From Coptis chinensis (lineage: Eukaryota; Streptophyta; Magnoliopsida; Ranunculales; Ranunculaceae), in assembly GCA_015680905.1 (NCBI GenBank), contig CM027378.1:104181501-104245500 (forward strand): DNA of 64,000 nt, given 5' to 3'. Positions 1 through 64,000 of this stretch are shown here, piece by piece; within the stretch, counting starts at the first letter, position 1; each line of letters opens with the position of its first letter. The position numbers and the translations under genes are program-made. The notes beneath the pieces are model-generated. The model saw only the letters and a program-made list of their open reading frames with translations. It had not been told where the DNA came from and searched no databases.

Positions 1-134
1 GCCTTATCAACACTTACGTAGAATACAACAAATTATAACATAACACCTGAACAAATAAAGCGAAGGGTGTTTCCTTTCACCCTAGTGACAAAAGCAAAGA
101 AAATTAACAACACAAAAAGCCAAACTCTATCAAC

Positions 135-602
135 GCATGGGAAAAACTAGTTAAATTATTTATGTAACAATTTTACCCACCACAAAAAACTGATGAGATG
201 CTATCACATATTCATTTCTTTCGCCAAAAGCCTCAAAAATTTTTTTTTGAGGTTTGGAATCGTTTCACTGATCTTCTAGTAGAATGTCCCCATCATAATT
301 TTGGTAAAGACACACTAGTTTGTGCCTTCTTCAAAGGCCTATCCCAACACTATAAGGAGATTTTAGATATAATGAACGGAGATACTTTCTTAAGTAAAGG
401 AGCCATAGATGCGTATAACTTCTTAGATAATCAATCCAATAAAAGTAACAACTGGAGAGGTAACAATTACCCCGCTCCATTTCGTCTTATTCAACAGTTA
501 AGACAACCAGTATGTTTGAGGTAAAACAAGATCCTGAACTTAGAACTTTAATTAAATCCCTCACTCGTAAGGTCGATGCCCTCTCTATTAATAAACAATA
601 AG
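135..602 (+). pseudogene. Gag (capsid region) of the gypsy element, broken
   Basis: Retrotransposon Gag, which would form the capsid of the virus-like particle. The frame starts before the visible ATG at 198: codons from 135 read AWEKLV, followed by a TAA at 165-167, and the same frame continues through PPQKT and FRQK to VECPHHNF, a typical plant gypsy Gag core. At 510-524 the frame is lost, and another frame continues with a heptad-like segment (LRTLIKSLTRKVDAL) up to about 602. One in-frame stop and one frameshift make it non-functional. It reads directly toward the linker and protease remnants downstream. Confidence 0.75.
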
Positions 603-618
603 CGAACCTACTCCTGTT

Positions 619-1545
619 ATGAACATAAACTCTCCTCGTTGTAATTTTGTTTTAGTTTTGAGCATTCCAACTTCTATTGTCCTCTTGTCTATGAACAACC
701 ACCACCACAGCCAGACAAAGTCTGAAACTCTAATGCAAAAACAATTAGGTTTTAATAATCAAAATGTTAGGCCCACTACAAACTTCCATCAATTTAACCA
801 ACATCTAGGACAAGGACAATTAGGTTACCATAATAGAAGTTTAGTGCCCATGACCCAGAACTATCAACATCCGATCGACATTAACACTCAACAAGCCTTA
901 GTTCCAATCACTCCTCCTATGACCACTCCATTAGTTAAACCATCTACAGAGGATGTAGTAGTAACTTTATTGCAACATCAAAATCAAATTATGCAGCAAA
1001 ACTCCAACTCGATGAAGGAACAAAATGAACAAAACTCTAGATTTATGAAAGATAAGCATGATCAAATGGTGCAGTATTTGTGCCAAAAGGTTATTGATCT
1101 GTCTCCTAACCACAATAATAACCAACAAGGCGTGTTTCTAGATCAAACAATGCCTAATCCTAAATATACAAACACCGCCTTTGAAGTAAACAATATTTAG
1201 TGTAATGGTAATATAAACCAAGGGGACTTGCAGGTAGTCACTATCCTTCGTTCGGGTAAGGTAGCTGATAACCAAGTGACTATGCCTAAAGATCTCCCAC
1301 AAACTAAGATTAAAACCATACCAAATACTGTCATAGAAACTGAATACCCTATAACTGTAGAAGTTCCCGTCCAACCACAACCAAAAGGAAAAACCTTACA
1401 AGATCCAATAATAGAAATTTATGATCCTACACCTGTAGAGGTTCCAATATGGAAACCTAGTTGGAAAACGGCAAAAGATAAAAACAAGGTTAATACTTAT
1501 GTTGACCCATATGCTAAGTATAGAGAAAAATCACCGTTTCCCTAG
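619..1545 (+). pseudogene. Gag C-terminal/linker region of the gypsy element
   Basis: Two adjacent open stretches (619-1200 and 1228-1545, same frame, separated by stops near 1200) encode a Gln/Asn/His-rich, low-complexity linker followed by ILRSGKVADNQV. The LRSGK signature marks the Gag-to-protease region of Athila-type gypsy elements. There is no recognisable zinc knuckle. The position, between a Gag core and a protease region on the same strand, supports the call. It is part of the degraded polyprotein, not a host gene. Confidence 0.6.
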
Positions 1546-1554
1546 AGACTATTT

Positions 1555-2402
1555 GTGTCTAAAAAAGACGATAATTTTGATGAGATTAGGGAAGTGTTTA
1601 AAAATCTGACTATAAACCTACATTTTCTAGATGTTATAAAAAGTATATCTGGACACACTAAGTTTCTAAAAGAGTTGTGTACCACGAAGAGGAAAACCAA
1701 CATATCCCAAGAAGCTTTCTTAACTGAACAATATTCCTCTTTATTTGAACATAACGGAATTGTTAAGTATAAAGATGGTAGTCGTCATACTGTACAATGC
1801 ACCTTAGGCGATAACTTTATAACAACTACACTATTAGACCTGGGGTGAGTGTTAACTTACTCCATTTTTATTTATATAAACAATTAGGTCTCCATGAACT
1901 TAAACCAACCAAAATGACTTTGTAGTTAGCCGATCGTTCTATTAAGTATCCTAAGGGTGTAGTTAAAAATTTTCTCATTAAAGTTCATGATTTTTACTAT
2001 CCAGCCGACTTCGTTATTCTTGACACAAAAATTGCTCATGATTATACTCCCATCATCTTAAGGTATCCTTTCTTAGCAACCGCCAATGCCCAAATCAATT
2101 GTCGAGATGAATCAATGACTCTTTCTTTTGGAAATCTTTCTATGGAGGTTAACATGTTTAGACTCAAGCATGGACAACTAGGTTTGTCTGTAGAAGAAGA
2201 AGTAAAGTTTATTGAAAGTTTTGTATATCACATTAGTGCTTCCGAAGACCTCATCCCCACTTTAGTAGATGCACCTCTTATGGAAAAAGACAAATATCAC
2301 AATTTTGACTCCCTGAACATAATTGAAATAGAAGAAGAATTTTCCACCCTGCCTTCCAACCCTATGGGAGATAGAGAGTCAATCTCACAATGGACGAGAT
2401 AG
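1555..2402 (+). pseudogene. Retropepsin-like protease region of the gypsy element, frameshifted
   Basis: The segment upstream of the protease (FLKELCTTKRK) leads into LLDLG at 1831-1845, where the aspartic protease active-site region of this family lies (usually DLGAS). One base is missing in the G run at 1842-1845, giving a TGA at 1846-1848. The other frame then carries the rest (SVNLLHFY near 1848) and has a TAG near 1921, and ends in an acidic stretch at 2402. The family enzyme would cleave the Gag-Pol polyprotein; this copy cannot make it. Nothing resembling RT follows. Confidence 0.7.
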
Positions 2403-2968
2403 ATGAATTTCTCAAAGATGCAGATGAATACCACAATTATATGGATGCAAACAACCTAGATGAGGAATTCAACGAGTTTCTAAGAGCATGTGATGATTCA
2501 CCCTCTCAAGAACTACCTAAAACACCACCTGACCATCATCCACCTGAGCTAATCCCTCATAAATGCCAATCATTTACCACCACCAATATTCTCCGCCTTC
2601 CACCTTTTCAAAGGAACCTTGAATTTGTACTAAATCTTTTTGTTTCCCCTGTGCTTCATGACTTTCTAAACCCATCTAGTGAAGAAGTAATACCTAAGGA
2701 CAAGCCGCCTGACACTTTCTCATTTTTTCCATCTCTTCCTTCTAAAATGTATCCATATCCTAAGTATTTTTCCACAACCATTCTTTTCCTCACAATCATT
2801 TACTTGGAGACATTTTCATTGGAGAAAAAGAATAAATTGCATGCTAGATTAGGTTCTAGGTCTATTAGACTTCACTCTCATTCCACTAAGCCACGTCGTA
2901 GGAAGTCTTGGTGCCTAATTTTGTTTGGGGGTGCATTCCATGTTAATTATTTATGGAAATATCCATAA
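2390..2968 (+). pseudogene. Unidentified acidic/proline-rich ORF in the gypsy element
   Basis: An open frame of 192 codons begins inside the end of the protease-region frame. Its N-terminal third is Asp/Glu-rich (DEIDEFLKDADEYHNYMD), the middle is Pro-rich (KTPPDHHPPELIPHK), and the C-terminal part holds a short hydrophobic patch near residue 130 and a basic tail. I do not recognise a domain. The position is where RT would begin in an autonomous element. It could be an extension of the polyprotein that survived deletion of pol, or a remnant of a lineage-specific ORF. Confidence 0.35.
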
Positions 2969-5476
2969 CTCTTTCGATTGTTGATATATGATAAACTGCA
3001 TAGTAATATATATTAGATAAAATCTCGAGTATCTGACTATAAAAGACTCATTGTATTATCTGGTGTACTCTATTTCATTTCATTTTTATGGGAATGCACC
3101 TTTCATGTAACTCACACATTCATCTCTTGCACTTTTCTCGTTGTTTGAGTAGTGTTTCTTTTTTATTTTTATTTCTTTCTCGTAATTTTGTTTTTTCAAA
3201 AATCAAACATATACAAATTAAAAAAATTAAAAACATAAACATATATTAGTGAGTCTAGAGAATTTGACTTTAAAAGACCAAAGTTTTTGTAAAATACCAT
3301 CTTAATGGAGTATATATAGGCCACAAAAAATTTCAAACTTAAAAGAGTTTTCAAATTTTGTTTGGGGGTACGGTGGCGTATTTTGGTCTTTTATTTCAAT
3401 ACTTTTTGCCACCTTTTTGCCTGTCATATTTACTCCAATAGATTCTAGGTTAGTTAGTTAAGTAATTTAATTGTGTTATTAAATTATTTCATAAACCCCA
3501 TTCTCCCAAATTGTTTGGGGGTGGTATATTTAATTTTAGTATATTGTATGTTCACGTATTAAAATTTGATGTACAAATATTGAAATTTGATTTAATTGGA
3601 ATGCATAATGTAATTAGGTACTTTAATTTCGTGAAATTCCACTATTTCATTGAATTTCGGAAGCTAATCATATAGGATCCATGCTTGATTTGTGAACGTG
3701 TGGTATTATTTTATTTCTGTTAGAGTTCGCACGCTTATGTCCCAAACGCTATTTATTATTTCTTGTTATCTCCATAACGTGATGAACTTATATAGGAGTT
3801 GTTATGTTTTTATTTATTTATATTAGTATATAGATTAACCTTCTTTTTCAGGTGCTCCCATTTACAAACAAGTTTTTATGGTATTCTCTATTATTTATTT
3901 TCATTCCATACTTTGGGAACAAATCATGATTCTGTTTGAGGGGTGATATAGAAACACGTTGTAAATTGTTAAACACATATTATAAGGTTGTATATTACGT
4001 ATTAATTATCGTATAAAAAGTATAAAAGTATAAAAATATAAAAATCATAAAAATAGTTTATATTATGCACTTAGTGATAATTGTATTGTTCCTTTCTCCA
4101 TAATGATATTAGTCTATAAATCCCACATAGTACTTAAATTAGGATTTAATTTGTAAAACTTATATTAATATGTAGGTAATAGTCATTGCATCTTTTCATG
4201 AATAACTTGTATGATCATCTATGATTGTACTTGGCAGTATTTTTTTGAGACCTATGTTAGAGTACTTAATACATATCATATGAGCATCTAGCCTAAAAGC
4301 CTCATAAGAGTGGAATATATGAGTGATGACACAAGACATAAGTCAAATCCGAGTAGAGAAATCACACATTCACTTGCTTGATCACCATATCATATCCTAA
4401 GCAAGAATTTAGGCCTTATTTGGATCAATATAACTAAAAATTCATACATATAAGTAATTATCCACTAGTCGCCCCATTAAGCCTTTTCATTTAGCCTTTT
4501 CACAACCACAAATCCTTTACCCATATTTAAAATCAATAAAAATAAAAATAAATAAGCCTACCCATCTTGAATGAGCATGAGAAATAAGATGGATGAGTAA
4601 GGAAAATAAATAGAAATACCTGTGAAAAACCAAAATTAGTTAGTTGCTTCAGAAAAGAAAAAGAAAAAAGATGTTTCCATCCAAAAAAAAGAAAATAAAA
4701 ATAAAAAAAAACTCCAAAAAAATAGAATAAAATGAGTAAAAAGCCAAAATAAGGGCTAAATATGGAAAAATAAAGTATAGAATCAAAGTAAGAATAAAGT
4801 TTTCTCTAGTTACATATATAAGCCTTAACCCTATTATTTCAGACTTGTTTATTTGAATATCCATTCCGTTTCTTCTTAAACCATCACCTCAGCTCCGTAT
4901 CACTTAATAAAGACCTTTAGCTCAATTAGAAATAGGTTGGTGTGATAGTAAGTGGTAGATGTGTTTGATCGACCTTGGTTTCCTTGGATTGTCATTGAGA
5001 TTGTGAGGAAAAATCAGAGTGTTATGTTATGTGTCTTGACATATTCCTTGTGAAAACCTACTTAAGGCATGTTACCTAAAAATTTCAGAGACAGATTTGC
5101 CATTGCATTTCATAGCATAGTTCATTGTATAGTTGTTTATCTTAAGATGATTTGATTATTATGCATGTATTAATTTAGGAGTTAGATTGATGATCCTTGT
5201 TTAACTGCTAGTGAGATGTATATATTATGAGATAAAATTAGGGGACAATTATTTTTATTTTTTAGTCGTTATAATATAAATGAAATTTGTGAGTATCTTT
5301 TATGGAAAACTCTCATGAGGCAATAACTCATCCACTAGGGAATTCTTAATGGTTTAAAGACTTATTGCATATGGTCAATACAATCGCACTCTACGAAACA
5401 AGATTAGTTAGGACCATATTTTTGGCCACTTGTCTGTTTTTAATTCTCATATTTGCTTGAGGACAAACAAAATGCT
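2969..5476 (+). other. Non-coding 3' region of the gypsy element with repeated PPT-like tracts
   Basis: No supportable gene in about 2.5 kb. The stretch is AT-rich and carries repeated polypurine-tract-like motifs (TTGTTTGGGGGTG or close variants at 2921-2933, 3358-3370, 3511-3523 and 3932-3944) before the terminal one at 5477. Long untranslated stretches between the last ORF and the 3' LTR are common in Athila/Tat/Ogre-type elements. Confidence 0.5.
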
Positions 5477-5490
5477 GTTTGGGGGTGGTG
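5477..5490 (+). other. Polypurine tract of the gypsy element
   Basis: GTTTGGGGGTGGTG lies immediately before the LTR start TGATAAACACC. This is the standard plus-strand priming site arrangement for plant gypsy elements and fixes the left border of the LTR. Confidence 0.75.
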
Positions 5491-6696
5491 TGATAAACAC
5501 CTAAAAGTGTAGTTTAAACCCCTTAATAATATTACATTTAGGCCAATTATGTTTATAATAAATAGGAGTTAGTAATGTTTACATGTTTTTGTGTATTTCA
5601 AGTCATGAAGCTATTTATGTGCTTAAATATGTCATTTTGTGTGGAAAATGAGTCAAGATGATTGCTAGAAAAGTTCTATGTTTAAAGCCCAAAAATCAAG
5701 AAGAAAAAGTCTTTTCAAGCCCAGTCAAAGTCAATTCGGGTAGAAAAAAAATAGAAAAGTTAATAGAACTTCAAATGGGCGTATCTTTGGACTCGAGCCT
5801 CAGAATTGGGCCTACTTTACGACAAAACGATCGGCTAAGAATAAGATTTCCAATGGATCCAACCTTGCCCCAATCAGAGTTGTAAAAGTGGAAAAAAAGG
5901 TACTAAAGTAATTTCCAGCAGTTGTGGCCTCTTTACACTTACCTAATGGACTTTGAGCTCACATTAAAAGCCCAAAATCTCCTTTTTGGGCTATGCACAA
6001 AAATGTAACCCTAACATTCTCATATATAAAGAGGGTTAAAACTAAACTTATTCTCTCCTTTCACCCTTTAGTCTCTAATTAATTTAGTTTAGTTTTAGTT
6101 TAGTTTAGGGTTAGAATTAGTTTAGTTTGTAGCCACCATTAAAATCTTTCAATAAAAGTCTTTAGTTTTTCAATTCAATTATTCTTTTTACTTTAATGTC
6201 ATTATTTTACTGTTTTAATATAGATAATATAATGAAACAATGCTAAACCTCCATTAGAGGGGGTTTATAAAGCCATGTGAGGATGATCAGTTATTAATTG
6301 TTATTGTTTTTGCATTAAAGTTTCAAGTTTTTCGTTGTGAGTATCTAGAGATAGAACTCATAACGGAGGACTAGAGTTTAGAGCTACCATCAAAGATATT
6401 TGTGGTGGAGTTAAACTCTCATGCTAGTGGAACTTTGATCCGAGACAATTTGGTGTTCATTAGGGATCAAACAAGCGATTCGATGACTAACTAATAGCCA
6501 ATCGAATCGTATGATGAATTACCCCTCTCTACATGCTCCTCTCATCATTTAAATCACTGTTTTAATATCTTAAATTTACTGTTTTTATAGCTTGAGAATT
6601 ACTCTCTCATTAGTGGATTAGTTTAATTAGTCTAAATTTGTTTTAAGTATGTACAAGCAAGAGTGATTCGAACACGACTACTCTCCTCTTCAACAC
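5491..6696 (+). repeat. 3' LTR of the gypsy element
   Basis: Begins TGATAAACACC directly after the polypurine tract. It contains a TATA box (TATATAAA, 6023-6030) and, about 120 bp downstream, a polyadenylation signal AATAAA (6151-6156), the expected U3-R order. The likely right end is TTCAACA at about 6696. No second LTR is in the window to confirm this border. Confidence 0.6.
6023..6030 (+). promoter_or_regulatory. LTR TATA box
   Basis: TATATAAA about 530 bp into the LTR, followed by AATAAA at 6151. This spacing fits the U3/R promoter and terminator layout of a plant LTR. Confidence 0.55.
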
Positions 6697-6779
6697 ATGT
6701 TTTTTAGAGTATTATAGATTGATTAGAATGATTTTAACATGTTAGAATTACTGTTTTCATATCTAATTTAATTATCTTG

Positions 6780-7014
6780 TCAAGTCGGACGAGTTTTTTT
6801 TTTTTTTTGGACGGGTTGTTTCATTTCGTCCGACTTTTTTTTTCCCGATATTTTTTCATTTTTTACATTCAGATGGAATGAAACCGTCCGACGTTTTAAA
6901 GTCATCTCTGTATTGGGCAACTCCTCGTAACTTTTCACTAGAAAAGTAATAAAAAAGGGAAATTGTCCTACATGGAAGTGAAAACTTGCTACTTTCATTG
7001 CATTGGGAATGCTC
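6780..7014. mobile_element. Harbinger-like MITE, left end missing
   Basis: Poly-T tracts alternate with CGTCCGAC / GGAATGAAAC-type segments, ending in GCATTGGGAATGCTC followed by TAA. The right half is alignable by eye with 56380-56523 (shared ...CATATGTGGAAGT / CTACATGGAAGT... and GGAATGCTCTAAC), and the family resembles the complete element at 29725-30210. No left inverted repeat is visible, so this copy is truncated, perhaps by the gypsy LTR next to it. Confidence 0.5.
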
Positions 7015-7409
7015 TAACAAAAATTTGAATGTTATAGTTTTGTACCATCACCAAAACCCCAATGATGGTACAAACATAGTACACTTCAAGTCAATCACAA
7101 AGGAATTCTACTTGCTCGCTTGTGCAACCCAAGATATAGATAAGTTCACAACGGAGTAATATAGATAAGTTGGAAATAGGGAACAGTTTTATGAGAGTTT
7201 GCCTAGACTAGGAGTGAGAGTTAAAATCAATTTTTTCCTTATTTGGAACAGAGCTAAAAAAAAGTAAAAGCCAACAAAAATGGCACAGTACAGCAGGACT
7301 AGACAAACTCTCTACGGTTCCAAATTCCCATGTTGTTTTTTAACTTTCTCCACCGGCTACACTTCACAGTAACTACCGGACAGCCCGGTCTGTCTTTACC
7401 CGACCATTA

Positions 7410-7676
7410 GACTCATATAAGCACTGAAACTTACGTCATCAAATTCCACACGTGCCTCACACGTGCATACACACACAAAATAACACACACGCCAAAATAA
7501 AAGTTAATTAACACAGAAATAAAAAACGGTGCGGGGGAAGAAAACGTTGTTATCGTTGTTGTTTGTTCTTCTGTTTGTACCAACTTCAAACGAGGGTTTT
7601 GTGAGGAGAGAGAAATTTATTTGTTCGAAAAAATTTCCCCTCCTCTCTCTCTCCAATTAGGGTTTTGAGAGACAAG
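7410..7676 (+). promoter_or_regulatory. Probable core promoter and first 5' UTR exon of the TFIIS-N gene
   Basis: TATAA at 7416-7420 is followed by a pyrimidine-rich leader with a CTCTCTCTCTCC tract and AATTAGGGTTTTGAGAG, typical of plant 5' UTRs. A GT donor (AAG|GTAAAATTT) sits at about 7676. A second non-coding exon may lie at about 8065-8154 (acceptor TGTTTCAG, donor CTG|GTACGT). The final intron ends at the acceptor TTTCTGCAG at 10154. Intron borders are read by eye only. Confidence 0.4.
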
Positions 7677-10154
7677 GTAAAATTTCTATTGAATTTGTTT
7701 TAATGGACCATCTTTTAGATTGAATTATACACGTGTTTATTCTCTTTAGTTCAATTTAACTCAATTCAGTTAATTGGGATTGTAAATTATATATATATTT
7801 TTTTGTATAAACACTTTATTAATGAAAACTTGAAATTCTGAGCTAGGGTTTTTCTTCATAAAGTGGTATTTTCATTAAATTGGAGTTTTTGTTTTGAAAT
7901 TACATTTCTTTGTTTGTTTTTTGAGGTTTTTATGTGAGAAAGAATTGATTTTGATTGATATTATGTGTGCTTAATGTTCAATTATGTTTTCACTTAGGTT
8001 TTGATTATTGTTTATTGCAATTTACTTACACTTGTTTTGTGTTGGACTTGTTTTGATGTTTCAGAATTGTATATTTTGCGTTTTGGGTTGACCGATTCGA
8101 ATCTCTTATAATTTGCTGTTATCTTTGGGAACAAGAGGGCGTTGGAGTTTCCTGGTACGTTAATTGCCGGGAAATAGCTTACTTTGATATTTTATCATTC
8201 ATGTTCTTTAATTTTGTATTTAGTGTTATACTGTTATGTTTCGTAGTTGAGATCTTGCATGATTTGGGCCCACTATATCATTTCTGAAATCAGTGAAACT
8301 GTAAATGGAAATTATTGCAAGCTAATTAGATAAACTTTGATTCGGTTTCTTTTGTAAGTGGAAATTTGAACCATGTAAGACTTTTAATTATTTTCTTGGA
8401 CTTGCTTGATAGTTATGATACTATATCTTTAGTTATCGAGATAGAACAAAAGTTATAGTTAGCGTTTGGAATATCTGATGGAAAAGAGGAGAGAGAAAAT
8501 TAGGTACACTTTTGTTCAGCTTGGTCACTCTAGCAAACAAGTTGATAATTAATTGTCATCGCGTGATTGTAATAAATACTGAAAGAAAGAAATAGAACGA
8601 TCTTAGCAGATTGTGGATCTTTGAATTATATGCTACATAGTTTTCTGATCTGTATGATAAGCTTCCAGGGAGGAACAAGGTCCATGTATGTTGGTTGTGG
8701 TTAGCTTGACTATGATTTGCAAAAGGGCACTGTTTATGTTTTTTTTGCCTTAGTTTTTGCATGTAGGAAGGACCAAGGAGCCCTAGAAATGGATAGGTTA
8801 TCAATATAGTTAGCAGTGAATCTTAGGCATAAAAAATGAAGCCCAATATTAGTTTTTGTCAGGAGCACCTTAGTACCGTTTTTAGGTCATTAAAGTCGAA
8901 GTTGGATTCTGAAAAGGGGTCTCTTGAAGTAGTGAGAATATCCTACCTCACCTAGCGTGGTATAAGATACATAATTAAATTTAGAGATGCATTTTCTGAA
9001 GTAAGTGTGCAGCTTTTCTTATCAGTCTATCACTCGGCTACTCTAGAATTAAGTAGCGGTGAAAATTTTCAAAAAAAAAAATGGTTCACTGGGTAAACTG
9101 TTCTTCTACTCGTTGGCAAGTTGATTTACATAGTAGTTCTGACGTGAATGCAAAGATGAGTGGCTCAGTTTCATACTTATATTTTCACCTAAAGATTCTA
9201 TTGAAACTGGTTGACCTTTTCTTTCAAGTTTCAATAAAATGATGCAGCTTTGATGATATCTGTACTTTTTTAACTGCTTTGATAGATCACTCCGGAAATA
9301 CAAACTTTTTCTGTTTAGAATGTATTGCTTTTTAATTTTTCAAAGCTGTTACTTATTTGCCATAAATAAATCTGTTGTGCTCCAGTTTTTAGTCCTGCTT
9401 TTGGTGTTTGCAATCAAGAAGTAGCACCTTTTTTCAAAGTTTGCATAAATAAGTTGAACACCAAAAGCATGTGAATATGGCAATGTTTTACTTTCCAATT
9501 GATGTTTTATAAGGTGAAAGGACACACACACACACATAAAATTTCATGTTTACTAACAAGCATCTGGTAATGAATGCGCTTGTTTCTACAGCTTTGCATA
9601 GAATATACAGTGCATTACATGTATATTTCACAGATTGATAAAAGTATAATAAATGTATACTTTTTCAAGTCCAATTGAGCTTCATATAAATCTCAATTGC
9701 TAATAATGGCACGGTAGGCTTGGTTCTGGTGTGTTTCCATAGGAGACTCCATGCACAATCTAGTTATTGGATGCTGGTTATACATCTTAAATTGGTAGGC
9801 AGCTTAATATTGTTGTCATCTTCATCATCAGTTTTCATCTTATATACTGGGTTGTCTTTAATGTCAGTCATATTTCTGATTTTTTCTGAGTTGATATATA
9901 TTATTGAGTAAACGTCTGTTCTCTTACTATTGAGTGATTTCATACATATTAAATCCTTTGGCTCTGTAATGGAGTGAAACAAACTGTGAGGGATGAGATC
10001 ATGAGATCCAATCTTGTCTAGCTCATTTCTTTTATTCCTTAAAGCTCAGCAACAAATCTATACTTGCTAACTTGTATGTTGGATTCTGCTGCCTAACAGC
10101 ATACCAAGAAAAATATTATGTTTTATCAGCTAATATGTAATTCTTTTTCTGCAG

Positions 10155-10294
10155 AGCACCATCTAGGTTTAGTTGTCCATCTCAACAAGAAGTATTTTCC
10201 TTTGTTATTACTACAGAAGTAGCGAATGAAGCATTAGCATGTTAGATGGGCTATTTCAGAGACTGGTAGTACCGAAGTGGTGTCTGAATACAGT
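10155..10294 (+). promoter_or_regulatory. Last 5' UTR exon with three uORFs
   Basis: After the acceptor at 10154 the leader contains three upstream ATGs. They open frames at 10226-10237 (3 aa), 10239-10298 (19 aa, MLDGLFQRLVVPKWCLNTV) and 10246-10269 (7 aa). The 19-aa frame terminates with TGA overlapping the main start codon as ATGA at 10295-10298. Such an arrangement would be expected to reduce or gate translation of the main ORF. Confidence 0.5.
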
Positions 10295-13200
10295 ATGACA
10301 TTGGAAGACTTTTTTACTCTAACTGAGATGAAGGATGGGATCACGTCCCATACCAGAGTTGAAGAATTGATCTCCGTGATGCAGAAGGAGAAAGACTCTG
10401 TTGTGAAAAATGCTGTTGAGGCTGCCAGACAATGGTCTACTGTCGCAAACACTTTAGTGGCAACTGAGAATCGAGAAAGTCTTGATCATTTTGTTCGGTT
10501 GGATGGACTCTGCTTCCTTGACCGGTGGCTTCAGGAAGCCCAAAAATTTAATAATGAAACATGTGACGCATCTGTGGAAGAAGAATCCATTACTTTACTC
10601 TTAGGAGTGCTTAAAAAGTTGCCGATAGACAGTAAAAATTCTACTTCATCTGGAATTGGAGTAACTGTCGAGAAGCTTTTTGCTCACAAAAGCTCTAAGG
10701 TTCAGGAGAAGGCTAGAGCTCTCTTTGACGGTTGGAGCCAGGGAAGGGACGATGATCACGATCAAAAGGGTGTAGAGGAAGTTGTTGGACTTCGTAATGA
10801 TAGGATAAAGCAGATCGATCAAGCGGTAGCTACAGAGAGTGGGTCTGTGAAAGATTCCTTTCTGGATAATACTCTTAAGCCAAATGCTGGTGAGAGAAAT
10901 AACCTCGGAGAGCCTATGGAAATTGAGAACAAGCCTCCAAGAAGCTTAGATGATTCTCAGTCAGATAGCTTTAGGTCCCTAAATAATTTTGTTACTAATA
11001 TTAAGGACGGCAACAATATGACTTTAAACCAGGAAAATAAAGAGGTTGGATTTCGAGAAAATGTTCAGGATTCGTCATCTATGTTAATAACTTGTCAAGG
11101 AAAATCTTCTGCTACAGAAGAAAGTTCTACGTGTCCGACAGAGAGGGTGGCCTCCATGGGGATTTGCAGTAGATCAGCTTCAGTGGAATGGAGATCCTCT
11201 GACATTCTGAAGTTGAAAGACTTTACTAATGAGACAAAAGAGAAAGATATTAGAAATGGTAGCCCAGATGAAATGGAAAAAAAGCAGACAAATTCTCTCT
11301 CTGCCTCCTCTGCGCCTGAACCATTTTCTTCTGCTGATCCTGCTAATATTCAGCACCCTGTGAAGCAACCTGATGTTCTGAGCAACAATGGTGCAAAAGA
11401 GACTGGTATATGTATAGAGAAGACTCTACCAGCTGGTGCAGATGATGAGTGTACACTGGCCGCAGAGACAGATCTGAAAATTGTGGCGGTTGAATCTGGA
11501 AAGCGAAAGCATTTAAGAACCGCAATGGGACTTGAGGGTACAGATCAAGTTGGTGTATGTAATTCTGATGTTTTCCAGAAATCATCATCCTTTGATGCGT
11601 GCACATTAAGAAAATCAGACAGTTCGGGGGCCTCATTTTCAGGGAAGCAGGATATCAAAACAGCTCACAACGTGGAAGAACTTGCCGATGAGTCAACCTT
11701 GAAGGCGGGAAAGGGTTATGAAACCAGTTTTGCCATCTCAAAAGCAGTGATGGATGGGAAAGTATCTGAAAATAACAAAAAGTCTGACATGGATTTTGAT
11801 TATGGAGAGGATGACGCTTTAGAAGTTGCTAGGCAGGTTGCTAAAGCAGTAGAGAGGGAGGTGGTGGACTACCGGGAGCAGTTCGGCAGCTCCGCTTCTG
11901 AGAAAAATTCTGAAGGTGGAGTTATGCAGCCTGATAGCCCCGATTCTATAAATGGTGAACGAGACCAATCTATGGTGGGACCAGAAATCGAAAACCCAAT
12001 TAGTCAGGATCCTATCTGTGGAGCTCTTCCCCGAGATGGAGAGACTCCAATTTGTGGAGCTCTTTCTCCAAGCCGAGCAGACAATTCGATGAATTCAGAG
12101 CATGCTGACAAGACTGAGGATTGCACGCACAAAGTTGACTCATCCGAGTCCACTGAAAATTGTCAAGAAACAGTCCAGGAGACCAAGAAGGGGCTGGGTG
12201 GTATTGATCTAAACGAGCTCTGCTCAGAGGAAATGGATAACCCTACCATCACCTTTGTCTCTGCTTCAAAGGTGACTCCTGCTGGGATTCCAATGGCTCC
12301 ATTTCATTTTGAAGGTGAACTAGGGTGGAAGGGATCTGCTGCTACTAGTGCTTTCCGTCCTGCATCTGCTCGTAGAACTCCTGATGGTGAGAAGCCTTTG
12401 TCTGTTGAGGGAAGCAGTCAGAGTTCAAAGCAGCGGCAAGGCTTCCTTGATTTTGATTTAAACGTGGCTGAGGGTTATGGTGATGGACTCTCTAATCCAG
12501 CGTTAGGGAAACAGATCCCAGTGTCATCTGAACTTCCCTCTGGGGAATCTTCCATTGAAGTGAGCTCAATGAGAGCAAAGAGGCTCAAGTTGGATCTTAA
12601 CCGTGTTGGTGACAATGAGGACACTCCATCATCGGATTGTAGGATGGAGGAACCATTTAGATACCAGCATCCTAATGGCAGCCCATCTCCAGCGTCCTCA
12701 TCTTCATCCAGGCAATTTCCTATGAGAAACATAGACTTGAATGGTAATCCATCTTTCTTTGATGATTCGAGTGAGCAACGGACTGGCTTTGGTAAGTATT
12801 CTTCTTCAGAAATGAACACTTCCGGGGGTTTTAAGGTGGACGATCCTGTAGTTTCAATTTTAGGTACCAGGGTGGCCATCAATAGAACTGAAGGTATCCC
12901 CCAAACTCGGTCCTTTCTCCCAAATGGACATGCAGTTGAATCCCCAGTTGCTACTGGCTTCACAAGATCAGATGGTGGTCTGGGGACTCATCATCAAATG
13001 GCTTATACGCCTGCGCAATCTTCAGTGTTTGGATACAATAGCTTCAGTTTGGGATCATCTGTGGCTCTCTCCCCTGCAAGTTATGGACCTGGTTCTGCCC
13101 ACTGCATGGTAGATTCTAGAGGATTCCCAGTGATACCACAGATGATGCCTTCATCATCAGATGTTCCACCCTCCCAGCAGTCGTTCCTTATGAGCATGAG

Positions 13201-13459
13201 AAGTCCACTTCTGGGGTTCAATGGGGATTCACGAGCCAGCCTTGATTTGAATTCTGGCATGACCATGGTAGAGGCTGAGAGCAGGGAAACTGAAGGTTTG
13301 AGGCCGCTATTTTTTCAAGGGACAGGAGTGTTAATGGAGGAGCAGATGCGGTCTGCTTCGCAATCCATGGGTTCTGGGATTGGAGCTAAACGGAAGGAAC
13401 CAGATGGTGGGTGGGATCCGTATCCAGTCGGTTACAAGCATCATCATCCATGGCGTTAG
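10295..13459 (+). CDS. TFIIS N-terminal domain protein with repeated DLN (EAR-like) motifs
   Basis: An uninterrupted 1054-aa frame. I start at ATG 10295 (MTLEDFFTLTEMKDG), the natural beginning for this plant family and right after the last 5' UTR acceptor; the in-frame GTG at 10277 is less likely. Residues about 60-150 form a TFIIS N-terminal/LEDGF-like helical domain (LDHFVRLDGLCFLDRWLQEA ... SSKVQEKARALFDGW), which in related proteins binds elongation or Mediator partners in the nucleus. The rest is Ser/acidic and probably disordered. It carries five DLN motifs near residues 637, 720, 766, 813 and 983 (IDLNEL, FDLNV, LDLNR, IDLNG, LDLNS), matching the EAR core used to recruit TOPLESS-type corepressors. 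The C-terminus KRKEPDGGWDPYP...PWR looks conserved. It is related to Arabidopsis SUO-like proteins but lacks a BAH domain. A role in transcription or chromatin is inferred. Confidence 0.85.
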   Translation: MTLEDFFTLTEMKDGITSHTRVEELISVMQKEKDSVVKNAVEAARQWSTVANTLVATENRESLDHFVRLDGLCFLDRWLQEAQKFNNETCDASVEEESITLLLGVLKKLPIDSKNSTSSGIGVTVEKLFAHKSSKVQEKARALFDGWSQGRDDDHDQKGVEEVVGLRNDRIKQIDQAVATESGSVKDSFLDNTLKPNAGERNNLGEPMEIENKPPRSLDDSQSDSFRSLNNFVTNIKDGNNMTLNQENKEVGFRENVQDSSSMLITCQGKSSATEESSTCPTERVASMGICSRSASVEWRSSDILKLKDFTNETKEKDIRNGSPDEMEKKQTNSLSASSAPEPFSSADPANIQHPVKQPDVLSNNGAKETGICIEKTLPAGADDECTLAAETDLKIVAVESGKRKHLRTAMGLEGTDQVGVCNSDVFQKSSSFDACTLRKSDSSGASFSGKQDIKTAHNVEELADESTLKAGKGYETSFAISKAVMDGKVSENNKKSDMDFDYGEDDALEVARQVAKAVEREVVDYREQFGSSASEKNSEGGVMQPDSPDSINGERDQSMVGPEIENPISQDPICGALPRDGETPICGALSPSRADNSMNSEHADKTEDCTHKVDSSESTENCQETVQETKKGLGGIDLNELCSEEMDNPTITFVSASKVTPAGIPMAPFHFEGELGWKGSAATSAFRPASARRTPDGEKPLSVEGSSQSSKQRQGFLDFDLNVAEGYGDGLSNPALGKQIPVSSELPSGESSIEVSSMRAKRLKLDLNRVGDNEDTPSSDCRMEEPFRYQHPNGSPSPASSSSSRQFPMRNIDLNGNPSFFDDSSEQRTGFGKYSSSEMNTSGGFKVDDPVVSILGTRVAINRTEGIPQTRSFLPNGHAVESPVATGFTRSDGGLGTHHQMAYTPAQSSVFGYNSFSLGSSVALSPASYGPGSAHCMVDSRGFPVIPQMMPSSSDVPPSQQSFLMSMRSPLLGFNGDSRASLDLNSGMTMVEAESRETEGLRPLFFQGTGVLMEEQMRSASQSMGSGIGAKRKEPDGGWDPYPVGYKHHHPWR

Positions 13460-13900
13460 GATGTGATTGTCATCCAAGAGGTACCTTTTCCACTTGGCTG
13501 GAGTATCTGTAGGTTCTGGAAAGAACAATTAGGGAACTGGCATCTTAGATGCTAAATATGACCTAGAAGAAGATGACGAAGCAATTGGCTTATGTGAGGA
13601 GGACTTGTTTGAACTGAATAAGGCTGGAGATGGATATCTAATTCCGTGAGATTGATTGTCAGATAGAAAGAAAGTGTAGGTTTGTTTGTTGTTTTCCCAT
13701 TTTTTCCCCCGTTTCTATTGTTTTACCTTAGGTGTTTCCATAGAAAAATGCCATTTCAGCCATAGAAGGCTGGGTCCATAAAGCCCATCTCTTTGTATTT
13801 TCCTGATAGATATCAATAGAAAATGAAAATTTGGTTCTTTACTTGATTTTGTAATGCTGGTGTAATTATGTAATGAGAAAATAATATGCTCTCTCTCTGT
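13460..13900 (+). other. 3' UTR and poly(A) region of the TFIIS-N gene
   Basis: Non-coding sequence after the TAG stop, ending in a T/A-rich stretch with AATGAGAAAATAATATG near 13875, a plausible near-upstream polyadenylation element. The exact end cannot be read. Confidence 0.35.
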
Positions 13901-15040
13901 CTGTAAGTTTTATCAAATGATTGGAATTTGGAAAGCCATGTCAGTATTGATAAGACCCAACTAGTTAAGCTGGAGATCCTTCAGTGACATTTGTTCTTGA
14001 TTACACCATGTCTATTTGAGGCCTAACAAAGTTTCAAGGCCCTCCATTCCCTCCTTCACTTCAGCTTCAGGTCGACAAAGGAGGATTTCATTGCTTGATC
14101 ATTTAGAATGCCGAATAATTTTATCAATGGAATCTGATCTTCGCACATATTCAGAGGTAATATTGATCAGAATAGAATTAACACCATCCTCCTATTTGAA
14201 ACGGTATCTAGATGGCCAAAATAAATTTTCCAGCTTGAAGTAGCAAGTATTTAGCCTGTGCACTTCCTGAACGAAATCTCTTGCCACGGTTACTTGGATG
14301 ATTTCCATAGATTCAAGCAGAACTTCTTAAAACACACAGGAGCCCTAGTTAACTTTGCAATTCAATGGATAACTGGGGCCCTTTGGCGACTTTACATCAC
14401 GAAGAACAGACCCTTTTAGAATTATAGAGTTGTTGAATCACCCCACGTTTTGAGAATCATAAAATTTTGAGTCAAATAAATCAAGCTAATTTCAAAGTGT
14501 TAATTCATCAGTTTAGATATGAAAACCATCTTCCCCCGTAACTGGGCAAGAGTAAATGATATGTTAGTTTTCGCTACCGGATTTGGCTACCAAAGAGAAC
14601 CAAGAAATTTTTGCCGTGGAAACAAGCAAACATATCATTTCCCCGTGAAAACAGAAAGTTAAATGTCACATTCCAGACCCTATGTAAAAAAAGGAACCGG
14701 CTTTAAGAATAACGCAGGCGTAGGGTCTAAGCAACTTTAGCTTAAAAATTAAGCTTACCCGGACAACCACTCTATAAAACCCCCTCGTAGGTTCACTCTA
14801 TTTTCATCCCAAACTGTTCCCAAACTGTTTCCAAAAGGATAAAATTTAATAGTTGAAATCCGAGAAAGAAAATGTGGCTCTATCTTAAAACTGAGATTTA
14901 CTCGTGATTGTTTTCCTCTTGGTTAGCATTATTTTATCCTAGACACGGAGCTGGCTTGTGTGGAGACCTGCAAATCAAGTCGCTGTAGAAGTAGCTTGCG
15001 AATTGAATGAATCCAAATTAAAGATGCTAATTATAAAGTG
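13901..15040. other. Intergenic stretch, nothing recognised
   Basis: Short open frames only, none with recognisable similarity or good splice borders. I see no repeat borders here. Confidence 0.4.
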
Positions 15041-15764
15041 GATAAAAATATCGCGATATATCGCGATATATATCGAGTTTTCACCAAAAAACTATCCAGG
15101 ATATGCTTTGGATAAAACTTGTCATTCTTTTGTAATTATCGGCGATCTATCTTAAAAATATCCCCAGAAACAAGAAATTGGTCGTCTCTTGATTGTTTTG
15201 ACAAAACCACAACCTTCTACTTCAACTTGATTAGGACTTATTTACCATTTTTCCATATTCAAGTCTCAATCTTAAGGAAAAAAATAGATCTAAAACATCT
15301 TCCTCACTTATGAAGTTCCCAACTGATATTGCAAGAAAGTGTGAATGATATGGTAAAGATGAAGGTGAGGACAGAAAATCTTCCAATTTGTTCGAGTTAT
15401 CTAGTTACATTGGGGAATTTGAATTGTAAAACAAGAGCAAACAAAGAGAATGAAAAGGAAAGCAAAACACAAGGGAAACAAATAAAAATTGAAAGCAAAG
15501 GATCATGGTTTGGTTTAAGTTGAATATGTAAGAAGAACAAGTGAAAATGGGTATGAAGAACACACACCAATCTTTTATTCGTCATTGTTCTGAATATCGA
15601 CGATAAATCATTAAATATCGCCCAAATATGCGACGATTTTTTTTCTATCGATATATCCACGATATCAACAAATGCTCTTATGTAAAATATCCCCACACAA
15701 AGGGGCGACTATATCGAGATTTCAAAAGTCGATATATTCCCATATCTTGATATTTGGTACTATG
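15041..15764. mobile_element. hAT-like element, copy C (ATCGCGATA family)
   Basis: Starts GATAAAAATATCGCGATATATCG and ends GATATTTGGTACTATG. These are the degenerate and near-intact versions of the terminal inverted repeat CATAGTACAAAATATC seen in the copies at 29291 and 40368. The outer parts are rich in ATATCG/CGATAT subterminal repeats. The centre (about 15150-15590) is unlike the other copies and could be an insertion or captured DNA. No target duplication is visible, so the copy is old. There is no transposase. Confidence 0.5.
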
Positions 15765-16056
15765 CCTGTAAGGACTTCCATTTTGTGTTCTTTTTTGTTA
15801 TCATTATGTAAGTCCCGTTTGAAATGTTAATAATCTTCTTCTTGGTTTCAGGTGATACTTATAGTAAGTTGTCACAACAGGGGTTTGGTCCACATGACGG
15901 GAATAGTAAGCAGAAACCGTTGAGATGATCTTCTAACTAATGAAGTAACAATGTCCTGGTGGATTACAAGCTATTTTATTCAGTTATGTACTACTGCCAA
16001 ACTTTTTATGTGGCAAATTTTGTAGAAGTGGATATTGAGTTACTTATAGTGATAAA

Positions 16057-16511
16057 CTAGCTTGTAGGCCTGTTGCACTGGCTCTTTTGAAAACATTTAG
16101 ATTTTTTTTAGAAAATTGGGACTACCGTTTTAATCTCTAAGTCGTTTTAATTTTCTAATAAATTATTTTAAATGAAGTTTTAATTAAATTTTAAAAACCC
16201 GTTTTTTCAATTGGGAGAGAGATTCTGTTTTAATAGGAGAATAATTCCCGTTTTAATTAGATATGTTAGATTTTCTCTTTTCAATAGGGGAGAAATTTCC
16301 ATTTTAATAGGAGAATGATTTCCGCTTTAATTAGAAGTGTTAGAATTTGTTTTAATAGGAGAGAAATTCCCGTTATAATAGGAGATAAATTTCCGTTGTA
16401 AAAAAAAGATTCTCGTTTTTCAAATAGAAAAAAAATTCCCATTTTAATAGGAGATGACGTGGAATTTTAATAGAGTTCGAAAAACACCTTGTGGGAGCTT
16501 TAATATTAAGA
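16057..16511 (-). mobile_element. Non-autonomous Helitron, tandem copy 1
   Basis: Read on the minus strand it starts TCTTAATATTAAAGCTCC and ends GGCCTACAAGCTAG, the TC...CTAG ends of plant Helitrons, with a preserved A at 16056. The interior is a run of TTTTAATAGGAGA-type short repeats. Copy 2 starts on the very next base. No coding capacity. Confidence 0.75.
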
Positions 16512-16963
16512 CTAGTTTGTAGGCCTGTGCATACGCACCAGCTCTTTTGAAAATATTTAGATTTTTTTAGAAAATTGGAACTATCGTTTTAGTCGCTAAC
16601 CCGTTTTAATTTTCCAACAAATTGTTTTAATTAAGTTTTAAAAACCCATTTTTTTTTTAAATTGGGTGAGAGACCATGTTTTAATAGTATAATAATTCCC
16701 GTTTTAATTAGATATGCTGTATTTTCCCTTTTCAATAGGGGAGGAATTCCCATTTTAATAGGAGAATGTTTTTCACTTTAATTAGAAGTGCTAGAATTTG
16801 TTTTAATAGGAGAGAAATTTCCGTTGTAAAAAAGGATTCTCATTTTTCAAATAGAAGAGATATTCCCGTTTTAATAGGAGAGAAATTTCGGTTTTAATAA
16901 GAGATGACATGAAATTTTAATAGAGCTCGAAAAATACCCCTTGCAGGAGCTTTAATATTAAGA
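16512..16963 (-). mobile_element. Non-autonomous Helitron, tandem copy 2
   Basis: Same family and orientation as the adjoining copy. Minus-strand ends are TCTTAATATTAAAGCTCC and a GTGC-GTAT-GCAC hairpin, then 11 nt and CTAG. The flanking T at 16964 and the A at 16511 (the last base of copy 1) form the expected AT target. It has therefore inserted exactly at the 5' terminus of copy 1. Confidence 0.75.
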
Positions 16964-17518
16964 TATAGAATTGATAGTATTCAGGAATGGAAAAAAGGGA
17001 TTTGATTATTACTTCTGTGTGTATATTAAATATGTTATGTGATTTGTGGTGTGTATAGGGATATGTACTGATTATCACTAATTAATTCAGAAGTTTGAAA
17101 GCGAAATTACCTAATTTATGGTATATGACTATATGTCGTGGGGCTAAGATTCACTCATACAAAGAATACAGTGAGGGTATTTTCTTGAACCTAATTTAGA
17201 AGCAGTGAAAGATTTGTCAGGAGAATTTGAAGCTTAGAATTGCGAACAAAGATTTGATGAAACATCAATAGTTCAATACTCTTGACAATAGCCGATATAT
17301 TGGAAAATTTTGGGAGTTTAGACATGGGTTGTTGTTGTAACTAGCCATTTGGCCCGGCCTATGGCCGGACTTGCTGCATAGATAGCTAATTACTCAAAAA
17401 CCTAAAGTCCACTTGAATAAATAATATATGTATATTGATAGCTAATGATTCATTGCATATTTTGTTTGAAGGGTTTATGTTTTTCTAATATTTTTTGAAG
17501 GGGATTGCAAGCTCTCAA

Positions 17519-17778
17519 ACCTTGATCTAGTAAGTGTAAATCGTACATATATCTTTTCTGGCTGATACATCAGCAGTAGCGAAAGACAAATCGATGTCAA
17601 TTTCAAATCTAGATGAGAGTCCTACCTTAGCTTTCTCAACTGCTTGACGAAGCATTTGGACAGCTAACTTGGCGATTATATTGTAGCATCAATCCCATGA
17701 ATGCATTTGATCTCACTCACCAAATACTCCACTATGACATTGTCAAAGTCCTCCCCACCCAAGAAAGGATCGTGTTTT
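17519..17778 (-). pseudogene. HSP70 fragment (mitochondrial type)
   Basis: The minus strand reads HDPFLGGEDFDNVIVEYLVSEIK, then after a break LAVQMLRQAVEKAKVGLSS...IDIDLSFATADVS. This matches the ATPase-domain stretch of mitochondrial HSP70 (DTFLGGEDFDN ... LALQRLREAAEKAKIELSS...EINLPFITAD). There is a frame break and stop between the two blocks, and no other HSP70 exon nearby. It is a short captured or dead fragment. Confidence 0.75.
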
Positions 17779-18905
17779 CCTACAATGTTGACCGACCGAT
17801 CGATAGCCAAAAGAGTCGATTTCTTGAGAGGTCAATCTTCAGGAACACATTTTATAGTCTGTTTGATATGCAAACAAATTGGATTTCCAGTCCCAATTGA
17901 TGTATGGATGAGTTGTCTGCCAAGTTTTGTGAGTGTAAATCCGGATATCAATCTTAGAACTATATCGAACCACTACTTGTATCTAAAATTGACTTCTTCC
18001 AAGGTCCACTCAACAGAAGATCATTTAGAGGATCATTTAGAGGATCAACGGAGTAGGGAATAACACACAAAGAACTATTCAAGGAAATCGAGCAAGTGGG
18101 CATATAAGTGATATGCCACAGTTGCTCTTAAAAACAAATGGCTAACGACATTTCAATTATGTAATCGGATAATACTCCTACATACTAATGCATCATAATA
18201 GTTATAAATAAGAATCGAGATCCTATTTTAATCATTAAACAAACTAAACAGAAGTTAATACACAATTGTTTGTGTTGTGACGACAATCAATGATTTAATG
18301 ACATTTATTTACATTTGGAGTTCTATACATAGAAATAATGAAAATTAGTAAACTCATAATGACTCTTTAGTTACCTAGATGTATATACAATTTTACAATT
18401 TATAAAGATATATTTGAGAGCAGAATCCCAAGTCTCAACACACATTTTACAATGAAACATTCAATACAAAAGCAGTGTAATCTCCTATATTGTGACTATG
18501 TCTTTGTAACTGTCCCATACCTGTAGCACAATTACTATGAATTAGTTGGATTACAAAGTAAGGTAACCATGATTATTTACTGACACATCTACAAAAGTGT
18601 GCATGTTAGTGTGATTATCAACTCTATATCCAATCACAACATTACAAATCAAGTCACAGTAATTCCTATTCCATTCCATAGCTCAATGTATTAGAAAACC
18701 TTAATCTTTGTTTCATCACAGATGTGGACGTTAGTTCAATATCTAAATTTCTCTACAAAGTTACTGACGGATCAAGTCCATAAAGAGTTAATTATTTAAT
18801 TAGGATTATTTAATTGAATAAAGTCGGAGGTCCTTAATGCCAGAAGTGAATTGTTATTAACACTTCAGCTAAAAATGTTTCATGTACAGGTTTGTGCCTC
18901 TATAC
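17779..18905. other. No gene recognised
   Basis: AT-rich sequence with only short open frames. A tandem GATCATTTAGAGGATCATTTAGAG pair lies near 18018-18042. Nothing else is supported. Confidence 0.35.
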
Positions 18906-19233
18906 TATTATTATATTTGGTGATTGTCAATGCACCCTTCGGCAAATAACTATTTGGCACAAACTATACAATCCAATTCCAACATTACCGTTGGCACTAC
19001 CTTAACTTACCAAATGAATGAAGATGCAATATATTCATCCCCTAGTTTAATGGGTCATATAGAGTATTTTTTATTTTTTATTTTTTTTCAATAAACATTT
19101 TTTTTTATGAAGTTGACTTCCTTTCATCAACTCTAGTTTGAAAGGACCTGACTATGTTATTAATTAAATATCCAAATGCAACTCCCTTTGAGAACTCAAA
19201 CAAATCCAAGTATCTATAATGAAATCAAACAAC
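18906..19233 (+). repeat. Direct repeat, copy 1 (about 330 bp)
   Basis: From ATTATTATATTTGGTG to GAAATCAAACA, repeated almost exactly at 19640-19964 with a 734-bp offset. No TG..CA ends or primer site, so this looks like a segmental tandem duplication, not an LTR pair. The 400 bp between the copies is unassigned. Confidence 0.7.
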
Positions 19234-19639
19234 CTTGAAAATTTAAATACATTGATAGTTGTTGCTATATATGTTAACATATCTGTTCTAGGATATGTTA
19301 CATTGTGTGATTGTGAATTCGGTTAAAAATGTGCATCATACCCAATCCAACTTGGCAGAGTTGCAGACTCTTTTGGACGAAATCAATCAAAAGTTTCTTT
19401 GCCCTTCTGACCTTTTATTTGTCCAAGTCATTCTAGCCTCTAAGCACCTTAAACCCTTCAAGTCTTCAACATTCAAACATTGGCAATGTGCAAGGTGGTT
19501 TGAGGACCACGGGTGCAATGTGGTTTCATTTGAGACCATGAGACATACCAAATAAAAGAAAAGAAATTTTTTTTTTTTTTTTCAATTAAATTTTTGTTAT
19601 TTTAAATTACTCTTTTGACAAAGGAATGCTAACAAAAAT

Positions 19640-19964
19640 TATTATTATATTTGGTGATTGTCAATGCACCCTTCGGCAAATAACTATTTGGCACAAACTA
19701 TACAATCCAATTCCAACATTACCATTGGCACTACCTTAACTTACCAAATGAATGCAGATACAACATATTCATCCCCTAGTTTAATGGGTCATATAGAGTA
19801 TTTTTTATTTTTATTTTTTTTTCGATAAACATTTTTTTTTTAAGTTGACTTCCTTTCATCAACTCTAGTTTGAAAGGACCTAACTATGTTATAAATTAAA
19901 TATCCAAATGCAACTCCTTTGAGAACTCAAACAAATCCAAGTATTTATAATGAAATCAAACACC
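19640..19964 (+). repeat. Direct repeat, copy 2
   Basis: Second copy of the 18906-19233 unit, differing by a few substitutions and a shorter T-run. It ends exactly where an exon-like minus-strand fragment begins. Confidence 0.7.
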
Positions 19965-19967
19965 CTT

Positions 19968-20171
19968 AACAAACTTGCTATCCTCACCAAACTCATCCAC
20001 AATTTCACTCTCACCTCCACCACAATATAATGGACTATTCCCAAAACTTGTATGATCAAAATCCCTAACCAGATATTGTTCTCTATAACTCCATGGCAGC
20101 TGGTTTTGCAAAAACCAACAGCCCAACACGCGCAACTCTTCATTAGAATTTTCCACTTGGGACTGTATCAT
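19968..20171 (-). pseudogene. Exon-like fragment, unidentified protein
   Basis: The minus strand is open for about 70 codons and contains SPLYCGGGESEIVDEFGEDSKFVKGV, which looks like real coding sequence (balanced, acidic, non-repetitive). I do not recognise the family. It sits among other gene fragments in the same orientation, so capture is the likeliest origin. Confidence 0.3.
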
Positions 20172-20226
20172 TATGACTACTTATTCCCATCTCTTCAAAG
20201 TAAGGCATGTTCAACCAAATCAGTTT

Positions 20227-20266
20227 GTTTTCATATTTAAATTTGCTTGGATTTAAATATGAAAAC
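20227..20266. repeat. Perfect 16-bp hairpin
   Basis: GTTTTCATATTTAAAT (20227-20242) and its exact reverse complement (20251-20266) are separated by an 8-nt loop. No U-tract follows. Function unknown; it may be the end of an unrecognised element. Confidence 0.55.
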
Positions 20267-20482
20267 CAAAACTCCACTACGTTCCACATGCTTTTTCATT
20301 ATTCTTCCTGTTATTATTATTTTTATTAGTGAAGCCATCTCTTTCACATAATCACATTAATCTTGACAACCAAGAAAACACAATCCGCGATGGCTAATGT
20401 TGCTCCCAACTTTAAGGTCAATTAGACCAGATATGACACAATATGATATCCCATTTGGTTATAAATTAAAGTAGATATATGA

Positions 20483-20738
20483 TAACTGCCTTTTCATTAG
20501 AATCATTTCGACACTTGCCATTGGGCAACGAAATATTTGACAGGCCAAAATTAGTTCGATCAAAGATAACCACGCGGTTGTTGTTTAGCAGCTGCATGTG
20601 CAGTGCTGCTATCCCAATGTTGTTCTGTAAAAGCGTCCATTGGCCCCCTCCGGCTGCATAGGCCAGTTTCTGATGATGCAATGCTGCAATAAAGAAAAGA
20701 TGCCATAGTAAGCAAGAAAGAATGAGAGTTGTCCTCAT
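20483..20738 (-). pseudogene. Glyoxal oxidase (GLOX-like) N-terminal fragment
   Basis: ATG at 20738 on the minus strand, then a hydrophobic signal peptide (LILSCLLWHLFFIAAL), then GGQWTLLQNNIGIAALHMQLL and FDRTNFGLSNISLPNGKCRND. This is the hallmark start of plant glyoxal oxidase/galactose oxidase-like secreted copper-radical enzymes, which act on aldehydes in the cell wall. Homology stops after about 85 residues, whereas the family protein is over 500 aa, so only the first part was copied. It lies next to other fragments in the same orientation. Confidence 0.8.
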
Positions 20739-21811
20739 TTTTGTTTGTGAGAATATTGAAGAGGCTCTCTATAAGTTGTCTTCTTAAATAGTTATATCCT
20801 TCCTCGAGTTGGAACACGTGCATTAAATGTGCTAGAAGGCAAAGTACTTGTTGTAGAATAATTTCTTTTTGGTTTTTTAGTTGATGAAGTTTGAGGTTCC
20901 AACCAGTTATAATGAGTTCTTGTCTTCCATGTAATTGAATGTTTTGTTCGTTCTTTTCTCTTATCAACACCCAGACACCGAGAGAGAAAAGGAGAAAAAG
21001 ATGAGATCCCATAAATCCATAAAGCCTGATTGAGCAGACATGCAATCTATATGGTTGTCAAAGAAGAAAATGAAATATTTTTGTAACTACCATCAAACAG
21101 AGGAAGATAGACTGAAACTAACATAATAATATCTCTCTTCATTCTTATCAAAACAATATAGTAATACAATTCTTTTATTGTTTATCACAATGTAGTAAGA
21201 TTATTCCCTTAATTAAGGTAGTCACAGAGATTAATTGAGAGGAAGAGGAAGTATCACTGATCATTAGTCATGATTTCTCTTGTAGAAGAAATCCACAGGA
21301 GTCACATATGAGGAAATAAATATAATTGAATTAAGAAATTGAGGAAAACAAAAGCTAGGGGAATCACTGTCTGGGTCTCTTCAAGAAAAAAAACGATCAA
21401 TTTGACTTGGAGTAATAGAACGTTTAGGCGTATAGAGTTGGAGCGAGCAGTTCAATTCGAACTTTGAAGGCACGGGAATCATTGCAACCGTTCAGAAGGC
21501 TAGATGATTTTTTTGCTTTTTCTTTTAGAGAGTTTGGGGTTTTCGGGGTGGATGGTGAACAATTGAAAAACCAAAGAAAAACAATTAAAACACCGTGGAT
21601 CAACATTAAGATTAAGTATATTTTCAACATGCTACAACACATCCACATTTTACTTCAGGGCTCAATAACAAACAGAGGCTGCAAAGAAAAGAAAAAGAGA
21701 ACTTCCAAGTTCAGGCAATGGGTGAAGCAAAATGAGCATAAAATTATTTGTACACCGAAATTGTTCAATGACCAATTTAAATTCAAACAATATTGTAATG
21801 GTTGTTTAACT

Positions 21812-21853
21812 CCACACACACACACACACACGCAGAGAGAGAGAGAGAGAGAG
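21812..21853 (+). repeat. (CA)n(GA)n microsatellite
   Basis: Compound dinucleotide tract that abuts the downstream end of the BCCP exon fragment. Confidence 0.9.
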
Positions 21854-21922
21854 TACTGTGTCAACGCTAACTGGCTTTCCATCCTTCAGGAGTACCTCAA
21901 CTACAGTTCCTGACTGATCAAC
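21854..21922 (-). pseudogene. Biotin carboxyl carrier protein (BCCP) exon fragment
   Basis: After an acceptor (TTTTTTTACTTCAG) the minus strand reads VDQSGTVVEVLLKDGKPVSV DTVL. This matches the last segment of the biotinyl domain of plastid acetyl-CoA carboxylase BCCP (ADQSGTIVEVL..DGKPVSVD.PLF), just after the biotinylated AMKLM motif, which is not present here. The reading is cut by a GA microsatellite before the normal C-terminus. It is an isolated exon, not a functional gene. Confidence 0.7.
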
Positions 21923-22526
21923 CTGAAGTAAAAAAAGAAACAAAAGGTAGAGTTACACAACAAAGCCTGTGCATGACATGATTTACAAATTTTCGGTAGA
22001 ACCACGACTTGTTAAGCAGGAATTTGAAGAAAATACAATCATTGCCTAAAGGAACTCTCTTCCCTTGCCGGTCACTAAAGTCACAATCAGAATGGTTTCA
22101 AAGGCAAAAAAATGGGAAGAGGAAAAGAAGAATAAGCGGTCTTTGGTCTTCAGTGAAATGACATGGATCCCTTTAATTAATAAGAAGTAAGCTAGAATCA
22201 CTCTACCTTGACCCCTGAGGGGTGAGAACTCAACTCGAGGCCCGAAAGCGAGGAGTCTCCTCACCAATCAACACCACCACTCAACCCCGTATTTCCATGC
22301 CCATCAAAACTGTTGGTGACACCTCAAAAATCTCATATAAAGCATAAACCGAGTACCTTCCCAATGTGACTTTGAATTGAAGAGAAAATCGACAAACAGT
22401 AAATTTGACACTATTATCTTAGAACGCGTTCTAATTTAATAGTTGGAATAATCTTCATGTCTGAAATTCAAAAAAAAAAAAAGAATATTTAAACCTAACA
22501 CAGACACTAAAGATAATTGCACTTAC

Positions 22527-22730
22527 TTTGATTGCCAAATACTCATAAGTTGTGAATTCGACATATAAACCCTCTTTGTCTCGCAGTGATGCTCTGATAA
22601 AAAGTATGTCTCGCACAACACAATGAACGTAAAATGGAAGCCCAGGGATTGAGCAATATTCTCCAATAGTAAAACTTGCACTCATTGACCTTATCCTATC
22701 TTTACTTGGGAATCTCACCCATCCAGGTAT
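22527..22730 (-). pseudogene. Exon-like fragment with intact splice borders, unidentified
   Basis: Exactly 68 codons between a possible acceptor (CTAG at 22731) and a donor (AAA|GTAAGT at 22526). The product begins IPGWVRFPSKDRIRSMSASF and continues ...FYVHCVVRDILFIRASL. It looks like a real internal exon. I do not recognise the protein. It may belong with the exon at 22883-23033 upstream on the same strand. Confidence 0.35.
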
Positions 22731-22882
22731 CTAGTACAGTTGGAAATATTGTGTTCCAACCGTCTAGAGGCCATTCACTGGCCATGGCCTCACTAACTTA
22801 AATTTCCACAACTACACATAGCCACATCATGCAATATAAACTTGTAAATGACATTAAAAGTAAGAAGAAGAACCAAAAGTAC

Positions 22883-23033
22883 CTTCAGTGTCAGACTCAA
22901 CAATCCCTTGCTCTTGCACATTGGACACACCAGCCCCATCGTCCATTATCTTCTCGTTCACAGTACTACTAATATCTTCATTCATTTGTGGGGTCATGCA
23001 GTTTCTACCATATCTTTTTAGATGAATTGGTGC
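22883..23033 (-). pseudogene. Exon-like fragment with splice borders, unidentified
   Basis: Open between the acceptor CTTCTTAG and the donor GAAG|GTACTT. It reads APIHLKRYGRNCMTPQ, then an acidic stretch (NEKIMDDGAGVSNVQEQG). It could be an earlier exon of the same unidentified gene as 22527-22730. The rest of the gene is not visible here. Confidence 0.3.
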
Positions 23034-23861
23034 CTAAGAAGATGAATAGAGTAGATTCTATCAAAATAAGTATTGCCTTTCAGAGATTATTTACAGTAAA
23101 CAAAGATAAGTAATGAAAGATTTTCACCAAGACGACTATTTTTCTCAATCTGAAATTTGTTTTTCAGTAAATGTTGTTTATTGCTTCCAAAATTTTCTAT
23201 CTTGCCAGAGATATAGTGTTGGATTTCACCGTTTACTTCAATAGTTTGGAGCTTCTAATAAGTAGAAAAATGAACGGTTCTTGGGAAGTTGCCTTGTTCT
23301 AAATTACTATTATTATTTTTCTATTTTGTTTGGTAAACTTTATTTCATCAGGATCACCTTCCTTTCCTGGTTATTGTTATTGCTACTCCTGGTAACTTGA
23401 TATTATCATGCATGTTTCATGACCCTTGTAGTATCTTCTTCTTCTATTCATCTTCCAGCAAATGATGAAATTATTAGTCATATAGTGGGGATACGGCCTT
23501 GGGTCATGGGTCACACCTCCCCCACCCAAAAAAAAAAAATGGACTCAACTACTCAAGTAAAATTTGTGAAACACTGAGATATAGATTTTACTACTCTTCT
23601 CGCACCAATCCTTTCTATTTGGTGTATCATTTTCCGAATCAGTGTAAACTTATTATTGTAAATTACTTCAGCACTTCTACTAAATGTTGCTTCTAATACC
23701 ACCTTAGTAAAGGTGAGTAGTTAGTAAATCCCTGATTAGGCAAGATGAGTTCAAGTGCATAATCGTTTTTTTTTCTTGCCTTCCATCAAGCTATTTCTTT
23801 CGTTACATTGCTAGATAACTTGTTTGATGATGCTGATGCTGTAAGGCATTGAATCCAGGCA

Positions 23862-24360
23862 TGTGGTACTCGTACTTCACCAACTGGGCAAAAGTCATTT
23901 TTAGTAGTATACTGTACATAAATCCCTTGGGGAACATACAAACCAAATTACAACATTGGGAAATTTATAGCCATCTGATGACTTTTTTTTTTGGTACCTA
24001 CATCAAGCCTATCTCAATTGATTGCTAAAAAACAGTAGGGCATTAGAATGGTGTTGCTCAACGTGGGGGGCACAAACATGCAATTGGGATGGTCCATGTG
24101 ATTCTGGGTTTCGAGTCCTAGCATGTGGTACTCATACTTCACCAAAGCTGGGCAAAAGTCAATTTTTAGTAATATCTTGTACATATATCTCTTCTTTGGA
24201 CATAGAAAATACTATATTTGGAAAATTAAGGCGTCGATGAGTTGATCCATGTGGCTACCTTAAACTCATCTCAGTTGATTATTAAAAATATCTTGAAACA
24301 AGAGGGCAAGAGAGTGGTATAGCTCGATGTGGAGGGTCACAAACCTGAAATTGGGCTGAA
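23862..24360 (+). repeat. SINE-like repeats with an RNA polymerase III B-box
   Basis: GGGTTTCGAGTCCTAGC (24104-24120) fits a tRNA B box. It is followed by GCATGTGGTACTCATACTTCACC, and that tail is repeated at 23860-23950. A third partial unit (ATCTCAGTTGATTATTAAAAA...) occurs at 24265-24360. The pattern suggests nested or tandem SINE copies. An A box is not clear. Confidence 0.35.
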
Positions 24361-25081
24361 AAATCACGAAAAATTCTGCTTGTAATGAATTTTCTAACCG
24401 AAAAAGCTCAAAGCCATTTTGTTTTTGATGTCTTATCGAAATGGGGTTTGGCCTGCATATGATGATCTATAATCTTCAAAAATCTTTGTTTAGTCTGGGT
24501 ATAGTTCCAACCCTTCATAGGTGTTTTTAGTATGTTCTATGTCCTACGAAAAGTTATGAGTGTGTTTGTAACTTTTTTACAATTGCGTGAAAGCACATTT
24601 TAGTTTTTTTGGAACCGAAAAAGGAAGATGTGAGTATGTAACATAATGGTTCATGCTGAGCATCTATATTATACTTGAATATTTTTATTGTTGTAGTATG
24701 CATTTTCTCAATACCTCTATTTGATGACAATCAAATCTACATTTATGTTTTATGATGCATGCACATATTGCAACTTGTGCATTGTACCCTGCTGGATAAT
24801 ATTATACATAGGCTTCCTTATTTACCAAGGTTGTCAGCCCAAAAAAAGAAAAAAGGTTTACTCTGCTTCACTGATGAAGTTTGTTCCATATCTAAGAATG
24901 AAGACAGTCAACATTTCTACTTTTAAGTAGTTCAGTATGGACTTTCTTGATTCATGGTATCCGTATGAAAACCAGGACTCTCAAACCGCTATTGCAATTG
25001 GATCAAAGTCGCATAACACTCTTATGGGCGCAGCTTGTTGCGCTCGAAACAACTTGGTTATCTGGATCTTTACTTCTTGGA

Positions 25082-25186
25082 ATGGGGAAATCTCTAAGAA
25101 AATGGATCAAAACTGTGTTTTTTGGCAAGAAAGCATCAAGATCGAATTCATGGTCAAAGCGTAAAATCAAAAGTGAAGTAGATTAA
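25082..25186 (+). pseudogene. IQD (IQ67-domain) protein N-terminal fragment
   Basis: ATG at 25082 opens a 34-aa frame, MGKSLRKWIKTVFFGKKASR and beyond. It closely resembles the first exon of plant IQD calmodulin-binding scaffold proteins (MGK..GKWIK.LLFGKKSSKS). It stops at TAA 25184-25186 without the IQ67 domain. Isolated first-exon fragment. Confidence 0.5.
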
Positions 25187-25699
25187 TTCAATTGTTGTTT
25201 GTTGGTTTCTCCACTTGTGGCTACTAAAACAGTAGGTCCGTGTCTCTGGTTTTGAGTAGTCCGTGGGAAGTGGAAACCGGTCCAAAACTCAATGATAGCC
25301 TGAAGCACTAAAAGGTCTTACCGGTGGTGGACCCTTGGTTGCAATTGTACTACTACTTTCGAAAAAACAGTTTGGCCCTCAAAAGGAGATGGAGCTATTC
25401 CAAAAGAATAAACATTCAGTAGGTAAAAGAATTAAATGCAAGAGAAGCAAGGGTATATCATGCCATCATGGGTTTAAAAAATATATATATATAGAATTGA
25501 AAGAAAAGGGGAAAGACATATACTTAAAAATAATTATACACATCTACCAAGAAAGAGAAGGGAAAGAACTTAAAGGAAATATCCGGTCAATCTACGAAAG
25601 AGAGAAAGATAGGGGCCAAGCCGCCAAGGGCATCGGAGCAGGTGGAAAAGCCTGCCAAAAATACATCTTTAAACAGCTAGGATTTAGTTACCTTGATTA

Positions 25700-25701
<2 letters not shown>

Positions 25702-25767
<66 letters not shown>
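25702..25767. repeat. (TA)n microsatellite
   Basis: About 33 uninterrupted TA units, immediately downstream (on the minus strand) of the beta-galactosidase exons. Confidence 0.95.
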
Positions 25768-25770
<3 letters not shown>

Positions 25771-25816
25771 TGGTTAAGATATTAAACAGAGCTTCTTTAT
25801 AGCTTACACTACTTAC

Positions 25817-26343
25817 TTTTGCGGTATTAAAGACTACATTCTCACCATCAGGAAGGATGCTGATTGACCAAGGAAGCAAGTTATAGTGCTTGTTACTGAA
25901 CACAACTTTGGCAGCAGACTTGGAATTGTAGTTCGCGAGAAAGGCTGCACAACCTCCGGAGTTGGAAGAGAATACACTTTCCTGAAATATATATATGATT
26001 GATTAAGGCAACTGAGTTACCAAGATAGAACAGGTGGAAAACTTCGTGATATTAGAAAAATTGTTACCTGTTGGAAGCTTCCTAAAGAAGTAGTAACGGG
26101 GTCGACAAAAATTAAAGCACCCTCACGAGCTTAATAGCCCATATGAAGATTTTTCAGATGCCCAAATTTAGGTTGCCTTACCAAACCTGCAAGTCGTGAA
26201 GTTTAAAGCAATCAAAACCAAAAAAATTCATGAGCAACCAATGCATGCAGACTTCTCGGAAGAATCTTATCTCACCATATTCATCTATGGGAGCATCATA
26301 ATCATAACGGTGGTAACAAAAGGACCTCCGGAAGTTCATCCGA
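25817..26343 (-). pseudogene. Beta-galactosidase (GH35) pseudogene, three exons
   Basis: Three consecutive minus-strand exons with correct borders. 26276-about 26343: TSGGPFVTT then, after a frameshift, YDYDAPIDEY. 26068-26186: GLVRQPKFGHLKNLH...REGALIFVDPVTTSLGSFQ, containing a TAA. 25817-25981: [20 protein letters not shown]...[20 protein letters not shown]. These are hallmark stretches of plant cell-wall GH35 beta-galactosidases. The upstream catalytic region is absent, there is a TGA in the first block, and nothing follows beyond the TA repeat, so it is a dead partial copy. Its upstream edge touches a MurA-like fragment. Confidence 0.85.
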
Positions 26344-26447
26344 ACACTCCAATATCCTGCTTCCGCTTCCCAAATCCCAAATCAAACCCAAAGCTCGGAT
26401 GACAAGTTCATTATCGTTGGTGGTTCCAAGCTATCCGGTCACGAAAC
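26344..26447 (+). pseudogene. MurA-like N-terminal fragment (part 1)
   Basis: The plus strand reads QTQSSDDKFIIVGGSKLSGH (codons to 26442). This matches the start of UDP-GlcNAc enolpyruvyl transferase MurA (E. coli MDKFRVQGPTKLQGE). The similarity breaks at HETS. The following MurA segment is found 1.17 kb downstream, so the gene is interrupted or rearranged here. Together the two pieces suggest a decayed nuclear copy of a plant MurA gene. Confidence 0.5.
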
Positions 26448-26498
26448 CTCAATACCAACTCTGTAATTCTCTTCTCTTCATTTTCTTCAAAGAATACA

Positions 26499-27506
26499 AT
26501 GTTACCTGTTTCTTCTTCAACTTTCCAAATGACATTTTCTTTCCCCCATCTTAAAAGGAAAGGATTGTTTAATAAGAGTTTCACTTCTCATGTAAGTCTT
26601 CATGCATAATTTTCTTCTGTTATATATATCTTGTTGTAGTTGTTAGTAAAACTGAAAATGTTGAGTCTCCATTGTTTTATTGGCAAAGATAGTCACTAAT
26701 TTACTTTTTTTGTTTTCATTTGGAGGAAGGCAGATATTCAGAAAGGAAATTAAGATGAAAGGCTTGATATCAAGACACCATGAAGGTAATAATAATTCAT
26801 GGTTTTTCTTTCATTTTGGTTTAACATGGTGTTAATGCCTATATAAGCCATCTTGTACTCTTTTATCTTTTTAGCTACTTGGAGGATCTCAATTACATTA
26901 GTTTATATAATACATAATGCATAACACACATGATCTACATATTATTAATCTTAATAGTTTGAATCTTCAGTTGGATGAGGAGCATATATTAGTAATTTCT
27001 TATAGAGTACATAATGTAACGTTGATGGTCCGGAATATCAATGACGGAGAATGAATAAGAATATTTTAGATGTAAGATGCTAACGAATCCTTGTATTATG
27101 AGTTTGGTCATTCTAAGTTTGGTTCTCGATCAAAAATTATGGTTCGATTGGCTACTTGTGCTGTTTGTAGCTATGCACTCGATTAAAAAAAACATGCCTT
27201 TACTCGAGATTCCATAGCGTTTACATCATCATAGACACATTAGTTTGTAATTTTAATGCCATAGTCTCATAGCTTGGTTCTCAAAGCAATGCTTTATACT
27301 TTAGTATTCGAAAGTGCGAATTTTCTCGAATGCTTAAAGGGACGGACAATGATACTAATGATTATTGTCATCTTATTGCAGAATTTTCTTTGAATATGTT
27401 GACTATTGAGGATAGTATTAAAGTCAATGAGCCATTACCTTGGGTATCTGCACTCTCTTGGGGAGCAATGTCGGTTGGGTTCTCGCACAAACCGCATACC
27501 AAGTGA
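26499..27506 (+). other. Possible three-exon small ORF (tentative)
   Basis: Exons 26499-26591 (donor CAT|GTAAGT), 26734-26785 (donor GAAG|GTAATA) and 27382-27506 (acceptor TTGCAG) join in phase to an 89-aa frame ending in TGA. The N-terminus (MLPVSSSTFQMTFSFPHL) is Ser/Phe-rich like a transit peptide. No family recognised. It lies between the two MurA-like pieces and may be chance or part of the insertion that separated them. Confidence 0.2.
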
Positions 27507-27565
27507 AAAGATCGATTCGACCGGTTTTGAGATTGGTGAATTATTTGAATTGGGTATTCAGCTAT

Positions 27566-27876
27566 CTTACCTTCTCTTGCTGTTAGGCTTGCTTGGGGCT
27601 GGTAGTTTCTTTGTGATGAACTCGGCATTGGCAGTTCTTGCCGGAACTCTTTGTTGTTCTGGAAATTCAAAACTTCATAACATTCCTAATGTTTCTGACA
27701 TTAGAACTATGATATTAGTTCTCGAATCATTAGGGGTTGAAGTCGATGTATATAATGGAGAGGTAACGGTTGATACCCATGGGATTCGCTCGCTTGAGCC
27801 ATGTGCGGACGCTGTTGGGAACCATCTGCTCATTCTCGATGATCGCCTGGAGATTTTCTTTCGTCCAATTCGATGA
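27566..27876 (+). pseudogene. MurA-like fragment (part 2), truncated
   Basis: The frame reads [15 protein letters not shown]...[41 protein letters not shown]. It aligns with E. coli MurA from N23 (KNAALPILFAALL...[21 protein letters not shown]...). MurA makes the first committed precursor of peptidoglycan; in plants with a plastid wall pathway the product would act in plastids. The catalytic Lys22 position is Met here. Similarity ends at about 27820 and the frame stops at 27876, so only about 75 of some 420 residues remain. It is a broken copy of a nuclear gene. Confidence 0.7.
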
Positions 27877-28511
27877 TATAAAAATTACAGGTTTTAAGAA
27901 TGGAGATAAGATATAAGAAGAATGGAGATAAGATTTAAGAATGAGGTTTTTATCTACTTATCTATTTTGGGTTTTTATGTATTTTGGACTACGAACAATT
28001 GAAATCGCCAAAAAAGGGCGTAAAGGTGGGAGCATTCTCAACTACTCAGTATTAATGGTCTTTGATGATTTTGGCCACTGGACACCTTGACCAGTAGGCT
28101 TGACTGGTTTGCTGTTGTAATGGTTTTGTCATGATGTTGATATTTTGTGGTAAAGGTCCTGTTTTTTGCATGGAAAGATGATAGAATGACTGTTTGCTGG
28201 AGGGTGCACTGAACAGGTCAAAATGTGGCCATTGATGTTATGCTGACAATCTTGGACGGTTTCCACCTATAAAAAAGTAAAAAACCAACAAAAACCAATT
28301 CGAAGCTTCATTTCTACTTTTTTCAAATCCTGAGGATTCCAGCCTTTGTTTCCTTCAATTCTTCACTGGTTGAAAAAACATACAAGAAGTCAAGAACGCT
28401 TCTGCAAAAGAGAATCACCTTTACCTTGCGCTACTGGCATTAGAATGTCAATCACTTGTTTGTCGTGATGGTCTCTGGCTCTCTGCCTTGAGCATCTTTA
28501 TGTAGTAGTGA

Positions 28512-29001
28512 TAGCAGCAGTAAACCATTTATCAAGGGAACTCAGAGCACAGAATTGCGAACAAAGATCTGATCAATAGAACTTTTAAAACTTTTGATAC
28601 AAGTTTCGTTTGGAACCAATATTTCTCATCTGGTGGTGGTTTATTGCAGCTTCAATCGTGAAAGAATTTCGTAACCTTTCCCTAATTTAGCTGACTCAAG
28701 TAAGTGCATATTATGTGTTTTTAGAGTCAGATTTCTCAGGAACACACACCACACCATGACATGTGTGATGTGTCCATGAGACTTAACGAGAATTAACAAA
28801 AGTCTCCTAAGTCCTTTACCGAGGTCCCCATTAGCAGCAGTGTCAATCAACTCGTTATGTTTTCTTTGTGACCAAGTTGTATGCCCAGAGAATGGGAAAG
28901 AATCGACAAGGAATCCTGGAAATAAGTTGCAAAAGAGAAGTAGTGAACATTTTGGATGGCCTGGTGGATGAAAGGAAGGGCAATCGTGGGTATGCCAGGT
29001 G
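28512..29001. other. Host segment paralogous to 17.2 kb and 60.97-61.86 kb
   Basis: AGAATTGCGAACAAAGAT near 28551 recurs at 17237. GGAACCAATATTTCTCATCTGG through TCAGGAACACACACC (28610-28750) matches 61703-61840 by eye. No gene is recognised. This copy lacks the LINE insertion found in the 61-kb copy. Confidence 0.4.
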
Positions 29002-29006
29002 AATAT

Positions 29007-29290
29007 TGTTGAGATTTATATCAATACCAATCGATTCTCCCACTACACAAATAATTTGTATTTGAACACACTTCAACTCCAGACAAATTTTAAATATCAA
29101 CTACAATCTATACTAATATGCCCAACTCGCTAAACAACTATTAACAACAAATAATAATATAAAACAGAATTAAAACAAACCACAACACAAAGATATATCG
29201 TGGTTCGGTCAATGATGCCTACTTCCATAAGAGCTAGTTCTTTATAAAGTGGGAAGAAAGATTATAATCTCTATTTTCAGTCTCTCATCT
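29007..29290 (-). repeat. Copia-2 3' LTR, distal part
   Basis: Matches 45599-45885 of the 5' LTR from its TG end onward and stops at TCTCATCT, where the hAT-like copy A begins. The preceding AATAT is the target duplication of Copia-2. Confidence 0.9.
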
Positions 29291-29699
29291 CATAAAAAAA
29301 TATCCCGATATATCGCGATATTTGGGGATATCTATCCAGATTTCAGAGAAAGATATATAAATATCACGATATGTTTAGAGATATATACGACTATAAATAT
29401 CAGTGATATTTTGACGATATTTACGATATTTGTGATATTTGAGGATATTTGGCGATATTTTATGTATATAACAATTTTATTTAATATTTACCATTATATT
29501 TTAAATAAATATAAATAATGTATCATGATATATCAATAAATATCCACAATATCCACGATATTTGTCGATATTTTGGATATATCCACGATATTTACATGTG
29601 AAACAATGTCAAATATCCCTAAAGAGGAGGATATATCCACGATACATATCCAGAAATTGAATATCGATAAATATCTATATCTTGATATTTTGTACTATG
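29291..29699 (+). mobile_element. hAT-like element copy A (left end of composite)
   Basis: Starts CATAAAAAAATATC (degraded inverted repeat) and ends GATATTTTGTACTATG. The interior is dominated by ATATCG/GATATT motifs that could be transposase-binding subterminal repeats. Close match to copy B without the nested MITE. Non-coding. Confidence 0.7.
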
Positions 29700-29724
29700 G
29701 TAGTGTAAAATATGCGTACCTTTA

Positions 29725-30210
29725 GAGCATTTGCAATGCAGGGGGTTTCAAGAGGTTTGTGACTATAGTCACCAGTTTTGGGGAAAAACTGTTCTGCAAT
29801 GCAGAGGTGAATACCTAGTGACTATTTTGTCCAGTTGATTTCAAGGTGAAACTCATCACCGAGATAGTGGCTGACTTGTTAACTTCGGATGGGATGTTGG
29901 ATTCCGTCTCGTGTGTTTTTTTAAAAAAAAATGGGTTTTTTTTCCGAACGGGATATTGGATTCTGTCTCGCATGATTTTTCAACTTTTTTTGGTTTTTTT
30001 TAAAATTTCAGATGGGATGTTTCATTCCGTTCGAAGCGTTTTTTCGATTTTTATGTCCAGACAGAATCCAACATCACGTCCGAGATATTTTATTCACCTT
30101 TGCATTGCACAGCTTCACCTTGTTTTTCACCGTTTGGTGAAAAGAAGGTGAATAAGTGTTGAGGTGGTGGTGATAAGGGGGGATTATATTCACTTGCATT
30201 GCAAATGCTC
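29725..30210. mobile_element. Harbinger-like MITE, complete
   Basis: Terminal inverted repeats GAGCATTTGCAATGCA / TGCATTGCAAATGCTC are exact over 16 bp and flanked by TTA on both sides (29722-29724, 30211-30213), the PIF/Harbinger target signature. The interior has T-runs with ...GGATATTGGATTC / GATGGGATGTTTCATTC repeats. Confidence 0.85.
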
Positions 30211-30340
30211 TTAATAGGTGTAGATGACACGTGACGTTGAGTATGAATGTGCACCTTAGTTTTGTTGATTGCAGCGAAAATAGGAGAAAACCTAACAATG
30301 GACTAAAACCTAACCGCGTGTCGTAAGCCTTACTTTTTAA

Positions 30341-32080
30341 CTAGTATGCGAACCGTGATTCGCACCGGTTTATCGAAAGTAACCGGTGCACACTTGGTAT
30401 TTTAAGAAAATTCTGCTCACGGATCATTCTAAGTTGATGCTTAATAGCTTCATGTATATATATGATATATGTATATGCTCTGTAAGACCGGCCAGGTCAC
30501 CTATATTCAAGTGAGCAATTATTATATACGCTATCCTGTCCCATGGTATATGTTTGGGCTGGAGGATTGAGATTTGATTAGGACTAAAGCTTCTTTTCCG
30601 TGGGACTATTGACCTGAAGTGTCACTACAGAAAATAACAACACACCTGAATGTTTTTTCATGCAGAAAAGTTGGAACCACTTACAACACTTTTCTCCAAA
30701 CTGTATGCCTTCATGAACGCCATGTTAGAAAAGTATATCCATGATGCTTTAGAGGCTTTTTACAATCTCTCTTCTCTATCAAAATTTAAACTGGATTAAT
30801 TAATAAAAAGAAGCCACTAATTTCAAGTAAGATCTTTTGTAACTTTGGTATGTACATGACTTCTAAGCCTTTAAGACGCTTAGAAATCAATGATAGGTTT
30901 TCCAATCGTCAAATTTCGTTCTACAGTCCATGGCAAGTTAAAGAGCTTTGTTGTGATGAACTTGAAAATCTTATTGACGTTTATATTGTGGGTTGCACTC
31001 GAAAAGAAGAGTGTTGCTTTCATGGCCTTTGCGTACATTCTTGCCTGTTCAATTCAGATAAATTTATATTAGTGTTTTAGTGTTTCCGCATGTTAATGTT
31101 AACATATGTTGATCAGAAAAATAAATAAAAGACACATTTTCGAGTCAACAGATGCATCATAATTCATACATACTCTGTTTGGTCTAAACTTCATGACATA
31201 TAGGCAGATGGCTTCAAATAATTGTTCAAAATCCTTTAGTAGCATACTTGATCAGCTTCAAGGGCTGCCCTGTAGGCAGTGTCTTGTTCCTCCCTCAATC
31301 TTGAGTTGTTCATCCTTTCTTCTGCATCAAGCCTAGCTGTGACCTGAACTGGAGCGCTCTCTTCTACTACCTTCTGAAGGATTGCAAGCATTTGTTCAGG
31401 AGACTTTGGTCTTTCAATCTGCAAGATACAACAATATATAAAAATTTAATAATAACAATAATAATAAACAAAGAAATAAATAAATATTGAATGGTTGACA
31501 TCTTTATCCTCTACCTAGCAGCCTAATACATCAAACAATGGTTAATGACAAAACACTTTCTTAATAACTTGTCAAATTTAATGTTTTATGCACTGAAGCT
31601 GCCCGCTAGAATTCTACAAACAACAGAAGCAGTGCGATGTGATACCACCTACTTGAATAATGTGTTCGGAGAAGTGTGTTTCTTCTCTGTTGCAATTGAT
31701 GGCAGGGAAGGGAGATTACCAACCCAGCCACTAAAGTAAAGTGACACAGCATAAGAGCAGTAGCATGTAGGCCCTGCAAGGTGATGCGTTCAATTCTCCA
31801 GACCAGTAATGCCGCTAAGATAGGCAGTCGTCAATGCATGCCCACCCCTAGAGGTGTTGTAAGTATGAAATTACAACTTCTAGACTAAGCTGAAGAAGAA
31901 CTCCTCAGGACTTGGCTTTTGGTGTTTGTCAAAATCTAGCAAAATATAGACGTCAAGCATATTTGTATGAACATTTATAAATTTTGTAAGATGTTTAAAT
32001 AAGCAAACATGTAGCACTACCACTGGACCAACCCACGAATTTTCCCTATGATTATTTTGGCCATCCTTTAGAATAGTCGA
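30341..32080 (-). mobile_element. Possible Helitron carrying a UBX exon (borders tentative)
   Basis: The minus strand ends with a TGCGAA-TCACGG-TTCGCA hairpin and CTAG at 30341 followed by T. The hairpin lies closer to CTAG than usual. A possible 5' end in the same orientation is TCGACTATTCTAAAGG ending at 32080. The UBX exon inside has the same orientation. Confidence 0.25.
31248..31418 (-). pseudogene. UBX-domain protein (PUX10/UBXD8-like) exon
   Basis: 57 codons between an acceptor (TCTTGCAG) and a donor (CAA|GTATGC), reading ESAPVQVTARLDAEERMNNS then RLREEQDTAYRAALEADQ. This is the coiled segment just before the UBX domain in plant PUX10/FAF2-like proteins, which bind CDC48/p97 and target it to lipid droplets or ER. 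Only this exon is present, so it is a fragment. Its frame and splice borders are intact. Confidence 0.75.
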
Positions 32081-32524
32081 TACTTGCAATCCGCCAACAG
32101 CTTCCCTATTGTGCGATGCACTTCAACAGGAACCAGCTTACACTTTTGAGCACGATAAAAAACAAAGGTGTTCATTTCACTGAATTGAATCATCTGAGAA
32201 GCATACCACTAAGTATTGTAGTTTCGTCCTAGATGCAAGGTTTAGGTCTACCATATTTCCACTGCCAACATAGATTGTTCTGCTATTACATGAACCCAAT
32301 AAAAGAAGAAACATGACTGTTTTTTCAACTACTAACAATGCCCTGTTATGATCCTTTTAAAATACATGCATCCCATAAATAATAAAAAAAAAAAATGGTG
32401 CTAATCTTGCTTAGTCTATGGCCAGCACCATGCCCATCACTCTATGACCACAAAACGATTTCTTAAAATAGTCTATGGAATAGTTCTAACCCCATAAAAT
32501 GTTGGTTAAAGACACTATACGTAC

Positions 32525-32657
32525 TTTCAGCTTTGAGCGTGAGCCCCTTCCTGCAAAGGGAGCCAGTGACACTGCTTGCAGGAGTAATGCTATTATCTCC
32601 ATTTCTTTCAGCTCCATAAGGCAATGGTGTTGCATACATTTTCAGAGGTGGTTGGGC
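32525..32657 (-). pseudogene. Exon-like fragment, unidentified
   Basis: Between acceptor TATATGCAG and donor GAAA|GTACGT the minus strand reads QPPLKMYATPLPYGAERNGD and continues to SLCRKGLTLKAE. Codon use and borders suggest a real exon. I do not recognise the protein. Confidence 0.3.
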
Positions 32658-33055
32658 CTGCATATAAGGATGAGTCATACAATAGGCAGTTGCACCCAAA
32701 TCAACAAATTGCCTTATGAAGAGTATAGTTCATTCAACCAATTGCGGGTCCGACTCAGTAAAGAATGTGTTTACTTTTAAAGCATAATGTAATGCAAAAG
32801 CTTAGTTCATTGCAAACTAAGCCTTGGCATTACGACTGTGACATTTGATACCTAGGAAAATAAGTCAATATTTTACTGGTTTGACTCAGGGCTACCAATA
32901 GTTCATCACTTCACTGCCAACCTTTCATTCCTTGGGTGTAATCTTAATTTACTTTAACCTTCTGGCTTCTAAGCTATCTGAATCAATCTTTTAAATTGCA
33001 TGACCAGGGGGATATACAGTATTTGTTTTATGAAACCAATAACTCAATCACTTTG

Positions 33056-33367
33056 TGTAGAATTTAACAACCAATCAAAGAGACAAAACACAAGATTTAT
33101 AGTGGTTCGGTGCCATTGCGGCAACCTACGTCCACTAGAGAAGAAAGAGATGTTATTGTTTGGTTAATGTTTAGGGTTCTATTACAGAGATATATATATG
33201 CACAACACAAGTGCATAAAATCGTCTCTAGTTTCTAAGAATGGAGTATTCCCTTTTATAGAAACACCAATATCGGTCGAACTTATCATGAACCGACCGAA
33301 GCGCAAGACGCTTCTTCATCATCGTGGTGCAATCAAGGCCAAGACACACTGCTCTTCTTCTCCCACA
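33056..33367 (-). repeat. Copia-1 3' LTR
   Basis: 312 bp, TGTGGGAGAAG...TTCTACA on the minus strand; paired with 38433-38744. The two LTRs differ by multiple substitutions and small indels, so the insertion is not recent. Confidence 0.92.
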
Positions 33368-33378
33368 TTCCCTCTCAA

Positions 33379-34975
33379 GTTGGTGCGAAGATATCCAGCG
33401 AGCCCAACTTGGAGAGTATATCATGAAACTTGGAAGCTGGAAGTCCCTTGGTAAAAATGTCTGCAAGCTGTTGGTCACTTTGAACAAAGGAGGTAGTGAC
33501 AATGTTAGACTACACTTTTTCACGCACAAAATGACAGTCAACTTCAATATGCTTAGTTCTTTCATGGAACACCGGATTTGCAGCAATGTGCATAGAAGCT
33601 TGATTATCACAGTAAAGTATAGTTGGCAGATGCAAACCAAAATACAAATCCTTCAGAATAGCGCGAAGCCATATGATTTAACTGGTGGTAGAAGCCATAG
33701 CCTTGTATTCAACTTCAGCACTAGAACGAGCCACTACATTCTATTTTTTGCTCTTCCAAGTAACCAAATTAGCTCCCACAAAGGTACAATAACCTGAAGT
33801 AAACCGCCGATCAACTGGACATCCTGCCCAATCAGCATTTGTATAGGCAATAATAGATATATGCCCATTTTTCTGCATCCAAATACCTCTTCTTGGCGAC
33901 CCTTTCAGATACTACAGTATTCTGGAAACTGCATTCATATGTGGAGTCCTTGGAGCATGCATAAAATGACTAACCAAGCTTACTGCATAAGAAATATCTG
34001 GTCGGGTAATAGTTAAATATATTAGTTTACTAACTAATCGCTGATACTGACCAATGCCAGTAAATAGATCACCGGTGTTGTCCAACTTGACTCCACTGTC
34101 AGTTGGATAATCAGATGGTTTTACCCCCAGCTTTTCTGCTTCACTCAAAAGATCCAACATATACTTTCTTTGATTAAGAAATATACCTCTTTTTGAATAA
34201 GCAATTTCGATCCCAAGAAAGTACTTCATAATACCCAGATCCTTGATGGAAAATTTCTTGTGCAGTAGATCCTTGAGCTTAGAGATTTTGATATGGTCAT
34301 TACCTATGATAACTATGTCATCAACATAAATAAGAACAACAACCAAGCCTGACTTGCTAGACTTAACAAATAAGTAAGGATCAGCATCACTCTGCTTAAG
34401 ACCGGTCATAGCTAGAACAGAACTGAGCTTGGCATGCCACGCTCGTGGAGATTGTTTAAGTCCATAGATAGACTTTTTTAACTTGCATACTAATCCAACC
34501 TTAGTCTCCTTCGGATGTCCAGGTGGGATGCTCATATACACTTCTTCTTTAAGATCGCTGTGTAAAAATGCATTTTTAACATCCATCTGAAACAATTTCT
34601 AGTCTTGATTTACAGCTAGAGATACAAGAATTCTAAACGTGTTCATCTTTGCAACTGGTGCAAAAGTCTCTTTGTAGTCCTGACCATATGTTTGGGTGAA
34701 TCCCCTTACAATGAGTCGAGCTTTAGACCTCTCTAAGGAACCATCACTGTTGAACTTGTTTCTGAACACCCAACGATAATCAACTGTTTTCTTTTCGTAA
34801 GGTAGCATAACAATCTCCCAAGTTTTATTCTCGTCTAAAGCACAAAGTTCTTCTTGTATCGCCTTTCTCCATACTGGGCTAGAGTTAGTTTCTCTAAAGT
34901 TCTTGGATTCTTGCACATCATCGACTGTACTTAAGAAAGCATAATGAGATGAAGTGATATTAGCATACGTTATAT
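33379..34975 (-). pseudogene. Copia-1 reverse transcriptase and RNase H
   Basis: The RVT_2-type RT begins YANITSSHYAFL, continues WRKAIQEELCALDENKTWE and RWVFRNKFNSDG, then a stop at 34596-34598, then FQMDVKNAFLHSDL (motif A) and LIYVDDIVIIGND (YVDD catalytic motif). The RNase H part follows from about 33900 to 33400 with several stops and frame breaks. It would copy element RNA into DNA; this copy is inactive. The upstream border coincides with the inserted LTR. Confidence 0.9.
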
Positions 34976-34980
34976 ACTCC

Positions 34981-36793
34981 TGTATATTATTGCAGGAGTA
35001 TATTATTGCACCACTTTCATTCTTTCACGTGCCAATATATTATTGCACTACGCCACACTCCTGTGGGAAATATCCATAAATACTCTACTACCTCCTAGTA
35101 GCATCTCACAGATAAAATAATGGAGCGTTTATACATTTATTTCTCCAAAACTGTTGCATTTAATATATATATCCCAACATATTATATAATGTCACAATTG
35201 CTTCAAACGTATCGCATACATTTTTATAGTGTTTTAGGAATATTATATATCCTAAAGTTTCTATCTCGTCACGTGTCAAAATATACACAATATCAACGTC
35301 AAATCTTTCCTAGATAATGACAATCAAATTTATACAAGCTTCGACAATATTTTATTACTACATTTGTCCATAAAAAATCAAATAGGTGAAAATCTGGAAA
35401 AAGTCAACATTCCACAGTCAACGGTCAACAGTCAAAGTCAACACGTCATGGTCCATGTCCAACATGTTCAGGGTCATAGCCATGGTTCATGACTAAGGTC
35501 AATGTGCATGGCTCATGGGCTCATGACTAAGGTAATGGTTCGGACCCAACTGGCCAAGCCCAAACCTTAGAACCCGGCCCCAAAAGCCTAAATGTTGAAA
35601 GACCCATTTGGATCTCTATTTTAAGTCCTAAGGACTGGCCCCAAACAATCAAGCTAAACTGGCCCAACAACTTAAAACACAACCGGGCCAACCAAAAATA
35701 GAAATTTCGGCCCAGCAACTAATCAAGCTTAGGCCCAAGCCTCAAGCCCAACCAAACAGATCTAGTGAACTAGAATACATCCGTGAGCACCGGATCGCAC
35801 TCACCTTCTTCTTCCTCCAACAGATCCCTCCACCACCAGCCACCAAATCGGGTTCTCCTCCTCCTCCCACTTCATCATATTGGTTTTTACCCTTGGCAAA
35901 AACCAAACAACTTTAACAAAACCCCCACTCAATTAAGCCACCAAATCGCGACTCCTCTAAAACGGATCCAGAAATATTCATCCTCCATTAATGGCTTCTA
36001 CAAGCTCCACTCGACACTACTATCAAGCACCCAATCCTCTCCACTACCACCAAACATAAACTAAACCACAACTACCACATCATAACATTATAAAAATTCA
36101 AAATCGTTAACAGTACCGATTTCTATGGGTTGGCGCCTCCATTAACGCCGGTTCAAAGCTTCCACAACACTCAAACAACCAACCCGACATCAAATACTTA
36201 ATCCCCAACATCAACCAACAAAAATAACACAAACTAACAGTTCAAAATAAAATCATAACGCCCCCACAGTATCACAGTAACGCATACAGAGGAGGATTCA
36301 TTACTTTGGGGCTTTAGCCGCCATTTACGGGCCCAAACAAGGTGCCAAACAAGGTTCGACCGTTCAAACCTCCATTTTTCCGAATTTCAATGGAGTTTTA
36401 ACAACACGACAGACACGACACCCAATAAAACAGGATAATGAGCAGTATCAAAAGGCAGAAACCTTAGACAGTATACACCGATACACGAAAAACTATAAAT
36501 TCGTGAAATAGCAAAAATAGCTACTCACCTTAATTAACCGCCGACGAATTCCTCCTAGTTCAATTGTCGCTACTCCAACACTCTAGCAATCCAAATTCCA
36601 TTTTTATTATATTTTATTCTCTAAAAACCCTATTATCTAGAACAAGGTGATTATATACTTGGGTTTGAAACCCAAACCCAATACAGACTCGGGCCCAGAA
36701 ATCAGGCCCACGTATCCCAAATCCAATCCAGCGAATTTTTAAATAAATAAATAAATTAATAAATAAATACGTATTTTAAATACGGGCATTACA
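34981..36793 (-). repeat. Solo gypsy-type LTR inside Copia-1
   Basis: On the minus strand the segment begins TGTAATGCCCGTATTTAAAATACG, a typical chromovirus-type LTR start, with a TATA-like TATATAA some 140 bp in, and ends ...TATACA at 34981. No internal gypsy coding sequence. The flanking 5-mers differ (ACTCC on the left, ATTAA on the right), so there is no target duplication, and the copia integrase core that should lie at this site is gone. Confidence 0.65.
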
Positions 36794-38250
36794 ATTAACT
36801 CAAACAAATTATTAGACATAGTATGCGAGTTGGGAAAAGGTAAACGAGTTTGTTTAGAAAATTGACAAACATCACAAACATCATCAGAGTTTATAGAAAC
36901 ATGCGGAAACAAATTTGACGGGACATGACTAGATGGATGCCCAAGTCTTTTATGCAAAATGCGACTCTCAAGTAAACCACTAGCTTGACACGTCGTCTTA
37001 TGCAACTTCAACAAATAGAGCCCATTGGAATAAATTCCTTCACCAATCGTCCTCTTCGACTTTCGATCCTGAAAGACGGCAGAGTTAGGAGAAAAAATGA
37101 CATCACAATTTAAAGAATTTGTAAGTTTGCCAATAGATAGAAGTTGGATAGGGAAGGAAGGAACAACTAGAGTGTCACTCTTAAGACTTTAATTAAAAAA
37201 ATCCACTTGACCACTACCTAGAATGGGGACGGTGGATCCATTGGCTATGGAAATATTATGTTTTTCGGTTTTGGACACAAAATTATAGACAGAGGCAGGG
37301 CAATTAGTCATATGATCAGTAGCCACCGAATCAATTATCCACGAGTTACTATTTTCTGGCATAGTAAAATAGGCATGCAAATTACTAAACACATGAGTTG
37401 AGACATACTGACATACTGACCTTTGCTAGATGGCATGGACTTAGTAAGTTGTTGGAGAATTTGACTCAACTGATGACTAATATCTAAGTTGGAAATTGAT
37501 GTCTTGGCTACTGCGGCATGATCTTTCTTGGACAGTTCCTTTTTAAGATGCGGATGTAATTCACAACAACGGTCCTTGGTGTGCCAATTTTTTCCACAAT
37601 GATCACAGTGAGATCGACGGTTCCTCTTTTCCCTTACCTTTTTCAAATCCCTGTGACTTCTTTCGAAAATCGTTTTCTGCAAGTAATACAAGAGATTCAG
37701 AGATTGAAGACTTCACCTCGGAGTTAATGGTTTTCTTCCTTGTTTCCTCTCTCTTAATAGTTGCACAAACAGTAGCAAGTGATGGAAGAGTGTTTTCCAT
37801 TAGAATATTATTTTCTAGATTTTCATATTTTGGTTTAAGACTATGAAATACTGTGAAGATTTTATCCTCTTCAGCCCGTTTCAAAAGAGTTTTAGCATCT
37901 GTGGTGTGTGGACGATATATGTTTAAATCCCATAATTTTTTAAGATTCCTAAGGTGTTATGTAAAAATCTTCCCACCTTGTTGCATGACACCGATTGCAA
38001 GTTGAAGTTCAAAAATACGGGCAGAATTGTTCTGGTTTCCGTATAAATCTTCAATTGAATCCCGCATCTCCTTTGCAGAATCAGAGAAAGTAAAAATTCC
38101 AGCAATAGTTGACTCCATCGAATTGAGTAGCTAAGATCAAATAAGCTGATCATTGAAAACCCAATTCTCGTATTCGACATCATCAATGGCAGGACACACC
38201 TTTGCACCATTAATGAACCCTAATTTCTTCTTGCCACCCAGAGATAGCGA
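36794..38250 (-). pseudogene. Copia-1 gag, protease and start of integrase
   Basis: The minus strand carries Gag pieces (38250-37600), a CCHC knuckle (CDHCGKNWHTKDRC, near 37590-37550), the protease WIIDSVATDHMT (near 37340; the usual DSG is DSV, so the active site is damaged), and the GAG pre-integrase HKRLGHPS...CDVCQFSKQTRLPF, ending at FELI where the inserted LTR starts. Frames are broken several times. Confidence 0.85.
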
Positions 38251-38432
38251 AACAGCTCTCGACCAAGGTATAGTTTATTCCATTCAAAAGAATTGATGAC
38301 AGCTTCCAACCGGGATTAGAATTAGTCTCTGTTGTTACAGCAGACTTTGGGTTTGGTTTTGGATATGTCATAGTATTTCGTGTTTATTTATGTTGATTTA
38401 GAGAAGAGATTAAGCGCTCCGCTCTGATACTA

Positions 38433-38744
38433 TGTAGAATTTAACAACCAATCAAAGAGACAAAACACAAGATTTATAGTAGTTCGGTGCCATTGCGGCA
38501 ACCTACGTCCACTGGAGAAGAAAGAGATGTTATTGCTTGGTTAATGTTTAGGCCAGGTTCTATTACAGAGATATATATAGGCACAACACAAGTGCACAAA
38601 ATCGTCTCTAGTTTCTAAGAATGGAGTCTTCCCTTTTATAAAAACACCAATATCGGTCGAACTTATCATGAACCGACTGAGCGCGCACGCGCCTTCATCA
38701 TGTGCAACTGAAACGCGCACGTGCTGTCTCTTTCTTCTCCCACA
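38433..38744 (-). repeat. Copia-1 5' LTR
   Basis: 312 bp, followed on the minus strand by the primer-binding site at 38420-38431. The CTTTG duplication flanks it at 38745-38749. Confidence 0.92.
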
Positions 38745-38749
38745 CTTTG

Positions 38750-38846
38750 CAAGGAGACATTCACGTTTCAAAAAGTGTTGATAAAGGTGCGACATGGCAG
38801 CAGTTGGGAATTGCTCTAGATGAGGAGTGGCATCTCTCTTATCCAT
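38750..38846 (-). pseudogene. Exon-like fragment, unidentified
   Basis: Adjacent to Copia-1, the minus strand encodes DKRDATPHLEQFPTAAMSHL followed by YQHFLKRECLLAK, then runs into the target site. No family recognised; possibly another captured piece, cut by the copia insertion. Confidence 0.25.
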
Positions 38847-39035
38847 ATATTTTTGACAGAATATAAACCCTCCTCTTCCTCTTTTGACGCAAACTGTTGT
38901 TAATATGTGGATGACCTAAAAATTCTACAAAGAAGACAGAGTCTTCGAATCAATACCGAAGTGCCCATCGCTAGATTAATTACATAAATAAGATAGCACG
39001 ACTCTCACGCCAATAATGATAATGATAAGAGACCA

Positions 39036-39400
39036 TGATTGTTGACTCTCAAGTCAATACTACGAACTTAAAGAGCAATTATGCATCACATATTAAATTA
39101 TTAGCTAGTAATGCCCAAGTACCTTCCATCGAGACTATGATTGTTGACTCTCAAGTCAATACTATGTTGCAACACATATTAAATTATGAGCATGTCTTCA
39201 GTGCGCAGGTTGTATGGTGCGTAGGTAATGTGGGCCTTTGGATCAGTACTTTTGCCATGCAATACACACGCACCCCTTGGTATGAGTGGCCCAGATTTGA
39301 TACGACCTGCGCACCATAGATTTAGCCTTAAATTATTAGGTAGTAATGCCCAACTACCTTCCATCGCTAGATTAATTACATAGACAAGAGAGCACGACTC
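39036..39400 (+). repeat. About 100-bp tandem repeats upstream of the C2 gene
   Basis: ATGATTGTTGACTCTCAAGTC at 39036 recurs at 39137. The linked blocks ...TTAAATTAT(TAG)..AGTAATGCCCAA.TACCTTCCATCG occur around 39090 and 39330, and the second is split by the MITE at 39188. Confidence 0.6.
39188..39327. mobile_element. Mutator-like MITE, copy 1
   Basis: 140 bp with imperfect terminal inverted repeats sharing GTGCGCAGGT(T/C)GTAT near each end, flanked by an exact 9-bp duplication TTAAATTAT (39179-39187, 39328-39336), the Mutator-superfamily size. Starts GAGCATGTCTTCAG, ends GATTTAGCC. Confidence 0.85.
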
Positions 39401-39433
39401 TCACGTCAATAATAATAAGGGACTATGACTGGT

Positions 39434-39601
39434 CTCATTCTTCACACCCCCATAACATGTATTTAGACAATTACACCCTACACCTTTGATGTTCCAAGAC
39501 AATTCTAAGCTACGGGCCTCATTCTTCACACCCCACATAACATGTATTTAGACAATTGCACCCTACACCTTTGATGTTCCAAGACATAATTCTAAGCTAC
39601 G
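39434..39601 (+). repeat. 84-bp tandem duplication in the C2 gene promoter
   Basis: CTCATTCTTCACACCCC... begins at 39434 and again at 39518 with few differences, ending about 15 bp before the TATA box region. It could double any promoter element it carries. Confidence 0.8.
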
Positions 39602-39615
39602 CGGTTTGAGTTTTC

Positions 39616-39622
39616 TATATAT
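39616..39622 (+). promoter_or_regulatory. TATA box of the C2-domain gene
   Basis: TATATAT about 95 bp upstream of the ATG, a plausible spacing for a short 5' UTR. No intron acceptor lies between. Confidence 0.45.
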
Positions 39623-39713
39623 CTTTCTAGTTGGTTCTAAACGTAGAGTAAGGAACTTTTTATACCTATACTCCAAAAAATCAACTTTCAATCTCAACCG
39701 TTAATCTTTCATC

Positions 39714-40355
39714 ATGAACCAAATGCCGTTAGACTTAACTGTTCGTTCAGCTAAAGATCTAGAAAAAGTGGTGCATATTGCCAAGACAAAAGCTTATGTC
39801 GTCGTTAAGATCTCTTCTGATCTAAGAACGGAACAGAAAACTACACCTGTTGATCACGATGGTAGGGAAAACCCAACCTGGAATTGCAATATGGAGTTTA
39901 CCATAGATGAGGGTTCGATTATTGTTTTCCAACTTCGTTGCAAAAGGAGTCTTGGTGATGATCGTGATATTGGGGAAGTTAATGTGCCGATTAAAAACCT
40001 TCCTCACAATCTTGGTAATGGGAAACAGGTTGTTAGTTATCCAGTTTTTACTAAGGGAGAATCTAAAGGGGAGCTAAGTTTTTCGTATGAGTTTGGTCAA
40101 AAGGTCGTCCAACCGCAAACAGATTACCCGACTGGGAATGTAAAGGAGCCTGTAGGTCCGTCTTCTCCAGCACCAATACCGCAACCGTCTAAGAAGAAGA
40201 GGAAAATCGGTATTCGGGCGGTAACTGAAATTGTGAGTACCGTGATAGGCGGTATTGTGAGTGCATTGATTTTAAAAGCTGGTGGTGGTGGTGATGATGA
40301 TGATAATGATGATAATGATGATGATGATGATGAGAGGGTTGTGTTTGCAAGTTAG
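39714..40355 (+). CDS. SRC2-like C2-domain protein with C-terminal membrane anchor
   Basis: Single-exon 213-aa protein. Residues about 5-130 form a C2 domain of the plant SRC2/BAP type: LDLTVRSAKDLEKV, KAYVVVKISSD, HDGRENPTWNCNMEF, RCKRSLGDDRDIGEVNVPI, KGELSFSYEFGQKV. Such domains bind membranes, often with calcium, and SRC2 proteins are cold- and stress-linked. A Pro-rich linker and a basic cluster (SKKKRKIG) precede a hydrophobic stretch at about 175-193 (VTEIVSTVIGGIVSALIL), likely a tail anchor, and a GGGGDDDD... acidic tail encoded by a GAT repeat. The Tyr/Gly/Pro-rich tail of classical SRC2 is absent. The gene is intact, lies inside the composite transposon, and copy B begins 12 bp after its stop, so its 3' UTR must come from the transposon. 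Confidence 0.85.
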   Translation: MNQMPLDLTVRSAKDLEKVVHIAKTKAYVVVKISSDLRTEQKTTPVDHDGRENPTWNCNMEFTIDEGSIIVFQLRCKRSLGDDRDIGEVNVPIKNLPHNLGNGKQVVSYPVFTKGESKGELSFSYEFGQKVVQPQTDYPTGNVKEPVGPSSPAPIPQPSKKKRKIGIRAVTEIVSTVIGGIVSALILKAGGGGDDDDNDDNDDDDDERVVFAS

Positions 40356-40367
40356 TAGTCTAAAGGT

Positions 40368-40895
40368 CATAGTACAAAATATCGCGATATTTGGGGATAT
40401 CTATCCAGATTTCAGAGAAAGATATATAAATGAGCATGTCTTCAGTCTTGGTCGGTCGTGATGGGTCGCGGGTAATTATGGGCCTTTGGATTCAAGATTT
40501 ACGCCATTAAATACACACGCACCCTTGGTATGAGTGGCCGAGATGTAATGGCGCACCATACATCTCGCGCACCATAGATTTAGCCTATATAAATATCACA
40601 ATATGTTTAGAGATATTTACGATATTTGTGATATTTTGTGATATTTGGCGATATTTTGTGTATATAACAATTTTATTTAATATTTGTCATTATATTTCAA
40701 ATAAATATAAATAATGTATCATGATATATCAATAAATATCTATAATATCTACGATATTTGTCGATATTTTAGATATATTTACGATATTTGCATGTGAAAC
40801 AATGTCAAATATCCCCAAAGAGGAGGATATATCCACGATACATATCCAAAAATTGAATATCGATAAATACCTATATCCTGATATTTTGTACTATG
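40368..40895 (+). mobile_element. hAT-like element copy B (right end of composite)
   Basis: Starts CATAGTACAAAATATCGCG and ends CTGATATTTTGTACTATG: an exact 16-bp terminal inverted repeat CATAGTACAAAATATC. Without the nested MITE it is about 365 bp and closely matches copy A in the same orientation. The outer edge abuts the resumed Copia-2 LTR. Confidence 0.75.
40432..40585. mobile_element. Mutator-like MITE, copy 2, nested in copy B
   Basis: 154 bp, same ends as copy 1 (GAGCATGTCTTCAG...GATTTAGCC). Flanked by a 9-bp duplication TATATAAAT (40423-40431, 40586-40594). Copy A at 29351-29366 shows the uninterrupted site. Confidence 0.9.
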
Positions 40896-41362
40896 TCTCA
40901 CCTTACTAGATCACTCTTATATCTTTACAGGGTTGTCTCTCTGTAAATGTTATCTCTCAATTTTGATACATTTCAAGATTGGGTTTTTTCTGACTTTTGT
41001 GTTGTCTCTCGTGTGTTTCTTGGGTGTTAGGTTTTGCCAAAAACTCCCAACTCTTATTGCAAACTCGCAGTCCACAAAATTAGACTTCTTCTGAAAATAA
41101 ACTTCGAAGCGCCGGCTGCTTCGAGCAAGCACAATAAGTCGAGCCAGGGTGCACTTTACTCTACCGAAGTCCATCATGCACGAGCCGCGCAGTCGCGCTC
41201 CTAACAAGGCAAATCTGAGCGCATGGCGCTACCAAGCTCCCGATGTCGAAAGCAAGGCATGGCGATGCCGCGCCTGCGTCTGAAACCGAGTGCAAGGTGC
41301 GCTCAACATTCTTCATGCAGGCTGAACTTCAGTTCCTCCTCATGTGAGGGATAACTCCAACA
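40896..41362 (-). repeat. Copia-2 3' LTR, proximal part
   Basis: Continues the LTR exactly where the left part stops and ends TCCAACA at 41362, next to the polypurine tract. Confidence 0.9.
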
Positions 41363-41412
41363 ATCTCCCCCTCCCGAACAGTGAGGGGGGATACCTCCTT
41401 GTAATTTCCAAA

Positions 41413-43088
41413 TCAACAGAGGAGGAGTGTCGCCATTCCCAAAGTGATAAGCGAACAAACATCAAACTTACCTTTCGGTAAGACTTTGGTCATCATATCC
41501 GACCCGTTCTTGTTGGTATGGATCTTCTCGATACACAAGTATTTGTCTTCGAATACTTCTCTAATCCAATGATAACACACGTGTATATGCATGGATCTAG
41601 AATGAAAACTCGGATTCTGGCTCAAATGGATGACGCTTTGACTGTCACATAGAACTACAAACTGTTTCTGCTTTAGCCCTAGTTCGTCGAAGAACCTCTT
41701 CATTCATAGCAACTCTTTGCAACACTTAGTGGCTGCAATATACTCGGCTTCTGTAGTGGAGAGGGCAACACACTTTTGCAACTTTGATTGCCAAGAAACT
41801 TCTCCCCCTGCAAAAGTAACCAGATAACCAGAGGTGGACTTTATCGAGTCAATATCACATGCCATGTCTGCATCAGTGTAGCCTTCAAGTAAGGGCTTAC
41901 TTCCACCAAAGCACAAACACGATTTGGAAGTGCCCTTGAGATATCTCAATATCCACTTAACACCTTCCCAATGCTCCTTCCCGGATTTGACAGAAAACGG
42001 CTTACAATGCCCACGGCGAAAGCTATATCTGGTCTTGTACACACCATTTCGTACATCGCCTAATCGATGGATGCATAAGGAATCTTTTCCATCTGACTCT
42101 GCTCATGCTCACCCTTTGGACACATCTCTTTGGTCATGCGGAACTGGCCACCAAGCGGACAACAGACTAGCTTCGCTTGATCCATGTTGAATCTCTTCAA
42201 CACCTTCTCAATGTAGCTTTCTTGAGAAAGCCACAACTTCCCACTCTTTCTGTCACGAGTGATCCGCATCCCAAGTATTTGCTTTGCTTGACCAAAATCT
42301 TTCATCTCAAAGGACTTACTCAAGTCTTTCTCCAGCTTGAATATCTTGTTGATGTTTGGGCCAACTATCAATACATCATCCACATACAGCAATAGCACTA
42401 TAAAATCCCCATCTGGAAATCTCTGAACAAACACACAATGATCGGAAGCAGACTTCTTGTATCCTTTCTTCGCCATAAAGGAATCAAACTTGATGTACCA
42501 CTGTCTCGGTGCTTGCTTCAACCCATACAAGCTCTTTATCAGCTTGCATACTAGGTGCTCTTTGCCTTTGACCTCAAACCCCTCTGGCTGGTCCATGTAG
42601 ACATCTTCTTCAAGGTCTCCATGAAGAAAAGTTGTTTAACATCTAGTTTGCTCAACCTCTAGGTTCATACTTGCGGTCATACCCAATACCACCCGGATAG
42701 AAGTCATCTTCACTACAGGAGAGAAAATCTCATCAAAGTCAATCCCTTTTCTTTGACCGAATCCCTTCACAACAAGGCGAGCTTTGTGTCTTGGGTGAGG
42801 ATTGTTCTCCTCATGCTTGACTTTGTATATCCACTTATTCTTGAGAATTTTTCATCCTTGTGGTTTCTCAACTAACTCATAAGTGTGATTCTTATGCAAA
42901 GAATCCATCTCGTCATGTATGACCTTCAACCACTTTTCTTTGTCTGTACCTTCAAGTGCCTCTTGATAGTACATAGGTTCTCCACCATCCGATAGTAGCA
43001 CGTACGTATGTGGTGGATACCTGGTTGAAGCTAGTATCTCTTTGTTTGACCTTCTTGCCCCATCTGCTGGTGCCTCAGGAGGATGCAC
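41413..43088 (-). pseudogene. Copia-2 reverse transcriptase and RNase H
   Basis: RT from about 43088 (NKEILASTRYPPHTYVLL, EALEGTDKEKWLKVIHDEMDSL) through FEVKGKEHLVCKLIKSLYGL and LLLYVDDVLIVGP (YVDD motif) to 42060. RNase H follows from 42042 to about 41413 (YTDADMACDIDSIKSTSGYL, KCVALSTTEAEYIAATKC, LCDSQSVIHL). Stops and frame breaks occur near 41704, 42060 and 42597-42850. Inactive copy. Confidence 0.9.
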
Positions 43089-43266
43089 TTCTGCTTACTC
43101 TAGTGGTGGTTCATGCATTTCATCTGCATCTTCTATACCAATAGGTTCTATCCCATCATGAGCAATAGGATTCTCATCATGAGCTTCAAACTCATGGTTC
43201 TCTCGTGCATTCTCAATGCCTTACGCGACGCTCCACGGTAGGAACTTCGGTTACGAATCAACAAGA

Positions 43267-44220
43267 TCATTGGTGAAAGCCTCGTAAATTCTCACCCTCC
43301 TTAAAGTCCGCTATGGTTTGGTCTTCCAAGAACACAACATCTCGACTTCGGATTACCTTCTTGTTAATCGGATCATAGAGTTTGTAACCAAACTTTTCAT
43401 CTCCATAACCCAGAAAAATGCACTGCTTGGCTTTGTCATCAAGCTTAGATCTCTTATCCTTCGGAATATGCACAAATGCCCTGCACCCAAATACCCTCAA
43501 GTATCCATAATCAACATCTCTGTCTGACCATACTTTCTCTAGATAATCACTATTCAGAGGCTTTGACGGCGATAGATTGATCACATGCACGGCTGTACGC
43601 ATTGCTTCTACCCAGTAGGTTCTAGGTAGCTTAGAGTGAGACAACATGCATCTCATCCTCTCTACAATGGTATGGTTCATTCTCTCTGCTATTCCATTCT
43701 GTTGCGGTGTCTTGGGAACGGTCTTCATGACTAATCCCATAACTCGCAATAATACTCTTCAAACGGCCCAATATACTCACCCCCATTATCTGAGCGAATA
43801 CACTTCAACAACTTCCCAGTCTCTCTTTACACCATATTGTGGAATTTCTCAAACACGCCAAGTACTTCATCCTTGGTATTCAGACTATAGGCCCATATCT
43901 TTCTTGACATATCATCAATGAAGGTCACGAAGCATGAAGATCCCCCATGGGACTTCACTTTTATAGGACCACATAATTCTGTGTGCACTAGTTCAAGGAC
44001 ATTGTCCTTTCGTGGAGATTCGAATCTTTGAAAGACACCTGCGCTGCTTTCCCAAAGAAGAGTTAGTACATGTATTTAAATGTGTACCTTTAATGTCTGG
44101 CAAGGCCTTTTGCTTAGCAAGAACTTCTATCCCTTTTATGCCCATGTGACACAATCTCTTTGTGCCACGCCGAGGAGGAAGCTTCTTCTTCGCGCACAGA
44201 TTCACTTCTGCTTTACGCAA
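43267..44220 (-). pseudogene. Copia-2 integrase
   Basis: The second half of the catalytic core is clear: KTPQQNGIAERMNHTIVERM, then AMRTAVHVINLSPSKPLN and the C-terminal GYDEKFGYKLYD-like stretch. The N-terminal zinc region (about 44220-43993) is in another frame. Integrase would insert the element; frame breaks prevent that here. Confidence 0.85.
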
Positions 44221-44499
44221 ACTAGTCTGTGTTTTGTAAAAATAGCAAGTTTTCTTCGTTCCCTCTGGCTGCTACAATGGAACCTTTGCTCAGTTTCCAT
44301 ACCCCGTTACCAAACGAGTTTACAAAACCATTGTCATCTAATTTCCCAAAATTTTAAATTAAAGCTTAACCGTATGTTAGGGGACATGTCTTACATCCTT
44401 GAGTGTCAAGGTGTAGCCGACATTGGTTTTCTATATGAACATCTCCAATGCCTATAATCTTCGTGGACGCTTTCATCGCTACCCATCCTCACTTCACCA

Positions 44500-45488
44500 T
44501 ATTCACCACAAATGTAGGTAGTGAAGAATCCCCTGCGATTAATGGCGTGATAGGATGCTCCTGTATCTATCACCCACTCTGTATCCTAACATGAGGTACT
44601 AAGACAACACACACCACAATTTGACACAATTCCCACTAGGTCGTCGACTAGTACGGTAGTATCTCTGCTTGTGTTTCCGTTCCTCTACACCATGTCTTCA
44701 TGTACACAATTATTCTTCTCATCCCTCTTCAGTGTTCTGCACTCATATATGAAGTATCCCTTGGTGGCATAATTGTAACATTGCCTCTCTGCCTTAGGAG
44801 TTATAGCTTCACCCCTAGATTTACTTCTATCATCACCTCTAGAACGAGATGGTTTTCTGTATCTACCTTTCCCCCGTTTCTCTGTGACAAGGATCTCTGA
44901 GTGTGAGGAGCTTCCTTTTGAACTCCTTCTAGTTTCCTCATTCAACAAAGCCGTGATAGCCATCTCCATAGTAACAATTCTATCCTTGGATGCTCCGTGT
45001 AGAGAGACTGCTAATGTCTCCCAACTTTCGGGTAGAGAGCCTAATAGAAATAAAGCCTCAACTTCGTCTCCCAAATCAATCTTCATCAAATGCATCTGAT
45101 TGATGGGATTTTGTAATTCGTTAAGATGCTCAGACATTGAAGAACCTTCTTGGTACTTCGTGTCGGCAAACTTCTTAACGACCAACACTTTGTTTCCGCC
45201 CGACTTCCTCTCATAAAGGTCTTCGAGTTTCTTTCACAAGCCAAAAGTTGTTGTCTCTTGGGATACATGGTGAAAGACATTGTCGTCAATCCACTGTCGA
45301 ATGTACCAAATTGCTTTTCTGTCAAGCTTGCTCCACTCAGCCGCGGCGACCGTTTCCGGTCTTTCTCCTCCATTCTCAATGGGTTGTGCCAAGCCTTTGC
45401 AATAAAGCAAGTCTTCCATCTTAGCTTTCCAAATGGTGTAGTTCTTCCTATTCAGACTTGTCATGCGAGTGTTCACGGAATGGTCCAT
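44500..45488 (-). pseudogene. Copia-2 gag and protease
   Basis: Gag starts at 45488 (LNRKNYTIWKAKMEDLLY), shifts frame near 45200, and continues with MLVVKKFADTKYQEGSSMSE to a degenerate zinc knuckle CYNYATKGYFIYEC, in which the second Cys and the His are Tyr. The protease (WVIDTGASYH, about 44580-44550) follows in another frame with its DTG retained. Confidence 0.85.
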
Positions 45489-45598
45489 TTCTACAAGTTA
45501 TTTAAACTCAAATCTTCTCTCAGGAATTTTGTCAAACACCTTCCGACCAAGATTTGGATAACACCCTAGACTAATCTAATCAAAGCTCTGATACCACT

Positions 45599-46342
45599 TG
45601 TTGGGGTTTATACCAATACCAATCAATTCCCCCACTACACAGATAATTTGTATTTGAACACACTTCAACTCCAGACAAATTCTAAATATCAACTACAACC
45701 TATACTAACATGCCCAACTCGCTAAACAACTATTAACAACAAATAATAATGTAAAACAGAATTAAAGCAAACGATAACACAAAGATATACCGTGGTTCGG
45801 CCAATGGTGCCTACTTCCACAAGAGCTAGTTCTTTATAAAGTGGAAGGAAGATTACAATCTCTCCTTTCAGTCTCTCACCTTACTAGATCACTTTTATCT
45901 CTTTACAGGGTTGTTTCTCTGTAAAGGTTATCTTTCAATCTTGATAGCTTTCAAGATTGGGTTTTCTCTGACTTTTGTGCTGCCTCTCGTGTGTTTGCTG
46001 GGTATTAGGTTTTGCCAAAAACTTCCAACTCTTATTGCAAACTCGCGGTCCACAAAATTAGAGTTCTTCTGAAAATAGACTCGAGCGTGGGGTGCGCCTC
46101 GAGCAAGCACAAGTCGAGCGCAGGGTGCGCTCACTCTACTGGAAGTCCATCAAGGCACGAGCGCAGGTCGCGCTCCTAACAAGGCAAATCTGAGCGCATG
46201 GCGCGCTGAAGCTCCTGGATGTCGAACAAGGCATGGGCACATGCCGTGCCTCGTGGAAGACCAAACTGAGCACAGGGTGCGCTCAACATTCTTCATGCAG
46301 GCCGAACTTCAGTTCCTCCTCATGTGAGGGATAACTCCAACA
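45599..46342 (-). repeat. Copia-2 5' LTR with GAGCGC palindrome cluster
   Basis: 744-bp intact LTR. Between 46083 and 46284 it carries five imperfect palindromes of the form GAGCGCAGGGTGCGCTC. The right flank AATAT (46343-46347) is the target duplication. Confidence 0.92.
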
Positions 46343-46347
46343 AATAT

Positions 46348-47946
46348 GATCCTTGCCTCCTTGCTAACATTTCATGTGCGAACTGTCTTTCATCCTTTTT
46401 ATAGTCGTGTAACTTGTTCTTTGAATTGCAGTTTGTAGATTTTTGTGCAGAGATGTTGGCAAATCAAGTTCTGATACTGGTGGTGATCCCATTTTACTAG
46501 AATCTCCTACTAACTGTTAGGCGTCCCTAAAAGTAGTTGAATTGATGCTATGTTTTAGGTTTTGGTTGATTTCACTTTTATCTTCAAATTCTGTGATTTG
46601 ATTCACTGTTGTGTTTGCAGTCTAATAAAGAGCTTAGGAGTATGGATTTTGCTGTTTTTAACCTTGTTAAAAATAGAGTTTTCGCAGAATCCCGCATGAT
46701 GGTCATGGTTGTGTTTCTAGTTGTTCAGATGACCATTGAATTTCCCTTTAACCATTATCATGCCGGATCAATTGAAATACTAGATTCTCCAAATACATCA
46801 TCGCCTTGTCCCAAATAATCATGTATGAAACCTTGAACTTTTTTATCTGATTCAGTATTTAACCTAAGTACGCAGGAAAATCTCCAGAAAAGAGAAGGGT
46901 TTGATACGCGTCACTGAACTCAAGTGTCTGTTTGGCCATCTGTTAAAACTTAGTTCACGTGGTCATTGATGATAAAATGCTGTGTATTTTGCATCGCCAT
47001 TCTACTTCTGCACTGTTGATATCATATGATAAATTCCGGCGTCGTGAACTTTATATTGTTGATGGCTCCTTTGCCATTGTATACTGCTGTTTATTTTCCC
47101 AACTGAATCAGTAAAATAAAAGCAGTTTTTATATGGTCAAGACATGACAAACTGGCGGCTGAAAAACTTATTAGCTCTGATTATTTGCTTCTCAGAGGAT
47201 ATATGGAGTCCCTTTCTAACTCGCTATCATCTCATTTGAATAAGAGAAGAGCTAGTGGTAAGAGAAAGTTTATGCCGAAATTTGTGTTGCGTTGCAAGTT
47301 ATAGGGCCCTCCCCTCTGGAGATCCATAACTGTGAAGAGTTCGGCTTGTCCAGACTCCAGTAGCCAGTAAGTGCTACAAAGCTAAGATTCCCTAAACGCT
47401 TCGGTCTCTTTGGTTGCCATGTCCGCACGTTTTTTTTTTTTTCTAAAATGATGCATCAAAGGTATTGGATGCATTCCTTCATATAGATCAAACGAAAACG
47501 TGTACCACTGTAATATATGGCCCTTTTGGCATGAAATATGTGAAAAGGTAACCACAAACAACCCGACTCTCAAACAATCCTCGCTCTCTACATCAGCAAC
47601 CCAAATTTTTGCAAGTTTTGAATAGATCGTCCTTAGAGTATGGCCAATGGGTCGTGTACAGCGACGTAGGCTCCACATAGAAGCCACCACGGTTTAACCG
47701 AATCTTTTTGCATAATGTGCAAAACCAAATTGTGTTGGCTTCCCATTGGTTTAGTGGGTAGTTAGAAACTTAGAATTGCAAAATTTGTGGAGACCTATTT
47801 TTCAAAGTAGTCGGTAGTTGGAATTGATAGACTTTTAAAAATGTGTAAAACTATATTTATTTTTAAACAATCATTTAAACATTTTTAAGGTATCCGCTCA
47901 TATTAGTCATGAAAGAGGAAACAAAGCAAAAACTAATCAAATTCCT
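46348..47946. other. Host sequence, no gene recognised
   Basis: Sequence that was contiguous with 28.9-29.0 kb before Copia-2 inserted. Short frames only (for example 46609-46818, +); none has a recognisable domain. The 3' UTR of the F-box gene probably lies within the last few hundred bases. Confidence 0.35.
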
Positions 47947-49188
47947 TCATAATAATTCATTACATGGCATAGCAGTAGGTGAAACAAGGGTTCCAGTGTA
48001 AGCAAAGACCTGACGACTGCTACCTCTATCCCCAGTTCCTAGAAACCGTATTTCTCTTCTCCGCCCGCTTTTGGGATCATACAAAGCCCAGCTATTGTTG
48101 TTAAACACAATCAAAACCTCTCCACACTTGAAAACACACACCGGTCTAAACGCATAAAAGTTTTCCTCGTCTAACGATATCACATATACTTTACTCCAAG
48201 ACTCCATCACTCCAAATTGCTTTAATATCCATATGTCAATGTGGGAAGGGGAATGCCTGTCAAAGTCGACCGTATAAAGACAACCTCCCAAGGTACCAAA
48301 GTGATAACAACGATCATCATGTGCGATCTCTGGAGGTAATGGAGTAAACTGAAACGTCTGATTCCCCAAATCCAAAGAACTGATCCCAACACTATATTGA
48401 TTGATTTCTTTTCGCGCCAGCCAGTGAAGTGCTCCATCTAAGAGAAAGTAACCCGACGAGTGTGAAGTTACTGGGATAAATGGGACATTTCTTATTATTG
48501 TCCACGAAGCCGATCCGAGTGTGCACATCTCAATTTTTAGTTCACACTCGTAATCTTCGCTAGCATCATAGAAATCTCCAAAATCGTCCGGGTATACCTT
48601 TGTCATTGCCAAAACCATGTACTCATTAAGAATAGGATTCTGACCAAAAGAAAAAGCATGGATTCCAATCGTATTACAAGTTGGTAGCTGTAAGATTTCT
48701 CCAGTAAATGGATTCCAAACATAGAGTTCACCAATCTTCATCGGATCCGTTACAGGACGATGCAAACCGGAATCCCCTAAACAGAGCAACCCATTACAAG
48801 AGCCACAAACACCAAATGAACGCAGATGTGGGGGCAGTACTGGAAGAGGCTTCTTTGACTCATCATTACACCCAACATTCTCTATTGTAAAAGATTTCGT
48901 GTTATCGATATGATAGGCAATTTCGTCAGTCTCGAGTCTCTTAATATGATTAACGAAGACTAAAATATCAGGATCTCTAAGTTGGGGTGCCCGAGAAAGA
49001 TGCATAGGAACTAGGTAAGGATTAGAGATTAAAGTGTACCATGATTTGCATACAGATTTGCACCGAATCAGATATCTGATGTGTAGCCTAGAGAATATGT
49101 TCAAGGAAATATCTTCTGGGACATTCCATAAACATGCCATCTGATCCATGCAAGAACACGTTGAACCAACTCTCTCTATTGTAAACAA
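47947..49188 (-). CDS. F-box protein with FBA-type C-terminal domain
   Basis: Uninterrupted 413-aa frame with no intron. Residues about 18-62 are an F-box (LWNVPEDISLNIFSRLHIRYLIRCKSVCKSWYTLISNPYLV), which binds SKP1/ASK in an SCF ubiquitin ligase. Residues about 125-390 are an F-box-associated region typical of plant CPR1/CPR30-like proteins: CNGLLCLGD, LYVWNPFTGEILQLP, ALHWLARKE, ISSLDLGNQTF, LGGCLYTVDF, MESWSKVYVI, WALYDPKSGRR. The target is unknown. I use the first ATG (49186-49188); Met14 or Met17, right before the F-box, are also possible starts. It is on the minus strand, flanked by transposons on both sides yet intact. Confidence 0.9.
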   Translation of the reverse strand: MFTIERVGSTCSCMDQMACLWNVPEDISLNIFSRLHIRYLIRCKSVCKSWYTLISNPYLVPMHLSRAPQLRDPDILVFVNHIKRLETDEIAYHIDNTKSFTIENVGCNDESKKPLPVLPPHLRSFGVCGSCNGLLCLGDSGLHRPVTDPMKIGELYVWNPFTGEILQLPTCNTIGIHAFSFGQNPILNEYMVLAMTKVYPDDFGDFYDASEDYECELKIEMCTLGSASWTIIRNVPFIPVTSHSSGYFLLDGALHWLARKEINQYSVGISSLDLGNQTFQFTPLPPEIAHDDRCYHFGTLGGCLYTVDFDRHSPSHIDIWILKQFGVMESWSKVYVISLDEENFYAFRPVCVFKCGEVLIVFNNNSWALYDPKSGRRREIRFLGTGDRGSSRQVFAYTGTLVSPTAMPCNELL

Positions 49189-49581
49189 CTCAAACCCTTA
49201 ATGTAAATCTAATCTGGTCAGACAAAAATAAATCCCTTGAGAGAAACTTCTGTATACTTTGTCGATGGATTCAACATAAAAGGATTTCTAATAGTAATGG
49301 AATTAAACTTATTTTTTTTAAAAATATGTATTCGACAAAGAAATTGGAGAAACAGAAAGAATAGAAACTTACGTATAGCAAAAGCTGCTGCTCTCTAGCC
49401 TCTAGGTCTGAAACTGCTACGATATTTATAGGATAAAACTCTGTTACGATATTTTCCGATGTTTCAGAGATTTGTTTATATATCTCGTGGACTATGTTTT
49501 GTCAAAATTTCGGTATATGTCAGCTTTTCCTTTTTGGCAACAAATCAGGTGTCAACCGGGCAAAAAAAATAAAAATAAATT

Positions 49582-49656
49582 GGGGATGCAGGGATTCAAA
49601 CCCTGAATTTCAGGTCCTAAAGAGTCGGAGCACAATCAGGCTATGGGCTTATAACA
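49582..49656 (-). repeat. tRNA-like/SINE head remnant
   Basis: The minus strand holds ATAGCCTGATTGTG (A-box-like) and GGTTTGAATCCC (B box), followed by TGCATCCCC. The 5' acceptor strand does not pair with the 3' part, so it is not a functional tRNA. Probably a SINE or pseudo-tRNA. Confidence 0.35.
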
Positions 49657-49789
49657 TCAGCATGTTTTGTGCAACATCCCCGTTTATTTCCTCTGTATGC
49701 TTTAGCCCCCACCCTCCTCCCAGTTCTTTTATTTAGAGGTTTACTAGATTTTGGACCCGGGCATACGCCCGGGATCTATTAAATATTTT

Positions 49790-50345
49790 GTGTGCTGAAA
49801 AGGCTTTATAAAATGTCTCACACAAATTTTCCAATATATTTTTATTGAAAATAAATCGAAATATGTTAATGAAAGCAACCGACATGGTGCATAAGTACTT
49901 AGAAATTAAGAGATCAAATTGAGATAGCATCTTCACTTTTATGGTTTAGGATATTAATCCATAATTTTCAAATAAAATTATCTTTAAACTCGATCTAGCT
50001 TGTATAATAGTGTTTTTTTAGATTTATGGTGATTTAGCAAAGAAATTTTCCAAAATATATTTTTATTGAAAATAAACCAAATATGTTAATGAGCAGCCGA
50101 TTATGGTGCATAAATACTTGGAAACTAAGGGATCAAATTGAGATAGCCGAAAGCAAATGATTATGGTGTATAAGTACTTGGAAACTAAGGGATCAAATTG
50201 AGATAGCCTCTTCACTTTGTGGTTTAGGATATTAATCCGTAATTTTCAAATAGAATTATCTTAAACTCTCGATCTAGCTTGTATAATAGTTTTATTAGAT
50301 TTATGGTGATTTAACGGTAAATCATCACCGAAATTACGTATTAAT
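49790..50345 (+). repeat. Tandem duplication inside the Helitron 3' part
   Basis: The block TTTTTATTGAAAATAAA..GGTGCATAAGTACTTAGAAA..GATCAAATTGAGATAGC..CTTCACTTT..TTTAGGATATTAATCC occurs twice (from about 49840 and 50060). A short extra copy of the middle part lies at 50150-50205. Confidence 0.75.
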
Positions 50346-50799
50346 GTGTACAAATCACTAAAATAGATTGATTGTTTCCATATCCTCAAAGAATACACCA
50401 CTCTCACTTGAAAAAGATTTATCACATGAACGTGTCCTACGAACGGGTGCCGTTATATTAAATTATTCTAAAAAATATTAGCAACTATGCATAGCTATGA
50501 GATATGAAAATTATATTAATTACTCAATTAAATTTCTTGCACCATTCTCTATAAAAAGGAAGCATCAAACTTTGATAAAACTCATCGACTTCTTTTCATT
50601 GTTAGTTTTAACAATAGAAGTTTGATTGAAGTTTTTTTAGAATGTCCAATTTGGTGAAGATAATATTTAAGCTACTTGAATAGCAAGGCATTCCCAATCA
50701 CAATAAAAGAAGTATGATGAACATTACTTAAAATGCAAAACTATATTTGTCGAGACATTTATTCCCCCTACATATAATACAAATATATTTTAGGGTTAT

Positions 50800-53720
50800 T
50801 AGTTGAATGCATTTGCATCAAGTTTATGATTTTTCATTAATTATTCTTTTGAGGTTAGTTTAATGTAGTGCGTTGCATCCAGTTTCCAAATTCTCATTAA
50901 TTATTCTTTTGAGGTTAGTTCAATGCAGTTGCATCAAGTTTCGATTTCCCATCAATTATTATTTAAGGTTAGTTCATTGCAAATTGCATCCATTTTATGA
51001 TATCAATGCTACTTATTCATTAAGGTTAATTCAAGATTTAAATCCAGTTTTTATGTTTTAGATTAATTAGTATTTGAGATTAGTTTATTGAATTTGCATC
51101 CGTGTTCTAATCTCTCGTTAATTACTTTTGATGTTAGTTCAATACATCCGTGATCCAATTTCTGATTTCACAAGAATTGTTTTTCTAGGTTAGTTCGATA
51201 GTTTACAATTTCTATATAGTTTGCATACATGTAAGAGTCTGTTTTTTTAAACTCACTTTCATTTTGGGTTTCTAATTACTTTCGTAATTACTCATGTGAG
51301 AAGGCTAAAACCGACATTTATGTTTTTTTTAGGTCGGTCATGCAGTTACATTCGACTTCGATTTTCAGAAACTATTTTTTTGAGGATATTTCAATGCATT
51401 TGCATCCAATTTCTGATTTCCCATTAGTTAATATCTTATTTTAGTTTAATGCAATTGCATCTAGTTTTGGTTTTTTTGTTAATTATTCTTTGAGGTTAGT
51501 TCAATGCACGGAGGAATTTATGTTAATTGTTCTTTGAGGTTAGTTCAATACATTTGTATCAAGTTTTTCGATTTCCGTTAATTATTTTTGAGGTTAGTTC
51601 AATGCAGTTACATCACATTTATAATTTCCCGATAATTATTCATTTAGGTTAGTTCAGATGTAGTTTCATCCATTTTCAATGTTTAGTTAATTAGTCTTTG
51701 AGATTAGTTCATTGCATTTGGATCTAGTTTTCGATTTCCGTTAATAACTCTTTAAAGGTTAGTTCAATACATATGCATCTAGTCTCTGATTATTTATGCT
51801 TTGAAGTTAGTCCGATGCAATTATATCTAGTTTCTGATTTCCCGTTAATTATTTTTTGAGATTATTTCAATACTTTTGCATTTAGTTTCCGATTTCCCAC
51901 CAATTATTCTATGAGGTTAGTTTAATGCAGTTGCATTCGGTTTTTTATTTTATGTTAATTATTTTTTGAGTTTAGTTCAATGTATTTGCATTCAGTTTCC
52001 GATTTCTCGAGGGATTAATTATTATCTGAGGTTTGTTTGATGTATTTGCATACCGTTTCCGATTTCCCATTAAATATTTTTCAAGGATTTGTATACAACT
52101 TCTAATTTCCCTTTAGTTATTATCCGACGTTAGTTTAATGCAATTGCACCCAGTTTTCAATTTCTAGTTAATTACTTTTTAGTTTAGTTTATTGCATTTG
52201 CATAAAGTTTTCAATTTCCGTTAATTACTCTTTGAGCTTCGGTTATGCATTTGAATCCAATTTCCAATTTCAATGTGGTGTATAATACCAACTTCTACAA
52301 ATCCATTCAGAGTGTCCTTGCAAACATGACATAAAAAGTCAATTATGTTTGATTTACTATGTGACTCATTGAAGATTACTGAGTTCTCTTTCCCATTAAT
52401 TATTCTTTAAATTATGCATGGCTTACTATGTAGAATCTTCAAAGATTATCTACTTAACGGGTGTTGTTATATTAATTATTTTGAAAAATATTTGTAAATA
52501 TACAAAACTTTTATATATTAATATTATATTGATCACTCAACCAAATTTCTTATAACGTGAAAACCTTATTCTCCATTAAAAAAAAAACTCATGTACCTTT
52601 AATAAAACCCTTCAACTTCATTTTGTTGTTTAATAATAGAAGTTTGATTGAAGTTTTGTGAGATTGCCTAATAAGGTGAAGTTCATATATATTGTAGCTA
52701 CTTGAATAGCAAAGAGTTCCCAATCATACGGGAAGAGATAAGATAAACATCATTTTAAATGCAAAATTATACTTTTACCGAGACATTCCCACAATATATA
52801 ACCCAACTATGTTTTGAGGTTAGTTTAATGTATTTGCATCCGGTTTCGATTTTCAGTTATTTATATTTTGAGGTTAGTTCAATTTTTTCCAATTCCCGTT
52901 ATTTATTTTTTCGGTTCAATGCAGTTTCATCCAGTTCATTTCTTGTTAATTATTCTTTTTGATTAGTTCAATACATTTGCATCTAATTTTCAATTCCCTA
53001 TTAATTATTTTTGAGGTTTTTCAATACATTTGCATCCAGGTTCTGATTTCCCATTAATTATTCTCAGATTAGTTTAATGCATTTGCATCCAGTTTTACAT
53101 TTCGTTTATTATTTGATAAAGTTACATTTGCATCTAGTTTCCGATTTCTCATTAATTATTGTTTGAGATTAGTTCAATGAATTTGCATCCAGTTTCCTAT
53201 TTACCATTAATTATTTCTTGAGGTTAGTTCAATGCATTTGCATCCAGTTTATTTTTTTGAGAGATTAGTTCGGTCACGGTTCCATCCGGTTTCCGATTTC
53301 CCATTAATTATTTTTTAATATTAGTTCCACGATTTGCATCATGTTTCCAATTAATAATTAATTTTTTCTTTGATGTTAATTCAATGCAATTGCATCCAGT
53401 TTGATTTTCTATTAATTTAATCTTTGAGGGTTAGCTCAATGCATTTGCATCCAGTTTCGATTTTTCGACAATTATTTTTTATGTTAGTTTGATGTATTTG
53501 CATCCAAGTTTTGATTTTCCGTTAATTATTCTTTGAGGTTAGTTTAATACAGTTGTATCCATATATATTCCAATTTTCTATTAATTACTTTTTTAAGATT
53601 AGTTTAATGTTTGCATTTGCATCCAGTTCCGATTTTCCGTTAAATACTATTTGAGGTTAGTTCGATACATTTGCATCCAGTTTTCGGTTCCCCATTAATT
53701 GTTTTTTTACGTTAGTTTCA
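50800..53720 (+). repeat. Diverged 55-60-bp minisatellite in two blocks
   Basis: Dozens of imperfect units with the consensus GAGGTTAGTTCAATGCATTTG followed by CATCCAGTTTCCGATTTCCCATTAATTATT. They run from about 50800-52290 and 52800-53720. The segment between the blocks (about 52450-52800) is a diverged copy of 50430-50790, so spacer plus array is itself duplicated (higher-order repeat). Confidence 0.85.
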
Positions 53721-53774
53721 TTCAGTATTATATATATTTTAAAATATTTGTCATTATTATTTGCTTTTTTTTTT

Positions 53775-54380
53775 TTTTTTTATATAATTTTCTATTATAT
53801 ATTTTGTGATGTTATTTTTTGTATAATTGTTTTTAACTATGTTTTGAGGCCATGTTAAGGATATATTCAAATAAGTCGATGTTTTATCATAGACACTAAA
53901 ATTATATGATTTGTAGTAAGGAATTAGTTTATACAAATTACATATTTTTAGCAATTTTTTTTTTTGATCAAATATATAAGAATTGGAACACTAAAAGTGT
54001 TTGATTCGTAATAGAAAATTACTTTTTACAAATCACCTATTTTGTAGCAATTGTTAAAAATATCTGTCATTATTGCTTTGCCGTTATTTTTTTTTCCATT
54101 TTCTATTATATATTTTGTGATGTTATTTTTTGTATAATTGTTTTTAACTATGTTTTGAGGCCGTGTTAAGAATATATTTGAAATAAGTCGGTGTTTTATC
54201 ATAGACACTAAAATTGTATGATTTGTAATAAGGAATTTTACAAATTACCTATTTTTTTTTTTATTTGATCAAATATATAAGAATTGGAACACTAAAAGTG
54301 TTTGATTCATAATAGGAAATTACCTTTTACAAATCACCTATTTTTTAGCAATTTTTTTTATTTGATCAAATATGTAAGAA
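53775..54380 (+). repeat. 311-bp tandem duplication in the Helitron 5' part
   Basis: TCTATTATATATTTTGTGATG at 53791 recurs at 54102, with the following ~260 bp (AACTATGTTTTGAGGCC, TTTTATCATAGACACTAAAA, GATCAAATAT) conserved. Confidence 0.8.
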
Positions 54381-54718
54381 TTGGAAATACACTCAAACTC
54401 TCCAAATATAATAATTAGAAATACACTCAAACTCTCCTAAGAGGTTCTATGTATGTGAGATTGTAGGCTATTAGAAAATATTATCTTTCATATTATAGTG
54501 CCACATAGGAAAGAAAAAAAACTAACTCTCTCATATTAGAGTACCACATAGGAAAGAGAAAATCCTCAATTAGAGGTCTCTGCTTTAGTATATAGATAGT
54601 AGATTCCACCTCCCAAGATCACACCACATCCAAAATAAACTGTTATCTTTTTGTTTTCCCTTTTAATAGTTTTCTAGCTTTACCCCCAGTCTGGAGGTTT
54701 CTCTATCTCCAGAATTTA

Positions 54719-55398
54719 GGCTAATTAGCTTTACCCCCCTAGTTTTTTTATCTAGAGGGTTACCCCTCCAAGATCACAACACATCCAAGTTAATTGAGTT
54801 TGACCGTAATGTTTTTGGTCAAGACAAATAAAAATACTCTAATGCCCTTTTCTAGGTATAATTACATAAATATCCTGTGACTTTGACAAATACAAAATTG
54901 GAATTCAAATCATCTAGGACACATGTCATGATATTGTGAACTCTATCCGATGGCTACCACCAATTCTTATCAAATGACATCCACACCCTTAACATTATAA
55001 AATTACATAATTAACCTCACGATTGTTAAAAGCTACATGTATGCTAGGAGAAAACCAACCGTGAAAGAGTAATGAAGTATTTTTATGTGGTAATGGTGTA
55101 TAGCTTGGAGAAGATAATGCTACAGTGATGGTAGTGATGGTGTATGACTGTCAAATAGAGTTCACAAGATCATGACATGTGTCCTAGATGATTTGAATTC
55201 CAATTTTGTCTTCGCCAAAGTCATAGGGTATTTATGTAATTATACCTAGAAAAGGACATTAGAGTCTTTTCATTTGTCTTGACCAAAAACATTATGGTCA
55301 AACTCAATTGACTTGGATGTGTTGTGGTCTTGGAGGGGAGGGGGGGATAAACCTCTAGAAGAAAGAACTGGGGGGAGGGGGGGTAAAGCTAATTGGCC
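54719..55398. mobile_element. Foldback-type element with long inverted repeats
   Basis: 54719-54946 and 55155-55398 are inverted copies (GGCTAATTAGCTTTACCCCC / GGGGGTAAAGCTAATTGGCC at the outer ends), with a short unique centre. Related inverted blocks extend outward on both sides (54600-54718 against 55440-55590), and G/C homopolymer runs mark the edges. No coding. Superfamily not determined. Confidence 0.65.
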
Positions 55399-55431
55399 TA
55401 TGTTTTTGGAGGGGGGGGTAAACCTCCAGAT

Positions 55432-55915
55432 AAAAGAACTGAGAGATAAAACTAATTGGCCTAAGTTCTGGAGAGGTAAAACTAGAAAACTATTGAAAGG
55501 GCAAAAGGCAATGAAATTTTTTTATATGCATTGACTAAAAAAATAACAGTTGATTTGAATGTAGTGTGATCTTGGGAGTTAGGGGGGAGGGAGGAGGGGG
55601 AGTAAACTTCTAGATGAAAGAACTGGAGAAAGGGGGGAGGGGTAAAACTAATTGGCCTAAGTTTTAATGGGGTAAAAGAACTGAGAGATAAAACTAATTG
55701 GCCTAAGTTCTGGAGAGGTAAAACTAGAAAACTATTGAAAGGGCAAAAGGCAATAAATTTTTTTATATGCATTGACTAAAAAAATAACAGTTGATTTGAA
55801 TGTAGTGTGATCTTGGGAGTTAGGGGGGAGGGAGGAGGGGGAGTAAACTTCTAGATGAAAGAACTGGAGAAAGGGGGGAGGGGTAAAGCTAATTGGCCTA
55901 AGTTTTAATGGGGTA
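55432..55915 (+). repeat. 242-bp tandem duplication
   Basis: AAAAGAACTGAGAGATAAAAC at 55432 recurs at 55674. Most of the following 242 bp is identical, so the duplication is recent relative to its surroundings. It belongs to the right flank of the foldback element. Confidence 0.85.
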
Positions 55916-56219
55916 AAACCAGAAAACTGTTAATTCTATTTAAGCTTAACACATTTTCGGTTTCAACTTTCAAGCTTTATGGGTTCTACTTTTGATTCTT
56001 TAGCTTTTAAGTTTTCAAGGCAATGCACAAACTGGTTGCCAAAGTAGGAGCAGAATTACGTCATTGTTTCCTTTGACTGGGTCTCTGACCTCTCTGTAAA
56101 TTATTGTTTACGCCCATGACTTTGTATTAAAATTTTAAAAAGACTAGTAGAGTCAAAGCTCATTGTCAAGTTTTTAAATAAAAATGTTTTTTGTTTTACG
56201 CGAACTTGTGATCTATGTA

Positions 56220-56523
56220 CGTAACTTTTTATTCAGTCTCACGTTTTTTTTTTTTCCGGACATAACGTTTTATTCCGTTTCGCGATTTTTTTTTTTTTTT
56301 TTTTTTTTCCTTTCAAACAGTGTTTCATTCCGTCTGGCTTTTTTTTTTTTTTTTTTTGTATTTTTTGTATTTTTTACATTCAGACAGAATAAAATATTAT
56401 GTCCAAATTTTAAAATCACATTTACATTGGACAACCCCTAATAACTTATTACCGAGAAGGTAACTATAAGAGGAAATAGTCATATGTGGAAGTAACAAGT
56501 TGTTGCTTGCATTAGGAATGCTC
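56220..56523. mobile_element. Harbinger-like MITE, degraded
   Basis: T-runs and CATAACGTTTTATTCCGTTTC / CAGACAGAATAAAAT segments, ending GCATTAGGAATGCTC then TAA. Alignable by eye with 6780-7014. Left terminus not recognisable. Confidence 0.5.
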
Positions 56524-56610
56524 TAACTCCTGTGAGAGGGGGTGGGCTTAACTAGTCTCCCTAGTTTAAGTAGGAAGCTCTTAATTGAATTTAATATATT
56601 GAAAAAAAAA

Positions 56611-59600
56611 ATGCGTGTTCATTGTCGTCTTCGGGATCGTCATGGATGCACCAATGGAGTGAACGGTAATGAGTTAACTGTTCCCTATATTTTCACATAT
56701 TTCGATAAATAACACTTGGATTGCCATTTGAATATCGAAAAAGTACGAGATGAAATTATGGATGATCGTGAACTGTATTTGTCACTAGAGAACTCCTTAA
56801 AATCATTAGACAAATGGATTTGTGTCATTTGTTTTTGCATCTACGCACTTGGTATACCGTGTTGTCAGCCAGATGATACCATAGAACCGCCTGCTTTGAT
56901 GGAGAGTGGAGAACCCGCATGTGTCATTGTGGTACCACAGCCGCCCCCTAAGCCCAACACTACGGATATTAAACTCACGACACACATGGGTGACGGTGGT
57001 ACCCATAATCTGCTTGGTGTTGTTTCACATCTTGGTGAGATGTTATTTGATAGTGCATTCCGTATACCTTTTCGTACTGTGAAAAGTATATCACGGGCTT
57101 GTCGTTTGGCTTTTTTTGGTGCACTGAAATCTGCTTTCTCGGATATTACAGTTGATCCTGGTTCAGTTATGCCTTGGGTTCGTCTTCTTCTTATGCCGCG
57201 TTGTACTCTGCAAGTTTTTCAACCACAGAATCGTCAGGAACGTCGTTCTGGTACTAGAAAAAACCTTCAGCAGAAACAGATTCTCCATGCTTTGATGACA
57301 TGGAATGAGCCCGGTGGGATGTTTCATCTCTTAGAGTCTGTACTAGAGTCGATCTCTTTCAATCCAGCCACCCCAGAGATCTATCCCCAATCAAAATGTG
57401 CGTCGATGCTTGCAGGAAGTTGCTGATGGACATTTTGCTGCAGCGGTAAAAATGTTGTCATCACAAGGAGTTGCCTCCAATATGGCGGAGACCATATGTG
57501 CATTAGAGGAGAAGCACCCGATGCGACAACCACCTGTAAGACCAACTATTCCTTTTGTTGGGCCCCATTTAGTGGTAGAGAGAGACACCCTATTGTTATG
57601 TATTAGGTCGTTTCCGAAAGATACTTCTTGTGGTCCTGATGGTCTTCGAGCTCAACATTTGTTGGATGCCATGAGTGGTGCAGTAGCAGCTATAGTGTCT
57701 GATTTGCTAAATGCATTGACCCCTGTGGCCCTGTGGTAAATCTTTGGTTACAGGGACGATGTCCATAGCCGTTAGTGGAATTCATTGCGAGTGTTGTGCT
57801 TACTCCACTTCTTAAGCCGGATAATAGTATTCGTCCAATAGCTATGGGCATGGTTTGGCATCGTATGGTCTCCAAGATTGCAATGAAAGGAGTTTCCCAA
57901 GATGTGGTAGGTAACTTACAAGATTTTTAGTATGGGGTTGGTGTTTCTAGTGGAGTAGAAGCGATTATGCATGCTGTCAATCGTATAGTGTATGATAATA
58001 GTGATAGTACCTCTCTTTTAATGCTGGTTGTAGATTTTCAGAATGCTTTTAACATGGTTGATCAGATTACCATATTGAGAGAGGTTCGTATCCGTTGACC
58101 AGCTATTGCCCCTTGGGTCGAGTACTTGTATTGTCAACCTGTGAAGTTATATTTGGGTGATGGCTACATATGGTCTGCTACTGGGGTACAGCAAGGCGAC
58201 CCTTTGGGTCCTCTTCTCTTTGCATTGGTGTTGCATCCCCTGATTATACAAATCTAGTCAAGTTGTCAGTTATTGCTACAGGCTTGGTACCTAGATGATG
58301 GGACTCTGATCGGAGATACAGAACAGGCGGCAACAGTTTTGGGTATGATTCAAGAAGAAGGACCTTCTTACGGGCTGGTTCTTAATGTGGCTAAAACTGA
58401 TATATTTTGGCCATCACTGGATCCACGTCGCTCCACTCTCGGTCTCTTTCCTTCAGATTTGTCACGTCTTCAACAGGGGGTCAGGTTGCTTGGAGGTGCA
58501 GTCAGCACTGATTCATCTTTTGTTATGGGATTTGCTCGCAAGCGTGTTGAAAAGGTTATGACTTTGATGGACCATTTAGCTGCATTGGATGATCCACAAT
58601 GTGAGTTAGCGCTCTTACGTGCTTGTGCTGGGCTCTCTAAGTTGGTATTTACAATTCGTACTTGTCCACCATCCCTTTTTAGAGAGGCAGCTAATGTTTT
58701 TGATCAGCATCTTCGCAGTGTTCTCCAAGGTATTGTGGTTTCTGATGGTCCTGACTTCGGTGATTTGCAGTGGTGTTTATCGAAGATCCCGTTATATCTT
58801 GGTGGGTTAGGTGTTTATTATGCCACTGATGTCTCTACTTTTACTTTTATGGCCTCCTATTGTCAGATTTTTGAGCTTCAGAACCATATTCTTAGGAGTT
58901 GTGGCCCAGTATCTTTGGATGAGATTCTTGATATTGCTAGCAGTGCATTGAGTCTTTGTCTACCCGATTTTGACCTCAGTTCTTTGGCTGTGAATGCTAC
59001 CGTCCCTTCAAAACCACAAAAAGTTTTGGCAGAAGCGTTCTATGGTAAGATTGTTGCTGGTCTTGAGAGGGAGTTTGTATTATCTGCTCGTCAGAAAGCA
59101 ATCATTAGATGCTTGCAATCATAACATGCAAATGATTTTCTACTTGCTATTCTGATGGAGGGACTTGGACAGCGTATGTCGCTGGGAGAGTATCGTTCTA
59201 TTCTCCGGTACCGTCTCATGATTCTTTTGTACTCTGATGATGGTATATGCCCTATTTGCAAAAAGAGTAGACTAGATGCTTTCGGGGACCATGCATCACA
59301 TTGTAGATATTTTCTAGATTTCAAATACCGACATGATCATGTCAGAGATATTTTATGTGATGTATTTTGGAAGGCTGGGGTACAAGTGAAGAAGGAGGCT
59401 CATGTTAATTTTCTCACTGATCCGAATGAGGGGAGATCGATACTTCGGCCTGCGGATGTATTGATCTACAATTGGTCTAAGGGGAGGCATGCATGTGTTG
59501 ATGTAATTGGAGCCTCTCCGTTGGTAGGGCTTGTGAATGGAGTCTTTGAGGTGGGAGAAGCAGCTAATAGAGCAGCGGCAGGGAAAATTGAGAAACACGA

Positions 59601-59673
59601 AGAGGCTTGTAGAGCTAACCAGCATTGTTTCATTCCTTTCAGTTTTGACACTTTTGGTTTCTTGGCACAATAG
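56611..59673 (+). pseudogene. RT with C-terminal zinc/PD-(D/E)XK-like nuclease region, broken
   Basis: About 1020 codons in order. An N-terminal Cys-rich motif (WICVICFCIYALGIPCC) and a conserved block RAFFGALKSAF-like / PWVRLLLMPRCTLQVF. The RT core: CGPDGLRAQHLL, VVDFQNAFNMVD (motif A), GVQQGDPLGPLLF, WYLDDG (catalytic YLDD). The C-terminal CPICKKSRLDAFGDHASHC...RH zinc-like motif, then RPADVLIYNW...HACVDVIGASPL, resembling the restriction-like endonuclease of R2-type elements. Stops: TAA 56707-56709 region, TAG 57766, TAG 57928, TGA 58096, TAG 58255, TAA 59122. Frame shifts near 57395 and at 57720-57736. Similar RT-related proteins are widespread in plants. Confidence 0.75.
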
Positions 59674-59878
59674 TCTGTTGAGCTCCTTAAGAGATTGCAT
59701 AAAGTTATGGACTGCAACGTAATGACAGTTAGTTCTAACGAGTTTGTTTTTAGGAGGATATAATTTGTCATTCAGAAAGGACTTGCGACACAGCTTGTTG
59801 TATATTTGTCATAATTAATTGTAAAACTCGTTATCATTATTAATAAAATTTTCACTTCAAAAAAAAAAAAAAAAAAAA
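56611..59878 (+). mobile_element. Non-LTR retroelement, nearly full length, poly(A)-tailed
   Basis: One RT-type ORF from ATG 56611 to 59673, a 3' UTR, AATAAA at 59842-59847 and a 20-base A run at 59859-59878. No LTRs and no clear target duplication. It is broken by stops and frameshifts but retains order and length, so it inserted as an almost complete copy and then decayed. Confidence 0.7.
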
Positions 59879-59936
59879 CCCCATAGATCGGTGGAGAAGT
59901 TATGTAAAGCAATAACTATATAGTTTTAGCCCTTAA

Positions 59937-60127
59937 GAGCAAGTCCAATTGAGTGGTGCTATAATGGGCTGCTAAAAGGTGTCAAATAGGCCTTTTAGCA
60001 TGCCCAGCCAAATTTGGCAGTCCAAACTCCAAAAACCATTCCAACGGCACTTTTTAGTAGCTGTTAAATTCGGGATACGGACGGCGGAAACTCTATCGTC
60101 TGTCTGTTAAGTTGCAACGGACGACAA
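59937..60127. mobile_element. Harbinger-like MITE fragment
   Basis: TTAAGAGCAAGTCCAATTGAG... has the TTA + GAGC-type start of plant Harbinger MITEs and the CCATTCCAACGGCAC interior common to them. The right end is lost or lies beyond the TRIM that follows. Confidence 0.4.
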
Positions 60128-60940
60128 TGTTAGAGTGTGTGGACTGAAAAGAGGAATAGTCCCACATTGAACAAGAAAGGAATTCATCATGGGTTGATAA
60201 AGTGGAAAGCTCACTAACTAGTACCGAAGTCTTTTAGGATAAAACCATACACCCATGCCCAAGATGTGGCCCAAGCTCAATGGGTGGTTAAGTAGGGGAC
60301 AATATCGGTATTTATTATCCCATGGGTGCGGAGGCCTAAGCCTGACGGGTGTGCCCAGGTCCTAACAACTGGTATTAGAGCCGATGGTTCGACAAGGACA
60401 AAAGCACTGATCATGCAGAATCAAGAGACAAAATCATTCAAGTTGGAGCGTCAGGGAAGGCCGCAACTCAGGTGAAGTTGTTTAACGAAGTGTGCCCGTT
60501 ACACCTAAGATTGGTGCCCCTTGGATGTTGTGGAGATTCAAGAGGGTGTAACTCAAGGTGAATCTAACAACATGGAATGATATTCGAGGTGGAGTAGGCT
60601 CTGGGGTTGAGAAAAAAAGCCACCTCCCTCAGAGGCCCAAACACACCAGAGCTTTGACATGAGATCGTGCTCGACGATAAACGAATAGAGTCCCTTAGAG
60701 TTCGGTCCAAGGTGGAGATTATTAGTGTGTGGACTGAAAAAGGAATAGTCCCATATTGAACAAGAAAGGAGTTCATTATGGGATGATAAAGTGAGAAGCT
60801 CACTAAATAGTACCGAGGCCTTTTAGGATAAAACCCCAAACCCATGGCCAAAATGTGGCATAAGCCCAATGGGTGGTTAAGTAGGAGACAATATCACTAC
60901 TAGTTATCCCAGGATTTGCGGGTGTGCCCAGTTCTTAATA
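60128..60940 (+). mobile_element. TRIM (miniature LTR retrotransposon)
   Basis: LTRs 60128-60367 (240 bp, TGTTAGAG...CCTAACA) and about 60720-60940. PBS TGGTATTAGAGCC at 60370-60382 (one mismatch to the initiator-Met site). PPT-like AAGGTGGAGA just before the second LTR. The internal region is about 350 bp and non-coding. Flanks GACAA and GGCAA match at 4 of 5 bases. Total 813 bp. Confidence 0.85.
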
Positions 60941-61018
60941 GGCAAAAATGTTTAAAGCTAGGTACCGCGAGCAAAGATATGAAGAAATGTTTAACACTCT
61001 TTCACACAAGTTTTGGTT

Positions 61019-61687
61019 TTTTTTTTTTTTTTTGTTAAGAATAAACCTTTATTATACCAAACGTAATTTAGATAATCCTAATACATCATAAAGGACTTGC
61101 ATATTTACAACCATTGGGGATCATGCCACCACACCGACGAACGGGCGGAAGGAAAGAAAGATCTCGGCGGGTCCGGATGAAAAATGTACATCGTCTTGAC
61201 CGCCCGAATGAAAGTTGTTTACTTGATGAGCTCGCATGGGTTGCCGAAAAGCAGACACCATTTGCTTCCCCGATAAACCCAACCAAGTGCACTTCATGGA
61301 ATTTGCGCAGAGCACTAACTTAATCTGAATAGTAATTCGAGCTAGTGACCAGTGACAATCAGTGATTTCATCCTTTAAAACTTTATAAAGCAATTGAGAA
61401 TCTGTTTCAACCTCCAACTTCCGATATCCCGCTTCTAACACAATTTGGAGTCCATATAAGAGAGCGACAAATTCCGCTTCATTACTGGTTGCGAAGAAAA
61501 TTGGAATCGAAGCTCCCATAATGAAACGACCCACAGCATCCCTAAGAATACATCCTCCACCTGCAGATCCTGGATTCCCAATAGAAGCCCCGTCTGTATT
61601 CAGTTTAACCATGTCTGCATTTGGTGGAAACCATTTAATATATACAAGCATTTGTTCTTTATGCTTTTGCCGGAACATGACTTCCAT
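61019..61687 (-). mobile_element. 5'-truncated LINE-1 3' end
   Basis: Poly-T at 61019-61033 (poly-A on the minus strand). The whole 669-bp insert is flanked by an exact 15-bp duplication ACACAAGTTTTGGTT (61004-61018, 61688-61702), the hallmark of target-primed reverse transcription. The related sequence at 28.6 kb lacks the insert. Confidence 0.9.
61121..61687 (-). pseudogene. LINE-1 C-terminal RNase H domain
   Basis: The minus-strand frame reads VKLNTDGASIGNPGSAGGGC, LRDAVGRFIMG, NEAEFVALLYGLQIVLEAGY, LEVETDSQLLYKVL: the plant L1-type RNase H (RVT_3) with D, E and D catalytic residues visible. Upstream RT is absent, so the protein is truncated. Confidence 0.85.
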
Positions 61688-61702
61688 ACACAAGTTTTGG
61701 TT

Positions 61703-62790
61703 CGGGACCAGTATTTCTCATCTGGTTTTGGTTTCTCATCTGGTTGTTTTCTGAAGCTTTCTTATTGATTTTTGTTGTCTTTCCTTAATTTAACCGACTC
61801 AAATAAGTGTTTTTAGTTTCAGATGTCTCAGGAATACACCCCACCCCACGAGGATTGATGATGAGAATCCTAATGTTTTGCTACTGTTGTCCAAATCTAT
61901 TTATCAGGAATTTGATTCTCAGGAGTTCCAATTTTCATGTGAATTTCATATCTCATTCAAGAGTAAAGGAAACTGACACCCCAAACATGCTAAATTACTT
62001 GGCCCGACTTTTTATTGTGTGAATTTTTTTTATTTTGATTATTACTAGTTATTTATTTTTGGATTGGTAAGCCTGTTTTAAATGAACTCAGCCTTACTGT
62101 CTGTGTCTGTGTTCATTGTTCGGATAAAGGTTTTTATTTTTATTTGGCCTGTTTTATTTGTTTGTTTCAGATAAATCCAAGTGGTGTTAATGGTATATCA
62201 TTCGTTTGTTGGATACTTTATACCAACCGAAGGCATGGTTTTCTTCATTTACTTTCTGTCAGAAGGAAAATTACCTTGTGGTCGTTTCGTGGAATTTTTC
62301 ATCATCTCCATTGAGTTTTCCATCTTTTGACCTCTAAAACTCTGAAAATTTTGGTAGTGGTTTAGGTTTTGTTGGTCAAAATTGGTAGGTCAGATGCTGG
62401 GATATACCACAAATTGGTAACAACTCAGCATCTTCATCACTTGACTGGCCAGTAAGTATTTGTAGATTTTGGGAATTTGGATACTAATTATTGTTGTGTA
62501 CTGCTGATATGTTTTCTGTAGGTTTTGTGTCGACATGTTGTGCAGACTAGAAGTACTCAACAGAACACAAGCTCAGTTTGAGAATCAATTGGGTCCATAC
62601 TTTCTTCCTTTGTTTCTTGTCTAAGTCCCATTTTGTTGACAATTTTAATGATAAATTTGACCTATTCCCGCTCTTCCAAAAACTCTTTTCCTTATCTGAA
62701 AATCATTCTTGCAAGTGGAACTGACTGTTAACCGACATTGAAGTGGAAGATCACCTTCGCCAACACACCAGGGATTACTCCTAATGTGAC
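61703..62790. other. Host sequence, no gene recognised
   Basis: Starts with the block paralogous to 28.6 kb. The remainder has T-rich stretches and intron-like fragments (for example TTGTTTGTTTCAG at 62159-62171) but no coding sequence I can support. Confidence 0.35.
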
Positions 62791-62795
62791 AATGT

Positions 62796-63915
62796 TGTTG
62801 AAATCTCTTGTATATTTCTAAATACTAGTGTGTGTGCAAAGTGGAGAAGATGAACAAAAGGTGTTCTCCCCACTTTAGTGCATAGTAGATAGTCCCACAT
62901 TTGTTATCCACCACATCGGGTCGTGGTCGGGCTTGGGCTTGGGCTTACTGTTGTTTGTGGGTAATAGTTTCACCAATTGTCTAAACTTGTTTTGTTTTTT
63001 TCTTGAACAGTAAGTTTCGGTGTTCTATTAGGAGTTGGTCTCTCTTCTTTATCTGTTTAGGAGACTGACCTAATCTATTTATAGAGGAATGGACTTCAAT
63101 AGAAACCCATATCAGAGAAACAGAAACTTGCACCTGCTCTATTCTTCTTCTCTTCTTTCTGTAGCCGCCAGAAAGAGTTATATTGTTGTTCTGTAGAGAG
63201 TAGTTTGTTTTAGTACAAAGTCAAACTGCTGTACACCATTGAATCCTGTGAGGAAGAAGTCACTGCTGCCTTTCTGCACCACTGGAAGGGGTGAAATCTT
63301 TCCTTAAGATTGTTTGAATAGTTATATGTAAACAACAACTAGAGTAGAACAGAATGAACAGTAGACAAGGACAACAATAATAGGAAACCACAAAGGCGCC
63401 AGATTAGATCATCCTTAAGGAAAGATTTAAGCCCTTCCAAAGTCTCGCAAAGCGGCGATGGCGTCTTCCTCACAGGATTCAATGGTGTACAACAGTTTGA
63501 CTTTACAGTAGAACAAACTACTCTCTAGAACATCAATATAACTCTCTCTGGCGGCTACAAGAAGAAGAGAAGAAGAATATGGCAGGTGCGAGTTTCTGTT
63601 TCTCTGAGATGGGTTTTTATTGAAGTCCATCCCTCTATAGACTTACAGTCGGTCTCCTAAACAAATAAAGAAGAGAGACCAACTCCTAATAGAACACTGA
63701 AACTTGCTGCTCAAGAAAAAAAACAAAACAAGTTTAGGCAATTGGTCAAACCACTACCCACAACAGTAAGTCCAAGCCTGAACCCGATCCGATGTGGTGG
63801 ATAATTAACCAATGTGGGACTATCTACTATCCACTAAATGGAGAGAACACCTTTTGTTCATCTCTTCTATTTTGCACACACACACTAGTATTTAGAAATA
63901 CACGAGATTCCAACA
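62796..63915. mobile_element. Inverted-LTR (palindromic) element with 5-bp target duplication
   Basis: The left arm (62796-63311) begins TGTTGAAATCTC and its inverted counterpart (about 63413-63915) ends ...GAGATTCCAACA. Both read outward-in as the same LTR-like sequence with leader features (CTATTTATAGAGG, AGAAACCCAT, GCCGCCAGA). The spacer is about 100 bp. Flanks AATGT (62791-62795) and AATGT (63916-63920) are identical, the integrase-type 5-bp duplication. No coding. Confidence 0.8.
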
Positions 63916-64000
63916 AATGTCTCACAACTCTTAAGCTTACTCTGGGCTTCCACCCTCATGGCCAGCCTAATCGCAACAAAGGAACTCAGCCTTACTGTCT

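Follow-up and report, generated by a model that had tools for sequence, protein, structure and literature searches.

Anatomy of the locus

The window, a stretch of 64,000 nucleotides from Coptis chinensis, carries a minus-strand copia element in which one LTR is broken by an 11.6-kb insert (29291-40895). MITE A stands at the start of this insert and MITE B at its end, both in the same direction, and the cargo between them holds a nested copia, an exon fragment and a C2-domain gene. The features are listed by window position; coordinates preceded by "C2:" refer to a second cargo copy on the same chromosome.

29002-29006, no strand: left copy of the 5-bp target duplication of the host copia, AATAT, read from the sequence (right copy, 46343-46347)
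29007-29290, minus: left part of the split host copia LTR, from alignment to the partner LTR
29283-29290, no strand: left copy, TCTCATCT, of the composite insert's 8-bp target duplication; site unbroken in the partner LTR
29291-29699, plus: MITE A, putatively hAT-type; worn at the outer 5′ end, with an intact inner 3′ TIR, GATATTTTGTACTATG
29700-40367, plus: cargo, 10.67 kb, collinear with C2:104440802-104451375
29700-29707, plus: X, GTAGTGTA, first bases of the cargo and inner flank of A; identical at C2:104440802-104440809
29725-30210, no strand: Tourist-like MITE with a 3-bp duplication, TTA; missing from the second copy, which reads uninterrupted AACCTTTAATAGG
33056-38744, minus: copia nested in the cargo, 5-bp duplication CTTTG; same site occupied in the second copy
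38738-38860, plus: GINT1 N-terminal exon fragment (PF24793, E 4.6e-18)
39188-39327, no strand: small dispersed element, 9-bp duplication TTAAATTAT; not found at the equivalent place in the second copy
39714-40355, plus: C2-domain gene, 213-aa open reading frame; the other copy is Coptis chinensis IFM89_034016 (C2:104450712-104451329)
40360-40367, plus: Y, CTAAAGGT, last bases of the cargo and inner flank of B; CTAAATGT in the second copy
40368-40895, plus: MITE B, of the same family and orientation as MITE A
40432-40585, no strand: small element nested in MITE B, 9-bp duplication TATATAAAT; related to 39188-39327
40896-40903, no strand: right copy, TCTCACCT, of the 8-bp target duplication
40896-41362, minus: right part of the split host copia LTR
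45599-46342, minus: intact partner LTR, with the unoccupied target visible

When joined across the interruption (29290/40896), the halves of the split LTR aligned over the full length of the partner LTR, which holds the target site unbroken as CAGTC-TCTCACCT-TACTAG. The octamers flanking the insert are identical at 7 of 8 bases, and octamers as near to TCTCATCT as its partner occupy 54 of 63,992 window positions, both flanks counted in. An earlier note on this DNA had described a copia LTR in two parts that fit its partner, with an 8-bp repeat at the joint that is single in the intact LTR, and both statements are borne out. Its claim that the gap ends at the outer ends of two direct copies also stands, with the coordinates corrected to 29291-29699 for A and 40368-40895 for B, and the inner flanks are as unlike as it had stated (GTAGTGTA after A, CTAAAGGT before B).

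MITEs A and B share 92% identity across their common 3′ ~309 bp, and the small element nested in B measures 154 bp. Reading the insert as one large hAT element is rejected, since both MITEs are full length and each has its inner TIR. The outer 5′ terminus of MITE A is worn, reading CATAAAAAAATATC where the family has CATAGTACAAAATATC, so that its past competence is an assumption. The closest listed copy to MITE A, at C6:48761561, is 98% identical over 403 bp. Compared half by half with the fetched family copies, both parts of A found their best or near-best match in the same copy (L002; 97.9% and 97.6%), the 3′ half tying with another (L003). MITE A looks like one coherent element along its length, and MITE B belongs to a different lineage.

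Within the cargo, a six-frame Pfam search of 29700-39400 at E 0.01 returned copia domains and GINT1 and nothing else. A minus-strand stretch at 31.2-31.4 kb has an exon-like look and may resemble plant UBX proteins. The two copies of the C2-domain gene differ by 2 synonymous and 10 non-synonymous changes over the first 186 aligned codons and by 8 and 17 over all 205; in these small counts the codon differences give no sign of constraint on the duplicated gene.

A high-copy MITE family with hAT features

The family TIR, CATAGTACAAAATATC, was found at 2713 exact 16-base termini genome-wide (1334 + 1379), against 1 for the reversed control. Among 14 distinct family spans recovered by the TIR pattern at fetched loci, 11 had flanking octamers alike at 7 or more of 8 bases, two of these (L056 and L057) going back to a single insertion that was duplicated in tandem; the three spans without matching octamers all sit in one nested cluster (L058). 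Unrelated flank pairs never reached 7/8 (0/287). For TIR spans longer than 1 kb, 7 of 13 picked from 100 listed sites had at least 7/8 flank bases alike.

A larger element of 11,948 bp (C1:21217520-21229467) has the same TIR, an 8/8 duplication and a stretch matching DUF659 (E 2.5e-12 and 1.9e-4 in two different frames), a domain that the relevant passage of PMC3985635 describes as including hAT transposases. When 12 frames of this element were searched at E 0.01, DUF659 alone was returned and the hAT dimerisation domain was not found. Many matches to PF05699 turned up, without a link to the family TIR. The 8-bp duplications at 11 of 14 spans, together with DUF659 in a larger element bearing the same TIR, strengthen the hAT-like label of the earlier note, and sequence features of this kind support the assignment of MITEs A and B as probable non-autonomous, hAT-type members of one high-copy family.

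A second cargo copy bounded at the inner MITE ends

Two genome searches gave, among their scored candidates, just one other full-length collinear copy of the cargo, which lies 218 kb beyond the insert (C2:104440802-104451375) and contains neither A nor B. Its homology to the window begins at the first base after A and ends at the last base before B. At the left boundary 24 of the 25 bases after A match; at the right, Y matches at 7 of 8 bases, up to the first base of B. Both cargo copies have the copia at the same site, the GINT1 exon fragment and the C2-domain gene. The aligned blocks (30211-34984, 36794-38984, 38987-39114 and 39526-40364) run in order along C2:104440824-104451372 and span both edges of the shared copia, and the segments without alignment are 34985-36793, inside the copia, and 39115-39525.

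The second locus reads unbroken at both inner-flank sites (GTAGTGTA, 8/8; CTAAATGT, 7/8), as expected if each MITE inserted there separately. In the 50 kb around it, no copy of the A/B family and no homology to the flanks of the insert was detected at E 1e-8; one further match was an unrelated 170-bp repeat from window positions 17340-17496. The earlier note had proposed a search for the cargo at a locus lacking copia flanks, and such a locus was found on the same chromosome, but A and B are missing there. Because it lacks the MITEs, this locus is not the donor allele itself, and neither a donor allele with both MITEs nor an emptied donor site was found in the one haploid assembly. The same note had named two findings that would tell against its reading: cargo homology does not run on past A or B at the second copy, and no LTR allele with a single hAT-like copy was seen in this haploid assembly.

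The octamer before X at the second locus, AAAGTGTT, agrees with X at 5 of 8 bases, either by chance or perhaps as the worn footprint of an excision; no footprint was seen on the B side. The sequence at X resembles the family TIR, to a degree equalled by 22 of 20,000 random positions.

Relative ages

Divergence of the host copia LTR pair (left part) is K2P 0.085 over 281 sites. The cargo copies are 3.7-4.6% apart in three clean, non-LTR blocks (K2P 0.038-0.048). MITE A differs from its nearest copy by ~2%, below the cargo-copy divergence, which suggests that transposition would postdate the split of the cargo copies, small numbers and an AT-rich MITE being involved in this comparison. One block is discordant: the left LTRs of the cargo copia differ between the two copies by K2P 0.083 over 269 sites, and the LTR pairs inside either copy give lower values (0.054 and 0.065). 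The age order fits macrotransposition, since host LTR divergence exceeds cargo-copy divergence.

Probable macrotransposition and its alternatives

Several properties of the insert are those of a macrotransposon. Two full-length elements of one family, in direct orientation, occupy its exact ends; a single outer 8-bp duplication (TCTCATCT/TCTCACCT) is accompanied by unlike inner flanks; and the intervening DNA is collinear with another locus, where the second copy ends at the same two bases that mark the insertion points. We consider it very probable that the insert is a natural macrotransposon, in which a transposase used the 5′ end of A together with the 3′ end of B and moved everything between them into the LTR. 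Use of the outermost ends had been proposed in the earlier note, and the base-exact ends of the second copy at the inner MITE ends support it. Counting against it are the missing A and B at the second locus, the worn outer TIR of A, the ~2% by which A differs from its nearest copy, the discordant LTR block, the TIR-like sequence at X and the lack of composites among the other same-direction pairs checked.

Since the second copy is bounded base-exactly at A and B, the likeliest course is that these MITEs inserted into a copy of the segment at sites separated by 10.7 kb. The two non-autonomous hAT MITEs would have entered in the same orientation at GTAGTGTA and CTAAAKGT, the latter on the 3′ side of the C2-domain gene, and the segment receiving them would have been an allele (haplotype) or duplicate of the one now at C2:104.44 Mb. 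Acting in trans, a hAT transposase would then have paired the 5′ end of A with the 3′ end of B, rather than both ends of one MITE. The 11.6 kb would have been cut out whole and inserted in the copia LTR ~0.2 Mb away, a local transfer, creating the 8-bp duplication. The unmarked copy would have survived, and therefore the gene-bearing segment is now present twice in the genome.

Ectopic recombination is an improbable alternative. Here a MITE resident in the LTR, flanked by an 8-bp duplication of its own, would have recombined with a circle or chromatid carrying MITE-cargo-MITE, so that the outer ends came from the resident MITE and the inner ends from the incoming ones. This would yield identical final anatomy, unlike inner flanks included, and over a thousand family copies could serve as substrates. 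However, it requires that MITEs inserted three times and that ~400-bp copies ~8% apart underwent ectopic exchange twice, and among the fetched copies A seems coherent, both of its halves lying near L002, with B of another lineage. The recombining circle that the earlier note offered as its alternative carries this same cost of a third insertion and two exchanges, and is retained as a rival at that low standing.

We regard patch repair as very unlikely. Had two adjacent MITEs stood at the LTR, transposase cuts at their inner ends could have left a gap filled with 10.7 kb copied from the second locus, which would account both for the lack of MITEs at that locus and for joins placed precisely at the inner MITE ends. 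Against this, a very long templated patch would be needed, the LTR site must already have held two MITEs in tandem, and neither join has microhomology (end of A, TACTATG versus AGTGTT; start of B, CATAGTAC versus TAGTGTAT). Both recombination and patch repair are weaker than macrotransposition.

An assembly artefact, or an ordinary segmental duplication ending in MITEs by chance, can hardly be credited even though a single assembly was examined, as the cargo copies have diverged by the 3.7-4.6% given above, their flanks and later insertions differ, and full-length MITEs together with an 8-bp duplication mark both ends to the base. A duplication covering the entire region, whether in tandem or larger, is ruled out, the cargo alone being shared with the second locus.

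Other MITE pairs

The few other same-direction MITE pairs that were checked yielded no composite. In the direct pair C8:75602013/75622638 (20.6 kb) the two copies share their flanks and are each bordered by a duplication of their own, CACTGGAT; the pair is therefore a tandem duplication. For C1:4735864/4749119 (direct, 13.3 kb) the outer flanks are alike at just 1/8 bases. Low scores were also obtained for 2666511/2679503 (3/8), for 18101055/18106488 and 18101055/18109077 (2/8 each) and for 17739022/17756329 (2/8); 1018985/1020572 scored 4/8 in register, although a 7-base repeat lies one step out of register. The 13.1-kb span C1:23959269-23972409 is a single TIR element rather than two MITEs, with ~0.5-kb direct repeats that look like LTRs of a nested retroelement.

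It is doubtful that the abundant MITEs of this family constitute a standing gene-duplication machine in Coptis, working through direct pairs within ~10-15 kb, with the C2-domain gene as one of several products. If true, the outer ends of direct pairs would be used together, and genes with their surroundings would be copied to new places.

Comparison with known systems

Ac/Ds macrotransposons of maize are reportedly the subject of Huang and Dooner (2008). The mechanism and architecture proposed here are already published, for maize Ac/Ds macrotransposons, for the compound element Ds-l4-483 and for Pack-TYPE fusion. Macrotransposition has been demonstrated with active Ac/Ds in maize and is a proposed route for gene pick-up by Pack-TYPE elements.

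In the relevant passages of PMC9910405 and PMC3260210, the ends of two separate hAT elements act as one unit in maize, and the latter gives intervening DNA of up to 100 kb, mostly nested retrotransposons. The Coptis insert resembles these macrotransposons, as there described, in its two-element hAT ends, 8-bp target duplication and kilobases carried along. It differs in that the maize system was shown genetically with active Ac, whereas the Coptis case is read from one genome and has MITEs at both ends. Ds-l4-483 of maize B73, a compound Ds-like element of 7344 bp, likewise has non-autonomous hAT copies at both ends and outer duplications, its interior being transcribed sequence from another chromosome plus a retroelement (PMC3260210). 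One of its end copies is truncated and the first is described as TSD-flanked (PMC3260210), whereas both Coptis copies are full length and the other cargo copy ends base-exactly at both inner ends.

The Coptis insert also has the make-up of a Pack-TYPE element, with a captured C2-domain gene and the GINT1 exon fragment inside the TIR ends and duplication of a non-autonomous element. According to the pertinent parts of PMC8903248, Pack-TYPE fusion is seen in rice Mariner-type groups AB and BB, with similar hAT examples stated, and the same mechanism is proposed, the outer TIRs of neighbouring insertions being used together to enclose chromosomal DNA. The building blocks described there average ~0.3-0.5 kb and the model loses or mutates the inner TIRs; the Coptis insert, by comparison, is 11.6 kb long, was found once and has both inner TIRs preserved. 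Composite Insertions, formed by reversed-ends transposition and re-replication, likewise duplicate flanking DNA between hAT ends and are macrotransposon-capable, but contain a junction of two re-replicated segments (both points from sections of PMC4270019), whereas the Coptis cargo is collinear with one locus throughout. Two neighbouring same-family elements were similarly proposed to move en bloc for the Anopheles P-element MITE AgaP2-P12MITE, which belongs to another superfamily, has a short end product and, in the portion of PMC1562414 concerned, is inferred from unlike TIRs only.

In the literature examined, we met no natural case that combines two full-length end elements with another cargo copy whose limits are base-exact on either side. 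The Coptis locus would be such a case outside grasses, with ends made of MITEs alone, in which a complete gene reading frame and its flanking DNA appear to have been duplicated by two otherwise trivial elements. It would thus be a clear, naturally occurring instance of a gene-moving reaction that is known chiefly from maize.

Results

One LTR of a copia retrotransposon (the host copia) was found to be split by an insert at 29291-40895, as the earlier note had claimed, since the split halves, put together, align to the uninterrupted partner LTR. The claimed 8-bp repeat at the joint was likewise recovered, the partner LTR's octamer TCTCACCT being present on either side of the gap, with one copy as TCTCATCT. 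Two MITEs of the same family, A and B, form the ends of the insert and enclose its cargo (29700-40367). The window corresponds to C2:104181501-104245500. Away from the insert, its 50400-53800 region is rich in diverged tandem repeats, about 71-84% alike.

Features of the window
29007-46342, minus strand: host copia, with a 5-bp duplication (AATAT)
Break between 29290 and 40896, minus strand: split LTR of the host copia, the gap occupied by 29291-40895
45599-46342, minus strand: partner LTR of the host copia, uninterrupted
29291-29699, same direction as B: MITE A, full-length family member
40368-40895, same direction as A: MITE B, full-length family member
29725-30210: Tourist-like MITE, a difference between the cargo copies
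39188-39327: small element with a 9-bp duplication, a difference between the cargo copies
40432-40585, inside B: relative of the 39188-39327 element with a 9-bp duplication, a difference from the counterpart

The A/B-family terminus CATAGTACAAAATATC occurs at 1334 forward and 1379 reverse sites in the 936-Mb genome, compared with 1 for the reversed control. Among the fetched loci, at least 7 of 8 flanking bases were alike in 11 of 14 distinct spans, and the three spans without matching octamers all lie within one nested cluster of the family. On contig C1, where 36 flanks at a subset of the first 100 sites listed (of 2713) were compared, the same threshold was reached in 7/13 spans longer than 1 kb and 5/6 MITE-sized spans with A/B-family ends; these spans were chosen by eye, two with a common left end, and the fractions are therefore not rates. 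Unrelated flank pairs never reached it (0/287). Copies of this family produce 8-bp duplications. At C9:47979500-47983500 several of these MITEs are nested in and adjoin one another.

An 11.9-kb span bearing the A/B-family TIR (C1:21217520-21229467) is flanked by a perfect 8-bp duplication, CCGTCCAA; the sole domain found in its 12 frames is a DUF659 stretch. DUF659 includes hAT transposases (excerpts of PMC3985635), and its occurrence within an element sharing this TIR supports a hAT-type assignment of the family. The span is possibly a decayed autonomous relative with extra DNA; no complete transposase gene bounded by the A/B-family TIR was found. Counted independently of this TIR, hAT dimerisation domains are abundant genome-wide (at least 150 above the cut-off, of 1546 candidates).

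A cargo locus without the window's copia flanks, which the earlier note had proposed to look for, exists: among the scored candidates of genome searches there is one full collinear counterpart, C2:104440802-104451375, on the same strand as the insert, the two starts being 229 kb apart and the counterpart beginning 218 kb past the insert's end. Coptis chinensis protein P0001 is read exactly from C2:104450712-104451329 within it. Homology starts at the first base past A (window GTAGTGTAAAATATGCGTACCTTTA, counterpart GTAGTGTAAAATATGCGAACCTTTA) and stops at the last base ahead of B (GTCTAAAGGT and GTCTAAATGT, respectively), beyond which lie MITE and LTR in the window and the counterpart's own unrelated sequence. 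The 50 kb surveyed around the counterpart yielded no A/B-family MITE. The alignment extends across both borders of a copia within the cargo, indicating that this cargo copia predates the parting of the two copies. Segments 34985-36793 (inside the cargo copia) and 39115-39525 did not align to the counterpart in this comparison, and ~0.9 kb of the counterpart has no equivalent in the window cargo. The small dispersed element of 39188-39327 and 40432-40585 was listed at >30 genomic places. A further dispersed element with an exon-like minus-strand portion, 30340-32110, has parts repeated at ~90-95% at three places on C8 and also on C3 and C5, besides the two cargo copies.

Cargo and counterpart are 3.7-4.6% apart in three blocks (K2P 0.038 over 2823 sites, 0.048 over 218 and 0.046 over 823). 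The left LTR of the cargo copia (33056-33326 versus C2:104443682-104443950), compared as a fourth block, is a misfit: its K2P of 0.083 over 269 sites exceeds that of the cargo copia's LTR pair within either copy (0.054 and 0.065), an excess that may reflect conversion between LTRs or uneven decay. For the host copia LTR pair, K2P is 0.085 in the left part and 0.207 in the poorly aligned right part; set against the 0.038-0.048 between cargo copies, the 0.085 gives relative ages that fit the nesting.

Discussion

The best explanation, held with considerable confidence, is macrotransposition, in which a transposase uses the 5′ end of A and the 3′ end of B. A and B would have entered a copy of the counterpart segment as two independent insertions of like orientation, at GTAGTGTA and CTAAATGT; the transposase would then have used their outer ends, moving the segment between. 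Because the counterpart is without the MITEs, it represents the unmarked sister of the moved copy and not the emptied donor. hAT elements tend to hop locally, and the short same-chromosome distance between insert and counterpart agrees with this. In maize, 12 of 15 hAT pairs within 100 kb have the same orientation (excerpts of PMC8903248).

Homologous recombination through a MITE already resident in the LTR, with an incoming MITE-cargo-MITE, is compatible with the insert's anatomy taken alone, and we regard it as improbable; macrotransposition demands a pair of ordinary insertions followed by one reaction already known. Two distances count against macrotransposition: the 2.2% between A and its nearest copy, which is a little below the cargo-counterpart distance, and that of the misfit left-LTR block of the cargo copia. 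A donor allele with both MITEs was not seen in the single haploid assembly examined. At the counterpart, the octamer ahead of X (the inner 8-bp flank of A, 29700-29707) has 5/8 bases in common with X and might be a worn excision footprint. In both copies the cargo's left edge, TAGTGTAAAATATGCG (29700-29717; C2:104440802-104440819), resembles the A/B-family TIR TAGTACAAAATATCGCG and is perhaps an old MITE end; 22 of 20,000 random positions were equally good, the question having been posed after the likeness was seen. No second composite of this type was found among the few MITE pairs checked. At C1:22497918, 22499676 and 22509337, one left and two right ends have a common 8-bp flank, TGAAGGAC, and the right ends an identical 30-bp flank, a pattern that either tandem duplication or stepwise formation of a composite could produce.

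Macrotransposons whose ends are Ac/Ds elements have been described in maize (excerpts of PMC9910405, PMC4270019 and PMC3260210), where the anatomy of Ds-l4-483 is nearly identical to that of the Coptis insert (PMC3260210, in part), and the same route to captured genes is proposed for Pack-TYPE elements (PMC8903248, in part). The literature searched on macrotransposition and composite insertions, a partial coverage, included no title on a comparable Coptis case. The Coptis insert is a further case of a known macrotransposon architecture, distinctive in its two full-length MITE ends and in a counterpart from which both insertion points can be placed at single-base precision.
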